Assembly: GCF_016907755.1 (NCBI RefSeq)
Contig: NZ_JAFBCN010000001.1
Location: 62,001 to 126,000, forward strand
Reading direction: 5' to 3'
Source: Cellulosimicrobium cellulans
Lineage (GTDB): Bacteria > Actinomycetota > Actinomycetes > Actinomycetales > Cellulomonadaceae
Length of the DNA stretch: 64,000 nucleotides
The translations under genes were made by a program, and so were the position numbers. Position 1 is the first letter of the stretch, and the number at the start of each line of letters is the position of its first letter. Of the stretch, positions 1 through 64,000 are shown one piece after another. A model generated the notes under the pieces. That model searched no databases, was not told where the DNA came from, and saw only the letters and a program-made list of their open reading frames with translations.

Positions 1-216
1 GACAACGTCCGGTGGTGACGGCCTGTTCCCCGCGCGCCCCCGCGAGGCTCCGTCCGGTCGCGCGCGCCACCGTCGAGCGACGGACCGCGCCGGGCGACCG
101 TGACCGGAGCAGAACGAGTCTGCACCCGACGCGCTGCACGCACCAGCCCCCGCGGGGGTGGTCCTCGACCTTTCTCCGAACCCACACAACCGCCGCGCCG
201 CGGCCGGACGGACGCG

Positions 217-756
217 CTACAGGGGCTCGGTGACGTCCGCGACCTGCGCGCCCAGCGCCCCGACGAGCGCCTGCCCGTCCACCGTCGCGGCGACGCCGTG
301 CGCGCCCCCGCCGATCGAGACGAGGCGCGCCGTGGCCTCGGACCCCGCGCCCTGCCCGTCGGCGTCACCCGCGACGTCGACGTCGTCGCCCTCCCCCGCT
401 CCGGCCACGACCCGGACGTCCGCGACCACGGGCCACGGGTGCGTCGAGCCGAACGGGGTGATCGTGCCGCGCTCGTAGCCCGTGACGTCGCGCGCGACCT
501 CCTTGTCCGGCATCGACAGGCGCGAGACGCCGAGGAGCGCGCGCAGCTTGGGCCAGGAGATCTGGCGGTCGCCGGGGACGAGGACGAACAGGTAGTCGTC
601 CTCCGCGCGCCGCACGACGATCGTCTTGAGGACGCGCGACGGGTCCACGCCGCGGGCCGCGGCGGCCTCTTCGAGCGACCCCACCCGGCCGTGCCGCGTG
701 ACGGTGTAGTCGATGCCCGTCGCCTCCAGCGCCGCCAGGGCGCGCTCGCTGCTCAT
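217..756 (-). CDS. YbaK/EbsC-family aminoacyl-tRNA deacylase
   Basis: Probable cytoplasmic trans-editing enzyme that hydrolyses mischarged aminoacyl-tRNA (in the best-known members, Cys-tRNA(Pro)). The 179-residue product spans the single YbaK domain. VLKTIVVRR carries the family's conserved lysine (residue 44), followed by the segments SMPDKEVARDVTGY and GTITPFG. A Gly/Asp-rich insertion at about residues 117-140 lies outside the core. ATG at 756 is preceded by TAGGGT with 7 nt between and no Shine-Dalgarno, so the mRNA is probably leaderless. It stands alone, facing the same way as the DUF2087 gene upstream. The exact tRNA substrate cannot be read from sequence. Confidence 0.85.
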   Translation of the reverse strand: MSSERALAALEATGIDYTVTRHGRVGSLEEAAAARGVDPSRVLKTIVVRRAEDDYLFVLVPGDRQISWPKLRALLGVSRLSMPDKEVARDVTGYERGTITPFGSTHPWPVVADVRVVAGAGEGDDVDVAGDADGQGAGSEATARLVSIGGGAHGVAATVDGQALVGALGAQVADVTEPL

Positions 757-822
757 GGCACCGACCCTAGCCGCCGCGTCCGACGCGCGACCCCCGGGTC
801 GCGGGCTCGCGCGGCTCGGACG

Positions 823-1356
823 TCAGACGTCGTCGAACTCCGTGACGACCGTGCGCCAGTACTCCGCGCCGTCGCGCGTGCGGTGCACGAGTCCGGCGTC
901 GACCATCGCGCGCCGCAACGACACGGGGTCTGCCGCGCGCTCCGCGAGCCGCTTGGTCAGCGTGAGCTCGGTCACGGGCTCCTCCAGCGGCAGCACCCGC
1001 GCCGCGAGGAACCGCACCACGAGCTCGCGGTCCCGCAGCCGCTTGGGCGAGCGCAGCAGCCGGCCGTCGACGAGGAACCGCTCGGGACCCGTCGGCCGGG
1101 GAGCGGGGACCGTCGCGAGCAGCGCCGCGAACCGCTCCGGCGCGGCACGCAGGAACCCGGTGTCGTCGCGCACGACCACCCCCGCGGCGAGGAGCGGGGC
1201 GAGCCGCCGCCGTTCGTCCGTCGACAGCACCGCCTCGGCGGGGCCCTCCGTCACGACGCGCGCGAGCACCTCCAGCCGCCCCGCGTCCGCGAGCGACGCG
1301 ACGACCTGCCTCCACGCGTTGTCCGGTGCCATGGCACCGGTCTGCTCCTCGTCCAC
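823..1356 (-). CDS. DUF2087 domain-containing protein
   Basis: A 177-residue cytoplasmic protein. Its C-terminal half fits the DUF2087 pattern: PERFLVDGRLLRSPKR at about residues 91-106, then RELVVRFLA, a loading segment with paired arginines (LRRAMVDAGLVHRTRDG) and a terminal tyrosine (AEYWRT). DUF2087 proteins are often linked to transcription factors, but the molecular role is not established. The N-terminal half looks helical and may be a winged-helix-like region. GTG at 1356 is chosen because TAGTGT sits 6 nt upstream, the leaderless arrangement seen across this window. The in-frame ATG at 1332 is the alternative. Confidence 0.7.
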   Translation of the reverse strand: MDEEQTGAMAPDNAWRQVVASLADAGRLEVLARVVTEGPAEAVLSTDERRRLAPLLAAGVVVRDDTGFLRAAPERFAALLATVPAPRPTGPERFLVDGRLLRSPKRLRDRELVVRFLAARVLPLEEPVTELTLTKRLAERAADPVSLRRAMVDAGLVHRTRDGAEYWRTVVTEFDDV

Positions 1357-1398
1357 CCACCGACACTAGGCACCCTCCGGCGCCTGGGGCCAGCGAGT

Positions 1399-1440
1399 TG
1401 TCGGCACCCCACGGGTCACACGACGCGTGGGGCGCCGACA
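1399..1440. repeat. Long palindrome before the ABC-F gene end
   Basis: Arms TGTCGGCACCCCACG (1399-1413) and CGTGGGGCGCCGACA (1426-1440) pair at 14 of 15 positions around a 12-nt loop. It lies between the start of the DUF2087 gene and the 3' end of the ABC-F gene, so it could end ABC-F transcription. There is no T-run, as is usual in this GC-rich genome. Confidence 0.6.
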
Positions 1441-1450
1441 GGTGCAGGGC

Positions 1451-3199
1451 TCACGCGAGGTGCACGACGTCGCCCGTCCAGCGCTGCCGCAGCCACCGGT
1501 CGTGCGACGCGACGACGACGGCGCCCGGCCACTCGTCGACGGCCTCCATGAGCTCCCCCGCGAGCGTGAGCGACACGTGGTTCGTCGGCTCGTCGAGGAG
1601 CAGCACGTCCGGCGCCTGCGTCACGAGCATGGCGAGCACGACGCGCCGCCGCTGGCCCACGGACAGCTCCGCGAGCGGGCGCCCGAGGTCGCGCGGCGCG
1701 AGCAGCCCGTGCGCGTCCACGGCGGCCTCGCGCGCGCCCGCCCGGTCGGCCGGGTCCCAGCCCTGCGCGAGGGCGAGGAGCTCGCGCGGCGTGCGGTCGT
1801 CGTCGTGCAGGTGGACGTCCTGCTCCAGCAGGCCGACGCGCACCCCGCGCGCCCGCCCGACCGTGCCCGCGTCGGGCCCGAGGTCGCCTGCGAGGACGTG
1901 CAGGAGCGTCGACTTCCCCGCGCCGTTGACGCCCGTGACGAGCAGCCGCGTGCCGCGAGCGACCTCGACCGAGGGCACGCCCGACGCCGTCATGTCGAGC
2001 CGGTCTGCGCGCTCGCCGGGCGCGCCCGTGCCCGCCGGTCGGTGCACGACGACGCCCCGCGCCCAGGCGACGACGTCGCCCCCTCCCGGGGTGACCGCGC
2101 CGTCGCCGCTCGGCGGGGCGAAGCGCAGCGGCGGCGGGGGCTTGCGGACCTGGTCGCGATCGAGGGTGTCGAGCCGCAGCTGGGCGTTGCGCACGCGCCG
2201 CGACACCTGGCTCTGGACGCGCTCCCCCTTGAAGTCGTAGAGGATCTTCGCCTGGTTGCCGCGCTCACGGTTCTTCGAGACGTCGCGCGCGGTGACCGCG
2301 ACGGACCGGCGCAGCTCGACGAGCTCCGCCTGCTCGGCCTCGAAGCGCTGCTCCCAGCGCGCGCGCTCGACGCGCTTCGCGTCCAGATAGTCGCTGTACG
2401 TGCCGCCGTACAGCGTGGCTGCGCCCCCGGGTCGCGACGCACCGTCCGCGGCGCCCCGCAACGGCTCGGCCACCGGGTCGAGGTCGAGGATCTCCGTGCA
2501 CACCTCGTCGAGGAAGACCCGGTCGTGGCTCGCGAGCACGACGGCGCCCGGGAGCGCACGCAGCGCCGCCGCGAGGAACTCGGCCGCGTCGTCGTCGAGG
2601 TGGTTCGTCGGCTCGTCCAGCAGCAGGGCGCCCGGCTGCCGCACCAGCAGCGCGGCGAGCCCGAGCCGCGTCCGCTGCCCGCCCGAGAGCGAGCCGACCG
2701 CACGACCGGCGACGCCGTCGACGTCGAGCCCCAGGCCCGCGAGCGTGCGCGCGGCCCGCGCGTCGGCGTCCCACACGTCCGCGAGCTCGGCACGGTCGAG
2801 GGCGCGCGCGTACGCCTCGTCGGCACCCGCGACGGGCGACTCGGCAGTCACCGAGCCGGCCGGACCCGCGAGGGCGAGCGCCGCCTCCTCGAGCTCGCGC
2901 TCGATCGCCCGGACGCGCGCCAGCGCGTCGTCGACGACCGCGCGCACGGTCGTCGACGGCGGGTACGGGAACTCCTGGTGCAGGAACCCGAGATCGTCGG
3001 GCCGGGTCACCGCACCGTCGTCGGGCGCGAGGGTGCCCGCGAGCACGCGCAGGAGGGTGGACTTGCCGACGCCGTTCTCGCCGACGAGACCCGTGCGGTG
3101 GCCGGGGTCGACGGCAAGGTCGACGCCGCGCAGGACGGGACGACCCGCGAACGACACGCGGACGTCGGACGCACGGAGGACAGGGGTGGAACGGGCCAT
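1451..3199 (-). CDS. ABC-F family ATP-binding protein
   Basis: Soluble duplicated ABC ATPase of the ABC-F family, which bind the ribosome; some members protect it from antibiotics, others act as translation factors. The 582 residues contain two cassettes and no membrane segment. Cassette 1 has Walker A GENGVGKST (about residues 40-48), signature LSGGQRTR and Walker B LLLDEPTNHLD. Cassette 2 has GVNGAGKST, signature LSVGQRRR and LLLDEPTNH. An Arg/Glu-rich inter-cassette linker (about residues 255-325) is the part that reaches the peptidyl transferase centre in characterised members. ATG at 3199 has AGGTGA upstream. Whether it confers macrolide/lincosamide-type protection or has a housekeeping role cannot be told here. 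Confidence 0.88.
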   Translation of the reverse strand: MARSTPVLRASDVRVSFAGRPVLRGVDLAVDPGHRTGLVGENGVGKSTLLRVLAGTLAPDDGAVTRPDDLGFLHQEFPYPPSTTVRAVVDDALARVRAIERELEEAALALAGPAGSVTAESPVAGADEAYARALDRAELADVWDADARAARTLAGLGLDVDGVAGRAVGSLSGGQRTRLGLAALLVRQPGALLLDEPTNHLDDDAAEFLAAALRALPGAVVLASHDRVFLDEVCTEILDLDPVAEPLRGAADGASRPGGAATLYGGTYSDYLDAKRVERARWEQRFEAEQAELVELRRSVAVTARDVSKNRERGNQAKILYDFKGERVQSQVSRRVRNAQLRLDTLDRDQVRKPPPPLRFAPPSGDGAVTPGGGDVVAWARGVVVHRPAGTGAPGERADRLDMTASGVPSVEVARGTRLLVTGVNGAGKSTLLHVLAGDLGPDAGTVGRARGVRVGLLEQDVHLHDDDRTPRELLALAQGWDPADRAGAREAAVDAHGLLAPRDLGRPLAELSVGQRRRVVLAMLVTQAPDVLLLDEPTNHVSLTLAGELMEAVDEWPGAVVVASHDRWLRQRWTGDVVHLA

Positions 3200-3416
3200 G
3201 GGTGATCACCTACCAGGGTGCCCGGGCGGCACGCACGCGCGCCGAGGACGGCGCGGGGGCCACGACGACGGGCTCGACGGGACGGAGCGGTCGGGGCTGG
3301 TGAGGATCACATCGTCGACGAGGCTACGCGGTCGCGCCGCACGGCGCACGGGATTTATCGCGCGCGCCGTGAGCTCGGGGACCCGACGACCTTCCGCGTC
3401 TCGATGCCGTCCCGCG

Positions 3417-5423
3417 TCAGGGTGCGGCCGTCTCCGTCACGTCCGCGGTGGGCTCCTCGGTCGGCGCCGACGTCGGTGCGGCGGTCGGCTCGTCGGTGGG
3501 ATCCGGCGTCGGCTCGGGCTCGGGCTCGACGACCGCGGGCCCGGTCGAGACGACGATCGTCACCGTGCTCCCCGGCGCGACCTGGGCACCGGAGCCCGGG
3601 TCGACCGCGATCACCGTGCCCGCCGCGGCGGCGTCCTCCCTGGTCGTCACGCTGACCTTGAGCCCTGCCTTCGCGAGCGCTGCCTCGACGTCCGCCTGCG
3701 TGCGCCCGACGAGCCCGGCCGGCACGGCGATCTTCGCGGGCTCCTCCGGCTCGGTCGGCGTCGTCGGCTCGGTCGGCTTCGTGGGCTCGGTCGGCTTCGT
3801 GGGCTCGGTGGGCGGGGTCGGGGTGGGCTTCGGCGCCGGGGGCGCGGTCGGGGTCGACGGCTTCTGCGGGGTCGTCGGGGTCGAGCCCTCGGACGGCGTG
3901 TAGCGCGTCGGCATCTTGCCCGCGGCGAAGAACTCGAAGTGCCACGGCTCGGGCTTGGACCCGTTCGGTCGTGCCCAGGCGGGGTTGTCCCAGCCGTAGT
4001 CCGGGCCGTGCGTGCGCAGCCACACGTACTCGCGCGACGTCCCCGACGGGACGTTGCCGCCGATGTCGATCGCGAGGCCCCAGCCGTGCTGGGACGTCCC
4101 GGGGACCGCGGCGAGGTAGGGCTTGATGGCCTTGAGCCGCACCTGGTCGTCGTACGGGCGGTAGGCGTCGGTGATCTTGAGCGCGTACCCGAACTCCTTC
4201 TGGAACTCGGCTGCGAGCGCCTCGAGCTGCACCGCCGCGTCGCAGCGCAGCGTCTTGCCCGGCGCGAAGTCGAGCGCGCACAGCGCCTCGGGCGGGATCC
4301 GGCCGTTCTGGTACTGCGCGGTCGAGCCCGCGTATCTCTCCACCACCTCGGCGAGCCGCTCCGCGAGGGTCGTGCCCGCGAGCGCCGTCACGCCGGCCGC
4401 GGGGACGACGCCGACGGGAGAGAAGTCGGTACCGAGCAGGTCCGCGAGGTGCGTCGCCGAGACCACGACGTCCTCGAGCGTCACGTCGCCGTGGGCGTGG
4501 TCGTCGTCCTCGGCGTGCTCGCCGTCACCGCTGTCACCCGACGGGTCGGCAGCATCGCCCGAGGTGCCGTCGAGCTCCCCCGGAGCGACGCCGTCGGGAG
4601 CCGGCACGGCGTCCTCGGGCAGGGTGCGGTCCCCCGGGGTCCTCGTGCCGTCGGTGGAGCCCGGCGTCGTCGGACCCGTCGGCGCGTCGCTCGACGGCGA
4701 CGGGCTCGGCGACCCGCTCGGGCTGGGGGACGCGCTGGGGTCGGGGCTGCTCGTCGGGCTCGGGGACGGGGCGGTGCGGGTGGCAGACGTGCGCACCACG
4801 TCCACGTCGCCCGCGGCGTCCACGGACGCCGGCTGCTGGGCGGGGCGCCCGGCGGGCGTCGTCCCCTGGTCGTCCGTGCCGGGGACGGTTCGGTCCTCGG
4901 AGCCCGTGCCCGGGTCGAGCGGCTCCGGGAGCTCGGGAACCTCGGCGTCGTCGAGCGACTCGTCGAGGTCGAGCCCGCCGTCGGGAACCACCTGGACGGG
5001 CACGCGGCGCGCGGCGTCCTGCTGGGCGAGGTACGTGGCGAGGAGCATGCCGAGCTCCGCGCGCGCCTGCTCCACGGGGGCGGTGACGTCACCGTCCGCG
5101 AGCGCGTTGGCCGTGGCGAGGACCTCGATCGCGCCGTCGAGCTGCTGGTCCTCGTCGAGCCCGGCCCCGAGCGTGCTGGACAGCGCCGAGACCTGCGTCG
5201 CGGTCGTGCCCTCGGCGGAGAAGAACGACGCGCCCGGTCGGGGCTCGACGCTCCCTGCGAGCGCCGCGGCGAGCGTGATCGCGAGCGCCGAGGAGATGAG
5301 GACGTGGGAGACGGTGCGAGCCCGTCGCGCGAAGGTCGGCGACGGGGCGGCCGCGGGCACCGCAGGCTCAGGCGTCTCGGGCACGTCGTCCGTCGCGCCC
5401 TCGTGCTCCGCCGTGGTGCTCAC
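3417..5423 (-). CDS. M15-family D,D-peptidase-like protein with C-terminal PASTA domain
   Basis: Membrane-anchored peptidoglycan-active protein, 668 residues. A cytoplasmic N-terminus of about 35 residues leads into one membrane segment (about 38-58), then a long Asp/Pro/Ser-rich extracellular linker. The VanY/D-alanyl-D-alanine carboxypeptidase domain lies at about residues 385-515, with TDAYRPYDDQ, SQHGWGLAIDIGG (zinc-binding His and Asp) and EPWHFEFF (third ligand). A Pro/Thr repeat linker (TEPTKP units) precedes one PASTA domain at about residues 563-630, a module that recognises uncrosslinked muropeptides. Fusion of M15 catalysis with PASTA suggests targeting to nascent wall. GTG at 5423 is the start. 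It is divergent from the coiled-coil lipoprotein gene. Confidence 0.85.
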   Translation of the reverse strand: MSTTAEHEGATDDVPETPEPAVPAAAPSPTFARRARTVSHVLISSALAITLAAALAGSVEPRPGASFFSAEGTTATQVSALSSTLGAGLDEDQQLDGAIEVLATANALADGDVTAPVEQARAELGMLLATYLAQQDAARRVPVQVVPDGGLDLDESLDDAEVPELPEPLDPGTGSEDRTVPGTDDQGTTPAGRPAQQPASVDAAGDVDVVRTSATRTAPSPSPTSSPDPSASPSPSGSPSPSPSSDAPTGPTTPGSTDGTRTPGDRTLPEDAVPAPDGVAPGELDGTSGDAADPSGDSGDGEHAEDDDHAHGDVTLEDVVVSATHLADLLGTDFSPVGVVPAAGVTALAGTTLAERLAEVVERYAGSTAQYQNGRIPPEALCALDFAPGKTLRCDAAVQLEALAAEFQKEFGYALKITDAYRPYDDQVRLKAIKPYLAAVPGTSQHGWGLAIDIGGNVPSGTSREYVWLRTHGPDYGWDNPAWARPNGSKPEPWHFEFFAAGKMPTRYTPSEGSTPTTPQKPSTPTAPPAPKPTPTPPTEPTKPTEPTKPTEPTTPTEPEEPAKIAVPAGLVGRTQADVEAALAKAGLKVSVTTREDAAAAGTVIAVDPGSGAQVAPGSTVTIVVSTGPAVVEPEPEPTPDPTDEPTAAPTSAPTEEPTADVTETAAP

Positions 5424-5621
5424 CGCTCACTCCCGTGCTTCGTGCCCTGCCACGGACCTGCGGTCCCGCGCGCCGGTTCAGCGCGTCGTCGCGCCCGACG
5501 TCACGGCTGCGCGCGCCCACCGGTCGGTGTGCTGCACGCCACAGTGCCCTCGTCCGCTTACCGTACACCGCCTCCACGCGGCTCTCACCCCCGTCTCATG
5601 TTTGCGAGGGAGAATGCCGCC

Positions 5622-6140
5622 ATGAGTTCACCGACGCGTCACCGCAGGTCAACGTCACGCTCGTTCGCGCTCGGCGCGGCGGTCGTCGCGGCCCTCGCGC
5701 TCTCCGGCTGCGCGGAGGACGGCTCGGTGAGCGTGCCGGAGTTCACCCTCACCGGGGACCAGGTCCAGCAGTTCCTCGACGACGCCCGGTCCCAGGCGGA
5801 GACGATCGGCGACGACGTCCGGGCGCTCACCGACGACCTCGGGTCCCTGTCCGGCGACGCCCGCACGCGCGCCGAGGACGCGGTCACGGCCGCGCAGGAG
5901 GCGGCGGACGAGGCCCGCGCCGCGGCGGACGAGGCCGCCACGGCCACGGAGGACACCCGCGCCGAGGCCGAGCAGCGCCTCGCCGACGCGGAGACCGCGC
6001 TCGAGGACGCGTCCACCGAGCTCGACGCGGTCGCGGACTCCCTCTCCGGCGCGGACGCCGCGGTCCGGGACGCGATCGAGAGCCTGCGCGCCCGCGTCGA
6101 CGAGCTCCGCGCCGACCTCGAGGAGTCCACCGGCTCCTGA
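5622..6140 (+). CDS. Exported Ala/Asp/Glu-rich coiled-coil lipoprotein
   Basis: 172 residues. The signal peptide has an Arg-rich n-region, a hydrophobic stretch and the lipobox-like LALSGC, so it is probably lipid-anchored outside the membrane. The rest is almost wholly helical heptad-like Ala/Glu/Asp/Arg sequence, expected to form a long coiled coil. It is a paralogue of the protein at 32729-33229: both have QVQQ/EVQQ, then QAETIGDD/QTETIGDD, then similar helical repeats. ATG at 5622 has GAGAAT 6 nt upstream and no ribosome-binding site (probable leaderless mRNA). An upstream in-frame extension to 2400 is a shadow of the opposite-strand genes. Function unknown. Confidence 0.75.
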   Translation: MSSPTRHRRSTSRSFALGAAVVAALALSGCAEDGSVSVPEFTLTGDQVQQFLDDARSQAETIGDDVRALTDDLGSLSGDARTRAEDAVTAAQEAADEARAAADEAATATEDTRAEAEQRLADAETALEDASTELDAVADSLSGADAAVRDAIESLRARVDELRADLEESTGS

Positions 6141-6165
6141 GCGACCCCGCCGGAGGGCGCGGCGA

Positions 6166-6227
6166 GCGATGCGTCGGCGCCCGAGCGCTGCGTCCCCGGA
6201 CGCAGCGCTCGGCCCGGGACGCATCGT
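6166..6227. repeat. Long near-perfect hairpin
   Basis: The inner arms CCGAGCGCTGCGTCC (6181-6195) and GGACGCAGCGCTCGG (6198-6212) are perfectly complementary over 15 bp with a 2-nt loop. The outer arms GATGCGTC and GACGCATC extend the stem after a small internal mismatch. It follows the lipoprotein stop codon by about 25 nt, so it can end transcription. It is longer and more perfect than a typical terminator. Confidence 0.7.
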
Positions 6228-6252
6228 TCGCGCTGAATCGCCCGGCTCACCG

Positions 6253-6266
6253 GTGACCTAGGTCCC
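6253..6266 (+). promoter_or_regulatory. Candidate DevR/DosR box upstream of the DoxX-like gene
   Basis: GTGACCTAGGTCCC fits the core of the mycobacterial DosR box (GGGAC, 4-nt spacer, GTCCC) at 9 of the 10 arm positions. It lies about 100 nt before the DoxX-like start codon. A devR-type regulator gene is 4.2 kb away in the same window. Binding is inference. Confidence 0.45.
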
Positions 6267-6368
6267 CGTGGGCGGCGACCTTTGCCTGACGTCCACCCTT
6301 CCTTCACAGGGGTTTGCTTGGTCTCAGGAGCCCGACCGCACCGGCCGGGTCGATGAGAGGGGACAGTG

Positions 6369-6941
6369 ATGAAGGGGACGATCGAGCGGAACGCCAACGC
6401 GCCGCTCCCTACGGTCGAAGGCAACGAGCCGGAGACCCTCAGCCTCGCGGAGCGCGCTCCGCGACACACCCAGGTCGTCCTCGGCGTCCTGCGGATCGTG
6501 CTCGGCTTCTACTTCCTCTGGGCGTTCCTCGACAAGACGTTCGGGCTCGGGTTCGCGACCCCCGCCGAGCGGTCGTGGATCAACGGGAACAGCCCGACCA
6601 CCGGCTTCCTGTCGAACCTCGAGGGCACGTTCTCGGGCTTCTTCGGCGGCCTGGCCGGCAACGCGTTCATCGACGTGCTCTTCATGGTCGGCCTGCTCGG
6701 CATCGGGCTCGCCCTCATCCTGGGCATCGGCATGCGGGTCGCCTCGGTGAGCGGCACGCTCCTGCTCCTGCTCATGTACCTGGCCGAGCTCCCGCTCGTG
6801 ACCAACCCGATCATCGACGACCACATCACGATGGCCCTGACGATCATCGCGCTCACGCTCCTCGGGGCAGGCAGCGTGCTCGGTCTCGGCAAGACGTGGA
6901 AGAAGATCCCGTTCGTCCAGCGCAACGCCTGGCTGGTCTGA
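6369..6941 (+). CDS. DoxX-like integral membrane protein
   Basis: 190-residue membrane protein with about four hydrophobic helices (near residues 35-55, 88-112, 114-138 and 145-165). The first segment, RIVLGFYFLWAFLDKTFGLG, resembles the DoxX family. Known DoxX relatives contribute to quinone-linked thiosulfate or redox chemistry, and several actinobacterial ones are linked to redox stress. A 30-residue polar N-terminus precedes helix 1. ATG 6369 follows a GAGAGGGGA ribosome-binding site; GTG at 6366 is in frame and equally spaced. A DosR-box-like palindrome about 100 nt upstream suggests hypoxia or redox control. No catalytic residues are evident. Confidence 0.7.
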   Translation: MKGTIERNANAPLPTVEGNEPETLSLAERAPRHTQVVLGVLRIVLGFYFLWAFLDKTFGLGFATPAERSWINGNSPTTGFLSNLEGTFSGFFGGLAGNAFIDVLFMVGLLGIGLALILGIGMRVASVSGTLLLLLMYLAELPLVTNPIIDDHITMALTIIALTLLGAGSVLGLGKTWKKIPFVQRNAWLV

Positions 6942-6952
6942 CGGTCACGACA

Positions 6953-6972
6953 GCCCGCCGTGTGCGGCGGGC
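6953..6972 (+). terminator. Hairpin terminator after the DoxX-like gene
   Basis: GCCCGCCG and CGGCGGGC pair perfectly around the tetraloop TGTG, 12 nt after the stop codon. Confidence 0.6.
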
Positions 6973-7042
6973 CTACGGGGCGACCGATACCGCGCGACGA
7001 TTCTGAGGCCGTCGCTGCAGGGAGTCGCTCCCGGGGGAAGAG

Positions 7043-7128
7043 GGACGTGCGGGCGGTGGGGAGACCACCCGCACGTCCCGCCCTCCGCGCCCGGCAGGGC
7101 GACCGACGCTCGACGGAGCGGGTCGCCC
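7043..7128. terminator. Two tandem hairpins between convergent genes
   Basis: First stem: GGGACGTGCGGG (7043-7054) with CCCGCACGTCCC (7067-7078). Second stem: GGGCGACC (7097-7104) with GGTCGCCC (7121-7128). A CCTTTCT tract follows. They separate the convergent DoxX-like and TPR/Sel1-like genes and can act as bidirectional terminators. Confidence 0.55.
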
Positions 7129-7168
7129 GCCGGGCGCCTTTCTGTCCCCACCCGCGTGGCCCCCGGTG

Positions 7169-7951
7169 TCAGCCGAAGCGCGCGAGCAGCTCCGCCGCCT
7201 GGGCGTCGCCCTGGCCGGCGGCCTCGCTCCACAGCGTCATCGCCTCGGCGACCCGACCGGCCCGCAGCCGCAGGACGCCGAGGCTCGTGCGCGCGGTCGG
7301 CTCGCCCACGAGCGCCGCCTGCTCCAGCAGGTCCTCGGCGTCGAGGCCACGGCCCGCACGGACGTAGAGGTCCGCCAGCGGCGCCGCGACACGTGCCTCG
7401 CCCGCCTCGGCCCAGCCTTCCAGGAGGGCGACGGCGTCGTCCCCCGTGAGCGCGCCGCTGCGCGTCAGCTCGACGGCGGCCTCCCAGCTCTCGCCCGACG
7501 TCGCGGCCAGGAGGTCGGCGGCGGCGTCCTGCTCCCCCAGCTCGGCGAGCACCTGCGCGAGCCGCACGGAGGCGCCCTCGACCTCCTGCGCCTGCTCGAA
7601 CCACCGGCGGGCGGCGTGCAGGTCCCCGCGCTCGGTCGCGACCTGCGCGGCCATGAACGCGCCGAGCACGTCGCCCGCGAGGCCCGCGAGCTCGAAGCAG
7701 CGGAACGCCTCGGCGGCGTCGCCCGCCTCGTGGTGAGCGACCCCCAGCCGGTACACGGCCCCGGGGACGCCGTGCTCGACGGCCGACTCGTAGAACGGCA
7801 CCGCGGCGGCGGGACTGCCGAGGGCGCGCAGGTCGTCGGCGATGGCGACGAGCTCGGCGGGGTCGTCGGGGTGCAGGTGCCCGACGGCGGCCCGCAGGTC
7901 GGCGAGCGCGGTCGCCGCGGCGGGGCCCGCGCTCTGGTCGGTGGTCGGCAT
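7169..7951 (-). CDS. TPR/Sel1-like repeat protein
   Basis: 260-residue soluble protein made of degenerate helical repeats with alternating Ala/Leu/Gly pairs. One example is AVPFYESAVEHGVPGAVYRL, followed by FRCFELAGLAGDVLGAFMAA and RRWFEQAQEVEGASVRLAQV. This 34-36-residue periodicity is typical of TPR/Sel1 scaffolds that mediate protein-protein contacts. There is no signal peptide and no catalytic motif. ATG at 7951 is preferred over the upstream in-frame start at 8065, whose N-terminal stretch is Arg/Pro-rich shadow-like sequence. It is divergent from the sensor kinase gene, but no functional link can be shown. Confidence 0.65.
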   Translation of the reverse strand: MPTTDQSAGPAAATALADLRAAVGHLHPDDPAELVAIADDLRALGSPAAAVPFYESAVEHGVPGAVYRLGVAHHEAGDAAEAFRCFELAGLAGDVLGAFMAAQVATERGDLHAARRWFEQAQEVEGASVRLAQVLAELGEQDAAADLLAATSGESWEAAVELTRSGALTGDDAVALLEGWAEAGEARVAAPLADLYVRAGRGLDAEDLLEQAALVGEPTARTSLGVLRLRAGRVAEAMTLWSEAAGQGDAQAAELLARFG

Positions 7952-8149
7952 GCGGCACCGCGTCCCTTCGGCCCCCTGCGTCGACGGCCTCGGTCGGCCC
8001 GTGCCGGGCCGGGAGCGGTGCGCGACCGGCAGGACGGCGACGGACGTCCCGAGATGTGGACGCACGATAGCGCGGGGGTGTCGCCCACGTCACACCTCCA
8101 GGTCAGGCGGGGTGCTGCCCGGCGCCTCTCGTCTGGGAGACTGGCTCGG

Positions 8150-9325
8150 GTGAGCGGAACGACGGACCTGCCGGCCACCGCCGGGCAACGCGTGCTGGAC
8201 GCGGTCGTGGCGGTGACGAGCGACCTCGACCTCCCGCAGGTGCTGCGGCGCATCGTCGAGGCGGCGATGGAGCTGACCGGCGCCCGGTACGGGGCGCTGG
8301 GGGTGCTCGACGCCTCGGGCCGCGAGCGCCTCGCGCAGTTCATCCCGCTGGGTCTCTCGGACGACGAGGTCGCCGCGATCGACCACTGGCCGCACGGCGA
8401 GGGCCTGCTCGGGGAGCTGATCGACAACCCGGAGCCCATCCGCGTCTCGGAGATCGGCGACGACGTCCGCTCGGCCGGGTTCCCCGAGGGCCACCCGCCG
8501 ATGCACACGTTCCTCGGCGTCCCGGTCCGGGTGCGCGAGACGGTGTTCGGCAACCTCTACCTCACGGACAAGCAGTCCTCTGCGGGAGACCGGGAAGAGT
8601 TCACGGCGGAGGACGAGGCGGCGGTGATCGCGCTCGCCGCGGCCGCGGGCGTCGCGATCGAGAACGCGCGGCTCTACGGGCGGGCCAAGCAGGTGGGCGT
8701 CCTCGAGGACCGCGACCGCATCGCGCGCGACCTGCACGACGTCGTGATCCAGCGGCTGTTCGCGTCCGCGATGACCCTCATGAGCGTGCAGCCGCTCGTG
8801 GCCGACCCGAACGCGCGGACCCGCATCGAGGAGACCGTCTCCGACCTCGACGAGACGATCCGGCAGATCCGCTCGACGATCTTCGCCCTGCACACGGCGA
8901 CCGACCCGGACGCGCCCTCCATCGAGGACCGGTTCCGCGCGCAGGCGGAGGCCGCGACGACGGTGCTCGGGTTCGCGCCGGAGGTCAGCGTCGAGGTCGC
9001 TTCGGAGGGGTCGGGCGCGGGCGTGTCCGACGGCGGCCCGAGCCTGCCCGCCGAGGTCGCCGACCAGCTCGTCGTCGTGCTCGGCGAGTCCCTGACCAAC
9101 GTGGCGCGGCACGCGCAGGCGAGCCACGTCGTCGTGCACCTGTCCGTGACCGCGCACGAGGCGCGCCTGGCCGTCACGGACGACGGCGTGGGCATCCAGC
9201 CCGGCGGGCGCCGCTCGGGCCTGCGCAACATGCAGGCGCGCGCGGCGGCGCTGGGCGGGTCGAGCACGGCGACCGCGCTGCCCGACGGCGGCACGCGGCT
9301 CGAGTGGTGGGTGCCGCTCGTCTGA
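8150..9325 (+). CDS. devS: DevS/DosS-type sensor histidine kinase with one GAF domain
   Basis: 391-residue cytoplasmic two-component kinase. A GAF domain (about residues 25-175) is followed by a HisKA_3 dimerisation segment with the phospho-acceptor His196 in RIARDLHDVVIQRLF, then an HATPase domain with GESLTNVARHAQAS and DDGVGI (about residues 280-390). The GAF sequence closely resembles the haem-binding GAF-A of mycobacterial DosS/DosT, including HPPMHTFLGVPVRVR (His115, His119), the segment I believe corresponds to the haem-ligand region. Mycobacterial DosS has two GAF domains; this has one. GTG at 8150 has GAGACT 7 nt upstream and no Shine-Dalgarno. Its probable partner is the DevR-type regulator at 10513-11244. 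Confidence 0.82.
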   Translation: MSGTTDLPATAGQRVLDAVVAVTSDLDLPQVLRRIVEAAMELTGARYGALGVLDASGRERLAQFIPLGLSDDEVAAIDHWPHGEGLLGELIDNPEPIRVSEIGDDVRSAGFPEGHPPMHTFLGVPVRVRETVFGNLYLTDKQSSAGDREEFTAEDEAAVIALAAAAGVAIENARLYGRAKQVGVLEDRDRIARDLHDVVIQRLFASAMTLMSVQPLVADPNARTRIEETVSDLDETIRQIRSTIFALHTATDPDAPSIEDRFRAQAEAATTVLGFAPEVSVEVASEGSGAGVSDGGPSLPAEVADQLVVVLGESLTNVARHAQASHVVVHLSVTAHEARLAVTDDGVGIQPGGRRSGLRNMQARAAALGGSSTATALPDGGTRLEWWVPLV

Positions 9326-9343
9326 CGCGGCGCGCCGTGCTCC

Positions 9344-9865
9344 TCAGAGCGCGCGGTGCATGACGTGCAGGCCGACCAGGCCGTGCACGGGGTGGTCGAA
9401 CGCCTCGGGCACGGTCGCGAGGATCGCGAAGCCGAGCGACTCCCAGAGCCGCACCGCACGCTCGTTCGTCTCCACGACGGCGTTGAACTGCATCGCCCGG
9501 TAGCCGTCGGCGCGCGCTCCGTCGAGCACCGCGCGGGCGAGCGTCCGGCCCACGCCCCGCCCTGCGCCGTCGGGCCCGACGACGAAGCTCGCGTTCGCGA
9601 CGTGCGCACCCGCGCCCGGGTGGTTGGGCAGGTACTTCGCCGTGCCGAGCACCGTGCCCGGTGCCGCGCTCGCGCCGCCGGACGCGGCGACCGCGACGAG
9701 GACCCGCGCGCCCGGCGCCCGGGTCCAGGCGGCACGCGCGTCGGCCTCGCTGATGTCCCGCGGGTACGTGTACGTCTCCCCGGCGCGGAAGACGGGCTCC
9801 AGCGCGCGCCAGATCCCCGGCCAGTCGTCGGGCGTCGCGTCGCGCACCTCGGTCGCCTCCGTCAT
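9344..9865 (-). CDS. GNAT-family N-acetyltransferase
   Basis: 173 residues, a full-length single GNAT domain. The acetyl-CoA-binding motif A is visible in VGPDGAGRGVGRTLARAVLD (about residues 92-111), followed by the motif B region ERAVRLWESLGFAI. The N-terminal strand ATPDDWPGIWRALEPVF is typical of the RimI-like group. The acceptor is unknown. TACGCT lies 6 nt before ATG 9865, so it is probably leaderless. It sits between devS (+) and the PNPOx/devR pair (-) but has no obvious role in that signalling module. Confidence 0.8.
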   Translation of the reverse strand: MTEATEVRDATPDDWPGIWRALEPVFRAGETYTYPRDISEADARAAWTRAPGARVLVAVAASGGASAAPGTVLGTAKYLPNHPGAGAHVANASFVVGPDGAGRGVGRTLARAVLDGARADGYRAMQFNAVVETNERAVRLWESLGFAILATVPEAFDHPVHGLVGLHVMHRAL

Positions 9866-9896
9866 GCGGCGAGCGTAGCCGCGCCGGGCGACCGCC

Positions 9897-10370
9897 TCAG
9901 CGCAGTATCCGCCGCCCGGTGACGATGCGCGGGACGACCTTGATGACGCGGTCGCGCACGCCCGGCACGAACGTCACGAGCGGGAGCGCGAGCAGCCGTG
10001 CCCGCTCCACCGGCTCGGTGACCTCGAACGTGCGGCCCACGAGCACGACGGACCAGCCGGAGCGCGCCTCCGCGTCGAACTGGTCGACCTCGAACGCGAC
10101 GACCGCGCGGCTCGCGGCGACCGCGAGCTTGGAGCCCTCGGCGGTGCGGAACACGACGTCCGGCCCGTCGAGGACGAAGTTCACCGGCTGGATCGCCGGC
10201 AGCGCGTGGTCGGTGTAGACGATCCTGCCCACGGGGACGGTCGCGAGGAGCGCGTAGCTCTCCTCCGGCGTGAGCTCCGAGAGCCCTGCCGAGGCGCGCG
10301 GACGCTCGGCCGTCATGGCCCCCGCTCCCGCCACCGGTGCCCCTGTCCCGGTCCGCTCGACTGTGTCCAT
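9897..10370 (-). CDS. Pyridoxamine 5'-phosphate oxidase-fold flavin/F420-binding protein
   Basis: 157 residues with a split-barrel PNPOx-like domain: LLATVPVGRIVYTD, then ALPAIQPVNFVLDG, then VVFRTAEGSKLA and a GWSVVLVGR strand. These proteins bind FMN or F420 and act in redox chemistry. DosR-regulon members of M. tuberculosis include proteins of this type, and here the gene lies directly downstream of the devR-like gene on the same strand. ATG at 10370 is chosen because GACGAT is 6 nt upstream. An in-frame GTG/ATG extension to 10535 would overlap devR and add a low-complexity tail. The reaction is unknown. Confidence 0.75.
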   Translation of the reverse strand: MDTVERTGTGAPVAGAGAMTAERPRASAGLSELTPEESYALLATVPVGRIVYTDHALPAIQPVNFVLDGPDVVFRTAEGSKLAVAASRAVVAFEVDQFDAEARSGWSVVLVGRTFEVTEPVERARLLALPLVTFVPGVRDRVIKVVPRIVTGRRILR

Positions 10371-10512
10371 CTCCACATCGTCGCGCCGCGGTGTCAGATC
10401 GGCGAGAGCCGAAGGTCCCGACGCCGCGCGGTCGCCCGGACCCTCGCCGTCGGCCCCCGGTCCGTCCGGCGACGAGCCCTCGGACCCCGCGGGGCGCACC
10501 CCGGCGTCGCCT

Positions 10513-11244
10513 TCAGGGACGGAAGGGCTGGCCACCGTGCTGCCGGTCCCCCGCCGGCGCGCCCGCGCCCGGGGTGCCGCCCTGGCGCGTCGCCTCCTCC
10601 TGGCGCATCTCGGTCGCGAGCACCGCGACCTGGGTGCGCCGCTGGAGCCCGAGCGTCGCGAGGACGTGCGAGACGTAGTTCTTCACCGTCTTCTCCGCGA
10701 GGTAGAGACGCTTGCCGATCTCGCGGTTCGTCAGCCCCTCGCCGATGAGCGCGACGATCTGGCGCTCCTGCTGGGACAGGCCCTCGAGCCGGTCCGGGAT
10801 CTCGTCCGCGGCGTGGCGCAGGCGCTCCAGCACGCGCGCCGTGCTCGCCGGGTCCAGCAGCGACCCGCCCGCCGCGACGGTACGGACCGCGCCGACGAGG
10901 TCGGACCCGTGGATCTGCTTGAGCACGTACCCCGAGGCACCGGCGAGCACGGCCTGGAACAGCGCCTCGTCGTCGGCGAACGACGTGAGCATGAGGCAGC
11001 CGACCTCGGGGAGCTCGGAGCGCACCTCGCGGCACACCTCGACGCCGGAGCCGTCGGGCAGGCGTACGTCGAGGATCGCGACGTCGGGTCGCGTCGCCTT
11101 GATGCGCGCGAGCGCGGACGCGGCGGTGCCGGCCTCGCCGACGACGGTGATGTCACCGGCCGCCTCGAGCAGCGCGGCGACGCCGCGCCGGACCACCTCG
11201 TGGTCGTCGAGCAGGAACACACGGATCGGGTGGGGAGAGCCCAT
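10513..11244 (-). CDS. devR: DevR/DosR-type NarL-family response regulator
   Basis: 243-residue DNA-binding response regulator. The receiver domain (about 7-125) has the acidic pair DD at 13-14, phospho-acceptor Asp59 in VAILDVRLPDG and the conserved K109. The LuxR-type HTH (about 155-205) includes LTNREIGKRLYLAEKTVKNY. The sequence tracks mycobacterial DosR strikingly in the receiver (HEVVRRG, AGASGYV) and in the recognition helix. The last 30 residues are Gly/Gln/Pro-rich and extra to the family. TACGTT 6 nt before ATG 11244 suggests a leaderless transcript. A DosR-box-like palindrome 64 nt upstream implies autoregulation and control of the divergent usp gene. Confidence 0.88.
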   Translation of the reverse strand: MGSPHPIRVFLLDDHEVVRRGVAALLEAAGDITVVGEAGTAASALARIKATRPDVAILDVRLPDGSGVEVCREVRSELPEVGCLMLTSFADDEALFQAVLAGASGYVLKQIHGSDLVGAVRTVAAGGSLLDPASTARVLERLRHAADEIPDRLEGLSQQERQIVALIGEGLTNREIGKRLYLAEKTVKNYVSHVLATLGLQRRTQVAVLATEMRQEEATRQGGTPGAGAPAGDRQHGGQPFRP

Positions 11245-11307
11245 GCCCTCAACGTAGCCCGTCGGGGGCGGATTCTCGCGCGCGCGAGGGTGCGACGCCG
11301 CAGGTGC

Positions 11308-11321
11308 GGGACCTTCGTCCC
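11308..11321. promoter_or_regulatory. Candidate DevR/DosR box between devR and the universal stress gene
   Basis: GGGACCTTCGTCCC has perfect GGGAC/GTCCC arms with the 4-nt spacer of the mycobacterial DosR box. It is 64 nt upstream of devR and about 136 nt upstream of the divergent universal stress gene, where such boxes are expected. The flanks (TGC...ACC) do not extend the palindrome. Confidence 0.6.
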
Positions 11322-11457
11322 ACCACCTCGAGCCGTGGGTCCCCGCGCGCGAGGGCGGTCGCAGGGTGCGCACGCCCGGTCTCGGGGGGTATCCAGGAGG
11401 TGTGCAGGCGGCGGGCACGACCCGCCGCGAAGGGGACGAGGGACCGAGGTGGGAACC

Positions 11458-12357
11458 GTGAGCGGATCGACGCAGCAGGTCGTGCTGGTCGGTGTGGACG
11501 GCAGCGCGACGAGCGGCAAGGCCCTGGACTGGGCGGTGCGCGAGGCGGCCCGGCGCGGCGCCCAGCTCCGCGTGCTGCACGTCGCCTACGTGCCGGTGGT
11601 CGCGACGCCGTTCGTCGGCGGCGCGTACTACCCGAGCGTCGAGGAGCTCGGCGAGATCGCCGGGCCCATCCTGTCGGCCGCCGCGGAGCGCGCCGCGCAC
11701 GTCGACCCCACGGTCCCCGTGCGCACCACGCTGCGCTCCGGCCCACCCGCGGAGGCGCTGCTCGACGAGGCCAAGGACGCCGACCTCGTCGTGGTCGGGT
11801 CGCGCGGCCTGGGCTCCGTCGGCTCCATGTTCTTCGGCTCCGTCGGGACGCGGCTCGCCGCGCGCTCGCCCGTGCCGGTCGTCGTCGTGCCGCCGGTCGT
11901 GGACCGGGCCGAGCGCACGACCGACGTGGTCGTCGGCGTCGACGGGTCCGTGCACGGCGACGCGGCGCTGCGGTTCGCGCTCGACGAGGCGGCGCGCACC
12001 CGGTCGCGCGTCGTCGCGGTGTGCGCGTGGCGGCTGCCGGCGGGGCCCCTGTGGGAGGAGAACCCGTCGTTCTACACCGCGGCCGAGCGCGACGCGCGGG
12101 CCGAGGCGTCGCGCACCGTCGAGGCGGCGCTCGCGCGCGTGCGCACCGCCGAGCACGACGACGTCCTCGTCGAGACGTTCGTCGTGGACCGCGAGCCGTC
12201 CGTCGCGATCCGGGAGGCCGCGGCGGGAGCCGCGCTGACCGTCGTCGGCTCGCGCGGCCGGGGTGACCTGCGCGGCATGGTCCTGGGTTCCGTGAGCCAG
12301 CAGGTGCTGCACCACGCGACGCACCCGGTCGCCGTCGTGCACGCCGAGAAGGCGTAG
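11458..12357 (+). CDS. Tandem-domain universal stress protein
   Basis: 299-residue cytoplasmic protein with two UspA domains: residues about 7-145 (VVLVGVDGSATSGKALDWAV ... VVVGSRGLGS) and about 155-297 (VVVGVDGSVHGDAALRFAL ... LTVVGSRGRGDL). Both end with the Gly-rich G-x2-G-x9-G(S/T) ATP-binding pattern (for example SRGRGDLRGMVLGSVS). Two-domain Usp proteins are prominent members of the mycobacterial DosR regulon, so this divergent position across a DosR-like box is telling. GTG at 11458 follows GAGGTGGGAACC. Likely role: ATP-dependent regulation during hypoxia or stationary phase; the output is unknown. Confidence 0.88.
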   Translation: MSGSTQQVVLVGVDGSATSGKALDWAVREAARRGAQLRVLHVAYVPVVATPFVGGAYYPSVEELGEIAGPILSAAAERAAHVDPTVPVRTTLRSGPPAEALLDEAKDADLVVVGSRGLGSVGSMFFGSVGTRLAARSPVPVVVVPPVVDRAERTTDVVVGVDGSVHGDAALRFALDEAARTRSRVVAVCAWRLPAGPLWEENPSFYTAAERDARAEASRTVEAALARVRTAEHDDVLVETFVVDREPSVAIREAAAGAALTVVGSRGRGDLRGMVLGSVSQQVLHHATHPVAVVHAEKA

Positions 12358-12393
12358 CCCCCACGGCGGTCACCACGCCCGGCACGGACAGGT

Positions 12394-12427
12394 GGTGGTG
12401 CGCCCGCTGCCGGACGGGCACACCACC
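12394..12427. terminator. Hairpin after the universal stress gene
   Basis: GGTGGTGCGCCCG pairs with CGGGCACACCACC at 12 of 13 positions, 36 nt beyond the stop codon. Confidence 0.55.
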
Positions 12428-12477
12428 CCTGAGAAGTGGGGCAGCATCGGCCGCCGCCCCACGTGGCGCCCCGGTGA

Positions 12478-12517
12478 CGCCGGGCGAGACGGTGTCGGAC
12501 CCCCGTCTCACCCGGCG
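12478..12517. terminator. Bidirectional hairpin between usp and the sugar dehydrogenase fusion
   Basis: CGCCGGGCGAGACGG (12478-12492) pairs with CCGTCTCACCCGGCG (12503-12517) at 14 of 15 positions. It lies 12 nt past the dehydrogenase stop codon on the minus strand. Confidence 0.6.
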
Positions 12518-12528
12518 CTCGGGTCACG

Positions 12529-15500
12529 TCAGCCGCACGACCGCGCGGCGTACTCGGCCGTGACCGTCTCGGTGCCGCCGTCGGCATCCGTCACGGTGAC
12601 GGTCACCTCGCCGGCCTCGATCTCCGTGGCACGGGTGCTGAACGACTGGTAGGCGTTCTTGCCCGGGGCCACGTCCGCGAAGGTCTTGCTGCCGAACGGC
12701 GTCTCGATCGCGACGTCCAGCGCGGAGTCGTCCGCGTTGAGCGCGCGCACCGCGACGTAGACCTTGCCGGCCAGGCAGCGCGGCTCGACCGTCACGTCGA
12801 CCTCCGGGGTGTCCGCACCGGCCTCGAGGCCGGTGAGGTACTCGAAGCCCTCGACGGAGAACACGTCGTTCGCCGGCGAGCCGTCGTACTCCATGACGAA
12901 GTACGCCACGTCCGCGTCGAGACCGGCCCGCAGGATCTCCTGCAGCGGCATGTCACCCTCACCGAGGTTGGTGAACGTCGGACGCCCACCCTGGTTGAGG
13001 TTCGTCGCGTCCTTGATGTGCAGGAGCTCGATGCGGTCCGCGTGCTCGTCGATCAGCGCCGGGACGTCCACGCCGGCGTTCGCCGCCCAGGCCGTGTCCA
13101 GCTCGAACGCGACGAACTCGGGGTTCGTCTCCGCCACGAGGATCTCCCACGCGGAGGTCAGCACACCGTTGTACTCGTACTGGGTGTTGAACTCCTGGTC
13201 GTGGTTGTGACCGAACAGCTTGCCGGTGCCGTTCGCGACCGATCGCTCACCGAGACGGTCCATCGCCTCGGCCGTGGCCAGCACGTTCTCCAGGCCACCA
13301 CCGATCCCCGGGGCCGGGAAGCCACCCGAGCCCACATACTCCTGACCCATCGTCTTGACGTACGCGAGCGTCGCGTCGAAGGTGCCCTCGTTCACGGTGT
13401 AGTGCGAGGACGGGACACGGAGACCGGCAGCGTCGAACTGGGCACGAGCCTGCTCCGCCGTGAGGCCGGAGTAGTTCGACCCGAAGGGCTCGACGTTCTC
13501 GAAGCCGATCTCGCCCAGGCGGTCGTAGACGCCCTCCCAGCCGATCTGGCGGCTCCACGAGCTGAGCGAGAACAGCTGCATCGAGACCTTCTCCACCGGG
13601 ATGGTGACCGGCTCGGTCGGCTCCTCCGAGCCGCCCGCGGCCTCACCGGTGAGGTACTCGAACCCGGTCGTCGCGAAGGACTCGCCGTCGGCGGCCATGT
13701 CGTACTCCATGACGTAGTACACGACTCCGGCCTCCTTCGCGGCAGCCAGGATCTCCTGGAGCGGCACGTCGCCGTCACCGAGGTTGGTGAACGTCGGACG
13801 GCCACCGGCGTTGAGGTTGACCGCGTCCTTGATGTGCAGGAGCTCGATCCGGTCGCCGTACTGCGCGAGCAGCGCGGGGACGTCGACCCCGGCGTGGGCG
13901 GCCCACGCGACATCGACCTCGAACGTCACGTACTCGGGGTTGGTCTCGGCCACGAGGATCTCCCACGCGGACATCTCGACACCGTCGTGCACGTACTTCG
14001 TCCGGAACTCGCTGTCGTGGTTGTGGCCGAAGAACTTCTCGAAGCCGGCAGCCACAGCCCGCTCACCGAGACGGTTCATCGCCTCGGCCGTGGCCAGCGT
14101 GTTCTCGTACGTGCCGATCCCCGGGGCGGGGAAGCCGCCCGAGCCCACGTACTGCTGGCCGACCGCGCCCACGTACTCCAGGGTCTGGTCGAAGTCGCCC
14201 TCACCCACGTTGTAGTGCGAGGACGGGGCCTTCAGGCCTGCCGCCTCCGCCATGTCGTGGAACTCCTGACCCGTCAGCCCGGAGTAGTTGCCGCCGAAGG
14301 GCTCGATGTTCTGGAGCCCGATCTCGCCGAGACGCTGGAGCACCGCCTCCTGGCCGTCCGCACCCACCCACGGGATGAGCGAGAACATCTGGATCGACAC
14401 CTGCTCCGCCGGGATGATGACGGACTTGCCGAAGAAGACGTTGTCGACGTCGACGCCGCCCGTGCTCGTCACGACGACCTTGCCCGAGCCCTCCGGCACG
14501 CTGGTGAGCGTCCGGGTGACGTCGGTCCAGCCCTCGCTGGCGAAGCGGAGCTCGGCGAGCGACTCGTCGGCCGTGCCGTCGGCGCCCTCCCAGCCCAGCG
14601 TGACGGTGCCCTCGCCGCGACCGAGGACGGTCACGCGGTTGATGGCGTCGCCCGACGGGGCGTGCTCGAAGGCCACGGGCTCGTACGCGAACGAGTCGCC
14701 CGCGTCGAGGGACGTGACGTAGCCACCGGCGTCGGCGGTCTCGTCGACGACGACCTCGATGCCCTCGGCCTCGTCGTACCACTCGGCCTGCTGCTCCTCG
14801 GGCTTGAAGATGCGCGTGAGCTCACCGGTCGTGGCCGGGACGTCGCCCTGCGCCTTGTCCTTGTAGGTGACGACGAGGGTGCCGAAGATCTTCTCGCCCT
14901 CGCCGTGCTCCACGGCGTCCGCGTTGGTCTGGATCGTGATACCGCACCCGTCGGCCGTCGCGGCCGCCGACCCGGTGACCTCCGGGTGGGCGTGGGTGTT
15001 GTGCCCGAGGCCGAACGTGAACTTCACGTCGGTGCACGTGACCTGGTCGCCGTCCTCGGCGTCGTGGACGGAGACGCCCAGGTCGATCTTGTCGCCCCAG
15101 TTGAAGATCGCCCCGTCCGCGACGTCGACGCTGATCTCGGGTGCCGTGTTGCCGACCGTGATCTGCTTCGTCGAGAGCGTGAACAGACCCTCCGGGTCCG
15201 TGACCCGCAGGATGACGTTGAACTGCCCGAGCTCGGTGTACTCGTGCGTGACCCTCACGCCGGTGGCGTCGGTCTGACCGTCACCGTCGAAGTCCCACTC
15301 GTAGGTGAGCTCCGCACCCTCGGGGTCGCTCGACCGCGAGGCGTCGAAGGTGACCTCGAGCGGAGCCTCGCTGCTCGAGATCGCGCTCGCGGTGAATGAT
15401 GCCTGCGGGTGCTGGTTGCCCTCGCTGTAGGACACGCGGTACAGGCCGGCGTCCGGGTTCTGGCGGAAGAAGCCGTCACCGTACTCCAGCACGTACAGGT

Positions 15501-17088
15501 TGCCGTCCGGACCGAACTCGAAGTCCATGACGTTGTCCCAGATGGGCTGTGCGGCGCTCGTGAGGTGCGCGTTCGGCAGGAAGTCCTCCACGGCCGTCAC
15601 CACGCCGGCGCTGCTCAGCTCGTCGAGCGTGAACGCGGCGACGTAGTCCTGGGAGAACTCCGCCATGAACGGCTTGCCGTCCCAGTACGCGGGGAACTTG
15701 CCCGGTGCGTCCGCGTAGTCGGCCGAGCGGAAGATCGGGCCGCCCATGGGGGCCTGGCCGCCGCCGCCCCACTCGGTCAGCGGGTCGAGCAGCTCGGGCT
15801 GGTCGCCGGGGTTGTCCCCGTAGTAGACCTGCGGCGCGGTCGCGGGCGGCAGGACGTCCAGGCCGGTGTTCCACGTCGAGTTGTTCTCGGCGCCGGCCTC
15901 GCAGTCGAAGAACTCGCCCGGCGTCGACGTCGCGTAGTCCCACTCGTTGTAGTTCGCGTTGGGACCGTGGCAGTACGGCCAGCCGCCGTTCATCGGCTCG
16001 GTCGTCAGGTTCCACTCGACGTAGCCCATGGGGCCACGGTCGGGGTTCGCGGTGGCTGCGTCGGGGCCGTAGTCGCCCCACACCAGCGCGCCGGACTGAG
16101 CGTCGTAGTCGATGCGGAACGGGTTGCGCAGGCCCATGACGTACGTCTCGTCGCGCACGAGGTCGCGGACGTCGTCGTACTGCGGGTCGTCGAAAAGGTT
16201 GCCCTCGGGGATCGTGTACGTGCTCCCCGGGCCCACCTCGGTGTCTGCGGCGAGGTCCTCGATCGGGTTGATCCGCAGGATCTTGCCGCGCAGGTCGTTG
16301 GTGCTGCCGGCGCCGCGGCGGTCGTCGAAGCCGGGGTTCATGCCGGGAGCGTTGTTGTTCGGCGCATACCCCGCCGCACCCGGCGCGCTCGCCGGCGTGT
16401 TGTCACCGGTGGAGAGGAACAGGTTCCCGTCCTCGTCCCACGCGATGTCCGCACCGACGTGGCAGCACTGCCCGCGCTGCGCGTCGACCTTGATGATCTC
16501 GCGCTCGGTGGACAGGTCGATCGCGGCGGTCGCCGGGTCCCAGGTGAACCGCGACAGGACGTTGTAGCCCAGCCACTGGTCCCAGTAGGAGTCGTCCGCG
16601 CCGGCCGGCAGGGAGTTCGGCGCGCTGCCGCTCGGCGTCGTCTCCGGGTAGTCGACCCCGGACGGCGACGTGCCCGACATCACCCGGGGCGCGTACACCA
16701 TGTAGACGAAGTGGTTCTCCTCGAAGCCCGGGTCCAGGGAGATCCCCTGGAGGCCGTCCTCCGAGTTCTTGTAGACGTCGAGCTGCGCGATCTGGCTCGT
16801 CAGACCCGTCGTCGGGTCCGTGAGTCGCACGACGCCGTCACGGGCCGTGTGCAGGACGCGCGAGTCGGGCAGGACGGCGAGGTCGATCGGCTCGCCCGTG
16901 TCCTTGCTGAGCAGCACCTTCTCGTAGTTGTTCCAGTCGAGCGCTGCTGCGGCGGCGGTGTCGCCGCCTTCCTCGTGCCCGGGGTGGGCATAGGCGCCGC
17001 TGACCGTCAGCGGTACCAGCACCGCGGCTGAGACCGCCGCAGCGACGTATCGGGACCACCTGCGGTGGCCTGGGGAAAATCTGTGCAC
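12529..17088 (-). CDS. Secreted PQQ-type sugar dehydrogenase / PKD / CBM6-like / double TIM-barrel fusion
   Basis: 1519-residue exported protein. Signal peptide residues 1-34 (cleavage after AYA). A six-bladed GSDH beta-propeller lies at about 45-555 (DLAVLPDSRVLHTARDG; GNLFLSTGDNTP; NDLRGKILRINP; YVMGLRNPFRIDYD; GPDGNLYVLEYGDGFF). A PKD domain follows at about 557-645 (YEWDFDGDGQTD), an immunoglobulin-like region at about 645-760, and a CBM6-like module at about 765-890 (EAEGIEVVVDETADAGGYV). Two sugar-isomerase-type TIM barrels lie at about 890-1150 and 1160-1425, each with EPFG.NYSGL, GHNHD..EF, AGVDVPAL, ELLHIKDA and VMEYD, so the metal-site residues appear intact. A beta-sandwich-like C-terminal domain ends the protein. 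GTG 17088 follows GAGGAGG at 5-nt spacing. Inference: oxidation of a polymer-derived sugar coupled to isomerisation or cleavage outside the cell. Confidence 0.85.
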   Translation of the reverse strand: MHRFSPGHRRWSRYVAAAVSAAVLVPLTVSGAYAHPGHEEGGDTAAAAALDWNNYEKVLLSKDTGEPIDLAVLPDSRVLHTARDGVVRLTDPTTGLTSQIAQLDVYKNSEDGLQGISLDPGFEENHFVYMVYAPRVMSGTSPSGVDYPETTPSGSAPNSLPAGADDSYWDQWLGYNVLSRFTWDPATAAIDLSTEREIIKVDAQRGQCCHVGADIAWDEDGNLFLSTGDNTPASAPGAAGYAPNNNAPGMNPGFDDRRGAGSTNDLRGKILRINPIEDLAADTEVGPGSTYTIPEGNLFDDPQYDDVRDLVRDETYVMGLRNPFRIDYDAQSGALVWGDYGPDAATANPDRGPMGYVEWNLTTEPMNGGWPYCHGPNANYNEWDYATSTPGEFFDCEAGAENNSTWNTGLDVLPPATAPQVYYGDNPGDQPELLDPLTEWGGGGQAPMGGPIFRSADYADAPGKFPAYWDGKPFMAEFSQDYVAAFTLDELSSAGVVTAVEDFLPNAHLTSAAQPIWDNVMDFEFGPDGNLYVLEYGDGFFRQNPDAGLYRVSYSEGNQHPQASFTASAISSSEAPLEVTFDASRSSDPEGAELTYEWDFDGDGQTDATGVRVTHEYTELGQFNVILRVTDPEGLFTLSTKQITVGNTAPEISVDVADGAIFNWGDKIDLGVSVHDAEDGDQVTCTDVKFTFGLGHNTHAHPEVTGSAAATADGCGITIQTNADAVEHGEGEKIFGTLVVTYKDKAQGDVPATTGELTRIFKPEEQQAEWYDEAEGIEVVVDETADAGGYVTSLDAGDSFAYEPVAFEHAPSGDAINRVTVLGRGEGTVTLGWEGADGTADESLAELRFASEGWTDVTRTLTSVPEGSGKVVVTSTGGVDVDNVFFGKSVIIPAEQVSIQMFSLIPWVGADGQEAVLQRLGEIGLQNIEPFGGNYSGLTGQEFHDMAEAAGLKAPSSHYNVGEGDFDQTLEYVGAVGQQYVGSGGFPAPGIGTYENTLATAEAMNRLGERAVAAGFEKFFGHNHDSEFRTKYVHDGVEMSAWEILVAETNPEYVTFEVDVAWAAHAGVDVPALLAQYGDRIELLHIKDAVNLNAGGRPTFTNLGDGDVPLQEILAAAKEAGVVYYVMEYDMAADGESFATTGFEYLTGEAAGGSEEPTEPVTIPVEKVSMQLFSLSSWSRQIGWEGVYDRLGEIGFENVEPFGSNYSGLTAEQARAQFDAAGLRVPSSHYTVNEGTFDATLAYVKTMGQEYVGSGGFPAPGIGGGLENVLATAEAMDRLGERSVANGTGKLFGHNHDQEFNTQYEYNGVLTSAWEILVAETNPEFVAFELDTAWAANAGVDVPALIDEHADRIELLHIKDATNLNQGGRPTFTNLGEGDMPLQEILRAGLDADVAYFVMEYDGSPANDVFSVEGFEYLTGLEAGADTPEVDVTVEPRCLAGKVYVAVRALNADDSALDVAIETPFGSKTFADVAPGKNAYQSFSTRATEIEAGEVTVTVTDADGGTETVTAEYAARSCG
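12830..14420 (-). repeat. Intragenic tandem duplication of the TIM-barrel module
   Basis: The two barrel-coding segments are direct repeats with an 816-nt register. ACCGAGGTTGGTGAACGTCG starts at 12961 and again at 13777. CATCGCCTCGGCCGTGGCC starts at 13261 and again at 14077. Protein identity between copies looks like roughly two thirds by eye, and stretches of DNA are identical. Confidence 0.85.
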
Positions 17089-17467
17089 AACGTCCTCCTC
17101 GACGCACTGGGGGAAGCAAGCAGCCCTGCACCGTGAGGGCGGGGCACAGGGTCTCTGGCCGCGCTCCTCCGTGGCTCGCGCCGGTCGACGCATGCGAGCA
17201 CTCGACGCTGAGGCTGCACGTGCGACCGACCGGGGATGCCCGAGTCGGCCGACGAAACCCGACCGTACCTTCGGGATCTACTTTTGTCGATGTTTAGTCG
17301 AAAGATGCATGTCGTGGATCTTTGTTATGCGCGCTTGCTATGCACAAGTGGAGTCGTGCGCTGGCCAGTCGCTCGGCAGTCCGGGTTCGGGCTGGCGACG
17401 CTCCTCGGGACCCTCGCGTCCTGACGCGCGCCGCTCGTCCGGTCCGGGGCGTTGCTACGGTCGCGGT
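17089..17467. other. 379-nt intergenic region with AT-rich regulatory island
   Basis: No gene is supported here. The part at about 17240-17365 is clearly more AT-rich than its surroundings and probably holds the promoter and operator of the minus-strand dehydrogenase fusion. The short open frame at 17236-17424 has no coding character. The far end (17440-17467) carries the hutG promoter. Confidence 0.6.
17282..17301. promoter_or_regulatory. Direct-repeat operator candidate for the sugar dehydrogenase fusion
   Basis: TTTTGTCGA (17282-17290) and TTTAGTCGA (17293-17301) repeat at 11 nt, about one helical turn, in the AT-rich island about 195 nt upstream of the GTG start. The second half-site continues into TCGAAAG, making a loose inverted repeat with the first. 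No regulator gene is adjacent. Confidence 0.4.
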
Positions 17468-18547
17468 GTGAGCAGCGCCGCGCAGCCCCTGTCCCACGAC
17501 CCGTCCTGGCCCCGGGCGGGCGACTGGCCCCCGCCCGGCGGGGACGCCCACGTCGACGTCGCGATCCTCGGCGTCCCGGCCTGGCGCACGTCGCTCTCCC
17601 CCACCGGCGCGCACGCGACGCCCGCCGCCGTGCGCGACGCGCTGCGCCGGTTCAGCCCCGCCCTCGCTCCCGACCGTCCCCTGCCCGACGGCGGGCCCTC
17701 CGCCCGCGTGCGGCCCGCCGCTACGACCGGGCCGGACGCGACCGGGGCTGCCGGGACCGGGGCGGACACGACCGGGGCCGCCGCGACCGGGCGAGGGGCG
17801 GCGTCGGGCCGGGCCCGGCCCGACGACCTCGCGGACCTCGCGTTCGCGGACCTCGGCGACATCGACGAGCCGGACGGCGCGGAGGGCGAGACACGGACGC
17901 GCACGGCGGTCAGCGCCGCCCTGGAGCGCGCGCGCCTGCTCGTCGCGCTCGGCGGCGACAACTCCGTGACCGTCGCGACGGCGCTCGGCGCGTGGGGTGA
18001 CGACCTCGCCACCGCGGGACTCGTCACCCTCGACGCCCACCACGACCTGCGTGACGGTGTCTCGAACGGGTCGCCCGTGCGGCGGCTGGTCGAGGCAGGG
18101 CTCGACCCGGCGCGGGTCGTGCAGGTCGGGATCGCGGACTTCGCGAACTCCGCCGAGTACGCGCGCCGGGCGGTCGAGCTCGGGATCACCGTCGTGCACG
18201 TCGACGAGCTGCGCCGGCGCGGCCCGGAGGACGTGATGCGGGCAGCGCTCGAGATCGCCGGTTCCGCGGGCGGGCCGGTGCACCTCGACGTCGACGTCGA
18301 CGTGTGCGACCGGTCCGTCGCCCCCGGGTGCCCGGCGAGCGTCCCCGGCGGCATCGCGGCGTGGGAGCTCCGCGCCCTGGTCCGCGCGGCGGCCCGTGAC
18401 GACCGCGTGCGGTCCGCCGACGTCGTCGAGGTCGACGCCACCGCCGACGCCCCGGACGGCCGCACCGTCCGCCTCGCCGCCCTCTGCGTCCTGGAGCTCG
18501 CCGCCGGCCTCGCCCTCCGCGAGGTAGAGCGTCCGGTCGCGACGTAG
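17468..18547 (+). CDS. hutG: Formimidoylglutamase (arginase/ureohydrolase fold)
   Basis: Last step of histidine breakdown: N-formimino-L-glutamate to L-glutamate plus formamide. The 359 residues carry the ureohydrolase Mn-binding motifs: GGDNSVT (about residues 161-167), DAHHDLRDGVSNGSP (about 190-204) and DVDVDVCDRSVAPGCPASVPGG (about 275-295). A low-complexity Gly/Ala/Thr stretch near residues 80-120 (GPDATGAAGTGADTTGA) is not in the family core and looks like repeat expansion within a surface loop. TACGGT lies 6 nt before GTG 17468 (leaderless). It converges on the hutHUI operon, so the pathway is complete across two transcripts. Confidence 0.85.
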   Translation: MSSAAQPLSHDPSWPRAGDWPPPGGDAHVDVAILGVPAWRTSLSPTGAHATPAAVRDALRRFSPALAPDRPLPDGGPSARVRPAATTGPDATGAAGTGADTTGAAATGRGAASGRARPDDLADLAFADLGDIDEPDGAEGETRTRTAVSAALERARLLVALGGDNSVTVATALGAWGDDLATAGLVTLDAHHDLRDGVSNGSPVRRLVEAGLDPARVVQVGIADFANSAEYARRAVELGITVVHVDELRRRGPEDVMRAALEIAGSAGGPVHLDVDVDVCDRSVAPGCPASVPGGIAAWELRALVRAAARDDRVRSADVVEVDATADAPDGRTVRLAALCVLELAAGLALREVERPVAT

Positions 18548-18582
18548 AACGCGGCGGGCTCTATCTCGCGACCGGACGCTCT
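18526..18582. terminator. Perfect 17-bp hairpin between hutG and hutI
   Basis: AGAGCGTCCGGTCGCGA (18526-18542) and TCGCGACCGGACGCTCT (18566-18582) are exact complements around a 23-nt loop. The left arm overlaps the last codons of hutG, and the right arm ends at the hutI stop codon. It is probably a bidirectional terminator. It shares GAGGTAGAG with the palindrome after the IclR gene. Confidence 0.75.
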
Positions 18583-19983
18583 ATCTCGGCGGGAGGCCGA
18601 CGCCGTTCCGCCAGACCGCCGCGACGAGCGGGACGCCCGGGCGGTAGGCGAGGTGGACGCGGCTCGGGGCGTCGAGCAGCACGACGTCGGCCCGCGCGCC
18701 GGGGGCGAGGTGCCCGACGTCGTCGCGACGCAGCGCGAGGGCGCCGCCCGCGGTCGCGGACCAGACGGCCTCGGCGACCGTCATGCGCATCTCGCGGACC
18801 GCGAGCGCGACGCACAGCGCCATCGACGACGTGTAGCTCGACCCGGGGTTGCAGTCGCTCGCGAGCGCGACGACGGCGCCCGCGTCGAGGAGGCGCTGCG
18901 CGTCGGGGTAGGGCTGGCGCGTGGAGAACTCGACCCCCGGGAGCAGGGTCGCCACGGTCCCGGCGACCGCTCCCGACTCCGCCCCGCTCCTGGGCGCCGG
19001 GGCCGCGGCGGCCCCCGACCACGAGCCCGCGAGCGCCACGACGTCGTCGTCGGCGAGGTAGGTGCAGTGGTCCACCGCGGCGGCGCCGAGCCCGACGGCG
19101 AGGCGCACCCCCTCCCCCGGCCCGAGCTGGTTGGCGTGCACGCGCACGCCGAGGCCCGCCGCGGCCCCGGCCTCCAGGACGCGGTGCGACTGGTCGGGCG
19201 TGAACGCGCCGGTCTCGCAGAACACGTCGACCCACCGCGCGTGGGGCGCGCACGCGGCGAGCATCTCGCCGCACACCAGGTCGACGTAGGCGTCGGCCCG
19301 GCCCGCGTACTCCACCGGCACGACGTGCGCCCCGAGGAACGTCACCTCCGGGGTGACCTCGCGCGCGAGCCGCACGGCGCGCGCCTCGTCCGCGACCGTG
19401 AGCCCGTATCCGCTCTTCACCTCGACCGTGGTCGTACCCTGCCGGGCCGCCTCGTCGAGGTGCCGCGCAAGGCCCGCGCGGAGGACGTCGTCGGACGCCG
19501 CGCGCGTCGCCGCGACGGTCGACCGGATGCCTCCCGCCTCGTACGGGCGCCCGTCCATGCGCGCCTCGAACTCGGCGGCACGGTCGCCCGCGAACACGAG
19601 GTGCGTGTGCGAGTCGACGAAACCCGGGAGCACGGCACGCCCGCCCGCGTCGACGGTGACGTCGGGCTCGCGCCCGCCCAGCGCGTGCCCGACGGCGTCC
19701 CGCGCCTCCCGGGCCGGCCCTGCCCAGGCGACCCGGCCGCCGTCGAGCAGCACGACCGCGTCCGTCACGAGGCCGGTCGGGTCGCCGTCACGCGTCCCCG
19801 GCCCGCCGGGTACGTTGGTCGTCAGCTCCCCGATCCCGACGAGGAGCGTCGACCCACCGGTCGAACCCGGGGTTTCCGGCCACCGTGCGGCTGCCGAACC
19901 CGGGGTTGCGGGCCACCAGGGCGGTGAACTGACCGGTAACCCCGGGTTCGGCAGCGGGGGGTGACCCGTCGGCCGACGCTCCA

Positions 19984-19984
<1 letters not shown>
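18581..19984 (-). CDS. hutI: Imidazolonepropionase
   Basis: Third enzyme of histidine degradation: hydrolyses imidazolonepropionate to N-formimino-L-glutamate. It is an amidohydrolase-fold metalloenzyme of 467 residues. Metal and substrate motifs include [19 protein letters not shown] (about 114-132), [16 protein letters not shown], the metal-ligand His in RVHANQLG and the Asp in [14 protein letters not shown] 19984 overlaps the hutU stop (TGATG), so translation is coupled. The first 45 residues are abnormal: they are encoded by a dispersed palindromic repeat (19859-19953), rich in Pro/Gly, before the normal HutI start near [10 protein letters not shown]. Either the enzyme carries a junk extension or translation begins at a non-obvious codon. 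Confidence 0.88.
19859..19953. repeat. Family B palindromic repeat inside the 5' end of hutI
   Basis: It holds three copies of GAACCCGGGGTT or its complement (at about 19863, 19897 and 19938), with CCGGCCACC/GGGCCACC flanks that pair with GGTGAACTGACCGGT. The same unit occurs at 62870-62929. The element falls between the overlapping hutU stop/hutI ATG and the conserved HutI core. Confidence 0.75.
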
Positions 19985-21657
<1,673 letters not shown>

Positions 21658-21694
21658 GGTCGTCTCGCTCCTTCGGGGTCGGGCGGGCGGGAGG

Positions 21695-23401
21695 TCAGGC
21701 CAGGTACCCGACGGCGCCGCTCGCCGCCGCGGCCACGGCACCGGTGGTGACGAGGTGGGTCACGGCCTCGATGTCGGGCGACAGGTAGCGGTCCGGGCCG
21801 GGACCGTCGACGACGGTACGCACGAGGTCCCGCACGGCCCCGGTCCCCCGCGCCGGCGCGAGCGACCGCTCCGGGCTGTCAGCGGATCGTCGCGGCATGG
21901 CGCGACCTCGTGCTGACAGCTCTGGGCCTGACACGTCGGCGGTGCAGCGGAGGTCGAGGGCGCGCGTGGCCGTGAGGAGCTCGATCGCGAGGACGCGCGC
22001 GAGGCCGTCGACGGCGCGGCGGAGCTTGCGCGCCCCGGCCCAGCCCATCGAGACGTGGTCCTCCTGCATGGCCGACGACGGGATCGAGTCGACGCTCGAC
22101 GGCACCGCGAGCCGCTTGAGCTCCGAGACGATCCCCGCCGCGGTGTACTGGGCGATCATGAGTCCGGAGTCGACGCCGGGGTCGTCGGCGAGGAACGGCG
22201 GCAGGCCCTCGTTGCGGGCCTTGTCGAGGAACCGGTCGGTGCGGCGCTCGCTCATGCTCGCGACGTCGGCCGCGACGATGGCGAGGAAGTCGAGCACGTA
22301 CGCGACCGGGGCGCCGTGGAAGTTCCCGTTCGACTCGACGCGGCCGTCCACCGTGACGACCGGGTTGTCGATCGCCGCCGCGAGCTCCCGGCGCGCGACG
22401 GCGGCCGCGTGGTCGAGCGTGTCGCGCGCGGCGCCGTGCACCTGCGGCGCGCACCGCAGCGAGTACGCGTCCTGCACGCGCGTGCACTCGGGTCGCCCCT
22501 CGGCGTCGAGCGTGCGGTGGCTCGCCACGACGGGCGAGCCGTCGAGCAGGGCGCGCAGGTTCGCGGCCGACGCCGCCTGGCCGGGGTGCGGGCGCAGAGC
22601 GATGAGGTCCGCCGCGAACGGCGCGTCCGAGCCGAGCAGCGCCTCGACGCTCGCCGCCGCCGCGACGTCGGCCGTCGTGAGCAGGGACCGCAGGTCGTGC
22701 AGCGCGAGCGCGAGCATGCCGAGCATGCCGTCGGTGCCGTTGATGAGCGCGAGGCCCTCCTTCTCGCGCAGGGCGAGCGGGGAGATCCCGGCGGCGGCGA
22801 GCGCGTCGGCGGCCGGCGCGAGGGCACCCGTCGCGTCCCGGACCTCGCCCTCGCCGAGCGCGGCGAGCGCCACGTGCGCGAGCGGCGCGAGGTCGCCCGA
22901 GCAGCCGAGCGACCCGAACTCCCGCACCACCGGGGTGATCCCGGCGTCGAGCATCGCGGCGTACGTCTGCGCGACGACGGGGCGCGCCCCGGTCCGCCCG
23001 GTCGCCAGGGTCGCGAGCCGCAGGAGCTGGAGCGCCCGCACGACCTCGCGCTCGACCTCCGGGCCCGACCCCGCCGCGTGCGACCGCACGAGGCTGAGCT
23101 GGAGCTGCGCGCGCCGCTCGACCGGGATGTGCCGCCGGGCGAGCGCGCCGAACCCGGTCGAGACGCCGTAGTGCGGGCGGTCGTCGTCCGCGAGCTCCTC
23201 GACGACGGCCCGGCTCGCGGCCATCGCCTCGACCGCGGCGTCGGCGAGCCGCACGCGCGCGCCGTGCCGCGCGACGTCGACCACGTCGTCGATCGTCAGC
23301 GGACCGTCGCCCACCACGACCACGCGCGCGGCGCGGGCCGGGTCCGTGGCGAGGGCCGCCGTCGCGCCGGGGACGGCCGGGGAGTGCGTCGTCGCTGTCA
23401 T
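21695..23401 (-). CDS. hutH: Histidine ammonia-lyase with an inserted palindrome
   Basis: First step of histidine degradation: deaminates L-histidine to trans-urocanate. The 568 residues include [11 protein letters not shown] (about 78-88), the MIO-forming segment [16 protein letters not shown] (about 146-161) and [21 protein letters not shown] and [10 protein letters not shown]. The MIO triad reads Cys-Ser-Gly rather than Ala-Ser-Gly, a variant I recall in other actinobacterial HutH proteins. Near residue 500, the stretch [18 protein letters not shown] is encoded by an inverted repeat (21875-21920) that looks inserted, since it breaks normal C-terminal sequence. Start ATG 23401; an in-frame GTG at 23416 is possible. 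First gene of hutHUI. Confidence 0.92.
21875..21920. repeat. Palindrome inside hutH
   Basis: GCTGTCAGC (21875-21883) and GCTGACAGC (21912-21920) form a perfect 9-bp stem. Inside it CGTCGCG pairs with CGCGAC around GCATGG. It is read in frame as about 15 residues of HutH that do not match the family. Confidence 0.65.
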
Positions 23402-23512
23402 GCCCCCAGGACACACCGCCGCGCGTCGTGCGGGCAGGCCGCCGACCGAGGTTCAGTCTGGTATCCCAGACTCGCGCTCCAGCGGTGCCGACCGACCCCG
23501 ACCCTGCTCCGG

Positions 23513-23571
23513 GCCGAGAACGAGGTTGCTGTCGTTATCGGGCTGATAACGACAGCACCCTCGTGTTCGGC
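23513..23571. repeat. Family A palindromic repeat, copy 1
   Basis: The left arm begins GCCGAGAACGAGGTTGCTGT and the right arm ends CACCCTCGTGTTCGGC. The 27-nt arms pair at about 25 positions around GGCT, with GATAACGACAGC complementing GCTGTCGTTATC. It ends two bases before the stop codon of the UvrA-like gene. Related copies lie at 36744, 39432, 41756 and 61883. Confidence 0.8.
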
Positions 23572-23572
23572 G

Positions 23573-25957
23573 TCAGGCGTTCACGTACGTCGCCAGGTGC
23601 TCGGCCGTGAGGGTGGATCGGGCCGCGACGAGGTCGGCCGGGGTGCCCTCGAAGACGACGCGACCGCCGTCGTGGCCGGCGCCCGGGCCGAGGTCGATGA
23701 TCCAGTCCGCGTGCGCCATGACCGCCTGGTGGTGCTCGATCACGATGACGGACTTGCCCGCGTCGACGATCCGGTCGAGCAGGCCGAGGAGGTTCTGCAC
23801 GTCGGCGAGGTGCAGGCCCGTCGTCGGCTCGTCGAGGACGATGACGCCGCCCTTGTCGCCCAGGTGGGTGGCGAGCTTGAGGCGCTGGCGCTCGCCGCCG
23901 GACAGCGTCGTGAGGGGCTGGCCGAGGCTCACGTACCCGAGGCCGACGTCGTCGAGCCGCTCGAGGATCGCCTTCGCCGCCGGGACCTTGGCCTCGCCCG
24001 ACGAGAAGAACTCGCGGGCCTTCGAGACCGGCAGGTCCAGCACGTCGGCGATGTTCAGCCCGCCGAGCGTGTAGTCGAGCACAGCGGCCTGGAAGCGGCG
24101 GCCACCGCAGTCCTCGCACGGGGTCGAGACGGTCTCCATGAAGCCGAGCTCGGTATAGATGACGCCCGCGCCCTTGCACTCGGGGCACGCGCCCTCGGAG
24201 TTCGCGCTGAACAGGGCGGGCTTGACGCCGTTGGCCTTCGCGAACGCCTTGCGGATCGGCTCCAGCAGGCTCGTGTAGGTGGCGGGGTTGCTCCGCCGCG
24301 ACCCGCGCACCGCGCCCTGGTCGATCGTCACGACGTCCTCGCGCCGCGACACCGACCCCTCGACGAGCGAGCTCTTGCCCGACCCCGCCACCCCGGTCAG
24401 GACGACGAGCACGCCGAGCGGGATGTCGACGTCCACGTCCTGGAGGTTGTGCGCGTCCGCGCCGCGGACCTCGAGCGTGCCCGACGGCGTCCGCACCGCG
24501 TCCTTGAGCGTCGCCCGGTCGTCGAGGTGGCGGCCGGTCACCGTGTCGCTCGCCCGGAGCCCGTCGACCGTGCCCTCGAACGTCACGTGCCCGCCGGCGG
24601 TGCCCGCGCCGGGGCCGAGGTCGACGACGTGGTCCGCGATCGTGATCGTCTCCGGCTTGTGCTCGACGACGAGGACGGTGTTGCCCTTGTCGCGCAGCTG
24701 GAGCAGGAGGCCGTTCATGCGGTCGATGTCGTGCGGGTGCAGGCCGATGGTCGGCTCGTCGAAGACGTAGGTGACGTCCGTGAGCGACGAGCCCAGGTGG
24801 CGCAGCATCTTGATGCGCTGCGACTCGCCGCCCGAGAGCGTGCCCGACGGCCGGTCGAGGCTGAGGTAGCCCAGCCCGAGCTCGACGAACGACGCGAGGT
24901 TGTCGCCGAGCGCGTTGACGACGGGCGCCATGTTCGGGTCGTCGAGGTCGCGGATCCACGCGGCGAGGTCGGTGATCTGCATCGCGCACAGGTCCGCGAT
25001 GTTGACGCCCCGGATCTTCGACGAGCGCGCCGACTCCGAGAGCCGCGTCCCGCCGCAGTCGGGGCACGGCGCGAAAGTCGCCGCGCGTTCGACGAACGCC
25101 CGGACGTGCGGCTGGAGCGAGTCGACGTCCTTGGAGAACATCGACTTCTGGATCTTGGGGATCAGGCCCTCGTACGTGACGTTGATGCCCATCGCCTTGA
25201 TCTTGGTGGGCTCCTTGTAGAGGAAGTCCTGCATCTGCTGCTCGGTGAACTCGCGGACCGGCCGGTCGCCCGGGAAGAACCCGGACTCGGCGAACCCGCG
25301 CACCATCCAGCCGTCGGCCGTGTACCCCGGGACCTTGATCGCTCCGTCGAGCAGGGACTTCGAGTCGTCGAAGATCTCCGTGAGGTCGAGGTCGGAGACG
25401 GAGCCGCGCCCCTCGCACCGCGGGCACATGCCGCCGTGGTAGATCGCGTTGCGGACGATCGTCTTCTCGCCCGTCGCCGACGTCATGATGCCGCTCGCCT
25501 TGCGCGCGGGGATGTTGAAGGAGAACGCCGTGGGCGGGCCGACCTGCGGCTCGCCGAACCGGCTGAACAGGACCCGCAGGATCGCGTTGGCGTCGGTCAC
25601 CGTGCCCACGGTGGAGCGCGGGTTCGCGCCCAGGCGCTCCTGGTCCACGACGATCGCCGTGGTCAGGCCCTCGAGGACGTCGACGTCGGGGCGGTCCAGC
25701 GTGGGCATGAACCCCTGCAGGAACGCCGGGTACGTCTCGTTGATGAGGCGCTGCGACTCCGCCGCGACCGTGTCGAACACGAGCGAGCTCTTGCCGGAGC
25801 CGGAGACCCCCGTGAACACCGTGAGGCGCCGCTTGGGGATCTCGACGCTCACGTCCTGGAGGTTGTTCGACCGTGCCCCCTGGACCCGGATGACGTCGTG
25901 CGCGTCGGGGTCCTGGGGTACCGAGGCCTGCGTTTGCGTCGTCGTTGCCGTGCTCAT
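23573..25957 (-). CDS. UvrA-like ABC ATPase (short, non-canonical excinuclease A paralogue)
   Basis: 794-residue UvrA-superfamily ATPase, shorter than housekeeping UvrA (about 950). Two cassettes: Walker A GVSGSGKSS (about residues 50-58) with signature LSGGESQRIK and VFDEPTIGLH; then GVAGSGKSS with LSGGERQRLK and VLDEPTTGLH. Zinc-finger CxxC pairs are present (CPRCEGRG, CPDCGGTR, CPECKGAG, CEDCGGRR). The length suggests loss of the UvrB-interaction region, as in the UvrA2/DrrC-type paralogues linked to tolerance of DNA-binding drugs. ATG 25957 follows GAGGAG at 6-nt spacing. It is not near uvrB or uvrC, which favours an accessory role. Confidence 0.85.
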   Translation of the reverse strand: MSTATTTQTQASVPQDPDAHDVIRVQGARSNNLQDVSVEIPKRRLTVFTGVSGSGKSSLVFDTVAAESQRLINETYPAFLQGFMPTLDRPDVDVLEGLTTAIVVDQERLGANPRSTVGTVTDANAILRVLFSRFGEPQVGPPTAFSFNIPARKASGIMTSATGEKTIVRNAIYHGGMCPRCEGRGSVSDLDLTEIFDDSKSLLDGAIKVPGYTADGWMVRGFAESGFFPGDRPVREFTEQQMQDFLYKEPTKIKAMGINVTYEGLIPKIQKSMFSKDVDSLQPHVRAFVERAATFAPCPDCGGTRLSESARSSKIRGVNIADLCAMQITDLAAWIRDLDDPNMAPVVNALGDNLASFVELGLGYLSLDRPSGTLSGGESQRIKMLRHLGSSLTDVTYVFDEPTIGLHPHDIDRMNGLLLQLRDKGNTVLVVEHKPETITIADHVVDLGPGAGTAGGHVTFEGTVDGLRASDTVTGRHLDDRATLKDAVRTPSGTLEVRGADAHNLQDVDVDIPLGVLVVLTGVAGSGKSSLVEGSVSRREDVVTIDQGAVRGSRRSNPATYTSLLEPIRKAFAKANGVKPALFSANSEGACPECKGAGVIYTELGFMETVSTPCEDCGGRRFQAAVLDYTLGGLNIADVLDLPVSKAREFFSSGEAKVPAAKAILERLDDVGLGYVSLGQPLTTLSGGERQRLKLATHLGDKGGVIVLDEPTTGLHLADVQNLLGLLDRIVDAGKSVIVIEHHQAVMAHADWIIDLGPGAGHDGGRVVFEGTPADLVAARSTLTAEHLATYVNA

Positions 25958-26144
25958 CGTGTCTCCTCGTCGTCGTGCCTCGTCGCGCGGCCCCCGCTGG
26001 TCCGGTGGACGGGCCGGTCGACGGCGCCGGCCGCCCGGCCTTCGCAGCCCGGTGAAAGTCTGCCCGAGCAGTGGTCGGTTCGGCGCGTGGTCTCTCCCGC
26101 GCCGCGCGGCCGCCCCGTGTCAGGACCGTCCCCGCGGGCGCGAC

Positions 26145-26618
26145 TCATCGCGGCGTCAGCCGCACGAGCGGGTACTGCCGCTCGGCCTTGCCCTGGTACT
26201 TGGCGATCCGCGGCTGCGCCGTCGCGACGCGCTGCCACGCGCGCTCCCGGTCCGCGCCGTCGAGCTCGTGCGGCGACGCCGGGACGGGCGCCCGCCCGGG
26301 CAGCTCGATCGCGACGTCGTCGGGGTGGGCCGCGAGGTTGGCGTGCCAGTCCGGGTTGCGGCTGCCGCCTCCCGAGGCCACGACGAGGACGGCGTCGCCC
26401 TCGTCCGGCAGCCACATGAGCGGCGTCTCGCGCGGCGCGCCGCTGCGGCGACCGACCGTGTGCAGCACGAGGACGTCCATCCCCATGAACGTGGCCTTGC
26501 CGCCCCGGACCTTGCGCACGAGCCGCGCGTTCGAGCGGCGCTGCATCCAGCGCGAGAACCGTCCCGGCGTCCCCGGGGTGCGGCCCGCGCCGTTCGTCGT
26601 CCGTCCTTCGGTGCTCAT
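26145..26618 (-). CDS. Deazaflavin (F420)-dependent nitroreductase-family protein
   Basis: 157 residues of the Ddn-like split-barrel family, which use reduced F420 to reduce quinones, nitro compounds or aflatoxin-like lactones. Diagnostic segments: VLVLHTVGRRSGAPRETPLM (about 49-68), VVASGGGSRNPDWHANLAAHP (about 77-97) and the C-terminal PRIAKYQGKAERQYPLVRL. The 40-residue basic N-terminus (GRFSRWMQRRSNARLVRK) is typical and may associate with membranes. A strong CAGGAGGAGC ribosome-binding site precedes ATG 26618. Substrate unknown. Its presence implies that the host makes F420. Confidence 0.85.
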   Translation of the reverse strand: MSTEGRTTNGAGRTPGTPGRFSRWMQRRSNARLVRKVRGGKATFMGMDVLVLHTVGRRSGAPRETPLMWLPDEGDAVLVVASGGGSRNPDWHANLAAHPDDVAIELPGRAPVPASPHELDGADRERAWQRVATAQPRIAKYQGKAERQYPLVRLTPR

Positions 26619-26686
26619 CGTCCTGCTCCTCCTGAGTCGGTCCAGCCCTACCTGGCGTGCCGCGTCGGTCGCGGCCGCCCGTCCGG

Positions 26687-26722
26687 GCCGTCGTCCCCGC
26701 CGTGACGACCGGGGACGACGGC
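26687..26722 (-). terminator. Perfect 12-bp terminator hairpin
   Basis: GCCGTCGTCCCC and GGGGACGACGGC are exact complements around a 12-nt loop, just beyond the 3' end of the ABM-domain gene. Confidence 0.7.
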
Positions 26723-26727
26723 GGTCC

Positions 26728-27018
26728 TCACCGCTCGTCCAGCACCTCGCCGTCGAGCGCCTCGTGGTCGGTGGTGAGGCCGAGCGTCGCCCCGACGAGC
26801 GGGACGTCGCGCGCGGCCTGCGCCGCCGTCTGCATCGCGGCGGCCGAGTCCCACCGCCAGATGTCGAGGTACGACCCGTCCTCCAGCCGGACGAGCGTGG
26901 CCGCGGTGAACGCGGGGTTCGCCGCGCGCAGCCCCTGGATCAGCGCGCTGCGCTGCTCGAGCATCTGGGCCAGCCGGCCCGTCTCCACCGTGTACCGGTG
27001 CGTCCTGACGACGGCCAT
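26728..27018 (-). CDS. Small antibiotic-biosynthesis-monooxygenase-like protein
   Basis: 96 residues with the dimeric alpha+beta-barrel (ABM) pattern: strand RTHRYTVETGR, helix LAQMLEQRSALIQGLRAANP, strand TLVRLEDGSYLDIWRWDS, helix AAMQTAAQAARDVP, closing with a short acidic tail. ABM proteins include cofactor-free quinol oxygenases and small-molecule-binding proteins; no catalytic residue is certain here. ATG 27018 has GGGAGGAG upstream. It is divergent from a LysR regulator across a 132-nt gap with an inverted repeat, so it is the likely LysR target. Confidence 0.65.
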   Translation of the reverse strand: MAVVRTHRYTVETGRLAQMLEQRSALIQGLRAANPAFTAATLVRLEDGSYLDIWRWDSAAAMQTAAQAARDVPLVGATLGLTTDHEALDGEVLDER

Positions 27019-27104
27019 GGTCGTCTCCTCCCGATCGCGCCCGGCGCCTCTCGCCGTGCCCTTCCAGGCTCGGGCCGGGGGGCCGCGCGAACAACGGCCG
27101 ATCC

Positions 27105-27120
27105 CGCAACGGTGGTTGCG
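27105..27120. promoter_or_regulatory. Inverted repeat in the LysR/ABM intergenic region
   Basis: CGCAAC-GGTG-GTTGCG is a perfect 6-bp inverted repeat, 30 nt upstream of the LysR GTG. It sits within a wider symmetry (GCGCGAACAAC ... GTTGCGCGC). Placement fits a LysR autoregulatory site. Confidence 0.4.
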
Positions 27121-27150
27121 CGCGGGGTTAACGAACGCGACGATCGTCAG

Positions 27151-28071
27151 GTGGAGCTGCGCGACATCGAGATCTTCCTGACGCTCGCCGAGGAGCTGCA
27201 CTTCGGGCGCACGGCAGAGCGCCTGCACGTGTCCGCGCCCCGGGTGAGCCAGGCGATCGCCAAGCAGGAGCGCCGGATCGGCGCGCCCCTGTTCGAGCGC
27301 ACCAGCCGGCGCGTCACGCTCACGCCCCTCGGGGAGCAGCTCCGCGCCGACCTCGAGGCCGGGTACCGCCGGATCCTCGAGGGCGTCGAGTCCGCCGCGA
27401 GCACCGCGCGGGCCGCGCGCGAGACCCTGACGTTCGGCGTCATGGGACCCCTGTGGCAGGAGCTCGCCCCCGTCACGGCGCTGTTCCGCGCCCGCAACCC
27501 GCACGTCGACCTGCGCATGCGCGAGGTCCGCATCGACGAGCCCTTCCGCCTGCTGCGCGACGGCGAGGTCGACGTCGCGCTCCTGTGGCTGCCCGTCGAG
27601 GAGAAGGACCTCGCCGTGGGCCCGGTGACGTTCACCGAGCCGATCGTGCTCGCCGTCGGGCGGACGCACCCGCTCGCCACGCGCTCGTCGGTGTCCGTCG
27701 CGGAGCTGGCCGACGAGAACGTCCTCCCGTCCGGGCTGCCCGTCCCCGACTACTGGGAGGACGCCGTCAGCCCCGTCCCCCGCAGCGAGCCCGACCGCGG
27801 CGGCACCGCCCCGACGCGCGAGGAGGTGCTGTGGCGCGTCATGTCCGGCGACGGCGTCGCCGTCGCGTGCGCCCAGGGCATCCGCTACCTCGAGCGCTCG
27901 GACGTGGCCTACGTGCCGCTCGACGAGCGGCCCGTGCTGCGCTGGGGGCTCGTCCGGCGCGCCGGGCCGATCCCCCCGCTCGTCGCCGAGTTCTCCCAGG
28001 TCGCGGCCGAGCTCGGGCCGCTCGCGCTCACGTTCGACCTCGAGGCCGCGGGGTCGAGCGGCCGGGTCTGA
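27151..28071 (+). CDS. LysR-family transcriptional regulator
   Basis: 306-residue LTTR. The winged HTH is at residues 1-60 (LRDIEIFLTLAEELHFGRTA, then RVSQAIAKQERRIGAPLFER) and the periplasmic-binding-like effector domain at about 88-295 (LTFGVMGPLWQELAPVTALF; GEVDVALLWLP; EPIVLAVGRTHPLA). The domain order and length are standard. GTG 27151 has GACGAT 6 nt upstream and no ribosome-binding site. It is divergent from the ABM-domain gene, a common LTTR target layout. The effector is unknown. Confidence 0.88.
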   Translation: MELRDIEIFLTLAEELHFGRTAERLHVSAPRVSQAIAKQERRIGAPLFERTSRRVTLTPLGEQLRADLEAGYRRILEGVESAASTARAARETLTFGVMGPLWQELAPVTALFRARNPHVDLRMREVRIDEPFRLLRDGEVDVALLWLPVEEKDLAVGPVTFTEPIVLAVGRTHPLATRSSVSVAELADENVLPSGLPVPDYWEDAVSPVPRSEPDRGGTAPTREEVLWRVMSGDGVAVACAQGIRYLERSDVAYVPLDERPVLRWGLVRRAGPIPPLVAEFSQVAAELGPLALTFDLEAAGSSGRV

Positions 28072-28077
28072 CGACCC

Positions 28078-28488
28078 TCAGCGGCGCTGCTGGATCCGGA
28101 TCTCGTTGCCCGCCGGGTCGCGGAACGCGCAGTCGCGGACGCCGTAGGGCTGGTCGATCGGCTCCTGCACGACCTCTGCGCCCGCCGCCTCGATCCGCGC
28201 GAACGTCTCGTCGACGTCAGGGGTCGCGAGATTCACGCCGAAGTAGGCGCCCTTCGCGACGATCTCCAGGAGCGCGCGCTTGTCGTCGTCGCTGAGGCCC
28301 GGCGTCGCGGCCGGCGGGTGCAGCACGATCGCGGTGTCCGGCTGGTCGGCCGGGCCCACGGTGATCCACCGCATCCCCTCGTACCCGACGTCGTTGCGGA
28401 TCTCGAAGCCGAGGACGTCGCGGTAGAAGGCCAGCGACGCGTCGGGGTCGGTCTGGGGCAGGAAGCTGGAGTTGATGGTGAGGTTCAT
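28078..28488 (-). CDS. VOC-family (glyoxalase/bleomycin-resistance-like) protein
   Basis: 136 residues, one full VOC unit of paired beta-alpha-beta-beta-beta modules: SSFLPQTDPDASLAFYRDVLGFE, RWITVGPADQPDTAIVLHPP, then GVNLATPDVDETFARIEAAGAEV and the closing YGVRDCAFRDPAGNEIRIQ (metal-site Glu in the last strand). Close relatives are often annotated as glyoxalase-like with unknown substrate. TAGCGT 7 nt before ATG 28488 suggests its own leaderless transcript, although the AraC-type gene ends only 10 nt upstream on the same strand. Confidence 0.82.
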   Translation of the reverse strand: MNLTINSSFLPQTDPDASLAFYRDVLGFEIRNDVGYEGMRWITVGPADQPDTAIVLHPPAATPGLSDDDKRALLEIVAKGAYFGVNLATPDVDETFARIEAAGAEVVQEPIDQPYGVRDCAFRDPAGNEIRIQQRR

Positions 28489-28498
28489 GGGATCGACG

Positions 28499-29086
28499 CT
28501 AGGCGCGTCGCCCGGCCCGCGCTTCTCGATTCCTGACCGGTCGCGTAACCCGTCGCGCGACGCACGCCGGTAGCCCGTCGAGCCGCTCCGCCCCGGGGTC
28601 GGTGCCCGTCCCGTCCGGACGCGCCCGCCCGGTGTCGGTCGCTGTGTCGGCCCGTGTGTCGGCCCCGATGCCGCGCGACGCGGCCGCCCCGGCCCTCTGG
28701 GACTCCGCGGGCGCCGGGGACACGGCGTCGGACTCCGCCGCACGACGTCGGTAGACGCTCGGCGGCACGCCGACGAGCTCGGTGAAGCGCGTGCTGAACG
28801 TCCCGAGCGACGAGCACCCGACCGCGAAGCAGACGTCCGTGACGCTCAGGTCGCCGCGACGCAGCAGCGCCTTCGCGCGCTCGATGCGCCGCGTCATGAG
28901 GTACGCGTACACCGACTCGCCGTACGCGGCCTTGAACTCGCGGCTCAGGTGCCCCGCCGACACGTGCACGCCGGCCGCGAGCGCCGCGACGTCGAGGGGC
29001 TGCGCGTACTCGCGGTCGATCCGGTCCCGGACGCGCCGCAGCCGCGCGAGGTCGCGCAGGCGCTGGTCGTCGGGGAGGGTCGTCAC
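28499..29086 (-). CDS. AraC-family transcriptional regulator
   Basis: 195 residues with the DNA-binding domain at the N-terminal end (about residues 15-115). Two HTHs are visible: DVAALAAGVHVSAGHLSREF and VTDVCFAVGCSSLGTFSTRF, then FTELVGVPPSVYRRR. The last 75 residues are Ala/Arg/Thr-rich low complexity with no recognisable ligand domain. AraC proteins of this short type often control a neighbouring VOC gene, which here starts 10 nt after its stop. GTG at 29086 is preferred; CACGAT lies 6 nt upstream. It is divergent from the IclR gene 34 nt away. Confidence 0.8.
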   Translation of the reverse strand: MTTLPDDQRLRDLARLRRVRDRIDREYAQPLDVAALAAGVHVSAGHLSREFKAAYGESVYAYLMTRRIERAKALLRRGDLSVTDVCFAVGCSSLGTFSTRFTELVGVPPSVYRRRAAESDAVSPAPAESQRAGAAASRGIGADTRADTATDTGRARPDGTGTDPGAERLDGLPACVARRVTRPVRNREARAGRRA

Positions 29087-29120
29087 GCCTCGATCGTGCC
29101 ACGCGCCTACCGTGGTCTCC

Positions 29121-29882
29121 ATGCCGAGCGACGTCCCCGCCGCGCGCCAGGCCGTCCGCGTGCTCACGTACCTCGCCGCGCAGGCCGGCCCGTCGCCCGC
29201 GGCCGCCGTCGCGCAGGGCCTCGGGCTCCCTCGCTCGACCGTCTACCACCTGCTGTCCGTCCTCGTCGACGAGGGGTTCGTGACGCACCTCCCCGAGGAG
29301 CACCGGTACGGGCTCGGCACGGCGTCGCTCGCGCTCGGGTCCGCGTACGCGCGCCAGGCGCCGCTCGCCCGGCTCGCGCGGCCCGTCGTCGCGCGCCTCG
29401 TCGAGTCCACCGGCGAGAGCGCCCACCTCGCCGTCCTCAACGGGCGCGAGGTCCTCTACCTCGTCGAGCAGCGCGCACCGCGCCGCCCCACGCTCGTGAC
29501 CGACGTCGACGTCCGCCTCCCCGCCCACCTCACCGCGAGCGGACGCGCCGTCCTCGCGGGCCTGCCCGCCGCCCAGGTCCGCGCACTGTTCCCCAGCGCC
29601 GCCGCGTTCGCCGACCGCACCGGCGTCGGACCGCAGTCCCTCAGCGCCCTGCTCGAGATCCTGCGCGGCGTCCGACGGCGCGGCTGGGCCGAGGAGGACG
29701 GCGAGGTCACGCCTGGTCTCGCGTCCGTCGCCCATGCGGCGGTGGACCACACCGGCCTCCCCGTCGCCGGCATCGCCCTGACGTTCTGGGCCGACGACGC
29801 GCCGCCCGCCCGCCGCGCCGAGCTCGCCGCCGCCGTCGGCCGCGCCGCCACCGAGGTCAGCCGCCGCCTCGGCGCGAGGTAG
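29121..29882 (+). CDS. IclR-family transcriptional regulator
   Basis: 253 residues. The N-terminal winged HTH is at about residues 5-65 (RVLTYLAAQ; GLGLPRSTVYHLLSVLVDEG) and the IclR effector domain at about 80-250 (LVESTGESAHLAVLNGREVL; VRLPAHLTASGRAVLAGLP; GVRRRGWAEEDGEVTPGLAS). This is the full-length, normal arrangement. TACCGT lies 7 nt before ATG 29121, so it is probably leaderless. No adjacent catabolic operon identifies its target; the hut operon lies 5.7 kb away. Confidence 0.88.
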   Translation: MPSDVPAARQAVRVLTYLAAQAGPSPAAAVAQGLGLPRSTVYHLLSVLVDEGFVTHLPEEHRYGLGTASLALGSAYARQAPLARLARPVVARLVESTGESAHLAVLNGREVLYLVEQRAPRRPTLVTDVDVRLPAHLTASGRAVLAGLPAAQVRALFPSAAAFADRTGVGPQSLSALLEILRGVRRRGWAEEDGEVTPGLASVAHAAVDHTGLPVAGIALTFWADDAPPARRAELAAAVGRAATEVSRRLGAR

Positions 29883-29905
29883 AGGCCTACCAGGGCTCTA
29901 CCTCG
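29875..29905 (+). terminator. Hairpin at the IclR stop codon
   Basis: CGAGGTAGAG (29875-29884) and CTCTACCTCG (29896-29905) pair perfectly. The stop TAG lies inside the left arm. The GAGGTAGAG core recurs in the hutG/hutI hairpin. Confidence 0.6.
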
Positions 29906-29937
29906 GCGGTCGGGTGCTCTCGTGGGTGGCGCGGGCG

Positions 29938-29966
29938 TTGCGTTCAATGGTCGTCCGGACTAGATT
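29938..29966 (+). promoter_or_regulatory. Promoter of the metal ABC importer operon
   Basis: TTGCGT (29938-29943) and TAGATT (29961-29966) are spaced by 17 nt, a sigma-70-type promoter. The GTG start begins 8 nt after the -10 hexamer, so transcription should begin at or next to it. Confidence 0.6.
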
Positions 29967-29973
29967 CTTCGGT

Positions 29974-30951
29974 GTGCCGAACTTTGCTTCCCGGGTGACC
30001 GGAGGATCCCTCGTTCGTGCGGCCGTCGCGGCCGGGGTGGCCGCGCTCGCCGTCGCGGGGTGCTCCGCCGGGACCGACGCCGGGGGCGGGGCGACCGTCG
30101 ACGACGGGCGGCCTGTCGTCCTGACGACGTTCACCGTGCTCGCGGACATGGCGCAGAACGTCGCGGGCGACCACCTGCGCGTCGAGTCGATCACCAAGGT
30201 GGGCGCAGAGATCCACGGCTACGAGCCGACGCCGGGCGACCTCCGGAGGGCGGCGGACGCGGACCTGATCCTCGACAACGGCATGGGCCTCGAGGCGTGG
30301 TTCGGGCGGTTCGTCGACGGGCTGGACGTGCCGCACGTCGTCGTCAGCGAGGGCGTCGACCCGATCGCGCTCGGTGACGACACCGCCGAGGAGTACCGCG
30401 GCAAGGACAACCCGCACGCGTGGATGTCGCCCGTGAACGGCCGGCTCTACGCGCAGAACATGGCCGACGCGTTCGCCGAGCTCGACCCGGCGCACGCGGA
30501 CGACTACGCGGCGAACGCCGCGGCCTACTCGGCCGAGCTCGCCGCGGTGCACGACGAGCTGACCGACGCGCTCGACGCGCTCCCGGAGGGTCACCGCGCG
30601 CTCGTCTCGTGCGAGGGCGCGTTCTCCTACCTCGCGCGCGACGCGGGCCTCGCCGAGCAGTACCTGTGGGCGGTCAACGCGGAGCAGCAGGCGACTCCGC
30701 GGTCCGTGGTCGGCGCGATCGAGTTCGTCGAGGAGCACGACGTCCCGGCGGTGTTCTGCGAGTCCACCGTCTCGGACAAGGCGATGCGGCAGGTGGCGCT
30801 GGAGTCCGGGGCGGCGTTCGGCGGCACGCTCTACGTCGACTCGCTCTCGGAGCCCGGCGGCCCCGTGCCGACGTACCTCGACCTCCTGCGGCACGACACG
30901 GAGACCATCGTCGCGGGCCTCGCCGGGACGACGGCGGAGGGCGACGCGTGA
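29974..30951 (+). CDS. Metal ABC transporter substrate-binding lipoprotein (Mn/Zn/Fe type)
   Basis: 325-residue cluster A-I (ZnuA/PsaA/SitA-like) binding protein. Lipoprotein signal with the lipobox VAGC near residue 29. Metal-ligand regions: GAEIHGYEPTPGDLRRAADA (first His), NPHAWMSPVNGRLYAQN (second His), VSCEGAFSYLARDAGL (third site carried by Glu rather than the zinc-type His) and FCESTVSDKAM with YVDSLSEPGGPVPTYLDL (final Asp). The ligand set His-His-Glu-Asp favours manganese (or iron) over zinc, by family knowledge. GTG 29974 is chosen from promoter placement; GTG 29995 and ATG 29947 are in frame. First gene of a three-gene operon. Confidence 0.85.
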   Translation: MPNFASRVTGGSLVRAAVAAGVAALAVAGCSAGTDAGGGATVDDGRPVVLTTFTVLADMAQNVAGDHLRVESITKVGAEIHGYEPTPGDLRRAADADLILDNGMGLEAWFGRFVDGLDVPHVVVSEGVDPIALGDDTAEEYRGKDNPHAWMSPVNGRLYAQNMADAFAELDPAHADDYAANAAAYSAELAAVHDELTDALDALPEGHRALVSCEGAFSYLARDAGLAEQYLWAVNAEQQATPRSVVGAIEFVEEHDVPAVFCESTVSDKAMRQVALESGAAFGGTLYVDSLSEPGGPVPTYLDLLRHDTETIVAGLAGTTAEGDA

Positions 30952-31712
30952 CGCCGGGCGAGCGGACGCCGTCGGTCACGCCCGCGATCGACGTGCGCGA
31001 CCTCACGGTCCACTACGGCGACGTGCTCGCGCTCGACGGCGCGACCCTCGCCCTGGGGTCGGCGGGAGGGCCGGGCACCGTGTGCGGGCTCGTGGGCATG
31101 AACGGCTCGGGCAAGTCGACGCTGTTCAAGGCGGTCATGGGCATGGTCCGCCCGGACCGCGGGACCGTCCTGGTCGACGGCGCGCCGCCCGCGCGCGCCC
31201 GGCGCGCCCAGGCCGTCGGGTACGTCCCGCAGAGCGAGGACGTCGACTGGGCGTTCCCGCTGAGCGTGCGTGACGTCGTCATGACCGGCCGCTACGGCTA
31301 CCAGGGGTTCACGCGGCGCACGCGCCCCGCCGACCGGGAGGCCGTCGCGCACGCGCTGGAGCGCGTCGAGCTGACCGACCTCGCGGACCGCCAGATCGGC
31401 GCGCTCTCCGGCGGGCAGCGCAAGCGAGCGTTCGTCGCGCGCGGGCTCGCCCAGGGCGCCACCATCCTCCTGCTCGACGAGCCGTTCGCCGGTGTCGACA
31501 AGCGCACCGAGGCCACGATCACCGCGCTGCTCCGCGAGCTCGCGGCGGCCGGGGCGACCGTCCTCGTCTCGACCCACGACCTGCACGCCCTGCCCGAGCT
31601 CGCGGACGAGGCGGTGCTGCTCCAGCGGCGCGTGCTCCTGCACTCGACGCCGGACGAGGTCCTGCGGCCCGAGAACCTCGCGCTCGCGTTCGGTGTGGAG
31701 GTGGCGCCGTGA
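30948..31712 (+). CDS. Metal ABC transporter ATP-binding protein
   Basis: 254-residue ATPase of a MntB/SitB-like importer. Walker A GLVGMNGSGKST (about residues 45-56), Q-loop YVPQSEDVDWAFPLSVRDVV, signature LSGGQRKR, Walker B ILLLDEPFAGVD and H-loop STHDLH. The Q-loop sequence with DVDWAFP is characteristic of Mn/Zn importers. GTG 30948 overlaps the upstream stop codon (GTGA), so expression is coupled, and it overlaps the permease start by 4 nt. Confidence 0.92.
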   Translation: MTPGERTPSVTPAIDVRDLTVHYGDVLALDGATLALGSAGGPGTVCGLVGMNGSGKSTLFKAVMGMVRPDRGTVLVDGAPPARARRAQAVGYVPQSEDVDWAFPLSVRDVVMTGRYGYQGFTRRTRPADREAVAHALERVELTDLADRQIGALSGGQRKRAFVARGLAQGATILLLDEPFAGVDKRTEATITALLRELAAAGATVLVSTHDLHALPELADEAVLLQRRVLLHSTPDEVLRPENLALAFGVEVAP

Positions 31713-32593
31713 ACGACGCCCTCTCCGTGCTCCTCGAACCGCTCACCGAACCGCTGTCGTTCGAGTTCCTGCGCACGGCACTCGCGGTGACGGTCACCGC
31801 CGGGATCGTGTGCGGCGTGCTGTCGTGCTGGCTCGTGCTCGTCGGGTGGTCGCTCATGGGCGACGCCGTCTCGCACGCCGTGCTGCCCGGCGTCGTGCTC
31901 GCGTACGTCGTGGGGGCGCCGTTCGCGCTCGGTGCGCTGGTGTTCGGCCTGCTCGCGGTCCTGCTCATCGGCGCGGTCCGGGACACGAGCCGCGTGAAGG
32001 AGGACGCGGCGATCGGGGTCGTGTTCACGACGCTGTTCGCGCTGGGCCTCGTGCTCATCTCCGTCACGCCGAGCCAGACGGACCTCAACCACATCCTGTT
32101 CGGCAACCTCCTCGGGGTGTCGCGCGCCGACCTGCTCCAGGTGCTGGTCCTCGGCGCGGTGACGCTCGCCGTCGTCGTGCTCAAGCGGCGCGACCTCACG
32201 CTCTACGCGTTCGACCCGACGCACGCGCACGCGATCGGCCTGTCCCCGCGGCGGCTCGGCGCGCTGCTGCTCGGCCTGCTCGCGCTGACCGTCGTCGTCG
32301 CGCTCCAGGCGGTCGGGGTCGTGCTCGTGGTCGCGCTGCTCATCACGCCCGGCGCGACGGCCTACCTGCTCACCGACCGGTTCTCGCGGATGCTCTGGAT
32401 CTCGCCGCTCGTCGCGGCGGTGTGCGGGGTCGTCGGGATCTACGTGAGCTACTACCTCGACACGGCCTCGGGCGGCACGGTCGTGGTCGCGCTGGGCGTC
32501 GCGTTCGCCCTCGCGTACCTGTTCAGCCCGCGCCACGGCCTGATCGGGACCCGCGTCGCCGCCGCACGACGCCGGCGCCTCGTCCGGGTCTGA
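31709..32593 (+). CDS. Metal ABC transporter permease
   Basis: 294-residue ABC-3-family permease with about eight hydrophobic segments. Diagnostic sequence: SWLVLVGWSLMGDAVSHAVLPGVVLAYVVG (residues about 48-77) and VGVVLVVALLITPGATAYLL (about 206-225). GTG 31709 overlaps the ATPase stop. Together the three genes form a complete importer. The C-terminal RRRRLVRV tail is cytoplasmic. No Mur/DtxR/MntR gene lies nearby, and I could not recognise a metal-regulator box in the promoter. Confidence 0.92.
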   Translation: MNDALSVLLEPLTEPLSFEFLRTALAVTVTAGIVCGVLSCWLVLVGWSLMGDAVSHAVLPGVVLAYVVGAPFALGALVFGLLAVLLIGAVRDTSRVKEDAAIGVVFTTLFALGLVLISVTPSQTDLNHILFGNLLGVSRADLLQVLVLGAVTLAVVVLKRRDLTLYAFDPTHAHAIGLSPRRLGALLLGLLALTVVVALQAVGVVLVVALLITPGATAYLLTDRFSRMLWISPLVAAVCGVVGIYVSYYLDTASGGTVVVALGVAFALAYLFSPRHGLIGTRVAAARRRRLVRV

Positions 32594-32728
32594 CTCTGCG
32601 CCCGCCGGGGCCGCGGACCGTTCCGGACGTCGGGCGACGTGTCGCCCACGTGCGCTGTGTGCGAAATCTCCATGAATTCGCCCACGATTCCCTGGCTCTT
32701 CTCAGGTTCGACCGGGAGACTAGGTGCC

Positions 32729-33229
32729 ATGTCAGCGAGGACGAGCGAGCCCACGACGCCGCAGCGCACGCGCACGTCTGCCCGGTTCGCCGCGGCGAGC
32801 CTGCTCGCGCTGGCCATGATGCTCCCGATGTGCGCCACGGCCACCGCCGCCGAGGTCCAGCAGCTCATCGCCGACGCGCAGGTCCAGACCGAGACGATCG
32901 GTGACGACCTCGACCGGGTCCACGCCCAGCTCCCCGCCCTCCACCCCGTGCTCCGCAACGACGTGCTCGACGCCGTCGAGTCCGTCCAGGCGGCGACGGA
33001 CGAGGCCCGTTCCGCGCTCGACCGCGCGACCGACGGCGACGAGGCCGCCGACGGCCGGGCCGCCGTCGCGCTGGCGGACGCGCAGGTCGCGCTCGACGCG
33101 GCGTCCGCGCAGCTCCGGTACGCGACGGACCTCGCCCACGACGCGGGCGAGGGTGTCGCCGTCGCGCTGGAGCGGCTGCAGGCCCACATCGACGTGCTCC
33201 GCGGCGAGACGAGCCGCGCCGGGGTCTGA
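32729..33229 (+). CDS. Exported coiled-coil protein, paralogue of the 5622 lipoprotein
   Basis: 166 residues. A hydrophobic signal sequence (ASLLALAMMLPMCATATAAE) is followed by a helical, Ala/Asp-rich coiled-coil body. Similarity to the lipoprotein at 5622-6140 is clear after the signal: EVQQLIADAQVQTETIGDD versus QVQQFLDDARSQAETIGDD. The Cys in MCATATAA could be a lipobox, but it lies before the AxA-type signal peptidase site, so secretion is as likely as anchoring. GAGACT lies 7 nt before ATG 32729; the upstream DNA (TCTCAGGTTCG...GGGAGACT) resembles that of its paralogue. Function unknown. Confidence 0.72.
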   Translation: MSARTSEPTTPQRTRTSARFAAASLLALAMMLPMCATATAAEVQQLIADAQVQTETIGDDLDRVHAQLPALHPVLRNDVLDAVESVQAATDEARSALDRATDGDEAADGRAAVALADAQVALDAASAQLRYATDLAHDAGEGVAVALERLQAHIDVLRGETSRAGV

Positions 33230-33302
33230 CCCCCGTCGGGTAGATCTCGCGGAGAACGACCGCCGCCGCGCGGTCCGTCGCGACGCTTCCTACGATGGCG
33301 GG

Positions 33303-34952
33303 ATGCCGCGCGTCACCGGGATCGTCAAGCCGCACGAGGCGTTCCCCGGGATCGCGCGGCTCGATCGTGCCGTCAACGACTGGACCAACCGTCGCGCGCT
33401 CGGCCCCCCCGCGGACGCCGCGCTGTCGCGGCTCTCGACCGTGGCCGACCACAGCGTGCTGTGGGCGGGCACGGCCCTGGGCGTCGCCGCGACCGGCCGG
33501 CGCGGACGCGAGGCGGCGCTGCGCGGCTTCGGCTCGCTGCTCGTCTCGAGCCTCCTGGCGAACGTCGTCGGCAAGACCGTGTTCGGCGGCGAGCGCCCCT
33601 CGCTCGAACCGCTCCCCCTGTGGCGCCGGCTCGCCGACCCCCCCACGTCGCCGTCGTTCCCGTCCGGCCACTCGGCGTCCGCGGCGGCGTTCGTCACGGG
33701 TGTCGCGACCGTGTGGCCCACGCTGGGCCTCGCCCTCGCGCCGCTGGCCGGCGCGGTCATGTACTCGCGCCTCCACACCGGGTCCCACTGGTTCTCGGAC
33801 GTCGCAGCGGGCGCCGCGCTCGGAGCGGGGGTCGCCCTCGTGGGTCGTGCGCTCGTGCCCGGCCGGGCCGAGCGCGGCCCGGACGTCCCCGCCGGGCCGC
33901 CCGCCGTCGTCCCCGCGCTCGACGACGGGGTCGGGCTGTTCGTCGTGGTCAACCCGGCCGCGGGGTCGGGGCGCATGCTCAAGGAGGACCCGCTCGTCGC
34001 GCTGCGCGAGGGCCTGCCGCGCGCCGTCGTGCACCTGCTCAGCGAGGACGACGACCTGCGCCGTCTGTTCGACGACGCGGCCGCGGACGGTGCCCGCGCC
34101 CTCGGCATCAGCGGCGGCGACGGCACCGTCTCCACCGCCGCGGCTGCGGCCCGCGCGCACGACCTCCCGCTCGCGGTGTTCCCCGGCGGCACGCTGAACC
34201 ACTTCGCGCGCGCCGCCGACCTCACCTCCATGGGCGCGACCGTCGCCGCCGTCCGCACCGGCTCGGGCGTGACGATCGACGTCGCGGACCTCGAGGTCGA
34301 CGGGGACGACGGCCCGCCGCGAACCGTGCTCAACACCTTCTCGGCGGGCGTCTACCCGGAGCTCGTCACGGAGCGCGAGAAGCACGAGCACCGCCTCGGC
34401 AAGTGGCCGGCGGCGGTGCTCGCCGCGGCGCGGGTCCTGCGTCGCGCGCACCGCGTGCGGATGACGGTCGACGGGCACGAGGGCGAATACTGGTCGTTGT
34501 TCGCGGGTGTCAACCGCTACTACCCGCAGAGCCTCGCCCCCGTCGAGCGGCGCCGGCTGGACGACGGCGTCCTCGATGTCCGCACGGCCCGCGCGGAGCG
34601 GCGCGCGAGCCGGCTGCGCACGTTCCTCGAGGTCGCGGCGGGCGACACCGGGACCCGCGTCGCGCGCCGGGTGCCCGGCGTGCGGCGCCACCTCGTGGTC
34701 GACGCGACGGCCGTCCCGACGCTCGAGCTGCGGTTCCCCTCCCGGGGCGCCGTGGTCGGCCCGGACGGAAAACCCGTGCCCGACGGCGGGGCCTCGCCCG
34801 AGGCTGCCGGGCCGCCGCCCGTGGTGCTCGCGCACGACGGCGAGACCCTCGCGCTCGACGGCGCCGGGAGCGGCGACACGGTCACCGTCCGTCTCACGAT
34901 GCGGCCCGGCGCCGTGCGGATCTACGCGCCACGCGACCCCACCGCCGGGTAG
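33303..34952 (+). CDS. PAP2 phosphatase / diacylglycerol-kinase-like fusion
   Basis: 549 residues. The N-terminal PAP2 (lipid phosphatase) domain is at about 45-190, with all three motifs: KTVFGGERPSLE, FPSGHSASAA and SRLHTGSHWFSD. The C-terminal lipid kinase (DAGK catalytic) domain at about 215-520 has VVVNPAAGSGRM, ISGGDGTVS and FPGGTLNHFA. Such bifunctional proteins occur in actinobacteria and are thought to interconvert phosphorylated and free lipids at the membrane. TACGAT lies 6 nt before ATG 33303 (leaderless). It follows the coiled-coil gene but has its own promoter-like signal. Substrate unknown. Confidence 0.9.
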   Translation: MPRVTGIVKPHEAFPGIARLDRAVNDWTNRRALGPPADAALSRLSTVADHSVLWAGTALGVAATGRRGREAALRGFGSLLVSSLLANVVGKTVFGGERPSLEPLPLWRRLADPPTSPSFPSGHSASAAAFVTGVATVWPTLGLALAPLAGAVMYSRLHTGSHWFSDVAAGAALGAGVALVGRALVPGRAERGPDVPAGPPAVVPALDDGVGLFVVVNPAAGSGRMLKEDPLVALREGLPRAVVHLLSEDDDLRRLFDDAAADGARALGISGGDGTVSTAAAAARAHDLPLAVFPGGTLNHFARAADLTSMGATVAAVRTGSGVTIDVADLEVDGDDGPPRTVLNTFSAGVYPELVTEREKHEHRLGKWPAAVLAAARVLRRAHRVRMTVDGHEGEYWSLFAGVNRYYPQSLAPVERRRLDDGVLDVRTARAERRASRLRTFLEVAAGDTGTRVARRVPGVRRHLVVDATAVPTLELRFPSRGAVVGPDGKPVPDGGASPEAAGPPPVVLAHDGETLALDGAGSGDTVTVRLTMRPGAVRIYAPRDPTAG

Positions 34953-34994
34953 GACGTCACGCCTATCCCTTTTGTCACGCTTTCACGGACATCG

Positions 34995-35008
34995 GGGAGA
35001 ACTCCCCC
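34995..35008. promoter_or_regulatory. Short inverted repeat upstream of the DUF4190-like gene
   Basis: GGGGAG-AA-CTCCCC is a perfect 6-bp inverted repeat, 113 nt before the ATG of the small membrane protein. The DNA around it is locally less GC-rich. It could be an operator or a terminator of the upstream fusion gene. Confidence 0.3.
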
Positions 35009-35120
35009 TGTTCAGACACACACGACATGGCCCACAATGAGCCCCGCACGCGCGCGGACGGCCCGTCCGCGCCGCCACCGGACCCGGCCACGTCGGCCCA
35101 CCCCAGAAAGCAGAAGAACC

Positions 35121-35423
35121 ATGGCCCAGCAGTACCCCGCCGCCCCGCAGGCCCCCGCCGGCTACGCCGCCCCGATCGAGGACCCGGGCAAGACCCTGGG
35201 CATCGTGGGCTTCGTGCTCGCGTTCGTCTTCGCCATCGCGGGCATCGTCGTCAGCGCGATCGCGCGCAAGAAGAGCAAGGAGGCGGGCTTCGACAACCAG
35301 CTCGCCAAGTGGGGCCTCATCCTCAGCATCATCTTCACGGTGCTGGGCGCCATCGGGACGATCATCTACATCGTCGCGATCGCCGCGCTCGTCGCGAACG
35401 GCGCCGTGACCTCGACGTACTGA
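35121..35423 (+). CDS. Small DUF4190-like membrane protein
   Basis: 100 residues: a Pro/Ala-rich cytoplasmic N-terminus (residues 1-28), hydrophobic helix 1 (LGIVGFVLAFVFAIAGIVVS, about 32-51), a short charged loop ARKKSKEAGFDNQLAKWG and helix 2 (about 70-95). The layout (Pro-rich tail, two helices, G-x2-G motifs) is typical of DUF4190-like proteins of unknown function. The upstream in-frame extension to 35037 is Arg/Pro-rich noise. A strong hairpin terminator follows. Confidence 0.75.
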   Translation: MAQQYPAAPQAPAGYAAPIEDPGKTLGIVGFVLAFVFAIAGIVVSAIARKKSKEAGFDNQLAKWGLILSIIFTVLGAIGTIIYIVAIAALVANGAVTSTY

Positions 35424-35454
35424 CGTCGCCGCGCCGCCAGCCGGCGCCCCGTCC

Positions 35455-35488
35455 GACGGCCGTCGTCCCACCCGGGACGGCGGCCGTC
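35455..35488 (+). terminator. Hairpin terminator
   Basis: GACGGCCGTCGTCCC pairs with GGGACGGCGGCCGTC with one mismatch and a 4-nt loop, 31 nt after the stop codon. Confidence 0.65.
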
Positions 35489-35628
35489 GTCGTGCTCGGG
35501 GTGGGCTGCACGCGACCGCGACCGGTCGCGGAAGATCCTGCGGCCGGGCACGGTTGAGACGGCGCACGACCGCGCCGCCGGTGAGCCCCACCGGTCCCCC
35601 GACGGTCGCCCGACCGCAGGAGCAGACG

Positions 35629-36723
35629 ATGACCGACGACACGAGCACCCCGACCACCCCGGCGAGCGCCCCTGTCGGCCAGCCGGACCCCGCGACCGTC
35701 GAGCTGGGCCTCGACACGTTCGGCGACGTCACCTCCGACGCGGGCGGCGCCCTGCTCAGCGGGGCGCGCACGATCCGCGACGTCGTCGAGGAGGCGGAGC
35801 TCGCGGACCAGGTCGGTGTCGACTTCTTCGGCGTCGGCGAGCACCACCGCGCGGACTTCGCGATCAGTGCGCCGGAGGTCGTGCTCGCGGGGATCGCGAC
35901 GCGGACGTCGCGCATCCGCCTCGGCTCCGCGGTGACCGTGCTCAGCTCGGACGACCCGGTGCGGGTCTTCGAGCGGTTCTCGACGCTCGACGCGCTGTCC
36001 GGCGGGCGCGCGGAGGTCATCCTCGGGCGCGGGTCGTTCATCGAGTCGTTCCCGCTGTTCGGGTACGACCTCGCGGACTACGAGGTGCTGTTCGAGGAGA
36101 AGCTCGACCTGTTCGTCCACCTGCTCGACGAGGGCCCGGTCACGTGGTCGGGCACGACGCGCGCCGGGCTGGCCGACCAGGAGGTCTGGCCCAAAACGGA
36201 GGGCGGGCGCCTGCGCACGTGGGTCGGCGTGGGCGGGTCGCCCGAGTCGGTGGTCCGGACGGCGCGGCACGGGCTCGGTCTCATGCTCGCGATCATCGGC
36301 GGCGAGCCCGAGCGGTTCCGGCCCTACGTGGACCTCTACCACCGCGCCGTCGAGGAGCTCGGCAACCCGGTGCTGCCGGTCGGCGTGCACTCCCCCGGCC
36401 ATGTCGCCGAGACCGACGAGCAGGCGCAGGAGGAGGTCTACGAGCACTTCGCGGCCATGAACAACCGCATCGGCCGCGAGCGCGGCTGGCCCGCGTACCA
36501 CCGCGGGCGCTTCGCCCACGACGTGCGCGACGGCTCGCTCTACGTCGGCTCGCCCGAGACCGTCGCGCGCAAGATCGCCCGCACGGTCCGCCTGCTCGGC
36601 GCGGGCCGGTTCGACCTCAAGTACTCGACCGGCACGCTCCCCCACTCGGCCATGCTGCGCAGCATCGAGCTCTACGGCACCCAGGTCATCCCCCGCGTCC
36701 GCGAGCTCCTCGCGGAGTCCTGA
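35629..36723 (+). CDS. LLM-class flavin-dependent oxidoreductase
   Basis: 364-residue luciferase-like monooxygenase (TIM barrel, FMN or F420). Family segments: VGVDFFGVGEHHRADFAISAP (about 62-82), RIRLGSAVTVLSSDDPVRVFE, GRAEVILGRGSFIESFPLFGYD and TWVGVGGSPESVVRTARHGLG. The N-terminal 20 residues are Thr/Pro-rich. ATG 35629 follows CAGGAGC. It stands alone and converges on the NAD-epimerase-like gene, with a family A palindrome between. Substrate unknown. Confidence 0.87.
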   Translation: MTDDTSTPTTPASAPVGQPDPATVELGLDTFGDVTSDAGGALLSGARTIRDVVEEAELADQVGVDFFGVGEHHRADFAISAPEVVLAGIATRTSRIRLGSAVTVLSSDDPVRVFERFSTLDALSGGRAEVILGRGSFIESFPLFGYDLADYEVLFEEKLDLFVHLLDEGPVTWSGTTRAGLADQEVWPKTEGGRLRTWVGVGGSPESVVRTARHGLGLMLAIIGGEPERFRPYVDLYHRAVEELGNPVLPVGVHSPGHVAETDEQAQEEVYEHFAAMNNRIGRERGWPAYHRGRFAHDVRDGSLYVGSPETVARKIARTVRLLGAGRFDLKYSTGTLPHSAMLRSIELYGTQVIPRVRELLAES

Positions 36724-36743
36724 CCCCCGGCCCCACGCCCGCC

Positions 36744-36804
36744 GTCGAACACGAGGTTGCTGTCGTTATCGGGCTGATAGCGGCAGCAACCTCGTGTTGG
36801 GCGG
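36744..36804. repeat. Family A palindromic repeat, copy 2
   Basis: The left arm GTCGAACACGAGGTTGCTGT continues as CGTTATC; the right arm reads GATAGCGGCAGCAACC, then TCGTGTTGGGC. It lies 21 nt past the LLM gene stop, between convergent genes. Confidence 0.8.
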
Positions 36805-36866
36805 CGGGCAGGGTCGTGTTCGACGACGGCCGGTCCCCGGGGGTCGTGGGCGGCCGGGTCGGCGGG

Positions 36867-37922
36867 TCAGTCGGTGGCGGCTGCGCGGAGAGCGGCAGCC
36901 TCGAGGTCCGGCGGGAGGCCGACGGCGGGACGGTCCGCGCGCTGCGGCGTCGCCTCGCCCGCGACGTCGAGTTCGCGGAGCCACGCCCAGGTGTCGCGCA
37001 CGGTCTCGTTCACGTCCCGCGGGTGGAGCCCGAGAGCGTACGCGTGCGACGTGTCGGAGCCGTGGAGCGCGTCGTGCAGCTCGCCGGGCGGGAGCCAGAC
37101 CGGGAGCTGCGTCCAGGGCGCGATCCCCGCGGCGAGCACCACCTCCGGCTCGACCCACACGAGCTCGGCGGGCGGGTTCCCGGCCGCGGCGGCGTCGTCG
37201 GCCGTCACGGCGACGCACGCGGCGAGCAGCTCGCCCGTCGTCGTGTGGCCCGGTGCGCTGACGACGTCGACCGGTCCCGACGCGCCCGCGAGCGCCGCAC
37301 CCAGCGCGAACGCCGCGAGGTCGCGCGCGTCGACGTACTGCAGCGGCAGGTCCGCCGGCCCGGGCGCGAGCACGGGCCCGCCCTGCGCGACGCGCCGGAG
37401 CCACCACGGCAGCCGCCCGACGTTCTCCCGCGGGCCGAGGATCAGCCCCGCGCGCAGCAGGACGGCCCGGTCGCCGAGCGCGTCCACGGCGGCGATCTCC
37501 GCCCCTCGCTTGGCGCGGGCGTAGTCGTCGTGCGTCGTGTCGTCCGGGTCGCCGTCGACGACCGACGCCGTCTCGTCGGCTCCGCGGGGCTTCGGGAACG
37601 GGTACACCGAGCGCGACGACACGTAGACGTACCGGCTGTCGCCGGGGATCCTGCCGGCGAGCAGCCGCGCGGCGTCGCGGACCGCCGCGGGCGCCCACGA
37701 CCACGTGTCCACCACGACGTCCCACGTCTGCGGGACGTCGTCGGCGCGCAGCGCATCCAGGCCGTCCGCGCGGGTGCGGTCGCCGACGAGCTGCCGGACG
37801 CCGTCGGGCGCGGGCGTGCTGCCGCGGTTGAGGACGGTCACGTCCCAGCCGCGGGCGAGCGCGTCGTCGACGACGGCACGTCCCACGAAGTCGGAGCCGC
37901 CGAGGACCAGGAGTCGGGTCAT
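36867..37922 (-). CDS. NAD-dependent epimerase/dehydratase-like protein
   Basis: 351-residue extended-SDR protein. Rossmann motif LVLGGSDFVGRAVVDDAL (about 4-21), VVVDTWSWAP and the active-site region YVYVSSRSVYPFP with a downstream YARAKRGAE (YxxxK-like). The C-terminal substrate domain extends to DVNETVRDTWAWLREL. It resembles the mRNA-binding/atypical SDR group annotated as reductases of unknown substrate. ATG 37922 has CAGAGT 6 nt upstream and no Shine-Dalgarno. A tail of about 25 residues (EATPQRADRPAVG onward) is variable. Confidence 0.82.
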   Translation of the reverse strand: MTRLLVLGGSDFVGRAVVDDALARGWDVTVLNRGSTPAPDGVRQLVGDRTRADGLDALRADDVPQTWDVVVDTWSWAPAAVRDAARLLAGRIPGDSRYVYVSSRSVYPFPKPRGADETASVVDGDPDDTTHDDYARAKRGAEIAAVDALGDRAVLLRAGLILGPRENVGRLPWWLRRVAQGGPVLAPGPADLPLQYVDARDLAAFALGAALAGASGPVDVVSAPGHTTTGELLAACVAVTADDAAAAGNPPAELVWVEPEVVLAAGIAPWTQLPVWLPPGELHDALHGSDTSHAYALGLHPRDVNETVRDTWAWLRELDVAGEATPQRADRPAVGLPPDLEAAALRAAATD

Positions 37923-38054
37923 GGACCCACTCTGGTGCGTCGTCGACTCGCCCGCAGGCGGTTTCGCCGCGGGCAGACGGCCGGAGGCGCGCGCGCTCGG
38001 ACAGGCCCTCTCGGCCCGGGTCCCGCCCGACCCACCTGGCAAGGTTTCCTGGCC

Positions 38055-38474
38055 ATGACGCCCGACACCGAGGAGGCACCGTGCATCTACCTCGACTCGT
38101 GTCTCGTGATCTACCTGGTCGAGGACGCGGAGCGCGGGTCCCACGTACGCGGGCTGCTCGCCCGGCACGGCGAGGAGGAGTTCGCGATCAGCCCGCTGGT
38201 CCGGCTCGAGTGCCTCGTCGGGCCGCTCCGGTCCGGGGACGTCGAGCTCGAGGACCGGTACCGCGCGGCACTCGGGCTGTTCGCCGAGGTGCCGCTCGAC
38301 GCCACAGTCTTCGAGCGTGCCGCGCGTCTCCGCGCCGCCTCGTCGCTCCGCACGTCTGACGCACTCCACCTCGCCGCCGCGCAGGTGCACGGGTGCACCG
38401 CCCTGTGGACGAACGACGCGCGGCTCGCCGTCGCCGGACGCGGGCTCGCCGTGGACGTGCTGCGCGGCGCCTGA
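38055..38474 (+). CDS. Orphan PIN-domain (VapC-like) protein
   Basis: 139-residue PIN-fold putative RNase. Acidic site residues: Asp in IYLDSCLVIYLVE (about residue 15), Glu in VRLECLVGP, Asp in LRTSDALHLAAA and Asp in LWTNDARLAV, so the active site looks complete. No antitoxin gene lies upstream; 132 nt separate it from the divergent SDR gene, with no open frame that fits. ATG 38055 has no clear ribosome-binding site, whereas GAGGAGG at 38070-38076 sits before an out-of-frame GTG and the conserved IYLDS, hinting at an altered start region. Confidence 0.72.
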   Translation: MTPDTEEAPCIYLDSCLVIYLVEDAERGSHVRGLLARHGEEEFAISPLVRLECLVGPLRSGDVELEDRYRAALGLFAEVPLDATVFERAARLRAASSLRTSDALHLAAAQVHGCTALWTNDARLAVAGRGLAVDVLRGA

Positions 38475-38509
38475 CCCGGACCCCCGGGTGCGCGCGCAAC
38501 GGCCGACGC

Positions 38510-39418
38510 TCAGTCAGGGTCGGTCGGGTCCAGGGGTGCGTCGGGGTCGAGGTTGACGACGCCGCGGCGCCAGTAGCCGTGCACCTCGACCTGGTCGGGC
38601 CGCGCCCCCGTCCGTCGTAGGTCGCGACGCACCGGGACGAGGTCGGTCGCCTCACCGGCGCCGAACACGTACTCGTCGGCGTCGAGCGGGCCCAGGGCGC
38701 GGACCGCCTCCGCGAGCTGGCCGGGACCGTCCGTGCGGTAGAGGATCTCGAGCGTCGCGCGACCGAGCTCGTCCTCGACGAACGACTCGTCCACGTCGTC
38801 GCCGACCTCCACGATCGCCGTCACCGGGACGTCCGTCGCGACGGCGTCGACCCACCGCGCGAGCGCGGGCAGCCCCGACTCGTCCCCGACGAGCAGCAGC
38901 CGCGCGACGCCGTCGGGCACGCCGCGGCTCGTCGTCGGGCCTGCGAGCACGACCTCGTCACCGACCTGCGCCCGAGCCGCCCACGCCGATGCCGGACCGC
39001 CCTCCCCGGTGGGCGGCGCGCCCGGGTCGGCGCCACCGTGCAGCACCCAGTCGACGTCGACCTCGGCGACCCCGTCGACCGTCCGCGTCGCCCGCACGGT
39101 CATCTCGCGCGAGATCGACACGACGCCGGTCGGGCGCTGGAGCGCGCCGTCCGCCGTCAGGGTCGGGGCGTGCAGGACGCCGCTCGCCGGGTCGGGCAGG
39201 AAGACCTTGACGTGGTCGTCCGGGCCCGGAGCGCGCAGCGCAGCGAGCGAGGCCAGGCGCGAGCCGTCGACGTCAGGCCCGGCCGCCCGTCCGTCGTGCG
39301 CGGTCGGGGCGGCATCGCGGAACGTGATGCGCCGCAGCGCGCCGGACGTCTCCTGGACGCGGTGCACGCGGGCGCGGCGGGGAACGAGGTCGAGGGTGGT
39401 CCGGGCTCGGGTGAACAC
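38510..39418 (-). CDS. Siderophore-interacting protein (ferric-siderophore reductase type)
   Basis: 302-residue SIP-family flavoprotein. FAD-binding barrel at about 15-155 (RVHRVQETSGALRRITF; DDHVKVFLPDPASGVLHAP) and NAD(P)H-binding-like C-terminal domain at about 165-290 (RLLLVGDESGLPALARWVDA; DEYVFGAGEAT; VEVHGYWRRGV). The C-terminal GYWRRG is a family hallmark. It reduces ferric siderophores in the cytoplasm to release iron. GTG 39418 has CAGAAT 6 nt upstream (leaderless). No siderophore transporter is adjacent. Confidence 0.88.
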   Translation of the reverse strand: MFTRARTTLDLVPRRARVHRVQETSGALRRITFRDAAPTAHDGRAAGPDVDGSRLASLAALRAPGPDDHVKVFLPDPASGVLHAPTLTADGALQRPTGVVSISREMTVRATRTVDGVAEVDVDWVLHGGADPGAPPTGEGGPASAWAARAQVGDEVVLAGPTTSRGVPDGVARLLLVGDESGLPALARWVDAVATDVPVTAIVEVGDDVDESFVEDELGRATLEILYRTDGPGQLAEAVRALGPLDADEYVFGAGEATDLVPVRRDLRRTGARPDQVEVHGYWRRGVVNLDPDAPLDPTDPD

Positions 39419-39431
39419 CGCCCCATTCTGC

Positions 39432-39487
39432 GCCGAGCACGACGTTGCTGTCGTTATCCGGCCGATAGCGACAGCAACGTCGTGGTC
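39432..39487. repeat. Family A palindromic repeat, copy 3
   Basis: The left arm starts GCCGAGCACGACGTTGCTGT and continues to CGTTATC; the right arm reads GATAGCGACAGCAACGTCGT. Pairing is nearly complete. It lies between the SIP gene start and the epoxide hydrolase 3' end. Confidence 0.8.
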
Positions 39488-39524
39488 GAGGGCGCGTCGC
39501 CCCGTTCTCGACGATCGCGGGGTG

Positions 39525-40652
39525 TCAGGCGAAGAACACCCGGAGGTCGGCGACGACGTCCTGCGGGACCTCGAGCGAGGCGTAGTGGCCGCCGCGCGGG
39601 AACTCGGACCAGTGCTCGATCCGGGCGTTGTCCCGCTCGGCGAACGCGCGGATCGTCTGGAAGTCGTCCCGGAAGACGGCGACGCCGATCCGGCCGCGGC
39701 TCACGACCGGCTCGGCACCGGAGCGCTGCTCCGCGTAGTGGTAGCGCGCGGCGGTCGCGTAGGAGTTGGTGAGCCAGTAGAGCGTCGCCTGCGCGAGCAC
39801 CTGGTCGGCGCTCACGAGGCTCGTCCCGTTGCCGAAGCTCTCGAACAGCTCGTGGTACGCGAGGACGGCGACGGGCGAGTCGGCGAGGCCGGCGGCCATG
39901 GTCTGCGGCCGGGACGCGTTCATCGTGTTGTAGGCGCCGACGGACTGGAACCACTGGAGGTGGCCGAGCGCCGCGAACTCCTTCTCCCCGAAGCCGTCCA
40001 TCTCCCCCGGCGCGCCGGACGGGAAGGAGAAGAGCTGGAGCACGTGGGCGCCGCGGAAGCCCTCGGGGTCGAGGATCGCGAGCTCGCGCGAGACCATCGC
40101 GCCGCCGTCGCTGCCGTGGATCCCGTAGGACGCGTAGCCGAGGTCGCGCATGAGGACGTCGTACGCGCGGGCGACGCGCGCCATCGTCCAGTCCGTGTCC
40201 CCGACGACCGGGGTGGAGAACCCGAACCCCGGCATCGACGGGATCACGAGGTGGAACGCGTCCTCGGCGCGCCCGCCGTGCGCGACGGGGTCGACGAGCG
40301 GCTCGATCATGTCGAGGAAGTCGAGGAACGAGCCCGGATAGGAGTGCGCGAGCAGCAGCGGGGTCGCGTCCTCGTGCTGCGAGCGGACGTGCAGGTAGTG
40401 GATCGGCTGGCCGTCGATCTCGGTGCGGAACCCCGGGTAGGCGTTCACCCGGTCCTCGACGGCGCGCCAGTCGAACGCCGTCCAGCGCCCGACCATGTCG
40501 CGCAGGTAGGACTCGGGCGTGCCGTAGTCCCAGGAGTCGCCGGGCGCGGCCGGCGCGAAGCGGGTCCGCTCGAGGCGCTCGCGCAGGTCGTCCAGGTCGG
40601 CCGGCGGGACGGCGACGGAGAACGGGCGGTGCTCGAGGGTCGTGCTGCTCAT
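39525..40652 (-). CDS. Epoxide hydrolase (alpha/beta hydrolase with EHN domain)
   Basis: 375-residue microsomal-type epoxide hydrolase. The N-terminal EHN lid is at about residues 5-110 (FSVAVPPADLDDLRERLERTRF; DYGTPESYLRDMVGRW). The alpha/beta core follows, with oxyanion HSYPGSFLDF, nucleophile Asp in GIHGSDGGAMVS (about residue 185) and the catalytic His in GGHYASLEVP near the C-terminus. It converts epoxides to vicinal diols. ATG 40652 follows GAGGAG. It is divergent from a WYL regulator, its likely controller, across 130 nt containing an inverted repeat. Confidence 0.9.
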   Translation of the reverse strand: MSSTTLEHRPFSVAVPPADLDDLRERLERTRFAPAAPGDSWDYGTPESYLRDMVGRWTAFDWRAVEDRVNAYPGFRTEIDGQPIHYLHVRSQHEDATPLLLAHSYPGSFLDFLDMIEPLVDPVAHGGRAEDAFHLVIPSMPGFGFSTPVVGDTDWTMARVARAYDVLMRDLGYASYGIHGSDGGAMVSRELAILDPEGFRGAHVLQLFSFPSGAPGEMDGFGEKEFAALGHLQWFQSVGAYNTMNASRPQTMAAGLADSPVAVLAYHELFESFGNGTSLVSADQVLAQATLYWLTNSYATAARYHYAEQRSGAEPVVSRGRIGVAVFRDDFQTIRAFAERDNARIEHWSEFPRGGHYASLEVPQDVVADLRVFFA

Positions 40653-40715
40653 GATTCCTCCTCGGTCGGAGCGGGCCTCGTGCCCTGCTCTGATACCGAC
40701 GCTACGCACGGTTCA

Positions 40716-40730
40716 GGAACAGTTTCTTCC
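40716..40730. promoter_or_regulatory. Operator candidate between the epoxide hydrolase and WYL genes
   Basis: GGAACAGTTTCTTCC is an imperfect inverted repeat (GGAA/TTCC arms) in a locally AT-richer stretch, 53 nt before the WYL GTG and 64 nt before the hydrolase ATG. Confidence 0.35.
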
Positions 40731-40782
40731 GCTATTCTCGCTGGGTTCCGACGTTCTCCCGACGACCTCTCGGAGGGACCTG

Positions 40783-41733
40783 GTGGCCTCGACCTCGGCC
40801 CGCATGCTCGCCCTGCTCGGGCTGCTCCAGTCGCGTCCCGACTGGTCGGGCGCCGAGCTCGCCGCGCGCCTCGACGTCACCGACCGCACCGTCCGCAACG
40901 ACGTCGCGCGGCTGCGCGAGCTCGGCTACCCCGTCGACGCCGTGCGCGGGCCGGGTGGCCGGTACCGCCTGGGCGCGGGTGCGCGGCTGCCCCCGCTCCT
41001 GCTCGACGACGCCGAGGCCGTCGCGGTCGCCGTCGGGCTGCGGGCCGCGACCGGCACGGCGGGTTTCGAGGAGTCCGGGTCCTCCGCGCTCGCGAAGCTC
41101 GAGCAGGTCATGCCCGACCGGCTGCGCCGCCGCCTCGTCGCCCTGCGGTCCGCGAGCGCCGCCGGGCCGGCCAACACCGACTCGAACGTCGAGGACCCGG
41201 TCGTGGACCCGGACACGCTGACCGCCCTCGCCGACGCCGTGCGCGACCACCAAGGCCTGCGCTGCTTCTACCGCGACGAACCGCTCGAGCTCGAGCCGTA
41301 CCGCCTCGTCGCGTGGCAGCGCCGCTGGTTCCTCGTCGCCCGCGACCCGGCGACCGGCGCGTGGGCCCCGTTCCGCGTGGACTGGCTCGTCCTCCGGGTC
41401 CCGGGCGGGCGACGGTTCGCGCCGGTCGACTTCCCCGGGGACCTGACGGACTTCGTCGTGCGCGAGGTCGCGCGCACGGGATGGGCGGTCCACGCGCGGA
41501 TCGTCGTCGACGCGCCCGCCGACGAGGTGCTGCGGCGCATCAACCCGACGGTCGGCACGGTCGAACCGCTCGACGACGACCGCTGCGTCCTCGTCACGGG
41601 CGGCGACAGCGTCGAGGTCGTCGCGGTGTGGGTCGGCATGCTCGGCCTGGACTTCCACGTGACGGAGCCCAAAGCGCTCGTCGACCACGTGCACGCTCTC
41701 GCCGCCCGCTACGCCCGAGCGACCCCACCCTGA
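40783..41733 (+). CDS. HTH/WYL-domain transcriptional regulator
   Basis: 316 residues. N-terminal winged HTH at about 1-60 (MLALLGLLQSRPDWSGAELA; VTDRTVRNDVARLRELGYPV). WYL ligand-binding domain at about 150-225 (QGLRCFYRDEPLELEPYRLV; RRWFLVARDPATGAW), then a WCX-like C-terminal extension to residue 310. Of the usual YafY/PafBC-like architecture. The WYL core reads AWQRRWFLV. GTG 40783 has CGGAGGG 5-6 nt upstream. It probably regulates the divergent epoxide hydrolase gene. Confidence 0.88.
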   Translation: MASTSARMLALLGLLQSRPDWSGAELAARLDVTDRTVRNDVARLRELGYPVDAVRGPGGRYRLGAGARLPPLLLDDAEAVAVAVGLRAATGTAGFEESGSSALAKLEQVMPDRLRRRLVALRSASAAGPANTDSNVEDPVVDPDTLTALADAVRDHQGLRCFYRDEPLELEPYRLVAWQRRWFLVARDPATGAWAPFRVDWLVLRVPGGRRFAPVDFPGDLTDFVVREVARTGWAVHARIVVDAPADEVLRRINPTVGTVEPLDDDRCVLVTGGDSVEVVAVWVGMLGLDFHVTEPKALVDHVHALAARYARATPP

Positions 41734-41755
41734 CCGGGCCCTGCCTGGCCCGGTA

Positions 41756-41836
41756 GCCGAACACGACGTTGCTGTCGTTCTGGCTCTCGTTCCGGGACTG
41801 GGGTCGTGCTCGACCGGGAGCAGGGTCGTTCTCGGC
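41756..41836. repeat. Family A repeat, degenerate copy 4
   Basis: It begins GCCGAACACGACGTTGCTGT and continues CGTTCTGG, then loses exact symmetry. The far side ends GAGCAGGGTCGTTCTCGGC. It lies 22 nt after the WYL gene stop. Confidence 0.65.
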
Positions 41837-41902
41837 GCCGCCCCGGCGTGGGGTCCGACGGCGGCGCTCGCCGGTGTGGGCGGGCGCGCCTAGCGTGGCG
41901 GG

Positions 41903-42466
41903 ATGGACGTGGAGGTGCGCTCCGCCGTCGGGCGCTACGACGACTTCGCCACCGTGGTGGGCCCGCGGAAGGAGGGCGTGCGCGGCTGCTGGTGCATGTC
42001 CTACCGCGACAGCCGGGTCAGCGCGGAGGACCGCCCCGGGTTCATGGCCGACCTGTGCACGACCGACCCCGGGCCGGGCGTGCTCGCGTACGTCGACGGC
42101 GAGGTCGCGGGCTGGTGCTCCGTCGCGCCGCGCAGCACCTACCGCCGGTTGATGAACGCCCGGACCATCCCGTTCGTCGACGACCTCGACGCGTGGAGCG
42201 CGGTGTGCTTCGTCGTCCGGGCCGGGTACCGGCGCCTCGGGCTGATGCACCACCTGCTCGCCGGCGCGGTCGAGCACGCGGCCGCGCACGGCGCGCCGGC
42301 CGTCGAGGGCTATCCCGTGGACACGGGCGGCGAGCGCGTCGACGTGATCTCCGGGTACGTCGGCACGGTCGCGCTGTTCGAGCGGGCCGGGTTCGAGCGC
42401 GCCGCCCCGACCACCGGCGTGAGCGGCGGCGTGCCGCGCGTCGTCATGCGCCACGCGCTCGGCTGA
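41903..42466 (+). CDS. GNAT-family acetyltransferase
   Basis: 187 residues. Acetyl-CoA-binding motif A appears as VVRAGYRRLGLMHHLLAGAV (about residues 104-123), after the strand DLDAWSAVCFVV. The C-terminal part has GTVALFERAGFERAAP. The N-terminal WCMSYRDSR segment is typical of a GNAT subgroup with unknown substrates. TAGCGT lies 6 nt before ATG 41903, indicating a leaderless mRNA. Downstream (10 nt) the VapC-like gene converges on it. Confidence 0.8.
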   Translation: MDVEVRSAVGRYDDFATVVGPRKEGVRGCWCMSYRDSRVSAEDRPGFMADLCTTDPGPGVLAYVDGEVAGWCSVAPRSTYRRLMNARTIPFVDDLDAWSAVCFVVRAGYRRLGLMHHLLAGAVEHAAAHGAPAVEGYPVDTGGERVDVISGYVGTVALFERAGFERAAPTTGVSGGVPRVVMRHALG

Positions 42467-42476
42467 GCGCGCTCGG

Positions 42477-42905
42477 TCAGGACGGCCCGGTGCCCCACGG
42501 GTCGACGACGGCCGCACCGGTGCCGACGAAGTCGCGGACGTTGCGCGTCGCGAGCGTCGCGTCGTGCACACGACAGATCGCAGCGATCTGCGCGTCGGCC
42601 ATGCTCATCGGCCGCCCCGCTCGCTCGCGGAGCGCGAGGAGAGTGCCTCCGACGCGCGCTGCGTCGGCGTCGTACGCGAGCACCCGGCCCGAGAAGGTCG
42701 TGGTGACGTGCTCCTCGATGAGCGCGGCGAGACGGTCCCGGCGCCGCCCCTCGGGCAGCCGAGCCACGCCGTGGACGATCTCGCCGACCGTGACGGCCGT
42801 GATCCACAGCGCCTCCGGAGCCTGCGCGTCGAGCCAGCGGAGCACGCGCGCCTCGGGTACCGGGCGGATCACCTCGGACACCACGTTCGTGTCGAGGACG
42901 ATCAC
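42477..42905 (-). CDS. VapC/FitB-like PIN-domain toxin
   Basis: 142-residue PIN RNase of a type II toxin-antitoxin pair. Catalytic acidic residues: Asp in VLDTNVVSEVIRP (residue 5), Glu in TVGEIVHGVARLP, Asp in SMADAQIAAI and Asp in TRNVRDFVGTG. The FitB-like pattern (VSEVIRP, LWITAVTVGEI) is clear. GTG 42905 overlaps the antitoxin stop by 4 nt (GTGA), so translation is coupled. The expected substrate is RNA; the exact target is unknown. Confidence 0.88.
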   Translation of the reverse strand: MIVLDTNVVSEVIRPVPEARVLRWLDAQAPEALWITAVTVGEIVHGVARLPEGRRRDRLAALIEEHVTTTFSGRVLAYDADAARVGGTLLALRERAGRPMSMADAQIAAICRVHDATLATRNVRDFVGTGAAVVDPWGTGPS

Positions 42906-43189
42906 GCGTCTGCGACCTCGCGGTCCGGCCCGCCCGGCTCGTCGGAGAACTCGACGGCGCGCCCGTGCTCCGAGCGCGGGGGCAGGTCGAGCTCGACCGT
43001 CAGCCCGGCGTCGGCGAACGAGCTGTGGATGAACGTGCCGAGCCCACGTTCCAACCCGCTCGGTGCCGTCACCGCAGACGTGAGGATCGCGCGGATCTCC
43101 GCCTCCATCGACCGTCCGTGCTCTGCGGCCCGCGCACGCAGCCGTTCGCGCACGTCGTCGTCGAGCCCTCGGATCGTCAGCGTCGCCAT
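42902..43189 (-). CDS. FitA/VapB-like ribbon-helix-helix antitoxin
   Basis: 95 residues. The N-terminal RHH DNA-binding domain (MATLTIRGLDDDVRERLRAR, then AAEHGRSMEAEIRAIL) is the FitA/Arc-type signature. The C-terminal half (after residue 50) should wrap the toxin. ATG 43189 has GGAGGT upstream; an in-frame start at 43252 is unlikely. It precedes and overlaps the toxin gene, and the antitoxin-toxin complex is expected to autoregulate. Confidence 0.88.
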   Translation of the reverse strand: MATLTIRGLDDDVRERLRARAAEHGRSMEAEIRAILTSAVTAPSGLERGLGTFIHSSFADAGLTVELDLPPRSEHGRAVEFSDEPGGPDREVADA

Positions 43190-43296
43190 CTCGACCACCT
43201 CCGAGGACAACGCTAGCAAAATGACAGCATCGTCCGCCAGGGTCGACCCCACCCTGGGCGCAATGAAGTTGCGGCGGGTTGAGAGAATGGACCGTC

Positions 43297-46200
43297 GTGA
43301 GTACCGAGCCCGCAGCGAACCAGCCTGACGCGCGCCCTGCCCAGCAGGGCGGCGCCGCCGAGGGCACCCCGCGCGAGGGTCGTCGGCGCCGCGGGAACCG
43401 CCGCGGCCGCGGGCGGGGTGACCGCCCGACGTCGGGCACCTCGACGACCACGGAACCGACGCGGCGCGGGCGGGGCGAGCGGACGCCGTCGGGCCCGCGG
43501 CAGGTGAGCCGCGCGCAGCTCGAGCGGGCCGCGCAGGCGCGCGAGTCCGTGACGGTCCCGCCCATCACGTACCCGGAGCAGCTCCCCGTCAGCGCCCGAC
43601 GCGCGGACATCGCCGCCGCGATCCGCGACCACCAGGTCGTCATCGTCGCGGGCGAGACGGGGTCCGGGAAGACGACGCAGCTCCCCAAGATCGCGCTCGA
43701 GCTCGGCCGTGGCCGCAAGGGTCAGGTCGGGCACACCCAGCCCCGCCGCATCGCCGCGCGCACGGTCGCGGAGCGCATCGCGGAGGAGCTCGGCACGGAG
43801 CTGGGCGGCGTCGTCGGCTACCAGGTGCGGTTCACCGACACCTCCAGCGAGGACACCCTCGTCAAGGTCATGACCGACGGCATCCTGCTCGCGCAGATCC
43901 AGCGCGACCCGGAGCTGCTCGCCTACGACACGATCATCGTCGACGAGGCGCACGAGCGGTCCCTCAACATCGACTTCCTGCTCGGCTACCTCGCGCGCCT
44001 GCTGCCGCGCCGCCCCGACCTCAAGCTGATCATCACGTCGGCCACGATCGACTCCGAGCGGTTCGCGCAGCACTTCTCCCCCGCGCACCTCGCCCAGCTC
44101 GGCGGCGCGCCGGACTACGTGGTCGACGCGCTGCCCGACGCCGCGCCCGTCGTCGAGGTGTCCGGCCGCACCTACCCGGTGGAGATCCGGTACCGGCCGC
44201 TGTCCCCCGACGTCGACCCCGGCGCCTCCACCGGCACCGGCACGAAGGCGAAGGGTCGCGCGGGCGCCGAGGAGAAGGACCTCGTGACCGGCATCGTCGA
44301 CGCGTGCGACGAGCTCATGCGCGAGGGGCACGGCGACATCCTCGTGTTCCTCTCCGGCGAGCGCGAGATCCACGACGCCGCCGACGCGCTCACCGGTCAC
44401 CTCAAGGACCGCGTGACCGACCCGAAGCACCCGCAGCGCGTCGAGATCCTGCCGCTGTACGCGCGGCTGTCGTCGGCCGAGCAGCACCGCGTGTTCCAGG
44501 CGCACTCCTCGCGGCGCATCGTGCTCGCGACGAACGTCGCCGAGACGTCGCTCACCGTGCCGGGGATCCACTACGTCGTCGATCCGGGCACGGCCCGCAT
44601 CTCGCGCTACTCCAAGGCGACGAAGGTCCAGCGCCTGCCCATCGAGCCCGTCTCGCAGGCGAGCGCGAACCAGCGCTCCGGCCGGTCCGGGCGCGTCGCC
44701 GACGGCATCGCGGTGCGCCTCTACTCCGAGGACGACTTCCTCTCCCGGCCCGAGTTCACCGAGCCCGAGATCCTGCGCACGTCCCTCGCGTCCGTGCTGC
44801 TCCAGATGATCTCCGTCGGCGTCGTCGAGACCCCCGACGAGGTCGCGCGCTTCCCGTTCGTCGAACCCCCGGACACGCGCGCCGTGCGCGACGGCGTGCA
44901 GCTCCTCACCGAGCTCGGCGCCCTCGCCACGTCCGACGGCGTCGCGCGCCTCACCGAGGTCGGGCGGGTGCTCGCGCAGCTCCCCATGGACCCGCGCCTC
45001 GCCCGCATGATCTGGGAGGGCTCGAGGCTCGGCGTCGCGCGCGAGGTCGCGATCATCGCCGCCGTCATGTCGATCCAGGACCCGCGGGAGCGCCCCGCCG
45101 AGGTCCGCGCGCAGGCCGACCAGGCGCACGCGCGCTTCACCGACCCGCACTCCGACTTCCTCACGTACCTCAACGTCTGGGAGTACGTCCGCGAGCAGCA
45201 GCACGAGCTCTCGTCGTCGGCGTTCCGCCGCCTGTGCAAGGCCGAGTACCTCAACTTCCTGCGCATCCGCGAGTGGCAGGACGTCGTCGCCCAGCTCCGC
45301 GAGATGTCCAAGCCCCTCGGTATCGACATGTCGTACAAGCCGCGCGCACGCGGTGCGGCCGGTAGCCCGAGCACCTCGGGGGCAGCCGCCGCGGACCCGA
45401 CCACCGCTCCCGACGCAACCCCCGACAGCCAGGCCTACAAGCGCGCCTGGGACGGCGACACGATCCACAAGGCGCTCTTGTCCGGCCTGCTGTCGCAGAT
45501 CGGGATGCAGGACACGGGCGACGTGAAGGCGTCGTCGGTCGCGCACCTCAAGGGCGAGGCGCGTGCCAAGGCGCTGCGGCGCGCGCAGAAGCAGGCGCGC
45601 AACGAGTACACCGGCGCGCGCGGCGCGCGGTTCGCGATCTTCCCCGGGTCGCCGCTGAGCAAGAAGCCGCCGGCGTGGATCATGGCGGGCGAGCTCGTCG
45701 AGACGTCGCGGCTGTGGGCGCGCGACGTCGCCCGGATCCAGCCCGAGTGGGCCGAGGACCTCGCGGGCGACCTCGCGCGGCGCACGTACTCCGAGCCGCA
45801 CTGGTCGACCAAGCGCGGCGCGGCGATCGCGACCGAGAAGGTGCTGCTGTACGGCGTGCCGATCGTCGCGGACCGCAAGGTCCTCTACGCCAAGGTCGAC
45901 CCCGAGGCCGCGCGCGAGATGTTCGTGCGGCACGCGCTCGTGCAGGGCGAGTGGACGACCCACCACCGGTTCTTCCACGACAACCGGAAGCTCCTCGCCG
46001 AGGCCGAGGAGCTCGAGGCGCGCTCGCGCCAGCGCGGGCTCGTCGTCGACGACGACGTGCTGTTCGACTTCTACGACGAGCGCGTCCCGGACGACGTGGT
46101 GTCCGCCGCGCACTTCGACCGCTGGTGGAAGACGGCGCAGCGCCGCGACCCCGACCTGCTCACCTTCACGCTCGAACAGCTCGTGCCCGACGCCGAGCAG

Positions 46201-48060
46201 ATCGACACGTCGCAGTTCCCCGAGACCTGGCCGCAGGGCGAGCTCACCCTCCCGCTCACCTACCAGTTCCAGCCCGGGACCGACGCCGACGGCGTCACCG
46301 TGCACGTCCCGATCTCCGTCCTCAACCGCGTCGTGCCCGACGGGTTCGACTGGATGGTGCCGGGCCTGCTCGACGAGCTCGCCACGGCGACGATCCGCTC
46401 GCTGCCCAAGCCGGTCCGCGTCCAGCTCGTGCCGGCGCCGGACGTCGCGCGCGACGTCGTCGCCTGGCTCCGCGCGCACACCCCCGCCTGGGAGGACATG
46501 GCCCGCGCGGGCGACATGGCCGAGCCGTTCCACGTGGCGTTCACGCGCGGCGTCCGGGCGCTGCGCGACGTCGTCATCCCTGACGACGCGTGGGGCCCCG
46601 AGCAGGAGGCGCGCCTCCCCGCGCACCTGCGCATGACGTTCCGCGTCGAGGACCCGCGCGACCGCGGCGGGTCCGTCGTCCTCGACGAGTCGAAGGACCT
46701 GCTCGCCCTCCAGCGCCGACTCGCCGCCCAGAACCAGGCGGCGGTCCGCGCCGCGGTGAAGGGCGCGGTGGGCGCGGCGTTGCGCGAGGCGGGATCTCGG
46801 GCGGGGACGGGCGCCGCGGGTGCGGGGCCGGGTCCGGCGGCGGAGGGGGCGTCGGTGCTCGGGCTACCATCCGCGCCGCTCGTTCCTCACGGCGCTCCCG
46901 CCAGTCCCACCACGCCCTTCGCATCCGACGCCCCCTCCCCCGCCTCCGCGTCCGGCTCACCTTCCCGCAACGGACAAGCCGCAGTGCGCGACGGCGCGGG
47001 TCCGGCCGTGGCGACCGGCTCGCCCGGGCGAGCCGACGTGCGGGCCGATCTGGCGTCGTCGGACCTCGACGAGGCGACGACGCGACGGGCAGCCGCCGCG
47101 GACGCGACCACGGCCGCCCTGGTGACCGAACGCGCGAACCTGACCACCTGGCCCGACGACCTGAGCGACGGCCGACTCCCGGCGACGGTGTCGACAGACC
47201 TCGGGAGTGGGGTCGTGGTGCGGGGGTACCCCGCGGTCGTCGAGGAGCAGGACGCGAAGGGGAAGCCGGTCGTCGCGCTGCGCGTGCTCGCCGACGCGAA
47301 CGCGCAGGCGCGCGAGCACGCGCGCGGCGTGCGGCGTCTGCTGCTGTCCGAGACGGCGCTGCAGACCGGGCGCATCACCAGTCGGTGGAACGGGACGCAG
47401 TCGCTCACGATGGCGGCCAGCCCGTACCGGAACACGGACGCGCTGGTCGCGGACCTGCAGCTCGCCGCGGTGATCGCGCTGACGAGCGGCGGTAGCGGGC
47501 AGTACGGAGCGCAGCCGGACGCGACGACGATCCGCGACGCGGAGGCCTACGCGGCCGCGAGGGCGTTCGTGCGGGCGCACCTGGAGGAGCAGGTGCACCA
47601 GGTGGTCGGGCACGTCGTGGCGGCGCTGACGGCGTCGCGCAACCTCGACGCGGAGATCCGCGCGTCGAACAGCCTCGCGCTGCTCAACACGCTCACCGAC
47701 CTGCGCGACCAGGCCGCGGGCCTGATCCACGACGGGTTCGTCTCCCAGACCCCGCCCCGCCGGCTGCCGCACCTCACGCGCTACCTGCGCGCGGCGTCGT
47801 ACCGGCTGGAGAAGGCGCAGTCGAACCCGAACCGCGACGCCGAGCTCGCGTGGCGCGTGCACGACGTCGAGGAGGCGTACCAGCGCGCCCGCGCCGCCTA
47901 CGCACAGGGCCCGGCCGACCCGGTCCGCGCGGCGGACCTGGCCGAGGTCCGGTGGCTGGTCGAGGAGCTGCGCGTGTCGCTGTTCGCGCAGCAGCTCGGC
48001 ACGGACGGCCCGGTGAGCGAGAAGCGCATCCGCAAGCTCCTCACGCCCGACGGCTGGTGA
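43297..48060 (+). CDS. hrpA: ATP-dependent RNA helicase HrpA
   Basis: 1587-residue DEAH-box helicase. A basic Arg/Gly-rich N-terminus (residues 1-75) precedes Walker A GETGSGKTT (about 118-126), DEAH in IIVDEAHERS (about 215), TSATID, and motif VI NQRSGRSGRV. The HA2/OB regions and the long C-terminal DUF3418 part typical of HrpA follow. It is about 280 residues longer than enterobacterial HrpA. The extra length lies partly in an Ala/Thr/Ser insert near residues 685-705 and an Ala/Gly/Pro/Ser linker near 1165-1260. GAGAAT lies 8 nt before GTG 43297 (probably leaderless). Role: RNA remodelling, in known bacteria including rescue of collided ribosomes. Confidence 0.93.
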   Translation: MSTEPAANQPDARPAQQGGAAEGTPREGRRRRGNRRGRGRGDRPTSGTSTTTEPTRRGRGERTPSGPRQVSRAQLERAAQARESVTVPPITYPEQLPVSARRADIAAAIRDHQVVIVAGETGSGKTTQLPKIALELGRGRKGQVGHTQPRRIAARTVAERIAEELGTELGGVVGYQVRFTDTSSEDTLVKVMTDGILLAQIQRDPELLAYDTIIVDEAHERSLNIDFLLGYLARLLPRRPDLKLIITSATIDSERFAQHFSPAHLAQLGGAPDYVVDALPDAAPVVEVSGRTYPVEIRYRPLSPDVDPGASTGTGTKAKGRAGAEEKDLVTGIVDACDELMREGHGDILVFLSGEREIHDAADALTGHLKDRVTDPKHPQRVEILPLYARLSSAEQHRVFQAHSSRRIVLATNVAETSLTVPGIHYVVDPGTARISRYSKATKVQRLPIEPVSQASANQRSGRSGRVADGIAVRLYSEDDFLSRPEFTEPEILRTSLASVLLQMISVGVVETPDEVARFPFVEPPDTRAVRDGVQLLTELGALATSDGVARLTEVGRVLAQLPMDPRLARMIWEGSRLGVAREVAIIAAVMSIQDPRERPAEVRAQADQAHARFTDPHSDFLTYLNVWEYVREQQHELSSSAFRRLCKAEYLNFLRIREWQDVVAQLREMSKPLGIDMSYKPRARGAAGSPSTSGAAAADPTTAPDATPDSQAYKRAWDGDTIHKALLSGLLSQIGMQDTGDVKASSVAHLKGEARAKALRRAQKQARNEYTGARGARFAIFPGSPLSKKPPAWIMAGELVETSRLWARDVARIQPEWAEDLAGDLARRTYSEPHWSTKRGAAIATEKVLLYGVPIVADRKVLYAKVDPEAAREMFVRHALVQGEWTTHHRFFHDNRKLLAEAEELEARSRQRGLVVDDDVLFDFYDERVPDDVVSAAHFDRWWKTAQRRDPDLLTFTLEQLVPDAEQIDTSQFPETWPQGELTLPLTYQFQPGTDADGVTVHVPISVLNRVVPDGFDWMVPGLLDELATATIRSLPKPVRVQLVPAPDVARDVVAWLRAHTPAWEDMARAGDMAEPFHVAFTRGVRALRDVVIPDDAWGPEQEARLPAHLRMTFRVEDPRDRGGSVVLDESKDLLALQRRLAAQNQAAVRAAVKGAVGAALREAGSRAGTGAAGAGPGPAAEGASVLGLPSAPLVPHGAPASPTTPFASDAPSPASASGSPSRNGQAAVRDGAGPAVATGSPGRADVRADLASSDLDEATTRRAAAADATTAALVTERANLTTWPDDLSDGRLPATVSTDLGSGVVVRGYPAVVEEQDAKGKPVVALRVLADANAQAREHARGVRRLLLSETALQTGRITSRWNGTQSLTMAASPYRNTDALVADLQLAAVIALTSGGSGQYGAQPDATTIRDAEAYAAARAFVRAHLEEQVHQVVGHVVAALTASRNLDAEIRASNSLALLNTLTDLRDQAAGLIHDGFVSQTPPRRLPHLTRYLRAASYRLEKAQSNPNRDAELAWRVHDVEEAYQRARAAYAQGPADPVRAADLAEVRWLVEELRVSLFAQQLGTDGPVSEKRIRKLLTPDGW

Positions 48061-48063
48061 CAC

Positions 48064-48099
48064 GAGGCGGCGCACGGCGCGGGCGCCGCCCGCCGCCTC
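48064..48099. terminator. Bidirectional hairpin between hrpA and the GH114 gene
   Basis: GAGGCGGCG (48064-48072) and CGCCGCCTC (48091-48099) are exact complements, 3 nt after the hrpA stop and just past the GH114 stop. Confidence 0.65.
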
Positions 48100-48103
48100 G
48101 CGG

Positions 48104-49039
48104 TCAGCAGGTCTCGAACACGTACGAGTACGGCTCGCCCGTCTCCTCGACGGGGTCGAACCCGCTCACGTCCGTGTCGGGCGTGACGAGGTAGAGGTCG
48201 CGCAGCACGGTGAGCGGTGCGCGGTCGGGCAGGGCGCACGCGTCGGCGAACGTCAGCCCCTCGCCCGCGAGCGGGCCGGGGTACTCGACCTGCAGCACGT
48301 GGTCGCCGTACACGTCGGTGTACGCGGCGCACTCGTCCCAGACGGCGCACTCCTCGGTCACGGCGAAGTCGAAGCCGAGGTCGTCGTGCGCGACCTGCGT
48401 GATCTCCGCGGCGTTCTTCTGCGCGATGGCGAGCCCGGCGTCGTGCGCGAGGTCGACGTACGCCGTGGCGAGCGCGTGCGCGCCGGCCTCGTCGATCTCG
48501 GCGAACCGGGTCCAGGTGTCGAGGTTGTCGATCTCGACCGCGTCGAACCCGTCGTCCGCGCAGCCGGTGACCACCGGACCGAGGACGTCGAGGATCCCGT
48601 CGCGCTGCGCGGCGGTCGAGGGGTCGAGCACGAACTCGTCCGGCCAGTCGGGGTCGATCACGAGCTCCCCACCTGCGTCGTGCAGCAGCAGGTCCTCGTG
48701 GGCGAGCCACAGGTCGGCGTCGTCGGGCTGCGTCTGGAAGCCGTTCACGTAGCAGACGTTGTACGCACCGGAGAGCGGCGTCGCCGTCGCGTCGCGCACC
48801 ACGACGTCGGGGGTCACCGGACCGGAACCGGCGTCGACCTCGTCGTACGCGCCGCCGAGCTGGTAGTCGAGGACCCCGCTCGTGGGCGGCAGCTCGACCA
48901 CCGCCGCCGTCGTCGCGTCGGTCGTGGTCGTGCGTGCCGTGTCCGGGACGGGGCTCGTGCCGCCGACGGCGGGGCCGCCCGCGCACGCGGTCAGCACCAG
49001 CGCCGAGCCGAGTGCCAGGCCGGTCGTCGTTCGTCTCAT
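48104..49039 (-). CDS. GH114-family lipoprotein (endo-alpha-1,4-polygalactosaminidase-like)
   Basis: 311 residues with a lipoprotein signal (lipobox LTAC, Cys19) and a Thr-rich tether (about 28-48), so surface-anchored. The TIM-barrel GH114 domain (about 55-311) shows GVLDYQLGGAY, NVCYVNGFQT, LVIDPDWPDEFVLDPS, GFDAVEIDNLDTW, AIAQKNAAEI and DFAVTEECAVWDECAAY, then QVEYPGP. The Asp/Glu in EIDNLD and TEEC match the expected acidic catalytic pair. The family cleaves alpha-1,4-linked galactosamine polymers (fungal galactosaminogalactan, Pel-like polymers). A good ribosome-binding site (GAGAGGAA) precedes ATG 49039. It lies downstream of the GH4 and aldolase genes, same strand. Confidence 0.82.
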   Translation of the reverse strand: MRRTTTGLALGSALVLTACAGGPAVGGTSPVPDTARTTTTDATTAAVVELPPTSGVLDYQLGGAYDEVDAGSGPVTPDVVVRDATATPLSGAYNVCYVNGFQTQPDDADLWLAHEDLLLHDAGGELVIDPDWPDEFVLDPSTAAQRDGILDVLGPVVTGCADDGFDAVEIDNLDTWTRFAEIDEAGAHALATAYVDLAHDAGLAIAQKNAAEITQVAHDDLGFDFAVTEECAVWDECAAYTDVYGDHVLQVEYPGPLAGEGLTFADACALPDRAPLTVLRDLYLVTPDTDVSGFDPVEETGEPYSYVFETC

Positions 49040-49121
49040 GTGCTCGTTCCTCTCGTCGTGACGCGCTGCCCGCGCGCCATGGTGGGGGTGCCGATCAGGA
49101 GATGCAGGACGGTCCGAGGTG

Positions 49122-49970
49122 TCAGGCGAACACCTGCGTGCAGAGCCGGTCGACGGCGTCGCGCACGGCCCCCCGCGCCGGGGCGAGGTACTTGCGGGGG
49201 TCGGTGACGGCGTCGTGCGCGTCGAGGAAGTCTCGCACCTGACGCGTGTAGCCGACGTTGAGCGCGGTCCCGACGTTGATCTTGCGGATCCCGCGCGCGA
49301 CGGCGTCGCGCAGCATCGGGGCAGGGACACCGGACGACCCGTGCAGCACGAGCGGGACGGGGACCTCGGCGGCGATCCGCTCGACGAGGTCGAGGTCGAG
49401 GTCCGCGGTCGCGCTCGTCATCGCGTGCGAGCTGCCGACGGCGACGGCGAGCCCGTCGACGCCGGTCGCCGCGACGAACGACACGGCCTCGTGGGGGTCG
49501 GTGCGCACGCCGGGTGCGTGCGCACCGTCCTTGCCGCCGATCTCGCCGAGCTCGGCCTCGACCCACAGCGTGGTGTCGTGCGCGGACCGGGTGAGGTCGC
49601 GGGTCGTGGCGACGTTGTCCGCGTAGTCGAGGTGGGCAGCGTCGACCATGATCGACGTGATCCCGAGTCGCCACGCCTGGTCGACGACCTGACGCGCGAG
49701 GTCGACGTCCTGGACGTGGTCGAGGTGCAGCGAGACGGGGACGCGTGCCGCGACGGCGATCTCGCGACAGGCCGCGACCAGGGCCGTCATGCGGCCCTCG
49801 TGGTAGCGGACGGCGTTCTCGCTGATCTGCAGGATGCCGGGAGCCCCGGCGTCCTCGAGGCCGGCGACGATGCCCTCGGCGTGCTCGAGCGTGATGACGT
49901 TGAACGCGAGCACGGCGCCGCCGTCGCGCGCCGCCGCAGCGACGAGGTTCCCCGTCGCGGCCAGGGTCAC
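49122..49970 (-). CDS. Class II ketose-bisphosphate aldolase (tagatose/fructose-1,6-bisphosphate type)
   Basis: 282-residue zinc aldolase of the GatY/KbaY/FbaA fold. Motifs: PVSLHLDHVQDVD (zinc-ligand His, general region 80-92), WVEAELGEIGG, TDPHEAVSFVAATGVDGLAVAVGSSHA (substrate-loop and ligand His), VLHGSSGVP and RKINVGTAL. The SLHLDH/ELGEIGG/TGVDGLA pattern is nearest to tagatose-bisphosphate aldolases. Expected products are dihydroxyacetone phosphate and glyceraldehyde 3-phosphate. GTG 49970 overlaps the GH4 stop by 4 nt, so translation is coupled. Confidence 0.87.
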   Translation of the reverse strand: MTLAATGNLVAAAARDGGAVLAFNVITLEHAEGIVAGLEDAGAPGILQISENAVRYHEGRMTALVAACREIAVAARVPVSLHLDHVQDVDLARQVVDQAWRLGITSIMVDAAHLDYADNVATTRDLTRSAHDTTLWVEAELGEIGGKDGAHAPGVRTDPHEAVSFVAATGVDGLAVAVGSSHAMTSATADLDLDLVERIAAEVPVPLVLHGSSGVPAPMLRDAVARGIRKINVGTALNVGYTRQVRDFLDAHDAVTDPRKYLAPARGAVRDAVDRLCTQVFA

Positions 49971-51283
49971 AGGGCACCTGCCGGGACGACGGCGCGGAGC
50001 GGCTCGGGGAGCAGGTCGCCGTGCGCCGTGACGAGCTCGTCGCACAGGGCCCAGATCTGCTCGGGGGTGAGGGTCGAGGACGCGTTCGGGTCCATGAGGA
50101 CGGCCTGGCGCACGAGCCGAGGGTCGCCGGTGCGCGCCGCCTCGACGGTGAGCGCGCCGACGGAGACGTACGGCTGGTTGAGCGCCGCGCACTGGGCCGG
50201 GAGCGAGCCCATCGGCACGGGACGCAGGCCGTCGCCGTCGACCGCCGCCGGGACCTCGACGACCGCGCCCTGGGGCAGGTTGTCGATCAGCCCGTGGTTG
50301 GGGACGTTGACGTGCACCTCGCGCGGCGTCCCGGTGACGAGCGAGTGGATGATCTGGGGCGCGTACTCGCTCGCGCCGTCCTCGAGCGCGAGGTCCTCGC
50401 CGGCGGCGAGCGCACGCCGCGCCGCCTCGAACTCCGCGACGTTCTCCCGGCTGATGCCGACGTACTCGAGCGGCTGCAGGCGGTAGCGCTCGATCTGCTC
50501 GTCGGAGCGGAGGAACCACGGCAGGTACTCGGAGGAGTGCTCGCTCGTCTCCGTCGGGTAGTAGCCGAGGCGACGGAAGATCTCGACCCGGACGCGACGC
50601 TCGAGCCCGGGGTCGCGGCGGATCGTCTCGCGCAGCCGGGGGTACAGCGACTCGCCCTGGTGCTCCCACTCGAGCAGCCACGCCTGGTGGTTGACGCCCG
50701 CGGCCCGGTACCGCGTCTCCTCCACCGGGACGCCCACGAGCTCCGCGAGGTCGTGCGCCGTCCAGTAGACGGAGTGGCAGAGCCCGGCGACCTGGAGGTC
50801 GGGAGCGACGGTGGAGACCCACCACACGTTCATCGCCATCGGGTTCGTGTAGTTGAGCAGCCACGCCTCGGGGCACAGCTCGCGCATGTCGGTCGCGATG
50901 CCCTCCAGCACCGGGAACGTGCGCAGCGCGCGGAACACGCCACCGACGCCGGTCGTGTCGCCGATGGTCTGGCGCAGTCCGTGGCGCGCGGGGATCTCGA
51001 GGTCCTTCAGCGTCGCGTCGATGCCGCCGACCTGGATCATGTTGACGACGAAGTCGACCCCGTCGAGGGCCCGGCGACGGTCGGCGTACGCCTCGACGGT
51101 GGCCGACGCCCCGAGCTGGCGGCTCACCTGACGCGCGGTGCCCTCGGCGACGCGGAGCCGCTCGGGGTCGATGTCGTGCAGCACGAGGCGGGCGTCGGCG
51201 AGCTCCGGGTAGCGCAGGATGTCGGCGACGAGCTGGCGGGTGAAGACGACGCTCCCGGCGCCGACGAACGCGATGCTGACCAT
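49967..51283 (-). CDS. GH4 family alpha-galactosidase/6-phospho-glycosidase-like enzyme
   Basis: 438-residue NAD+- and Mn2+-dependent glycosidase. Rossmann motif IAFVGAGSVVFTRQLVADIL (about 4-23), NYTNPMAM (about 145-152), metal-binding Cys-His in GLCHSVYWTA (about 168-177) and GVNHQAWLLEW (about 198-208). CHSV is the MelA-type (unphosphorylated alpha-galactoside) signature rather than the CN-P form of phospho-glucosidases. GH4 uses oxidation at C3 and elimination, so C2-amino sugars are conceivable substrates. ATG 51283 has GAGGAT 7 nt upstream (leaderless). It is divergent from the DeoR gene across 144 nt. Confidence 0.86.
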   Translation of the reverse strand: MVSIAFVGAGSVVFTRQLVADILRYPELADARLVLHDIDPERLRVAEGTARQVSRQLGASATVEAYADRRRALDGVDFVVNMIQVGGIDATLKDLEIPARHGLRQTIGDTTGVGGVFRALRTFPVLEGIATDMRELCPEAWLLNYTNPMAMNVWWVSTVAPDLQVAGLCHSVYWTAHDLAELVGVPVEETRYRAAGVNHQAWLLEWEHQGESLYPRLRETIRRDPGLERRVRVEIFRRLGYYPTETSEHSSEYLPWFLRSDEQIERYRLQPLEYVGISRENVAEFEAARRALAAGEDLALEDGASEYAPQIIHSLVTGTPREVHVNVPNHGLIDNLPQGAVVEVPAAVDGDGLRPVPMGSLPAQCAALNQPYVSVGALTVEAARTGDPRLVRQAVLMDPNASSTLTPEQIWALCDELVTAHGDLLPEPLRAVVPAGAL

Positions 51284-51327
51284 GTCGACGATCCTCGGCG
51301 CCGTCGAGCGCACTGTGCAAGAATACG

Positions 51328-51343
51328 ATCAGATTTCGCTGAT
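51328..51343. promoter_or_regulatory. Inverted repeat in the GH4/DeoR intergenic region
   Basis: ATCAG-ATTTCG-CTGAT, a perfect 5-bp inverted repeat, next to the operator-like motif at 51347. It may be part of the same control region. Confidence 0.35.
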
Positions 51344-51346
51344 AAC

Positions 51347-51364
51347 ACTCACTTTGAATGAGCG
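51347..51364. promoter_or_regulatory. Operator-like motif, copy 1 (GH4/DeoR side)
   Basis: ACTCACTTTGAATGAGCG matches ACTCACTCTGGATGATCG at 58535-58552 at 15 of 18 positions. This copy lies between the divergent GH4 and DeoR genes. It is likely the binding site of the locus DeoR-type repressor. Confidence 0.6.
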
Positions 51365-51427
51365 ATTTGCCTCGTCCGGGCGCCGAGGGCCTCGGGCGTC
51401 CGCCCCACAACCGCCGGAAGGAAGCGC

Positions 51428-52285
51428 ATGTCCGTCGCACCCGACGCCGCGCCCCGCGCGATCTCCCACAAGCGCAGCGACCGCATGATGCGGGCGCTGA
51501 CGTACGTCAACGAGCACGGCACGGCACGCCTCACGGAGCTGGTCCACGAGCTCGGCGTGTCCTCGGCCACGATGCGGCGCGACCTCGCGGACATGGAGGA
51601 GCAGGGCCTCGTGCTCCGCACGCACGGCGGGGTGCGCGCCCTCGACCCCACGACGGAGGTCCCGGTGCTCCTGCGCGACTCCCGGTTCCGCGAGGCGAAG
51701 CTGCGCATCGCCCAGCACGCCGCCGGGCTGCTCCCGCCGGGGCGCTACTCCGTCGCGATCAGCGGCGGCACGACGGCGGCCGCCGTCGCGCGCGCCCTCG
51801 CGACGCGACCCGACCTCGCGATCGCCACGAACGCCCTGACGACGGCGACCGAGCTCGCCGCGCGCAGCAACCTGCAGGTCATCATGACCGGCGGGTTCGT
51901 CCGCTCGAGCTCGCTGGAGGCCGTCGGCGTGCTCGCCGAGCACACGTTCAACGCGATCAACGTCGGCACGGCGTTCCTGGGCACGGACGGCATCAGCGTG
52001 CGCGGCGGCGCGACGACGCACGACGAGACCGAGGCGCGCACCAACCACGCGATGGTCGCGCACGCCGAGCGCGTCGTCGTGGTCGCGGACGGGTCGAAGG
52101 TGGGGCGCGTGACGCTCGCCAAGATGGCGGACCTCGAGGAGATCGACGTGCTCGTGACGGACTCGTCCGCCGACCCGGAGGCCCTCGACGCAATCGCGGC
52201 GGCCGGTGTCGACGTCCAGGTCGTGCCCGACGACGGTCCGGTCACGGCCGTGCAGCCGGCCGAGGGGCCGACCACGCCGCTCTGA
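51428..52285 (+). CDS. DeoR-family transcriptional repressor
   Basis: 285 residues. N-terminal DeoR HTH at about 15-72 (RMMRALTYVNEHGTARLTEL; GVSSATMRRDLADMEEQGLV; RTHGGVRAL). C-terminal sugar-phosphate-sensing DeoRC domain at about 90-250 (YSVAISGGTTAAAVARALAT; LEAVGVLAEHTFNAINVGTA; VVVADGSKVGRVTLAKM). This family usually senses sugar phosphates such as tagatose-6-P or its bisphosphate. ATG 51428 has GGAAGGAAG upstream. It converges on the PfkB gene pair and diverges from GH4; the shared motif is its likely operator. Confidence 0.92.
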   Translation: MSVAPDAAPRAISHKRSDRMMRALTYVNEHGTARLTELVHELGVSSATMRRDLADMEEQGLVLRTHGGVRALDPTTEVPVLLRDSRFREAKLRIAQHAAGLLPPGRYSVAISGGTTAAAVARALATRPDLAIATNALTTATELAARSNLQVIMTGGFVRSSSLEAVGVLAEHTFNAINVGTAFLGTDGISVRGGATTHDETEARTNHAMVAHAERVVVVADGSKVGRVTLAKMADLEEIDVLVTDSSADPEALDAIAAAGVDVQVVPDDGPVTAVQPAEGPTTPL

Positions 52286-52298
52286 CCCCGCAGCGGGT

Positions 52299-53234
52299 CT
52301 ACGGCACCGGGAGCGCCACGGCCTCGACCTCGACCTCGCCGACGAGACGGCGGGCCAGGTCCGCGTCCAGGACGGCCGCACCGGGGACCTGGGCGTTGGC
52401 CGTGCCCGCGGCGGCACCGAGCGCCACCGCCGCGGCGAGGGAGGCCCCCGTGTCGAGCGCGACGAGCATCCCGCCCAGGAACGAGTCGCCGCTCCCCACC
52501 GGGAAGCGGCCGACGTGGCCCCCGAGCCGCACGCGCAGGACGCTCGTGCCGTCGCTCGCCCACGCCCCCTCCGCGCCGTCCGTGACGACCACGAGGCCGC
52601 CCGACCGGTCGCGGATCCCGGTGACGAGCGCTGGCCCCGGGGTGTCCTCGGGGACGCCCAGCAGCTCTGCCGCCTCGACCCGGTTCACCTTGACCAGGTC
52701 GGGCCCCTCCCCCACGGCACCCGCGAGCGCCGGACCGTGGCTGTCCACGGCGACGCGGGCACCCGCCGCCCGCAGCCGACCGACGACGGCGCCGACCACG
52801 CTCGGCGCGATGGTGCCGGGGAGGCCGCCGGACAGCAGCCACCACCCGCCGTGGTGCGCGGCGAGGTCGAGCGCGAGCCCGACGGCACGGTCGAGCGTGT
52901 CCGGACCCACCGGGACGGCACGCTCGTAGATCTCGGTGAGCGCACCGGTCTCTGCGGCCAGGACCGAGACGCACGTGCGCGTCGGGTGCTCTCCCGGCAC
53001 GACGCGCAGGTCTACGCCGTCGGCTCTCGCCCCCGCCGCGACGTCCTCGCCCGATCCCCCGGCGAGGACCGCGACGGCGGTCGTGCGGGCGCCGAGCGAC
53101 GCCGCGGCGCGGACCGCGTTGAGCGCCTTCCCCCCACCGACGCGACGGACCTCGCGCGGGCGCTGGATCCCCTCGAGCGCGTCGACGACGTACGTGACGT
53201 CGAGCGACGGGCTGAGGGCGAGCGCGGAGATCAT
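52299..53234 (-). CDS. PfkB-family kinase, LacC/FruK-like
   Basis: 311-residue ribokinase-fold kinase. The N-terminal pattern ALSPSLDVTYVVDAL and RRVGGGKALNAVRAAASLG (about 32-50) is that of 1-phosphofructokinase/tagatose-6-phosphate kinase. The C-terminal PfkB signature has the catalytic Asp in FPVGSGDSFLGGM (about 258-270). Expected substrate: a ketose phosphate such as tagatose-6-P, yielding the bisphosphate for the aldolase encoded nearby. ATG 53234 overlaps the preceding PfkB stop by 4 nt (ATGA). Last gene of the long minus-strand operon from 58408. Confidence 0.88.
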   Translation of the reverse strand: MISALALSPSLDVTYVVDALEGIQRPREVRRVGGGKALNAVRAAASLGARTTAVAVLAGGSGEDVAAGARADGVDLRVVPGEHPTRTCVSVLAAETGALTEIYERAVPVGPDTLDRAVGLALDLAAHHGGWWLLSGGLPGTIAPSVVGAVVGRLRAAGARVAVDSHGPALAGAVGEGPDLVKVNRVEAAELLGVPEDTPGPALVTGIRDRSGGLVVVTDGAEGAWASDGTSVLRVRLGGHVGRFPVGSGDSFLGGMLVALDTGASLAAAVALGAAAGTANAQVPGAAVLDADLARRLVGEVEVEAVALPVP

Positions 53235-54238
53235 GCGAGCGCGGCACGCAGCGCGGCCAGCGTGGCCTGCGCCCCGGTGCCCCCCGGGCCGCGCGTCGAC
53301 AACGAGCCGGCGCAGGCCGCCCAGCGCACGCGTTCGGTCTCGTCCTCGATCCCGTGCGCGAGGGCCGCGAGGTAGCCGGCGTCGAAGCTGTCTCCGGCGC
53401 CGGTCGTGTCGACCACGTCCACGGCGAGCCCCGGGGCACGCACGACGGCTCCGGCCGGTCCCACGGACCACCCGCCGCGCGCACCGTCCTTGACCACGAC
53501 GCGGGGGCCGCGCGCGGCGACCGCCCGGGCGAGCGCGGCGTCGGGATCGCCGGTGTGCGGCGCGTCCCGCACGCCCGCGCCGAACGCCGCCGCGACGGCG
53601 CGCAGCTCGTTGCGGTTCGGCAGCAGCACGTCCACGTGGGGCAGCAGGTCCGCGAGCCCGGTCCAGCGCTCGGCGGGATCCCAGTTCGTGTCGAGGCTCG
53701 TCGTCCACCCCCGCGCGCGTGCGGACGCGAGGACCGCGGGCAGGTCCGCGGCGAGACGCGGCTGGAGGAAGAACGACGCGACGTGCACGACGCCGGGCGG
53801 CCCGTGCCAGCCGTCGAGCACGGCGAGCGCGTGGGAGCCGGTGAGGGTCGGGATCGTGCCCGGGACCGTGAGGATCGCCCGGTCGTCGGGCGTGGAGAGG
53901 ATGACCGAGAGCCCTGTCGGCTCGTCGTGGGCGACGTCGACGGCGGAGACGTCCACCCCGGCGGCGCGCAGCGCGTCGAGCGTGAAGGTGCCGAACGTGT
54001 CCGCGCCGACGCGCGCGACGAGCGTCGTCGGCACCCCGAGGCGCGCGACGCCGGCCGCCGCGATGCTGGCCGAGCCGCCGAGGACGAGGTCGCCGGAGTC
54101 GGCGAGCTGCTCGGCCTGGCCGAAGCGCGGGACGACGTCGCCGCGCAGCACGAGGTCGACGTTCGCGTCGCCGACCACGACGACGGGTCGTGAAGCGGTC
54201 CGGTCGGGTCCGTCGGGCAGGGTGTGGGGCGTGGTCAT
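53231..54238 (-). CDS. PfkB-family sugar kinase (second, ribokinase-like)
   Basis: 335 residues. Ribokinase-type N-terminus: VVVVGDANVDLVLRGDVVP (about 19-37), LVLGGSASIAAAGVARLG (about 51-68). Signature 2 with the catalytic Asp: DVVDTTGAGDSFDAGYLAAL (about 275-294). It differs strongly from the downstream PfkB protein, so the two are not recent duplicates. In context it may phosphorylate an imported free sugar (galactosamine, or a fructosamine by analogy with FrlD). ATG 54238 overlaps the permease stop by 4 nt. Confidence 0.88.
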   Translation of the reverse strand: MTTPHTLPDGPDRTASRPVVVVGDANVDLVLRGDVVPRFGQAEQLADSGDLVLGGSASIAAAGVARLGVPTTLVARVGADTFGTFTLDALRAAGVDVSAVDVAHDEPTGLSVILSTPDDRAILTVPGTIPTLTGSHALAVLDGWHGPPGVVHVASFFLQPRLAADLPAVLASARARGWTTSLDTNWDPAERWTGLADLLPHVDVLLPNRNELRAVAAAFGAGVRDAPHTGDPDAALARAVAARGPRVVVKDGARGGWSVGPAGAVVRAPGLAVDVVDTTGAGDSFDAGYLAALAHGIEDETERVRWAACAGSLSTRGPGGTGAQATLAALRAALA

Positions 54239-55176
54239 CCCTTGACTCCGGTGAAGGTCATGGTGGCGATGAACTGGCGCTGGGCGAACAGGAAGAACAG
54301 CACCAGCGGCAGGGTCGCGACGACGTTGCTCGCCATGAGCAGCGACCAGTCGGTCCGGCGCGCGCCCTGGAAGTTCGTGATCCCGAGCTGGAGCGTGAAC
54401 GACGACGGGTCGTTGATCGCGATGAGCGGCCAGACGAGGTCGTTCCACGAGCCGAGCAGCGTGAAGATCGCGAGCGTCGCGAGCGCGGGCCGCGCGAGCG
54501 GGAGGATGATCCGCCAGAACGTCGCGAGCCGGGAGCACCCGTCGAGGACGGCCGCCTCCTCGAGCTCGGGCGGGAGCGACAGGAAGAACTGGCGCATGAG
54601 GAAGATCCCGAACGCCGACGCGAGCCACGGGACCATCGCGGCGGCGAGCGTGTCGATGATGCCGATGCGCGCGAAGAGGACGTACGTCGGGACCATGAGG
54701 AGCTGGGTCGGGATCATGATCGTCGCCATGATCGCGAGGAACCCGAACGTGCGGCCCGGGAACTTGAGGCGCGCGAACCCGTACCCGGCGAGCGAGCACA
54801 GCACGATGTGCGACGCGACGGCGACGACCGAGACGAGGACGGTGTTCGTCGTCCAGCGCAGCACGTCGGTCTCGGTGAAGAGCTTGACGTAGCCGTCGAG
54901 CGTGAGCTGCGAGGGCCAGAACCGCGGAGGGAACCGGTTGATCTCCGCCTCGGGCGTGAGCGACGTGAGGAACATCTGCACGAACGGCGTCGCGAACAGC
55001 GCGGCGACGGGGACGAGCAGCAGGTGCCACAGCCAGGCGCGTCGCCGCCGGCGCCGCGGTGCGGGGGTGGCGGTGGTGGTGGCGGGGAGCGGGCCGTCCG
55101 GGGCGCCGGGCGGCACCGCCTGCGGTCCGCCGGGCGCCGCGGCGTAGGCGGCAGGTCCGGGAACGGTCGTCGACAT
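54235..55176 (-). CDS. Carbohydrate ABC transporter permease 2 (CUT1, MalG-like)
   Basis: 313 residues with six hydrophobic helices after a 45-residue Pro/Ala/Arg-rich cytoplasmic tail. The EAA loop reads PPELEEAAVLDGCSRLATFW, then RIILPLARPALATL (about 200-233), the standard ATPase contact of MalG-type permeases. No ATPase gene is in the operon; actinobacterial CUT1 importers commonly share a general ATPase (MsiK type). ATG 55176 shares one base with the upstream permease stop (TGATG). Confidence 0.92.
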   Translation of the reverse strand: MSTTVPGPAAYAAAPGGPQAVPPGAPDGPLPATTTATPAPRRRRRRAWLWHLLLVPVAALFATPFVQMFLTSLTPEAEINRFPPRFWPSQLTLDGYVKLFTETDVLRWTTNTVLVSVVAVASHIVLCSLAGYGFARLKFPGRTFGFLAIMATIMIPTQLLMVPTYVLFARIGIIDTLAAAMVPWLASAFGIFLMRQFFLSLPPELEEAAVLDGCSRLATFWRIILPLARPALATLAIFTLLGSWNDLVWPLIAINDPSSFTLQLGITNFQGARRTDWSLLMASNVVATLPLVLFFLFAQRQFIATMTFTGVKG

Positions 55177-56096
55177 CAGAGTCCACCAACCTTCGTGCGG
55201 CGGGAGTAGAGCGTCACGGCGATGGTGATGAGCAGGGTCACGGCGAACAGCCCGTACGCCACGGCCGAGGCGTACCCGAACTCGAGCTCCTTGAACGCCG
55301 CCTTCCACAGGTAGTACACGATCGTCTCGGTCGACCCGAGCGGGCCGCCGCGCGTCGTGGTGTAGACGAGGTCGAAGAGCTGGATCGCCTGGATCGTCTG
55401 CCAGATGGCGACGAACACCGTGACCGGGGCGAGCTGGGGGAACGTCACGTGCCAGAACGACTGCCACCGGTTCGCGCCGTCCACACGGGCGGCCTCCGCG
55501 AGCTCGACCGGGATGTCCTGGAGCGCGGCGAGGTAGATGACGGTCGTGAACGCCGCCTGCCCCCACAACGACATGATCGTGATGACGACCATCGCCTGCG
55601 ACGGGTCCTCGAGCCAGCCCTGCTGCGGGAGGCCGAGGACGCGCAGCACGTTGTTCACGAACCCGAACTGCGGGTTGAACAGGTAGGTCGTGAGGATGCC
55701 GGTGGCCGCCGCGGAGACCACGAACGGCAGGAACACGAGGGTGCGGTAGACCCCGACCAGGACGAGCCGGCGGTTGAGCGCGACCGCGAGACCGAGCCCG
55801 AGGAAGAGCGACGCCGGGACGAACAGCGCGGTGTACAGGAGCGTGTGCCCCACCGCGGCGCCCAGCTCGGCGTCGGTCAGCATGCGCCGGTAGTTGTCCG
55901 CGCCCACCGGTTCCGGGGTGGAGAAGCCGTTCCAGTCCTGCAGCGACAGCAGGAACGCCCAGACCGCGGGGAAGATCGACAGACCGACGACGAGGAGCGT
56001 CGCCGGGGTGACGAAGCCCCACCCGGCGAGCGCCTCCCCCGTCCGGCGGCGCCGCGGGGGCCGCCGGACGGGGGTGGGCGCGATCGTCGTCGTCAC
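55176..56096 (-). CDS. Carbohydrate ABC transporter permease 1 (CUT1, MalF-like)
   Basis: 306 residues, six predicted helices, short Arg/Pro-rich cytoplasmic N-terminus. EAA loop: IPVELAEAARVDGANRWQSF, then WHVTFPQLAPVTVF (about 190-223). AFLLSLQDWNGFS and the LPFVVSAAATGILTTYLFNP segment are typical of the UgpA/MalF group. GTG 56096 overlaps the binding-protein stop by 4 nt (GTGA). Confidence 0.92.
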   Translation of the reverse strand: MTTTIAPTPVRRPPRRRRTGEALAGWGFVTPATLLVVGLSIFPAVWAFLLSLQDWNGFSTPEPVGADNYRRMLTDAELGAAVGHTLLYTALFVPASLFLGLGLAVALNRRLVLVGVYRTLVFLPFVVSAAATGILTTYLFNPQFGFVNNVLRVLGLPQQGWLEDPSQAMVVITIMSLWGQAAFTTVIYLAALQDIPVELAEAARVDGANRWQSFWHVTFPQLAPVTVFVAIWQTIQAIQLFDLVYTTTRGGPLGSTETIVYYLWKAAFKELEFGYASAVAYGLFAVTLLITIAVTLYSRRTKVGGL

Positions 56097-57436
56097 TGGT
56101 CCGCCAGCGCTTCGTCCGACCGGTCGGCGGCCCGCTCGAGCGCCTCGCGCGGTTCTCCCTTGCCCTGGAGGACCTCCGAGACCGCCGTGCCGACCGCCTC
56201 GGAGAGGTTCACGTACCCCGGCACGGTCGGGCGGGGGATCGTCGCGTTCTCGCTGTTCTGCGCCATGACGTCCAGGCCGGGCATCGCCGCGACCTGTGCC
56301 TGGAACTCCGGCGAGTCGATCTCGCTCTCGCGCAGCGGGAGGTTGCCGTAGACGACGTTCCAGCGCACGTCCTGCTCGGGGTCGGTCAGCCACCTCGTGA
56401 ACTCGTACGACCAGTGCTCACGGTTCGCGTCCTGGTGGTCGAAGAGGACCCAGAGGTCGGCGCCGGAGATCGTCGTGTGCTCGCCGCCGTAGGCCGGCAG
56501 GGGGACGACGCCGTACTGCGTGCCCGCGACCTGGAGGTCGTACAGCGTCCACGGCCCGGACGTGACCATGCCGATCTGGTCGCTCGCGAAGATCTGCGTG
56601 AACTTGGTGTCGGTCTGGTCGAGGTAGACCGACCCGTCCTCGACGGCCATGTCGCGCAGGAACGTCAGCGCGTCCACGCCGGCGTCGGAGTCGAACCTCG
56701 CGGTCGTGCCGGACTCGTCGAGGATCTCCCCGCCCCGCTGCCACAGGTGCGGCCAGAACTGCCACGTCGTCTCCTCGGAGCCGGAGACCCCGTAGGCGTA
56801 GCCGTACGTGCTCGTCGCGGGGTCCGTGAGCTCCTTCGCCGCGGCGCGGAAGTCGTCCCACGTCCAGTCCTCGGTCGGGTAGTCCACGCCGGCGGCGTCG
56901 AACACCGTCTTGTTGTACAGGAGGGAGAGGTTGTCGACGACGGCCGGGAAGCCGATCGTCGTCTCGCCGTCCGGCTGGGCGGTGGCGCGAGCGGCGCCGG
57001 AGAACTCGTCCCAGCCGACGTCGGGGTCGCTCACCTGGTCGGTGATGTCGAGCGTGCGCTCCGACTCGGCGAGCTCGCTCGCCCAGGAGCCGAACGCGTA
57101 GGAGATGTCCGGGTAGGTCCCGCCGGCGAACGAGGACGACAGCTTCTGCAGCAGGTCCTCCGTCGACGGCGCGCCCGACGACACCTCGATCGTCACGTTG
57201 GGGTGGAGCTCCTCGAACTCCTCGGCGAGGCCCGTGAGGATCGTCTGGGCCTGGTCGGCCTGGCCGGTCCACCACGTGAGCGTGACGTCGGCCTCGGGGT
57301 CGAGGGTCGTGGCGCCCTGCGTCCCGGACGAGCACGCGGCGAGCAGCAGCGCGCCGGAGACGACGGCCGCTCCGGCGGCTCCCCGGGCCACGGTGAGAGG
57401 ACGGTCGGGACGGCGGCGGGTGGGATGACGGAACAT
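56093..57436 (-). CDS. Sugar ABC transporter substrate-binding lipoprotein
   Basis: 447-residue family 1 extracellular binding protein. Signal peptide with lipobox LAAC at about residues 32-35. Core pattern VTLTWWTGQADQAQTILTGL (about 50-69), EEFEELHPNVTIEVSSG, GTYPDISYAFGSWASELAES and the C-terminal FTRWLTDPEQDVRWNVVYGN. It binds a sugar or oligosaccharide outside the cell for the two permeases encoded next. ATG 57436. It is about 84 nt downstream of the SIS gene, same strand. Confidence 0.92.
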   Translation of the reverse strand: MFRHPTRRRPDRPLTVARGAAGAAVVSGALLLAACSSGTQGATTLDPEADVTLTWWTGQADQAQTILTGLAEEFEELHPNVTIEVSSGAPSTEDLLQKLSSSFAGGTYPDISYAFGSWASELAESERTLDITDQVSDPDVGWDEFSGAARATAQPDGETTIGFPAVVDNLSLLYNKTVFDAAGVDYPTEDWTWDDFRAAAKELTDPATSTYGYAYGVSGSEETTWQFWPHLWQRGGEILDESGTTARFDSDAGVDALTFLRDMAVEDGSVYLDQTDTKFTQIFASDQIGMVTSGPWTLYDLQVAGTQYGVVPLPAYGGEHTTISGADLWVLFDHQDANREHWSYEFTRWLTDPEQDVRWNVVYGNLPLRESEIDSPEFQAQVAAMPGLDVMAQNSENATIPRPTVPGYVNLSEAVGTAVSEVLQGKGEPREALERAADRSDEALADQ

Positions 57437-57520
57437 TGTCGGCCTTGTCTCTTGGGCGGTCTCTTCGTCGAGTGTCCGGGTACTGCGTCCCCGTCGGTGA
57501 CGGGCTGTCGCGGGTCGTCC

Positions 57521-58408
57521 TCAGCCGAGGACGACGGAGCGGGTGAGGTGGCGCGGCGCGTCCGCGTCGAGGCCGCGGTCGGTGGCGAGGGCGACGGCGA
57601 GGCGCTGGCACTGCACGAGCTGGACGAGCGGGTCCCCCTCGAGGTGCACGACGGTCGCGCCGGTACGCCGCACGTCGTCGGCGAGCGCCGGGTCGTCCTC
57701 GCCCAGCAGGATCACGAGCGTCGCGTCGGTCGCGACGGCGACCGGCCCGTGCCGGTAGTCGAGCGCCGGGTACGACTCGGACCACGCCTGCGCCGCCTCG
57801 CGGATCTTCAGCGCCGCCTCCTGCGCGAGGCCGTAGGCCCACGAGCGGCCGAGGAACACGAAGTGCTCGAACGCGCCCGGTTCGACGGGCAGCGGCGCCG
57901 CGAGCGCCTGCTCGGCCTGCTCGACGAGGTCGGAGAGGTCCTCGCCGAACGCCTGGCGGGCGACGGCGAGCACGGTGGTCGGGAACCGCGTCTGGACGAC
58001 CGACTCCTCGTCTGCGAGGTCGAGCACGAGGACGTCGTCCGCCGCGAGGGCGACGGGCGTGCCCGCGACCCCGACGACCGCGGCGGTGCGCGTTCCCGCG
58101 GGGACGGCCGCGAGCGCCTCGAGGCACTCGCTCGTGGTCCCGGAGCGGCTGATGACGACCACGCGGTCGTAGGGACGCGTCGGGTGCCACTCCGACGCGT
58201 ACGCGGCGTCGGTCTCGCCGAGGCCCGCGTCCTCACGGAGGACCGCGATCGCCTCGGCGACGAACGCGCTCGTCCCGCACCCGAGCACGAGGACGCGCTC
58301 GCCGGGCGCGCCGAGCACGGAGCCGGTGGCGGGTCCGCCCGCGAGGGCCTTGGCCCACACGTCGGGCTGGCTGTGGATCTCTCGCTCGGTGACGGCGCTC
58401 GGGCTCAC
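57521..58408 (-). CDS. SIS-domain sugar-phosphate isomerase/deaminase (AgaS/FrlB/GlmS-like)
   Basis: 295 residues with two SIS domains. First at about 40-150 (VLVLGCGTSAFVAEAIAVLR; DRVVVISRSGTTSECLEAL), second at about 185-285 (HFVFLGRSWAYGLAQEAALK; IREAAQAW, then YPALDYRHGPVAV). The Glu/His pattern ESYPALDYRHGP is that of GlmS-isomerase-like enzymes acting on amino sugars: AgaS (galactosamine-6-P deaminase/isomerase) and FrlB (fructosamine-6-P deglycase). The start residues EREIHSQPDVW fit this group. GTG 58408 is the start. First gene of the operon, about 130-145 nt from the shared operator motif. Confidence 0.85.
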   Translation of the reverse strand: MSPSAVTEREIHSQPDVWAKALAGGPATGSVLGAPGERVLVLGCGTSAFVAEAIAVLREDAGLGETDAAYASEWHPTRPYDRVVVISRSGTTSECLEALAAVPAGTRTAAVVGVAGTPVALAADDVLVLDLADEESVVQTRFPTTVLAVARQAFGEDLSDLVEQAEQALAAPLPVEPGAFEHFVFLGRSWAYGLAQEAALKIREAAQAWSESYPALDYRHGPVAVATDATLVILLGEDDPALADDVRRTGATVVHLEGDPLVQLVQCQRLAVALATDRGLDADAPRHLTRSVVLG

Positions 58409-58534
58409 GTGCTTGTCCTGTCGTCGGCGGGGTCGTGACCCCGGGTCCAGCGGTGGTGGGTGCCGCGCGGCGCGGACCCGATGCCCAAGATCCTGCTCAT
58501 CGTCTGCGCGATAGTCACGCAGAGTGGCACATTC

Positions 58535-58552
58535 ACTCACTCTGGATGATCG
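58535..58552. promoter_or_regulatory. Operator-like motif, copy 2 (SIS/amidohydrolase side)
   Basis: ACTCACTCTGGATGATCG matches the motif at 51347. It sits between the divergent SIS operon and the amidohydrolase gene, over the expected -35 of the latter (-10 candidate TAACAT at 58560-58565). CAGAGTG (58520-58526) and CACTCTG (58538-58544) add an inverted repeat around it. Confidence 0.6.
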
Positions 58553-58591
58553 GTTCGCGTAACATCCGTGAAATCTGCGCGCGCGGGGCAG

Positions 58592-59698
58592 ATGCTCGGG
58601 GACGTGACCGATCCTCTCCACCACGCCACCCCGCCCCCGGTGCCGCCCGCACCCGACCTGCGGCTCGCCGACTGGGAGCCGCGTGCCCGCGTGCGGCTCC
58701 CCCGGACCGACGTCACCCGGGCCGCGGTGCCCGCCGTCGACGTCCACAACCACCTGGGCCGCTGGCTCACCGCCGACTGGTGCGCGCCGGACGTCCCCGC
58801 GCTGCTCGACCTGCTCGACCGCACGAACGTGCGCACGGTCGTCAACCTCGACGGCCTGTGGGGCGACGAGCTCGAGGCCAACCTCGACCGGTACGACCGC
58901 GCGCACCCGGGCCGGTTCCTCACCTTCTGCCAGGTCGACTGGAGGGCGCTCGCCCACGCGGGCGGCGAGCGCGAGGTGCAGCGGCAGCTCCGCGACGCCG
59001 CGGCGCGCGGGGCGCGCGGCCTCAAGGTGTGGAAGGACCTCGGCCTGACCGTCACCGGCCCCGACGGCGCGCTCGTCGCGCCCGACGACCCTCGCGTCGT
59101 CGAGACGCTCGCGCTCGCGGGCGAGCTCGGGCTGCCCGTCCTGGTCCACGTCGCCGACCCGAAGGCGTTCTTCGACCCGCTGGACCGGTACAACGAGCGC
59201 GTTGACGAGCTCGCCGCGCAGCCGTCGTGGTCGTTCGCCGACCGGTCCCGGTTCCCGTCGTTCGAGCACCTGCTCGACGCGTTCGAACGCCTGCTCGTCG
59301 CGACGCCGGGGACCACCTACGTCGGCGCGCACGTCGGCTGCGTCGCCGAGGACCTCGACCACGTCTCCCGGCTCCTGCGGGCCGCGCCGAACCTCGTCGT
59401 CGACATCGCGGGCCGGCTGGGCGAGCTCGGGCGTCAGCCGCGGCGCTTCCGCCGGCTCGTCGAGGACTTCCCCGACCGGGTCCTGTTCGGCACCGACGCG
59501 TTCCCGTTGTCCCACGAGCAGCTCGAGACGCACTTCCGGTTCCTCGAGACGGCCGACGAGCACTTCGCCTACTCCCCCGGCGACCCCGTGCCGCCGCAGG
59601 GTCGGTGGGCCATCTCGGGCGCGGACCTCCCGGCGCACCTCCTGCCGGCGCTCTACGCGGGGAACGCGTGCCGGGTGCTCGGGCTCGACGAGGCCTGA
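58592..59698 (+). CDS. Amidohydrolase (ACMSD-like amidohydrolase-2 family)
   Basis: About 368 residues. TIM-barrel metal-dependent hydrolase: N-terminal VDVHNHLGRW (HxH metal motif, about 50-59), RGLKVWKDLGLTV (Lys of the central strand), LPVLVHVADPKAFFDPLDRY (His), TYVGAHVGC (His), and FGTDAFPLSHEQ (Asp, about 310-321). The DVHNH/FGTDAFP pattern is that of the amidohydrolase-2 (decarboxylase/lactonase-like) branch, not NagA-type deacetylases. TAACAT -10 at 58560 puts the transcript start near 58572, so ATG 58592 or GTG 58604 is the start. It diverges from the SIS operon and shares its operator motif. Its reaction in the locus is unknown. Confidence 0.82.
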   Translation: MLGDVTDPLHHATPPPVPPAPDLRLADWEPRARVRLPRTDVTRAAVPAVDVHNHLGRWLTADWCAPDVPALLDLLDRTNVRTVVNLDGLWGDELEANLDRYDRAHPGRFLTFCQVDWRALAHAGGEREVQRQLRDAAARGARGLKVWKDLGLTVTGPDGALVAPDDPRVVETLALAGELGLPVLVHVADPKAFFDPLDRYNERVDELAAQPSWSFADRSRFPSFEHLLDAFERLLVATPGTTYVGAHVGCVAEDLDHVSRLLRAAPNLVVDIAGRLGELGRQPRRFRRLVEDFPDRVLFGTDAFPLSHEQLETHFRFLETADEHFAYSPGDPVPPQGRWAISGADLPAHLLPALYAGNACRVLGLDEA

Positions 59699-59707
59699 CC
59701 CGCCGGG

Positions 59708-60463
59708 TCAGGGCAGCACGACCTCCCGCGCCGGGTGCACCGACGCGTCGAGCACGACGCGGTCGCCCAGCGGTTCGTCGAGCTCGACGACGAACGGCGT
59801 CGGCGGGTTCGACGGGCAGTCCGCCACGCCCGTGCGCGGCTCGACGCCGACCGTCACGGCGATCGCGTCGTCGCGCACCGCGAGGTCGGAGAGCCGCACC
59901 CGCCCCTCGGCGTCCTGCCCGCTGTTGCAGGCCATCTCCGTGACGAGCAGGTGCACCTCCCGCGCGCCCGATGCGGGCGGGTGCTCCGGGTCGAGCGTGA
60001 GCGTCGCGGTGCCGAGCCCGCCGAGGTCGGCGCGCAGGGCGCAGGTCTGCGCGGCGGTGAGGGACCACGTCGGCACGGGGTCGACGTCCGTGGCGTCGGT
60101 CAGCTCGATCACGAGCATCTCGTGGGTCCGTACGTCGCCGGAACCCAGGTCCTCCGGCTGGTCGAGCGCACGAAGCAGGGCGACCCGCTCGGCCCCGTCC
60201 TCGACGACGGACCACTCGGCGGGGTCGATCGGAGGCACCTCGAGTCCGTCGAGGGCGGCCCGGCCCTCCTCGCTGAGACGGTCCGCCGTCACGCCCGACT
60301 CCAGCACGCCGTCGGGGACCGCCGTCTCCCAGCACCGGTACGCGCCCTCGCCCGCGGTCTCGCCCGCGGGCCTGTCCGCCGTCGCGCAGCCTCCGAGCAC
60401 CAGGACGGCCGCCAGCGCGGCCCCGACCGCTCTCCCCGTACGAGCCACGCGGCTCTCCCTCAT
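59708..60463 (-). CDS. Hypothetical lipoprotein
   Basis: 251 residues. Lipoprotein signal: Arg-rich n-region, hydrophobic AVGAALAAVLVLGGC with the lipobox Cys at about residue 25. The mature part is beta-rich (ATLTLDPEHPP; VHLLVTEMACNSG; IAVTVGVEPRTGV) with three further Cys that could form a disulphide. No family is recognised. CACATT lies 6 nt before ATG 60463. It converges on the amidohydrolase gene with a 9-nt gap. Confidence 0.7.
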   Translation of the reverse strand: MRESRVARTGRAVGAALAAVLVLGGCATADRPAGETAGEGAYRCWETAVPDGVLESGVTADRLSEEGRAALDGLEVPPIDPAEWSVVEDGAERVALLRALDQPEDLGSGDVRTHEMLVIELTDATDVDPVPTWSLTAAQTCALRADLGGLGTATLTLDPEHPPASGAREVHLLVTEMACNSGQDAEGRVRLSDLAVRDDAIAVTVGVEPRTGVADCPSNPPTPFVVELDEPLGDRVVLDASVHPAREVVLP

Positions 60464-60544
60464 GTCCCGAATGTGTGCCGACCGGACGCGTCCTTGCGGG
60501 CCCACCGTGGTCGGATGACCGACCCGCCGCTTCACTCGTGGTGA

Positions 60545-60566
60545 GTGACAGCGTGCGCACTGTCAC
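60545..60566. promoter_or_regulatory. Inverted repeat upstream of the orphan ketoacyl synthase, site 1
   Basis: GTGACAG (60545-60551) and CTGTCAC (60560-60566) are perfect complements with an 8-nt spacer, in the divergent region between the lipoprotein and synthase genes. Confidence 0.45.
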
Positions 60567-60575
60567 ACTGTCGGA

Positions 60576-60602
60576 CAAGACAAACCCCATACGGATGTCT
60601 TG
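60576..60602. promoter_or_regulatory. Inverted repeat upstream of the orphan ketoacyl synthase, site 2
   Basis: CAAGACA (60576-60582) and TGTCTTG (60596-60602) are perfect complements with a 13-nt spacer, 63 nt before the start codon. The region is locally AT-richer. It resembles a regulator site rather than a terminator. Confidence 0.45.
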
Positions 60603-60665
60603 AAATGGGACCCATCGACCACATCCGTCGTCCGACGAGGCGACGCCCGCAGGTAGGGGGACACC

Positions 60666-61874
60666 ATGACACGAGCCGTCGTCACCGGCTACGGGGCGGT
60701 GACCCCGGTCGGGCTCACCGCGAGCGACACCTGGGACGCGCTGCTGCGCGGAGAGCCCGGGGTGCACGCCATCAAGGAGGACTGGGCCGCCGACCTGCCC
60801 GTGCGCATCGCGGCACGGGTGGACGACGCGTTCGCGGAGGGGCTCGCCGTGCGCGAGGCGCGCCGCACGGACCGGGCGGAACAGCTCACGCTCGTCGCGG
60901 GCCGCGAGGCCTGGGCGTCCGCGGGGTCGCCCGACGTCGACCCCACGCGCCTCGCGGTCGTCGTCGGGTCCGCGAACGGCGGCATCGCGACGACGCTCGA
61001 CCAGTCCCACGTGCTCGACGAGCAGGGACCCCGCCGCGTCTCGCCGCACACGGTCACCATGCTCATGGCCAACGGTCCCGCGGCGTGGCTGTCGATCGAC
61101 CTGGGCGCCAAGGCGGGCGCGCGTGCGCCGATCAGCGCGTGCGCCGCGGGGTCCGAGGCGATCACGATGGGTCGCGAGATGATCCTCGCCGGGTCGGCGG
61201 ACGTCGTCGTGTGCGGCGGGGTGGAGGCGGGCGTCCGGCCGTTCTCCCTCGCCGCCTTCGCCGCGGCGCGCGCCATGTCGACCCGCAACGACGAGCCCGA
61301 GCGAGCGTCGCGCCCGTTCGACGTGCACCGGGACGGCTTCGTCATGGGCGAGGGGGCGACGCTCCTCGTCCTCGAGAGCGAGGAGCACGCCCGGGCGCGC
61401 GGTGCCGCGGTGCACGGCGTCGTGGCCGGGGCCGCGCTGACGTCGGACGCGTTCGACATCGTCGGCGGGGACCCGGAGAACCAGGCGCGGACGATCGGGA
61501 TGGCCCTGCGCTCGGCGGGCCTCTCCCCCGGTGACGTCGGCCTCGTCCACGCGCACGCGACGTCGACCCCCGTGGGCGACGTCAACGAGTCGGACGCCCT
61601 GCACGCGGCGCTCGGCATGCCCCCGCCCGTGACGAGCACCAAGGGCGCGACGGGCCACCTGCTCGGTGCCTCGGGCGCGCTGGGCATCCTCGTCGCGCTG
61701 CTCGCCGTGCGGGACGGACGCGTGCCGCCCACGCTCAACCTCGACGCGCTGGACCCGGCGATCGACCTCGACGTCGTCCACGGCACCGCCCGGGACACGA
61801 CCGCCCGCCACGCGCTGGTCAACGCGTTCGGCTTCGGCGGCCACAGCGCGAGCGTGGTCGTCTCGCGCGACTGA
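60666..61874 (+). CDS. Beta-ketoacyl-[ACP] synthase family protein (FabF-like, orphan)
   Basis: 402-residue thiolase-fold condensing enzyme. The Cys-His-His triad is intact: Cys in APISACAAGSEAI (about residue 160), His in HAHATSTPVGD (about 297) and His in FGFGGHSASVV (about 392). The Lys in TSTKGATGHLLGASGALG is also present. Sequence is nearer to FabF/KAS II than FabH. No acyl carrier protein, reductase or acyltransferase gene adjoins it. ATG 60666 has GTAGGGGGA upstream. Likely role: elongation or initiation of a specialised acyl chain; a second copy of housekeeping fabF is probable elsewhere. Confidence 0.87.
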   Translation: MTRAVVTGYGAVTPVGLTASDTWDALLRGEPGVHAIKEDWAADLPVRIAARVDDAFAEGLAVREARRTDRAEQLTLVAGREAWASAGSPDVDPTRLAVVVGSANGGIATTLDQSHVLDEQGPRRVSPHTVTMLMANGPAAWLSIDLGAKAGARAPISACAAGSEAITMGREMILAGSADVVVCGGVEAGVRPFSLAAFAAARAMSTRNDEPERASRPFDVHRDGFVMGEGATLLVLESEEHARARGAAVHGVVAGAALTSDAFDIVGGDPENQARTIGMALRSAGLSPGDVGLVHAHATSTPVGDVNESDALHAALGMPPPVTSTKGATGHLLGASGALGILVALLAVRDGRVPPTLNLDALDPAIDLDVVHGTARDTTARHALVNAFGFGGHSASVVVSRD

Positions 61875-61882
61875 CCCCTCAC

Positions 61883-61961
61883 GCCGAGAACGGGGTTGCT
61901 GTCGTTCTCGGCGCCAGAACGCGAAGAACCTCGTGCTCGACGGCGAGCAACGTCGTGCTCG
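61883..61961. repeat. Family A repeat, degenerate copy 5
   Basis: It starts GCCGAGAACGGGGTTGCTGT and continues CGTTCTCGGC. The far part has AAGAACCTCGTGCTCGACGG and then GAGCAACGTCGTGCTCGC. Two partial right arms suggest a composite of two elements. It is 8 nt after the ketoacyl synthase stop and upstream of the macro-domain gene. Confidence 0.65.
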
Positions 61962-61976
61962 CGTGAGGATGGGGGC

Positions 61977-62513
61977 ATGGACCTCGACGCCCGGCTCGCC
62001 GACATCACGACGCTCACGGTCGACGCGATCGTCAACGCCGCCAACTCGTCGCTGCTGGGCGGCGGGGGCGTGGACGGCGCGATCCACGCCGCGGCGGGGC
62101 CCCGGCTCCTGGAGGAGTGCCGCCGGATCCGACGCACGACCCTCCCCGACGGCCTGCCCGTCGGCGACGCCGTCGCGACCGGCGCCTACGACCTCCCCGC
62201 CCGCTGGGTGATCCACACGGTCGGACCGGACCGCCACCGCGGCCAGACCGACCCCGCGCTGCTCGCGTCGTGCTTCACGCGCTCGCTCGACGTCGCCGCG
62301 GGCCTCGGCGCCGCGACCGTCGCCTTCCCGGCCGTGAGCGCGGGCGTCTACGGCTGGGACGTCGACGACGTCGCGCGGGTCGCGGTCGGGGCCGTGCGCG
62401 GGTGGTCCGCGGTCCGTCCGAGCGCCGACCCCGGCGCCGGCGTCACGGCGGTGACGTTCGCGCTCGCGTCGCCCCGCGCCCTGGCCGCGTTCGAGGCCGC
62501 ACTCGGGAGCTGA
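61977..62513 (+). CDS. Macro-domain protein (O-acetyl-ADP-ribose deacetylase type)
   Basis: 178 residues, one full macro domain. Hallmarks: VDAIVNAANSSLLGGGGVDG (adenine/distal ribose loop, about 18-37), GDAVATGAYDLPARWVIHTVGP and FPAVSAGVYGWD (phosphate loop, about 120-131). The Asn-Ala-Ala-Asn and Gly-Val-Asp residues used by MacroD-type hydrolases are present. Likely removes ADP-ribose or acetyl from ADP-ribosylated substrates in the cytoplasm. GAGGAT lies 6 nt before ATG 61977 (leaderless). No ADP-ribosyltransferase gene is adjacent. Confidence 0.9.
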   Translation: MDLDARLADITTLTVDAIVNAANSSLLGGGGVDGAIHAAAGPRLLEECRRIRRTTLPDGLPVGDAVATGAYDLPARWVIHTVGPDRHRGQTDPALLASCFTRSLDVAAGLGAATVAFPAVSAGVYGWDVDDVARVAVGAVRGWSAVRPSADPGAGVTAVTFALASPRALAAFEAALGS

Positions 62514-62625
62514 GCCAGGCCCTCCGGGTGCTGAGCCAGGGGTCAGGGTCGGCGCCGGGAGGATCAGGGTCGGTTCGGGGGACTTCCCGATACCGCCGCG
62601 ACGAGCGTGCTCCTACCGTCGAGGG

Positions 62626-62844
62626 ATGAGCACCTCAGACGCCTCCGCAGCCTCGTTCCGGCCGACCCTGTCCCGGCCGCGCCACGGTCGGATGATCGCG
62701 GGCGTGTGCGCAGGGATCGCCCGCCGGTTCGGGTGGGACCCGACCGTCGTGCGCATCGTCGCCGCGGTCTCGATCCTGCTCCCCGGCCCGCAGGTCATCG
62801 CCTACCTCATCCTCTGGGCCCTCATGCCCGACGACCGCGACTGA
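62626..62844 (+). CDS. PspC-domain membrane protein
   Basis: 72 residues. The single PspC domain covers almost the whole protein: RMIAGVCAGIARRFGWDPTV (about 24-43), then the membrane helix VRIVAAVSILLPGPQVIAYL and the ending LWALMPDD. Small stand-alone PspC proteins are common in actinobacteria and are linked to envelope stress, by analogy with phage-shock PspC. TACCGT lies 6 nt before ATG 62626 (leaderless). Confidence 0.88.
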   Translation: MSTSDASAASFRPTLSRPRHGRMIAGVCAGIARRFGWDPTVVRIVAAVSILLPGPQVIAYLILWALMPDDRD

Positions 62845-62869
62845 CCCGGTCGCGCCGGTCGCCCGGACG

Positions 62870-62929
62870 GTCGAACCCGGGGTCGCGGGTGGTCTCGGGC
62901 TCGAGACCACCCGCAACCCCGGGTTCGGC
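62870..62929. repeat. Family B palindromic repeat between convergent genes
   Basis: Left arm GTCGAACCCGGGGTCGCGGG continues TGGTCTCG; right arm CGAGACCACCCGCAACCCCG continues GGTTCGGC. Arms of about 28 nt pair almost fully around GGGCT. It carries the same GAACCCGGGGTT core as the hutI element. Confidence 0.8.
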
Positions 62930-62944
62930 GTGGTGCGGCGCCCG

Positions 62945-64000
62945 CTAGCCCGGGAGCCCGCGCATGCGGCGCCGGGCGACGACGATCGTCGCGCCGCCCG
63001 CGACCAGCACGACGGCGAGGCCCACCAGGGCACCGACGTGCGCGCCGGTCGTGGCGAGCCCGTCCGGCCGGCCCGGCTGCTCGCCGTCCGACCCGCCGGG
63101 CGCGCCGTCCGTCGCGAGGACCTCGAGCTCCGTCCACAGGACGCGGCCGTCCACCTGCCCGACGAGCGCGAACCGGTGCAGGCCCGCCGCGGCGTCGGCC
63201 GGGACGGTCACGGTCGCCGTGAGCGTGCCCGACGCGTCGGCGCGGTACATCCCGAGGTCCGTCGGCGTGGAGAAGAGGGTCGCGGAGACCCACTCGCCGG
63301 GCACGAAGCCCTCGGCCGTCGCCGTGACCTGCGCGCCCGCGCGCACGCGCGCCGGGGAGAGCGTGACGCCGCCGTGGTTCGCGTCGGTGAGGTCGTCGGC
63401 ACCCACGGTGTGCCGCGGGGACGACGGCGGCTCCTCGCCCGCGCCGGGCGTCTCGCCGGGCTCGCCCGGACCACCCGGGTTCTCGCCGTCGAGGTGAGCC
63501 TCGAAGACGTCGGTCGCCGCGCCGAGGCTCAGGAGCACCGTCTCGCCCGTCGCGTCGGCGAGGCCGTCGTTGTCGGTGATCGCCCAGACGGTGCCGTCGC
63601 CGCCGACCGTGAGGCCCTCGAGCTTCTCCTGCGTCCAGCCGCTCGTGGCGCGCAGGTCGGGCAGGACGTCGTGCGCGAGCGTCTTGGTCACCGCGACCGG
63701 CGTCGTCGACGCGGCCCCGACGGCGACGGCCGGCACGTCGACCGCGTAGACACGCTTGACCGTGGCGGCGGGGCCGTTGAGCTTGTCGCGCTCGATCACG
63801 GCGAGCGTGTCGTGGTCGACGACGGTCACCTCGCTCAGGCCCATCCAGTCGCCGCCCGTCGTGGTCTGCTCGAGCGGGTACGCGAACCAGTCCCACGTGC
63901 CCGAGGCGACGTCGTAGCGGCCCAGGCGCGCGGTGCCCGCCGTGCCGCCCTCGTCGGTGGTCAGGCCGCGCTGGAGCGCGACCCACACCTGCTCGCCCGC
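62945..64000 (-). CDS. Cell-wall-anchored esterase-like-activity-of-phytase protein, 5' end cut off
   Basis: Partial: the gene continues past the window edge, and 351 C-terminal residues are visible. The first 160 match the late strands of a phytase/esterase-like beta-propeller (DWMGLSEVTVVDHDTLAVIE; EKLEGLTVGGDGTVWAITDN). A Pro/Gly/Glu linker and an Ig-like domain (VTLSPARVRAGAQVTATAEG) follow. The C-terminus has a sorting signal: LATTG, a hydrophobic helix (VGALVGLAVVLVAGGATIVV) and the basic tail RRRMRG. LAxTG is the class E sortase motif of high-GC Gram-positives. It should act outside the cell, attached to the wall; the substrate is unknown. Confidence 0.8.
   Translation of the reverse strand, partial: AGEQVWVALQRGLTTDEGGTAGTARLGRYDVASGTWDWFAYPLEQTTTGGDWMGLSEVTVVDHDTLAVIERDKLNGPAATVKRVYAVDVPAVAVGAASTTPVAVTKTLAHDVLPDLRATSGWTQEKLEGLTVGGDGTVWAITDNDGLADATGETVLLSLGAATDVFEAHLDGENPGGPGEPGETPGAGEEPPSSPRHTVGADDLTDANHGGVTLSPARVRAGAQVTATAEGFVPGEWVSATLFSTPTDLGMYRADASGTLTATVTVPADAAAGLHRFALVGQVDGRVLWTELEVLATDGAPGGSDGEQPGRPDGLATTGAHVGALVGLAVVLVAGGATIVVARRRMRGLPG

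Follow-up and report, generated by a model that had tools for sequence, protein, structure and literature searches.

Galactosamine polymers are present on mould hyphae and in biofilms, and the open-access literature searched yielded no described set of bacterial genes for their use as a nutrient. The closest described route is the aga pathway, in which galactosamine-6-phosphate is converted to tagatose-6-phosphate, then to tagatose-1,6-bisphosphate and finally to trioses (sections of PMC12118421 and PMC4694137). The passages used on the fungal galactosaminogalactan (GAG) cluster and the bacterial agd3-GH114 operons describe these loci in terms of polymer synthesis or modification (PMC7229062). 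Galactosaminidases of families GH114, GH135, GH166 and GH191 have also been studied, and the part of that work consulted reports that no bacterial GH114 was obtained in soluble form (PMC12054363). GH114 is further listed, with GH46, 55, 64, 75 and 87, in group K of the fungal-wall glycoside hydrolases, for which the row drawn on reads Actinobacteria (128, 26%) (PMC7922503).

We analyzed a stretch of 64,000 nucleotides from Cellulosimicrobium cellulans (the window), focusing on positions 48104..59698. The proposed chemistry of this locus is like that of the aga/kba loci of E. coli, Shewanella and streptococci, which also carry a DeoR-family regulator, AgaR (sections of PMC12118421 and PMC4694137). 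The window block differs in having ABC import rather than a phosphotransferase system (PTS), a GlmD-like SIS protein in place of AgaS and a ribokinase-type kinase in place of AgaK/PTS, and it adds a GH4 and a GH114 enzyme upstream in the route. With the fungal GAG cluster and the agd3-GH114 operons it shares a GH114, in the window putatively directed at a galactosamine polymer, but it holds an importer and catabolic genes where those loci are described for synthesis and modification (excerpts of PMC7229062). Likewise, the window GH114 shares its domain and catalytic motifs with the studied galactosaminidases, but it is accompanied by a catabolic gene set. Group K also places GH114 with fungal-wall enzymes, as a genome-level statistic without a pathway (PMC7922503, in part). 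The first-pass annotation had called the pathway undescribed; within the open-access literature searched, this word applies only to the way the route is assembled from polymer to triose and to the enzyme families used, because the downstream chemistry is that of the known aga pathway (sections of PMC12118421 and PMC4694137).

The block comprises two minus-strand units, SIS-SBP-permease-permease-RbsK-LacC (58408 to 52299) and GH4-aldolase-GH114 (51283 to 48104), with the plus-strand DeoR gene between them. Profile searches confirmed every gene and domain listed in the first-pass annotation, which had nonetheless overlooked a conserved amidohydrolase-like gene transcribed divergently from the SIS unit. 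No glycosyltransferase was recognised among the block genes. A promoter scan detected none, and a terminator scan detected 2 against 1.0 expected.

Features of the locus, with positions in the window
Feature	Position	Strand	Basis or remark
GH114 lipoprotein, putative endo-alpha-1,4-galactosaminidase	48104..49039	-	PF03537; lipobox-like VLTAC
Class II aldolase, GatY/KbaY-like; predicted to cleave tagatose-1,6-bisphosphate	49122..49970	-	PF01116, 262 bits
GH4 enzyme, MelA-like, signature GLCHSVYWT	49967..51283	-	Both GH4 Pfam domains; profile searches
Operator-like site CTTTGAATGAGCGATTTG	51352..51369	+	GH4/DeoR divergent gap; shared with 58540-58557
DeoR-family regulator	51428..52285	+	Nearest NCBIfam model AgaR
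PfkB kinase, LacC/1-PFK type; putative tagatose-6-phosphate kinase	52299..53234	-	TIGR03168, 153 bits (cutoff 216)
PfkB kinase, ribokinase type; putative galactosamine 6-kinase	53231..54238	-	Pfam/NCBIfam profiles
ABC sugar permease 2	54235..55176	-	PF00528
ABC sugar permease 1	55176..56096	-	PF00528
Sugar-binding lipoprotein, ABC importer	56093..57436	-	PF13416/PF01547
SIS protein, GlmD/GlmS-like; putative galactosamine-6-phosphate deaminase/isomerase	57521..58408	-	Profile and alignment
Operator-like site CTCTGGATGATCGGTTCG	58540..58557	+	SIS/amidohydrolase divergent gap
Amidohydrolase-superfamily TIM-barrel protein	58592..59698	+	Start may be 58568

Judging from domains and gene neighborhoods, we consider that the locus probably serves polymer-to-triose utilization of galactosamine. 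Outside the cell, the membrane-anchored GH114 would cut a polymer rich in alpha-1,4-galactosamine, either galactosaminogalactan from fungi or a Pel-like polymer from biofilms, and the oligomers would be imported via the binding protein and the two permeases. Inside, GH4 would free single sugars and the amidohydrolase may strip N-acetyl groups. The ribokinase-type PfkB kinase would then yield galactosamine-6-phosphate, which the SIS protein would deaminate to tagatose-6-phosphate; the LacC-type kinase would produce tagatose-1,6-bisphosphate, and the class II aldolase would split it into two trioses. Both units would be repressed by DeoR.

When the same gene set was sought in related genomes, the grouping recurred, and it is conserved far above chance. 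Of 150 family genomes, 36 carry the SIS gene; 17 of these homologues show at least 64% identity, and the other 19 form a sister clade at 48-55%. Among 80 related amidohydrolase loci, GH4 lies within about 10 kb in 67 and the SIS gene is present in 56, while three (L083, L103 and L108) contain no other block gene.

The GH114 product matches PF03537 with 144 bits (cutoff, 27), and the PDB entries matched at E up to 0.001 comprise two chains of Ega3 (6oj1/6ojb). Its motifs veiDNlD and teECavwdEC line up with the Asp and Glu motifs of Ega3, and we take these to be the positions of the catalytic residues. GH114 catalysis depends on one Asp and one Glu, according to the section of PMC12054363 that deals with them. 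A PF03537 match alone cannot separate GH114 from GH191, since Thermotoga maritima is matched as well. The window genome contains a single GH114. In the family, 72 of 150 genomes carry one, 53 of them without the amidohydrolase; two such genomes from the window's own genus (L141 and L142) encode GH114 proteins 74-78% identical to that of the window. From the family's own genera, GH114 had looked like a genus-specific accident, a view overturned by its linkage across wider samples. It is nevertheless a part-time member of the amidohydrolase loci, lying within 10 kb in 14 of 80, with truncated flanks in some of the 80.

The GH4 enzyme matches both GH4 Pfam domains (E about 1e-55), and its gene overlaps the start of the aldolase gene by 4 bases. 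A GH188 sulfoquinovosidase reading was rejected, as both GH4 domains were matched and no SDR match was obtained; GH188 enzymes are SDR-superfamily proteins (part of PMC10755693). The window GH4 falls in a subfamily recognised by the motif GLCHS[VI][YHF]WT. Genes of this subfamily have a GH114 gene no more than 10 kb away in 11 of 34 distinct genomes from two samples (5/16 in the order sample and 7/20 in the class sample), against about 0.1 expected by chance (0.08 and 0.03, respectively, calculated from gene number and genome size). In the comparison set, none of 18 other GH4 copies had GH114 nearby. The contrast between the subfamily and these copies is modest (Fisher test ignoring kinship, p = 0.016, or 0.053 for GH114-bearing genomes only). 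Compact units occur as GH114-BadF-AgaS/DeoR/GH4/ABC (L187 and L188), GH114-RbsK-GH4-ABC (L216) and GH114-ABC-RbsK-GH4 (L217 and L218). L216-L219 have no nearby SIS or AgaS gene, and L219 also lacks a recognised kinase.

One relative (L189), similar to the agd3-GH114 operons, combines the GH4 subfamily and GH114 with PelF and with a domain weakly matching an Agd3-like deacetylase, in an exopolysaccharide locus. This arrangement would suit a role in turning over a Pel/GAG-like matrix made by the cell itself, as opposed to feeding, but we hold that reading to be very improbable for the window, whose genome yields no PelG match and whose block contains an importer and a full catabolic set.

An ordinary alpha-galactoside locus would also account for part of the gene content, with GH4 as an alpha-galactosidase and the SIS protein isomerising galactose-6-phosphate to tagatose-6-phosphate. 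The window GH4 indeed passes the alpha-galactosidase subfamily profile PRK15076 (572.9 bits; cutoff, 486), and galactose also yields tagatose-6-phosphate (PMC12118421, in part). Its signature is, however, unlike that of MelA: the motif GLCHSVQGT, which in the present analysis was observed in E. coli MelA and 11 MelA-like loci, is absent. The recurrent GH114 linkage argues against this reading too, as does the exchange of SIS and RbsK for an AgaS-type deaminase and a BadF-type kinase, and we judge it quite unlikely. We know of no GH4 enzyme acting on 2-amino sugars.

The exchange of SIS and RbsK for AgaS and BadF was seen in 4 of 20 class-sample loci and 6 of 14 order-sample loci. RbsK never co-occurred with BadF, nor SIS with AgaS, in either sample (0/20 and 0/14 for each pair), whereas AgaS co-occurred with BadF in 4/4 and 6/7 cases. 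A single amidohydrolase locus of the 80 (L082) carries both kinase types. Four AgaS-type proteins from amidohydrolase loci scored 447-483 bits over their full length (cutoff, 529), and one GatZ scored 631 bits (cutoff, 569). The window SIS protein itself, earlier described as AgaS-type, does not belong to that family (TIGR02815, 39.2 bits against a cutoff of 529.2), and a search of the window genome yielded no AgaS-family gene, the best hit reaching 24 bits. Residues E204 and H220 are invariant in the 11 alignment rows and align with KLKE and KHGP of GlmS, presumably in the GlmS/GlmD isomerase catalytic region. Where GlmS (1moq), 2cb0, 2dec and 1j5x have a Lys near the C terminus, to which we assume a role in this isomerase fold, all 11 rows carry an Arg (Arg290), a point against the proposed reaction. 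The LacC-type kinase falls below the LacC equivalog TIGR01231 (64.5; cutoff, 409.55). The best NCBIfam model for the aldolase is GatY (NF009374), at 218 bits below its cutoff of 383, although the Pfam aldolase family is matched. The earlier proposal of a galactosamine route fed by GH114 is partly supported, on better grounds than those first given for it, by the GH4 linkage, the AgaS/BadF replacement and L189; it is corrected in that the SIS protein is not AgaS and GH114 is a part-time member.

The closest PDB relatives of the binding lipoprotein by sequence are sugar-binding proteins (best 60 of 498). The importer ATPase must come from elsewhere, as none was recognised in the block. The order SIS-SBP-permease-permease-PfkB matches what we take to be the frlBONMD order of a fructosamine operon. 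That reading, which we hold to be extremely improbable, was dropped because it leaves the second kinase, aldolase, GH4 and GH114 without a role and does not fit the AgaS/GatZ replacements in related loci.

The DeoR regulator scored 182 bits against AgaR (NF040755; cutoff, 260). Because both sites in the window served to build the putative 18-base operator pattern, that it matches each of them exactly is a matter of construction; its support comes from related loci, where the core recurs in a minority, upstream of 8/67 GH4 and 6/80 amidohydrolase genes (mononucleotide shuffle mean, 0.04 each).

The amidohydrolase-like protein shows a TIM barrel and the HxH...H...H...D metal site of its superfamily. 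It had no Pfam or NCBIfam match at E up to 0.001, including to NagA/AgaA deacetylases, and fold searches returned decarboxylases alongside uncharacterised amidohydrolases; a role as N-deacetylase is a guess. The gene was not seen in the stretch examined for five sister-clade loci (L045-L047, L050 and L051) or for L186-L188. A 578-residue lipoprotein of L094 was discarded, showing no link to two DUF4832 proteins and a poor AlphaFold model (pLDDT, 57.6).

The neighbors of these genes bear on whether a galactosamine or N-acetylgalactosamine route might serve another glycan (teichoic acid, glycoprotein or glycolipid), with GH114 as a lineage-local add-on. In 66 of the 80 amidohydrolase loci no GH114 occurs in the stretch examined, some loci contain GH20, GH27-like, GH36-like or NagA/NagB genes (NagA adjoins 5, and NagB 4 of those 5), and GH31 plus F5/8, GH36-like or GH112 genes adjoin single sister SIS loci. 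The NagA and NagB neighbors also speak for the polymer-to-triose reading. Against this, GH114 proteins differing widely in identity to that of the window (62-78%, 39% and 28%; lineages were judged by identity) enter the same block, and compact units join GH114 to the same GH4. We consider this alternative unlikely.

Returning to galactosamine-polymer utilization, we would extend it only tentatively, and doubtfully as a set, to four proposals. In these, the GLCHS[VI][YHF]WT GH4 would represent a novel exo-alpha-galactosaminidase dependent on NAD, and the ribokinase-type PfkB would define a novel class of galactosamine 6-kinase. The GlmD-like SIS would be a second kind of galactosamine-6-phosphate deaminase, independent of AgaS, and the HNHLGRWL amidohydrolase would be a novel N-deacetylase of oligosaccharides. 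The four would make up a widespread actinobacterial pathway for galactosaminogalactan/Pel-type polymers. If the polymer-to-triose route is true, bacterial GH114 would gain a catabolic role, and the locus would provide testable candidates for missing or unusual activities, namely an intracellular exo-galactosaminidase, a galactosamine kinase and a non-AgaS deaminase. GH4 proteins with CHS[VI][YHF]WT would then mark galactosamine-polymer users in actinobacteria.

The block consists of two minus-strand units facing a single plus-strand DeoR regulator gene, with overlaps of 1 to 4 bases between several adjacent genes, as in co-transcribed genes. Since many long mirror frames are empty in G+C-rich DNA (69 to 77% across the window in 2-kb steps), reading frames were set by domain matches together with codon-position G+C. 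The genes listed by the first-pass annotation are all present, but it did not mention the amidohydrolase, which is a member of the block. On the high side, the block is followed by a lipoprotein-like ORF and a ketoacyl-synthase gene; in the related loci compared, neither these nor the helicase-like gene on the low side was found beside the block outside the genus. Together with the macro-domain gene that follows it, the ketoacyl-synthase gene occupies 60666-62513 (plus strand), and five further Cellulosimicrobium loci carry relatives. Elsewhere in the window (12529-17193, minus strand), a 1554-residue protein joins GSDH, PKD, and xylose-isomerase-like stretches and also matches CBM6 below the cutoff.

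Genes of the candidate galactosamine-polymer locus and its low-side neighbor
Feature	Position	Strand	Placement	Remark
Helicase-like gene, long	43279-48060		low-side neighbor of block	named by eye
GH114 lipoprotein	48104-49039	-	second unit	
Class II aldolase	49122-49970	-	second unit	
GH4	49967-51283	-	second unit	
DeoR regulator	51428-52285	+	between units	
LacC/1-PFK-type PfkB kinase	52299-53234	-	first unit	
Ribokinase-type PfkB kinase	53231-54238	-	first unit	
Two permeases	54235-56096	-	first unit	
Binding lipoprotein	56093-57436	-	first unit	
SIS protein	57521-58408	-	first unit	
Amidohydrolase-superfamily protein	58592-59698	+	divergent from SIS gene	

In a profile search, GH114 scored well above the Pfam cutoff; its Asp and Glu motifs line up with those of the fungal endo-galactosaminidase Ega3. 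GH4 passed the NCBIfam alpha-galactosidase subfamily cutoff (573 versus 486 bits). It shares 41% identity with E. coli MelA but carries GLCHSVYWT at the position of the MelA motif GLCHSVQGT. The SIS protein, proposed earlier to be an AgaS-type enzyme, falls outside that family: it is closer to GlmD/GlmS (88 to 97 bits) than to AgaS (39 bits), all far below cutoffs. Its catalytic-region Glu and His are retained, and Arg replaces the C-terminal Lys of GlmS (1moq), 2cb0, 2dec, and 1j5x. Neither kinase, nor the aldolase or the regulator, reached an equivalog cutoff among NCBIfam profiles; the nearest names were 1-PFK/LacC and 5-dehydro-2-deoxygluconokinase/ribokinase/tagatose kinase for the kinases, GatY for the aldolase, and AgaR for the regulator. 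Single-gene annotation therefore does not settle the substrate.

To follow the block in relatives, an amidohydrolase profile was run over genome contigs and the best 80 of 173 relatives were analyzed. Those that carry a genus name are actinobacterial and include Cellulosimicrobium, Promicromonospora, Microbacterium, Leifsonia, Georgenia, Actinomyces, Arthrobacter, Actinomadura, and Actinoplanes; the nearest named relatives, in five Cellulosimicrobium loci, are 94 to 97% identical to the window protein. Within about 10 kb of these 80 amidohydrolase genes lie permeases (71 to 72 loci), a binding protein (68), GH4 (67), SIS (56), DeoR (55), a ribokinase-type kinase (51), aldolase (45), and LacC (39), and only three loci had no other block gene in that range. 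Of 150 family genomes, 36 have the SIS gene: 17 at an identity of at least 64% and 19 as members of a sister clade. Among Actinomadura loci, three (L101, L104, and L107) carry GH36-like, importer, GH27-like (by eye), GH20, and amidohydrolase genes in a row without GH4 or SIS, and seven (L106, L113, L115, L116, L119, L120, and L129) carry short-chain dehydrogenase-GH4-amidohydrolase plus an importer, with kinase and SIS absent nearby. A family of secreted lipoprotein-like proteins of about 570 residues adjoins the block in 9/80 loci (e.g., L094:1976-3712); the one member scanned had no Pfam match, the predicted structure of the L094 protein was of poor quality, and the family could represent a further extracellular polymer-cutting enzyme.

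GH114, taken by the first-pass annotation as part of the locus, is a recurrent partner but not a constant one, lying near the amidohydrolase in 14 of these 80 loci. These are five Cellulosimicrobium loci; loci of Microbacterium (three), Frigoribacterium (one), and Actinomyces (one), at 62 to 78% identity to the window GH114; and loci with more distant copies, in M. oleivorans (39%), two Actinomadura (28%), and Cellulomonas massiliensis, whose GH114 is 33% identical to an Actinomadura one. The order GH4-(aldolase)-GH114 is common to Cellulosimicrobium, Microbacterium, Frigoribacterium, and Actinomyces, the remainder of the locus being rearranged. Other genera of the same family have the block without a local GH114 in the loci whose flank was covered. 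With kinship ignored, GH114 was enriched in amidohydrolase-bearing genomes of both the family sample (19/22, including one weak match in genome G136, versus 53/128 others; p about 1e-4) and the order sample (12/15 versus 81/282; p about 1e-4). Against exclusivity, two same-genus genomes without the amidohydrolase (L141 and L142) carry a GH114 that is 74 to 78% identical to that of the window. The window genome itself has a single GH114.

GH4 and GH114 were also searched independently in 297 order and 321 class genomes. The GH4 subfamily, defined by full-length matches at an identity of at least 49%, occurred in 16 genomes of the order sample and 20 of the class sample (34 distinct), with GH114 at most 10 kb away in 5/16, 7/20, and 11/34, respectively, at distances of 1.0 to 8.4 kb; copy number and genome size predict 0.08 (order) and 0.03 (class). 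In four further order genomes with the subfamily, GH114 lay on the same contig, 23 to 59 kb off. Of the 18 order-sample GH4 copies listed outside this subfamily, none had GH114 within 10 kb, with GH114 present in 10 of the 17 genomes carrying them (Fisher p = 0.016, or 0.053 when only GH114-bearing genomes are counted). All but one (L213) of the 34 subfamily loci gave a reading of the motif GLCHS[VI][YHF]WT; this count omits second GH4 copies in genomes G505 and G694, which have no extracted locus. At the same site, 11 MelA-like loci have GLCHSVQGT and three others GLCHGTMHT. A second, different GH4 (L079:1769-3124; 38% identical to that of the window) directly precedes AgaS-type and BadF genes beside another importer.

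The chemistry of the pathway was approached through replacement of its parts. Around the GH4 genes of the class sample, tblastn at E up to 1e-8 detected permeases in 20/20 (weakly in some), a kinase in 16/20 (12 ribokinase-type, 4 BadF-type, never both), and SIS or AgaS in 15/20 (11 SIS, 4 AgaS, never both), AgaS being accompanied by BadF in 4/4. For the order sample, 14 of 16 loci were examined, and AgaS (7), BadF (6), and SIS (4) were again unmixed; an exception, L082 among the 80 amidohydrolase loci, has both kinase types. AgaS and BadF genes in the order and class samples were identified by similarity to those of amidohydrolase loci, where four AgaS-type proteins matched the AgaS profile over its whole length at 447 to 483 bits (cutoff, 529), one GatZ/KbaZ exceeded its equivalog cutoff (631 versus 569), and the profile nearest to a BadF kinase was N-acetylglucosamine kinase NagK (79 bits; cutoff, 370). 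According to PMC12118421 and PMC4694137, AgaS converts galactosamine-6-phosphate to tagatose-6-phosphate, followed by LacC or AgaZ and then AgaY/GatY. Since AgaS and BadF substitute for SIS and the ribokinase-type kinase, the window pair most likely performs the same two steps. The sister SIS clade is 52 to 53% identical to the window protein (three aligned) with the same active-site residues, and its neighbors are LacC, aldolase, and a kinase of the ROK type (checked against Pfam only in L045). Loci L045, L046, L047, L049, L050, and L051 have SIS, LacC, and aldolase genes and, for the most part, a ROK-like kinase, and in single cases sister SIS loci lie beside GH31 plus F5/8, GH36-like, or GH112 genes; they are perhaps galactosamine routes from host-type glycans. 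NagA adjoins 5/80 amidohydrolase loci, four with NagB and some with GH3 or GH20.

Several loci link GH4 and GH114 more tightly. Compact units occur in L187 and L188 (GH114-BadF-AgaS, DeoR, GH4, binding protein, and permeases), along with GH114-RbsK-GH4-importer in L216, GH114-importer-RbsK-GH4 in L217 and L218, and GH114-importer-GH4 in L219. No further glycosidase was seen in these six stretches with the query set used, which covered part of the ORFs. Should GH4 be the sole intracellular glycosidase beside GH114, it would, on the simplest view, finish the oligomers produced by GH114. In the actinobacterial L189 (G209:C14:88000-107900), a window-subfamily GH4 (54%) and GH114 flank a PelF-like glycosyltransferase (DUF3492) and an Agd3-like protein, whose deacetylase match is weak yet above cutoff (31.8 versus 27.6 bits). 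An EAL/GGDEF protein and a PilZ protein are encoded nearby; by its gene content, L189 is probably a GAG/Pel-like exopolysaccharide locus. PelG had no match in the window genome. Bacterial Agd3-GH114 operons have been described as putative exopolysaccharide synthesis loci (PMC7229062), and a co-occurrence study groups GH114 with fungal-wall hydrolases (PMC7922503).

An 18-base operator-like sequence is common to the GH4/DeoR gap (51352-51369) and the SIS/amidohydrolase gap (58540-58557), and its core, ATGAkCGrTT, recurs upstream of 8/67 GH4 and 6/80 amidohydrolase genes (shuffle mean, 0.04). This sharing and recurrence suggest, but no more than suggest, that one regulator governs both units and the amidohydrolase.

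Among the matches listed for the open-access literature, with most subscription papers outside this scope, we found no account of such a catabolic locus. The galactosamine-6-phosphate-to-triose route and GH114 chemistry are already known. Judged from sequence, the use of a galactosamine polymer, as originally proposed, accounts best for the evidence once three points are corrected: the SIS family, the omitted amidohydrolase, and the constancy of GH114. What looks new is that this route and GH114 are assembled with an importer, a GH4 of a distinct subfamily, a kinase of the ribokinase type, and a SIS protein outside the AgaS family.
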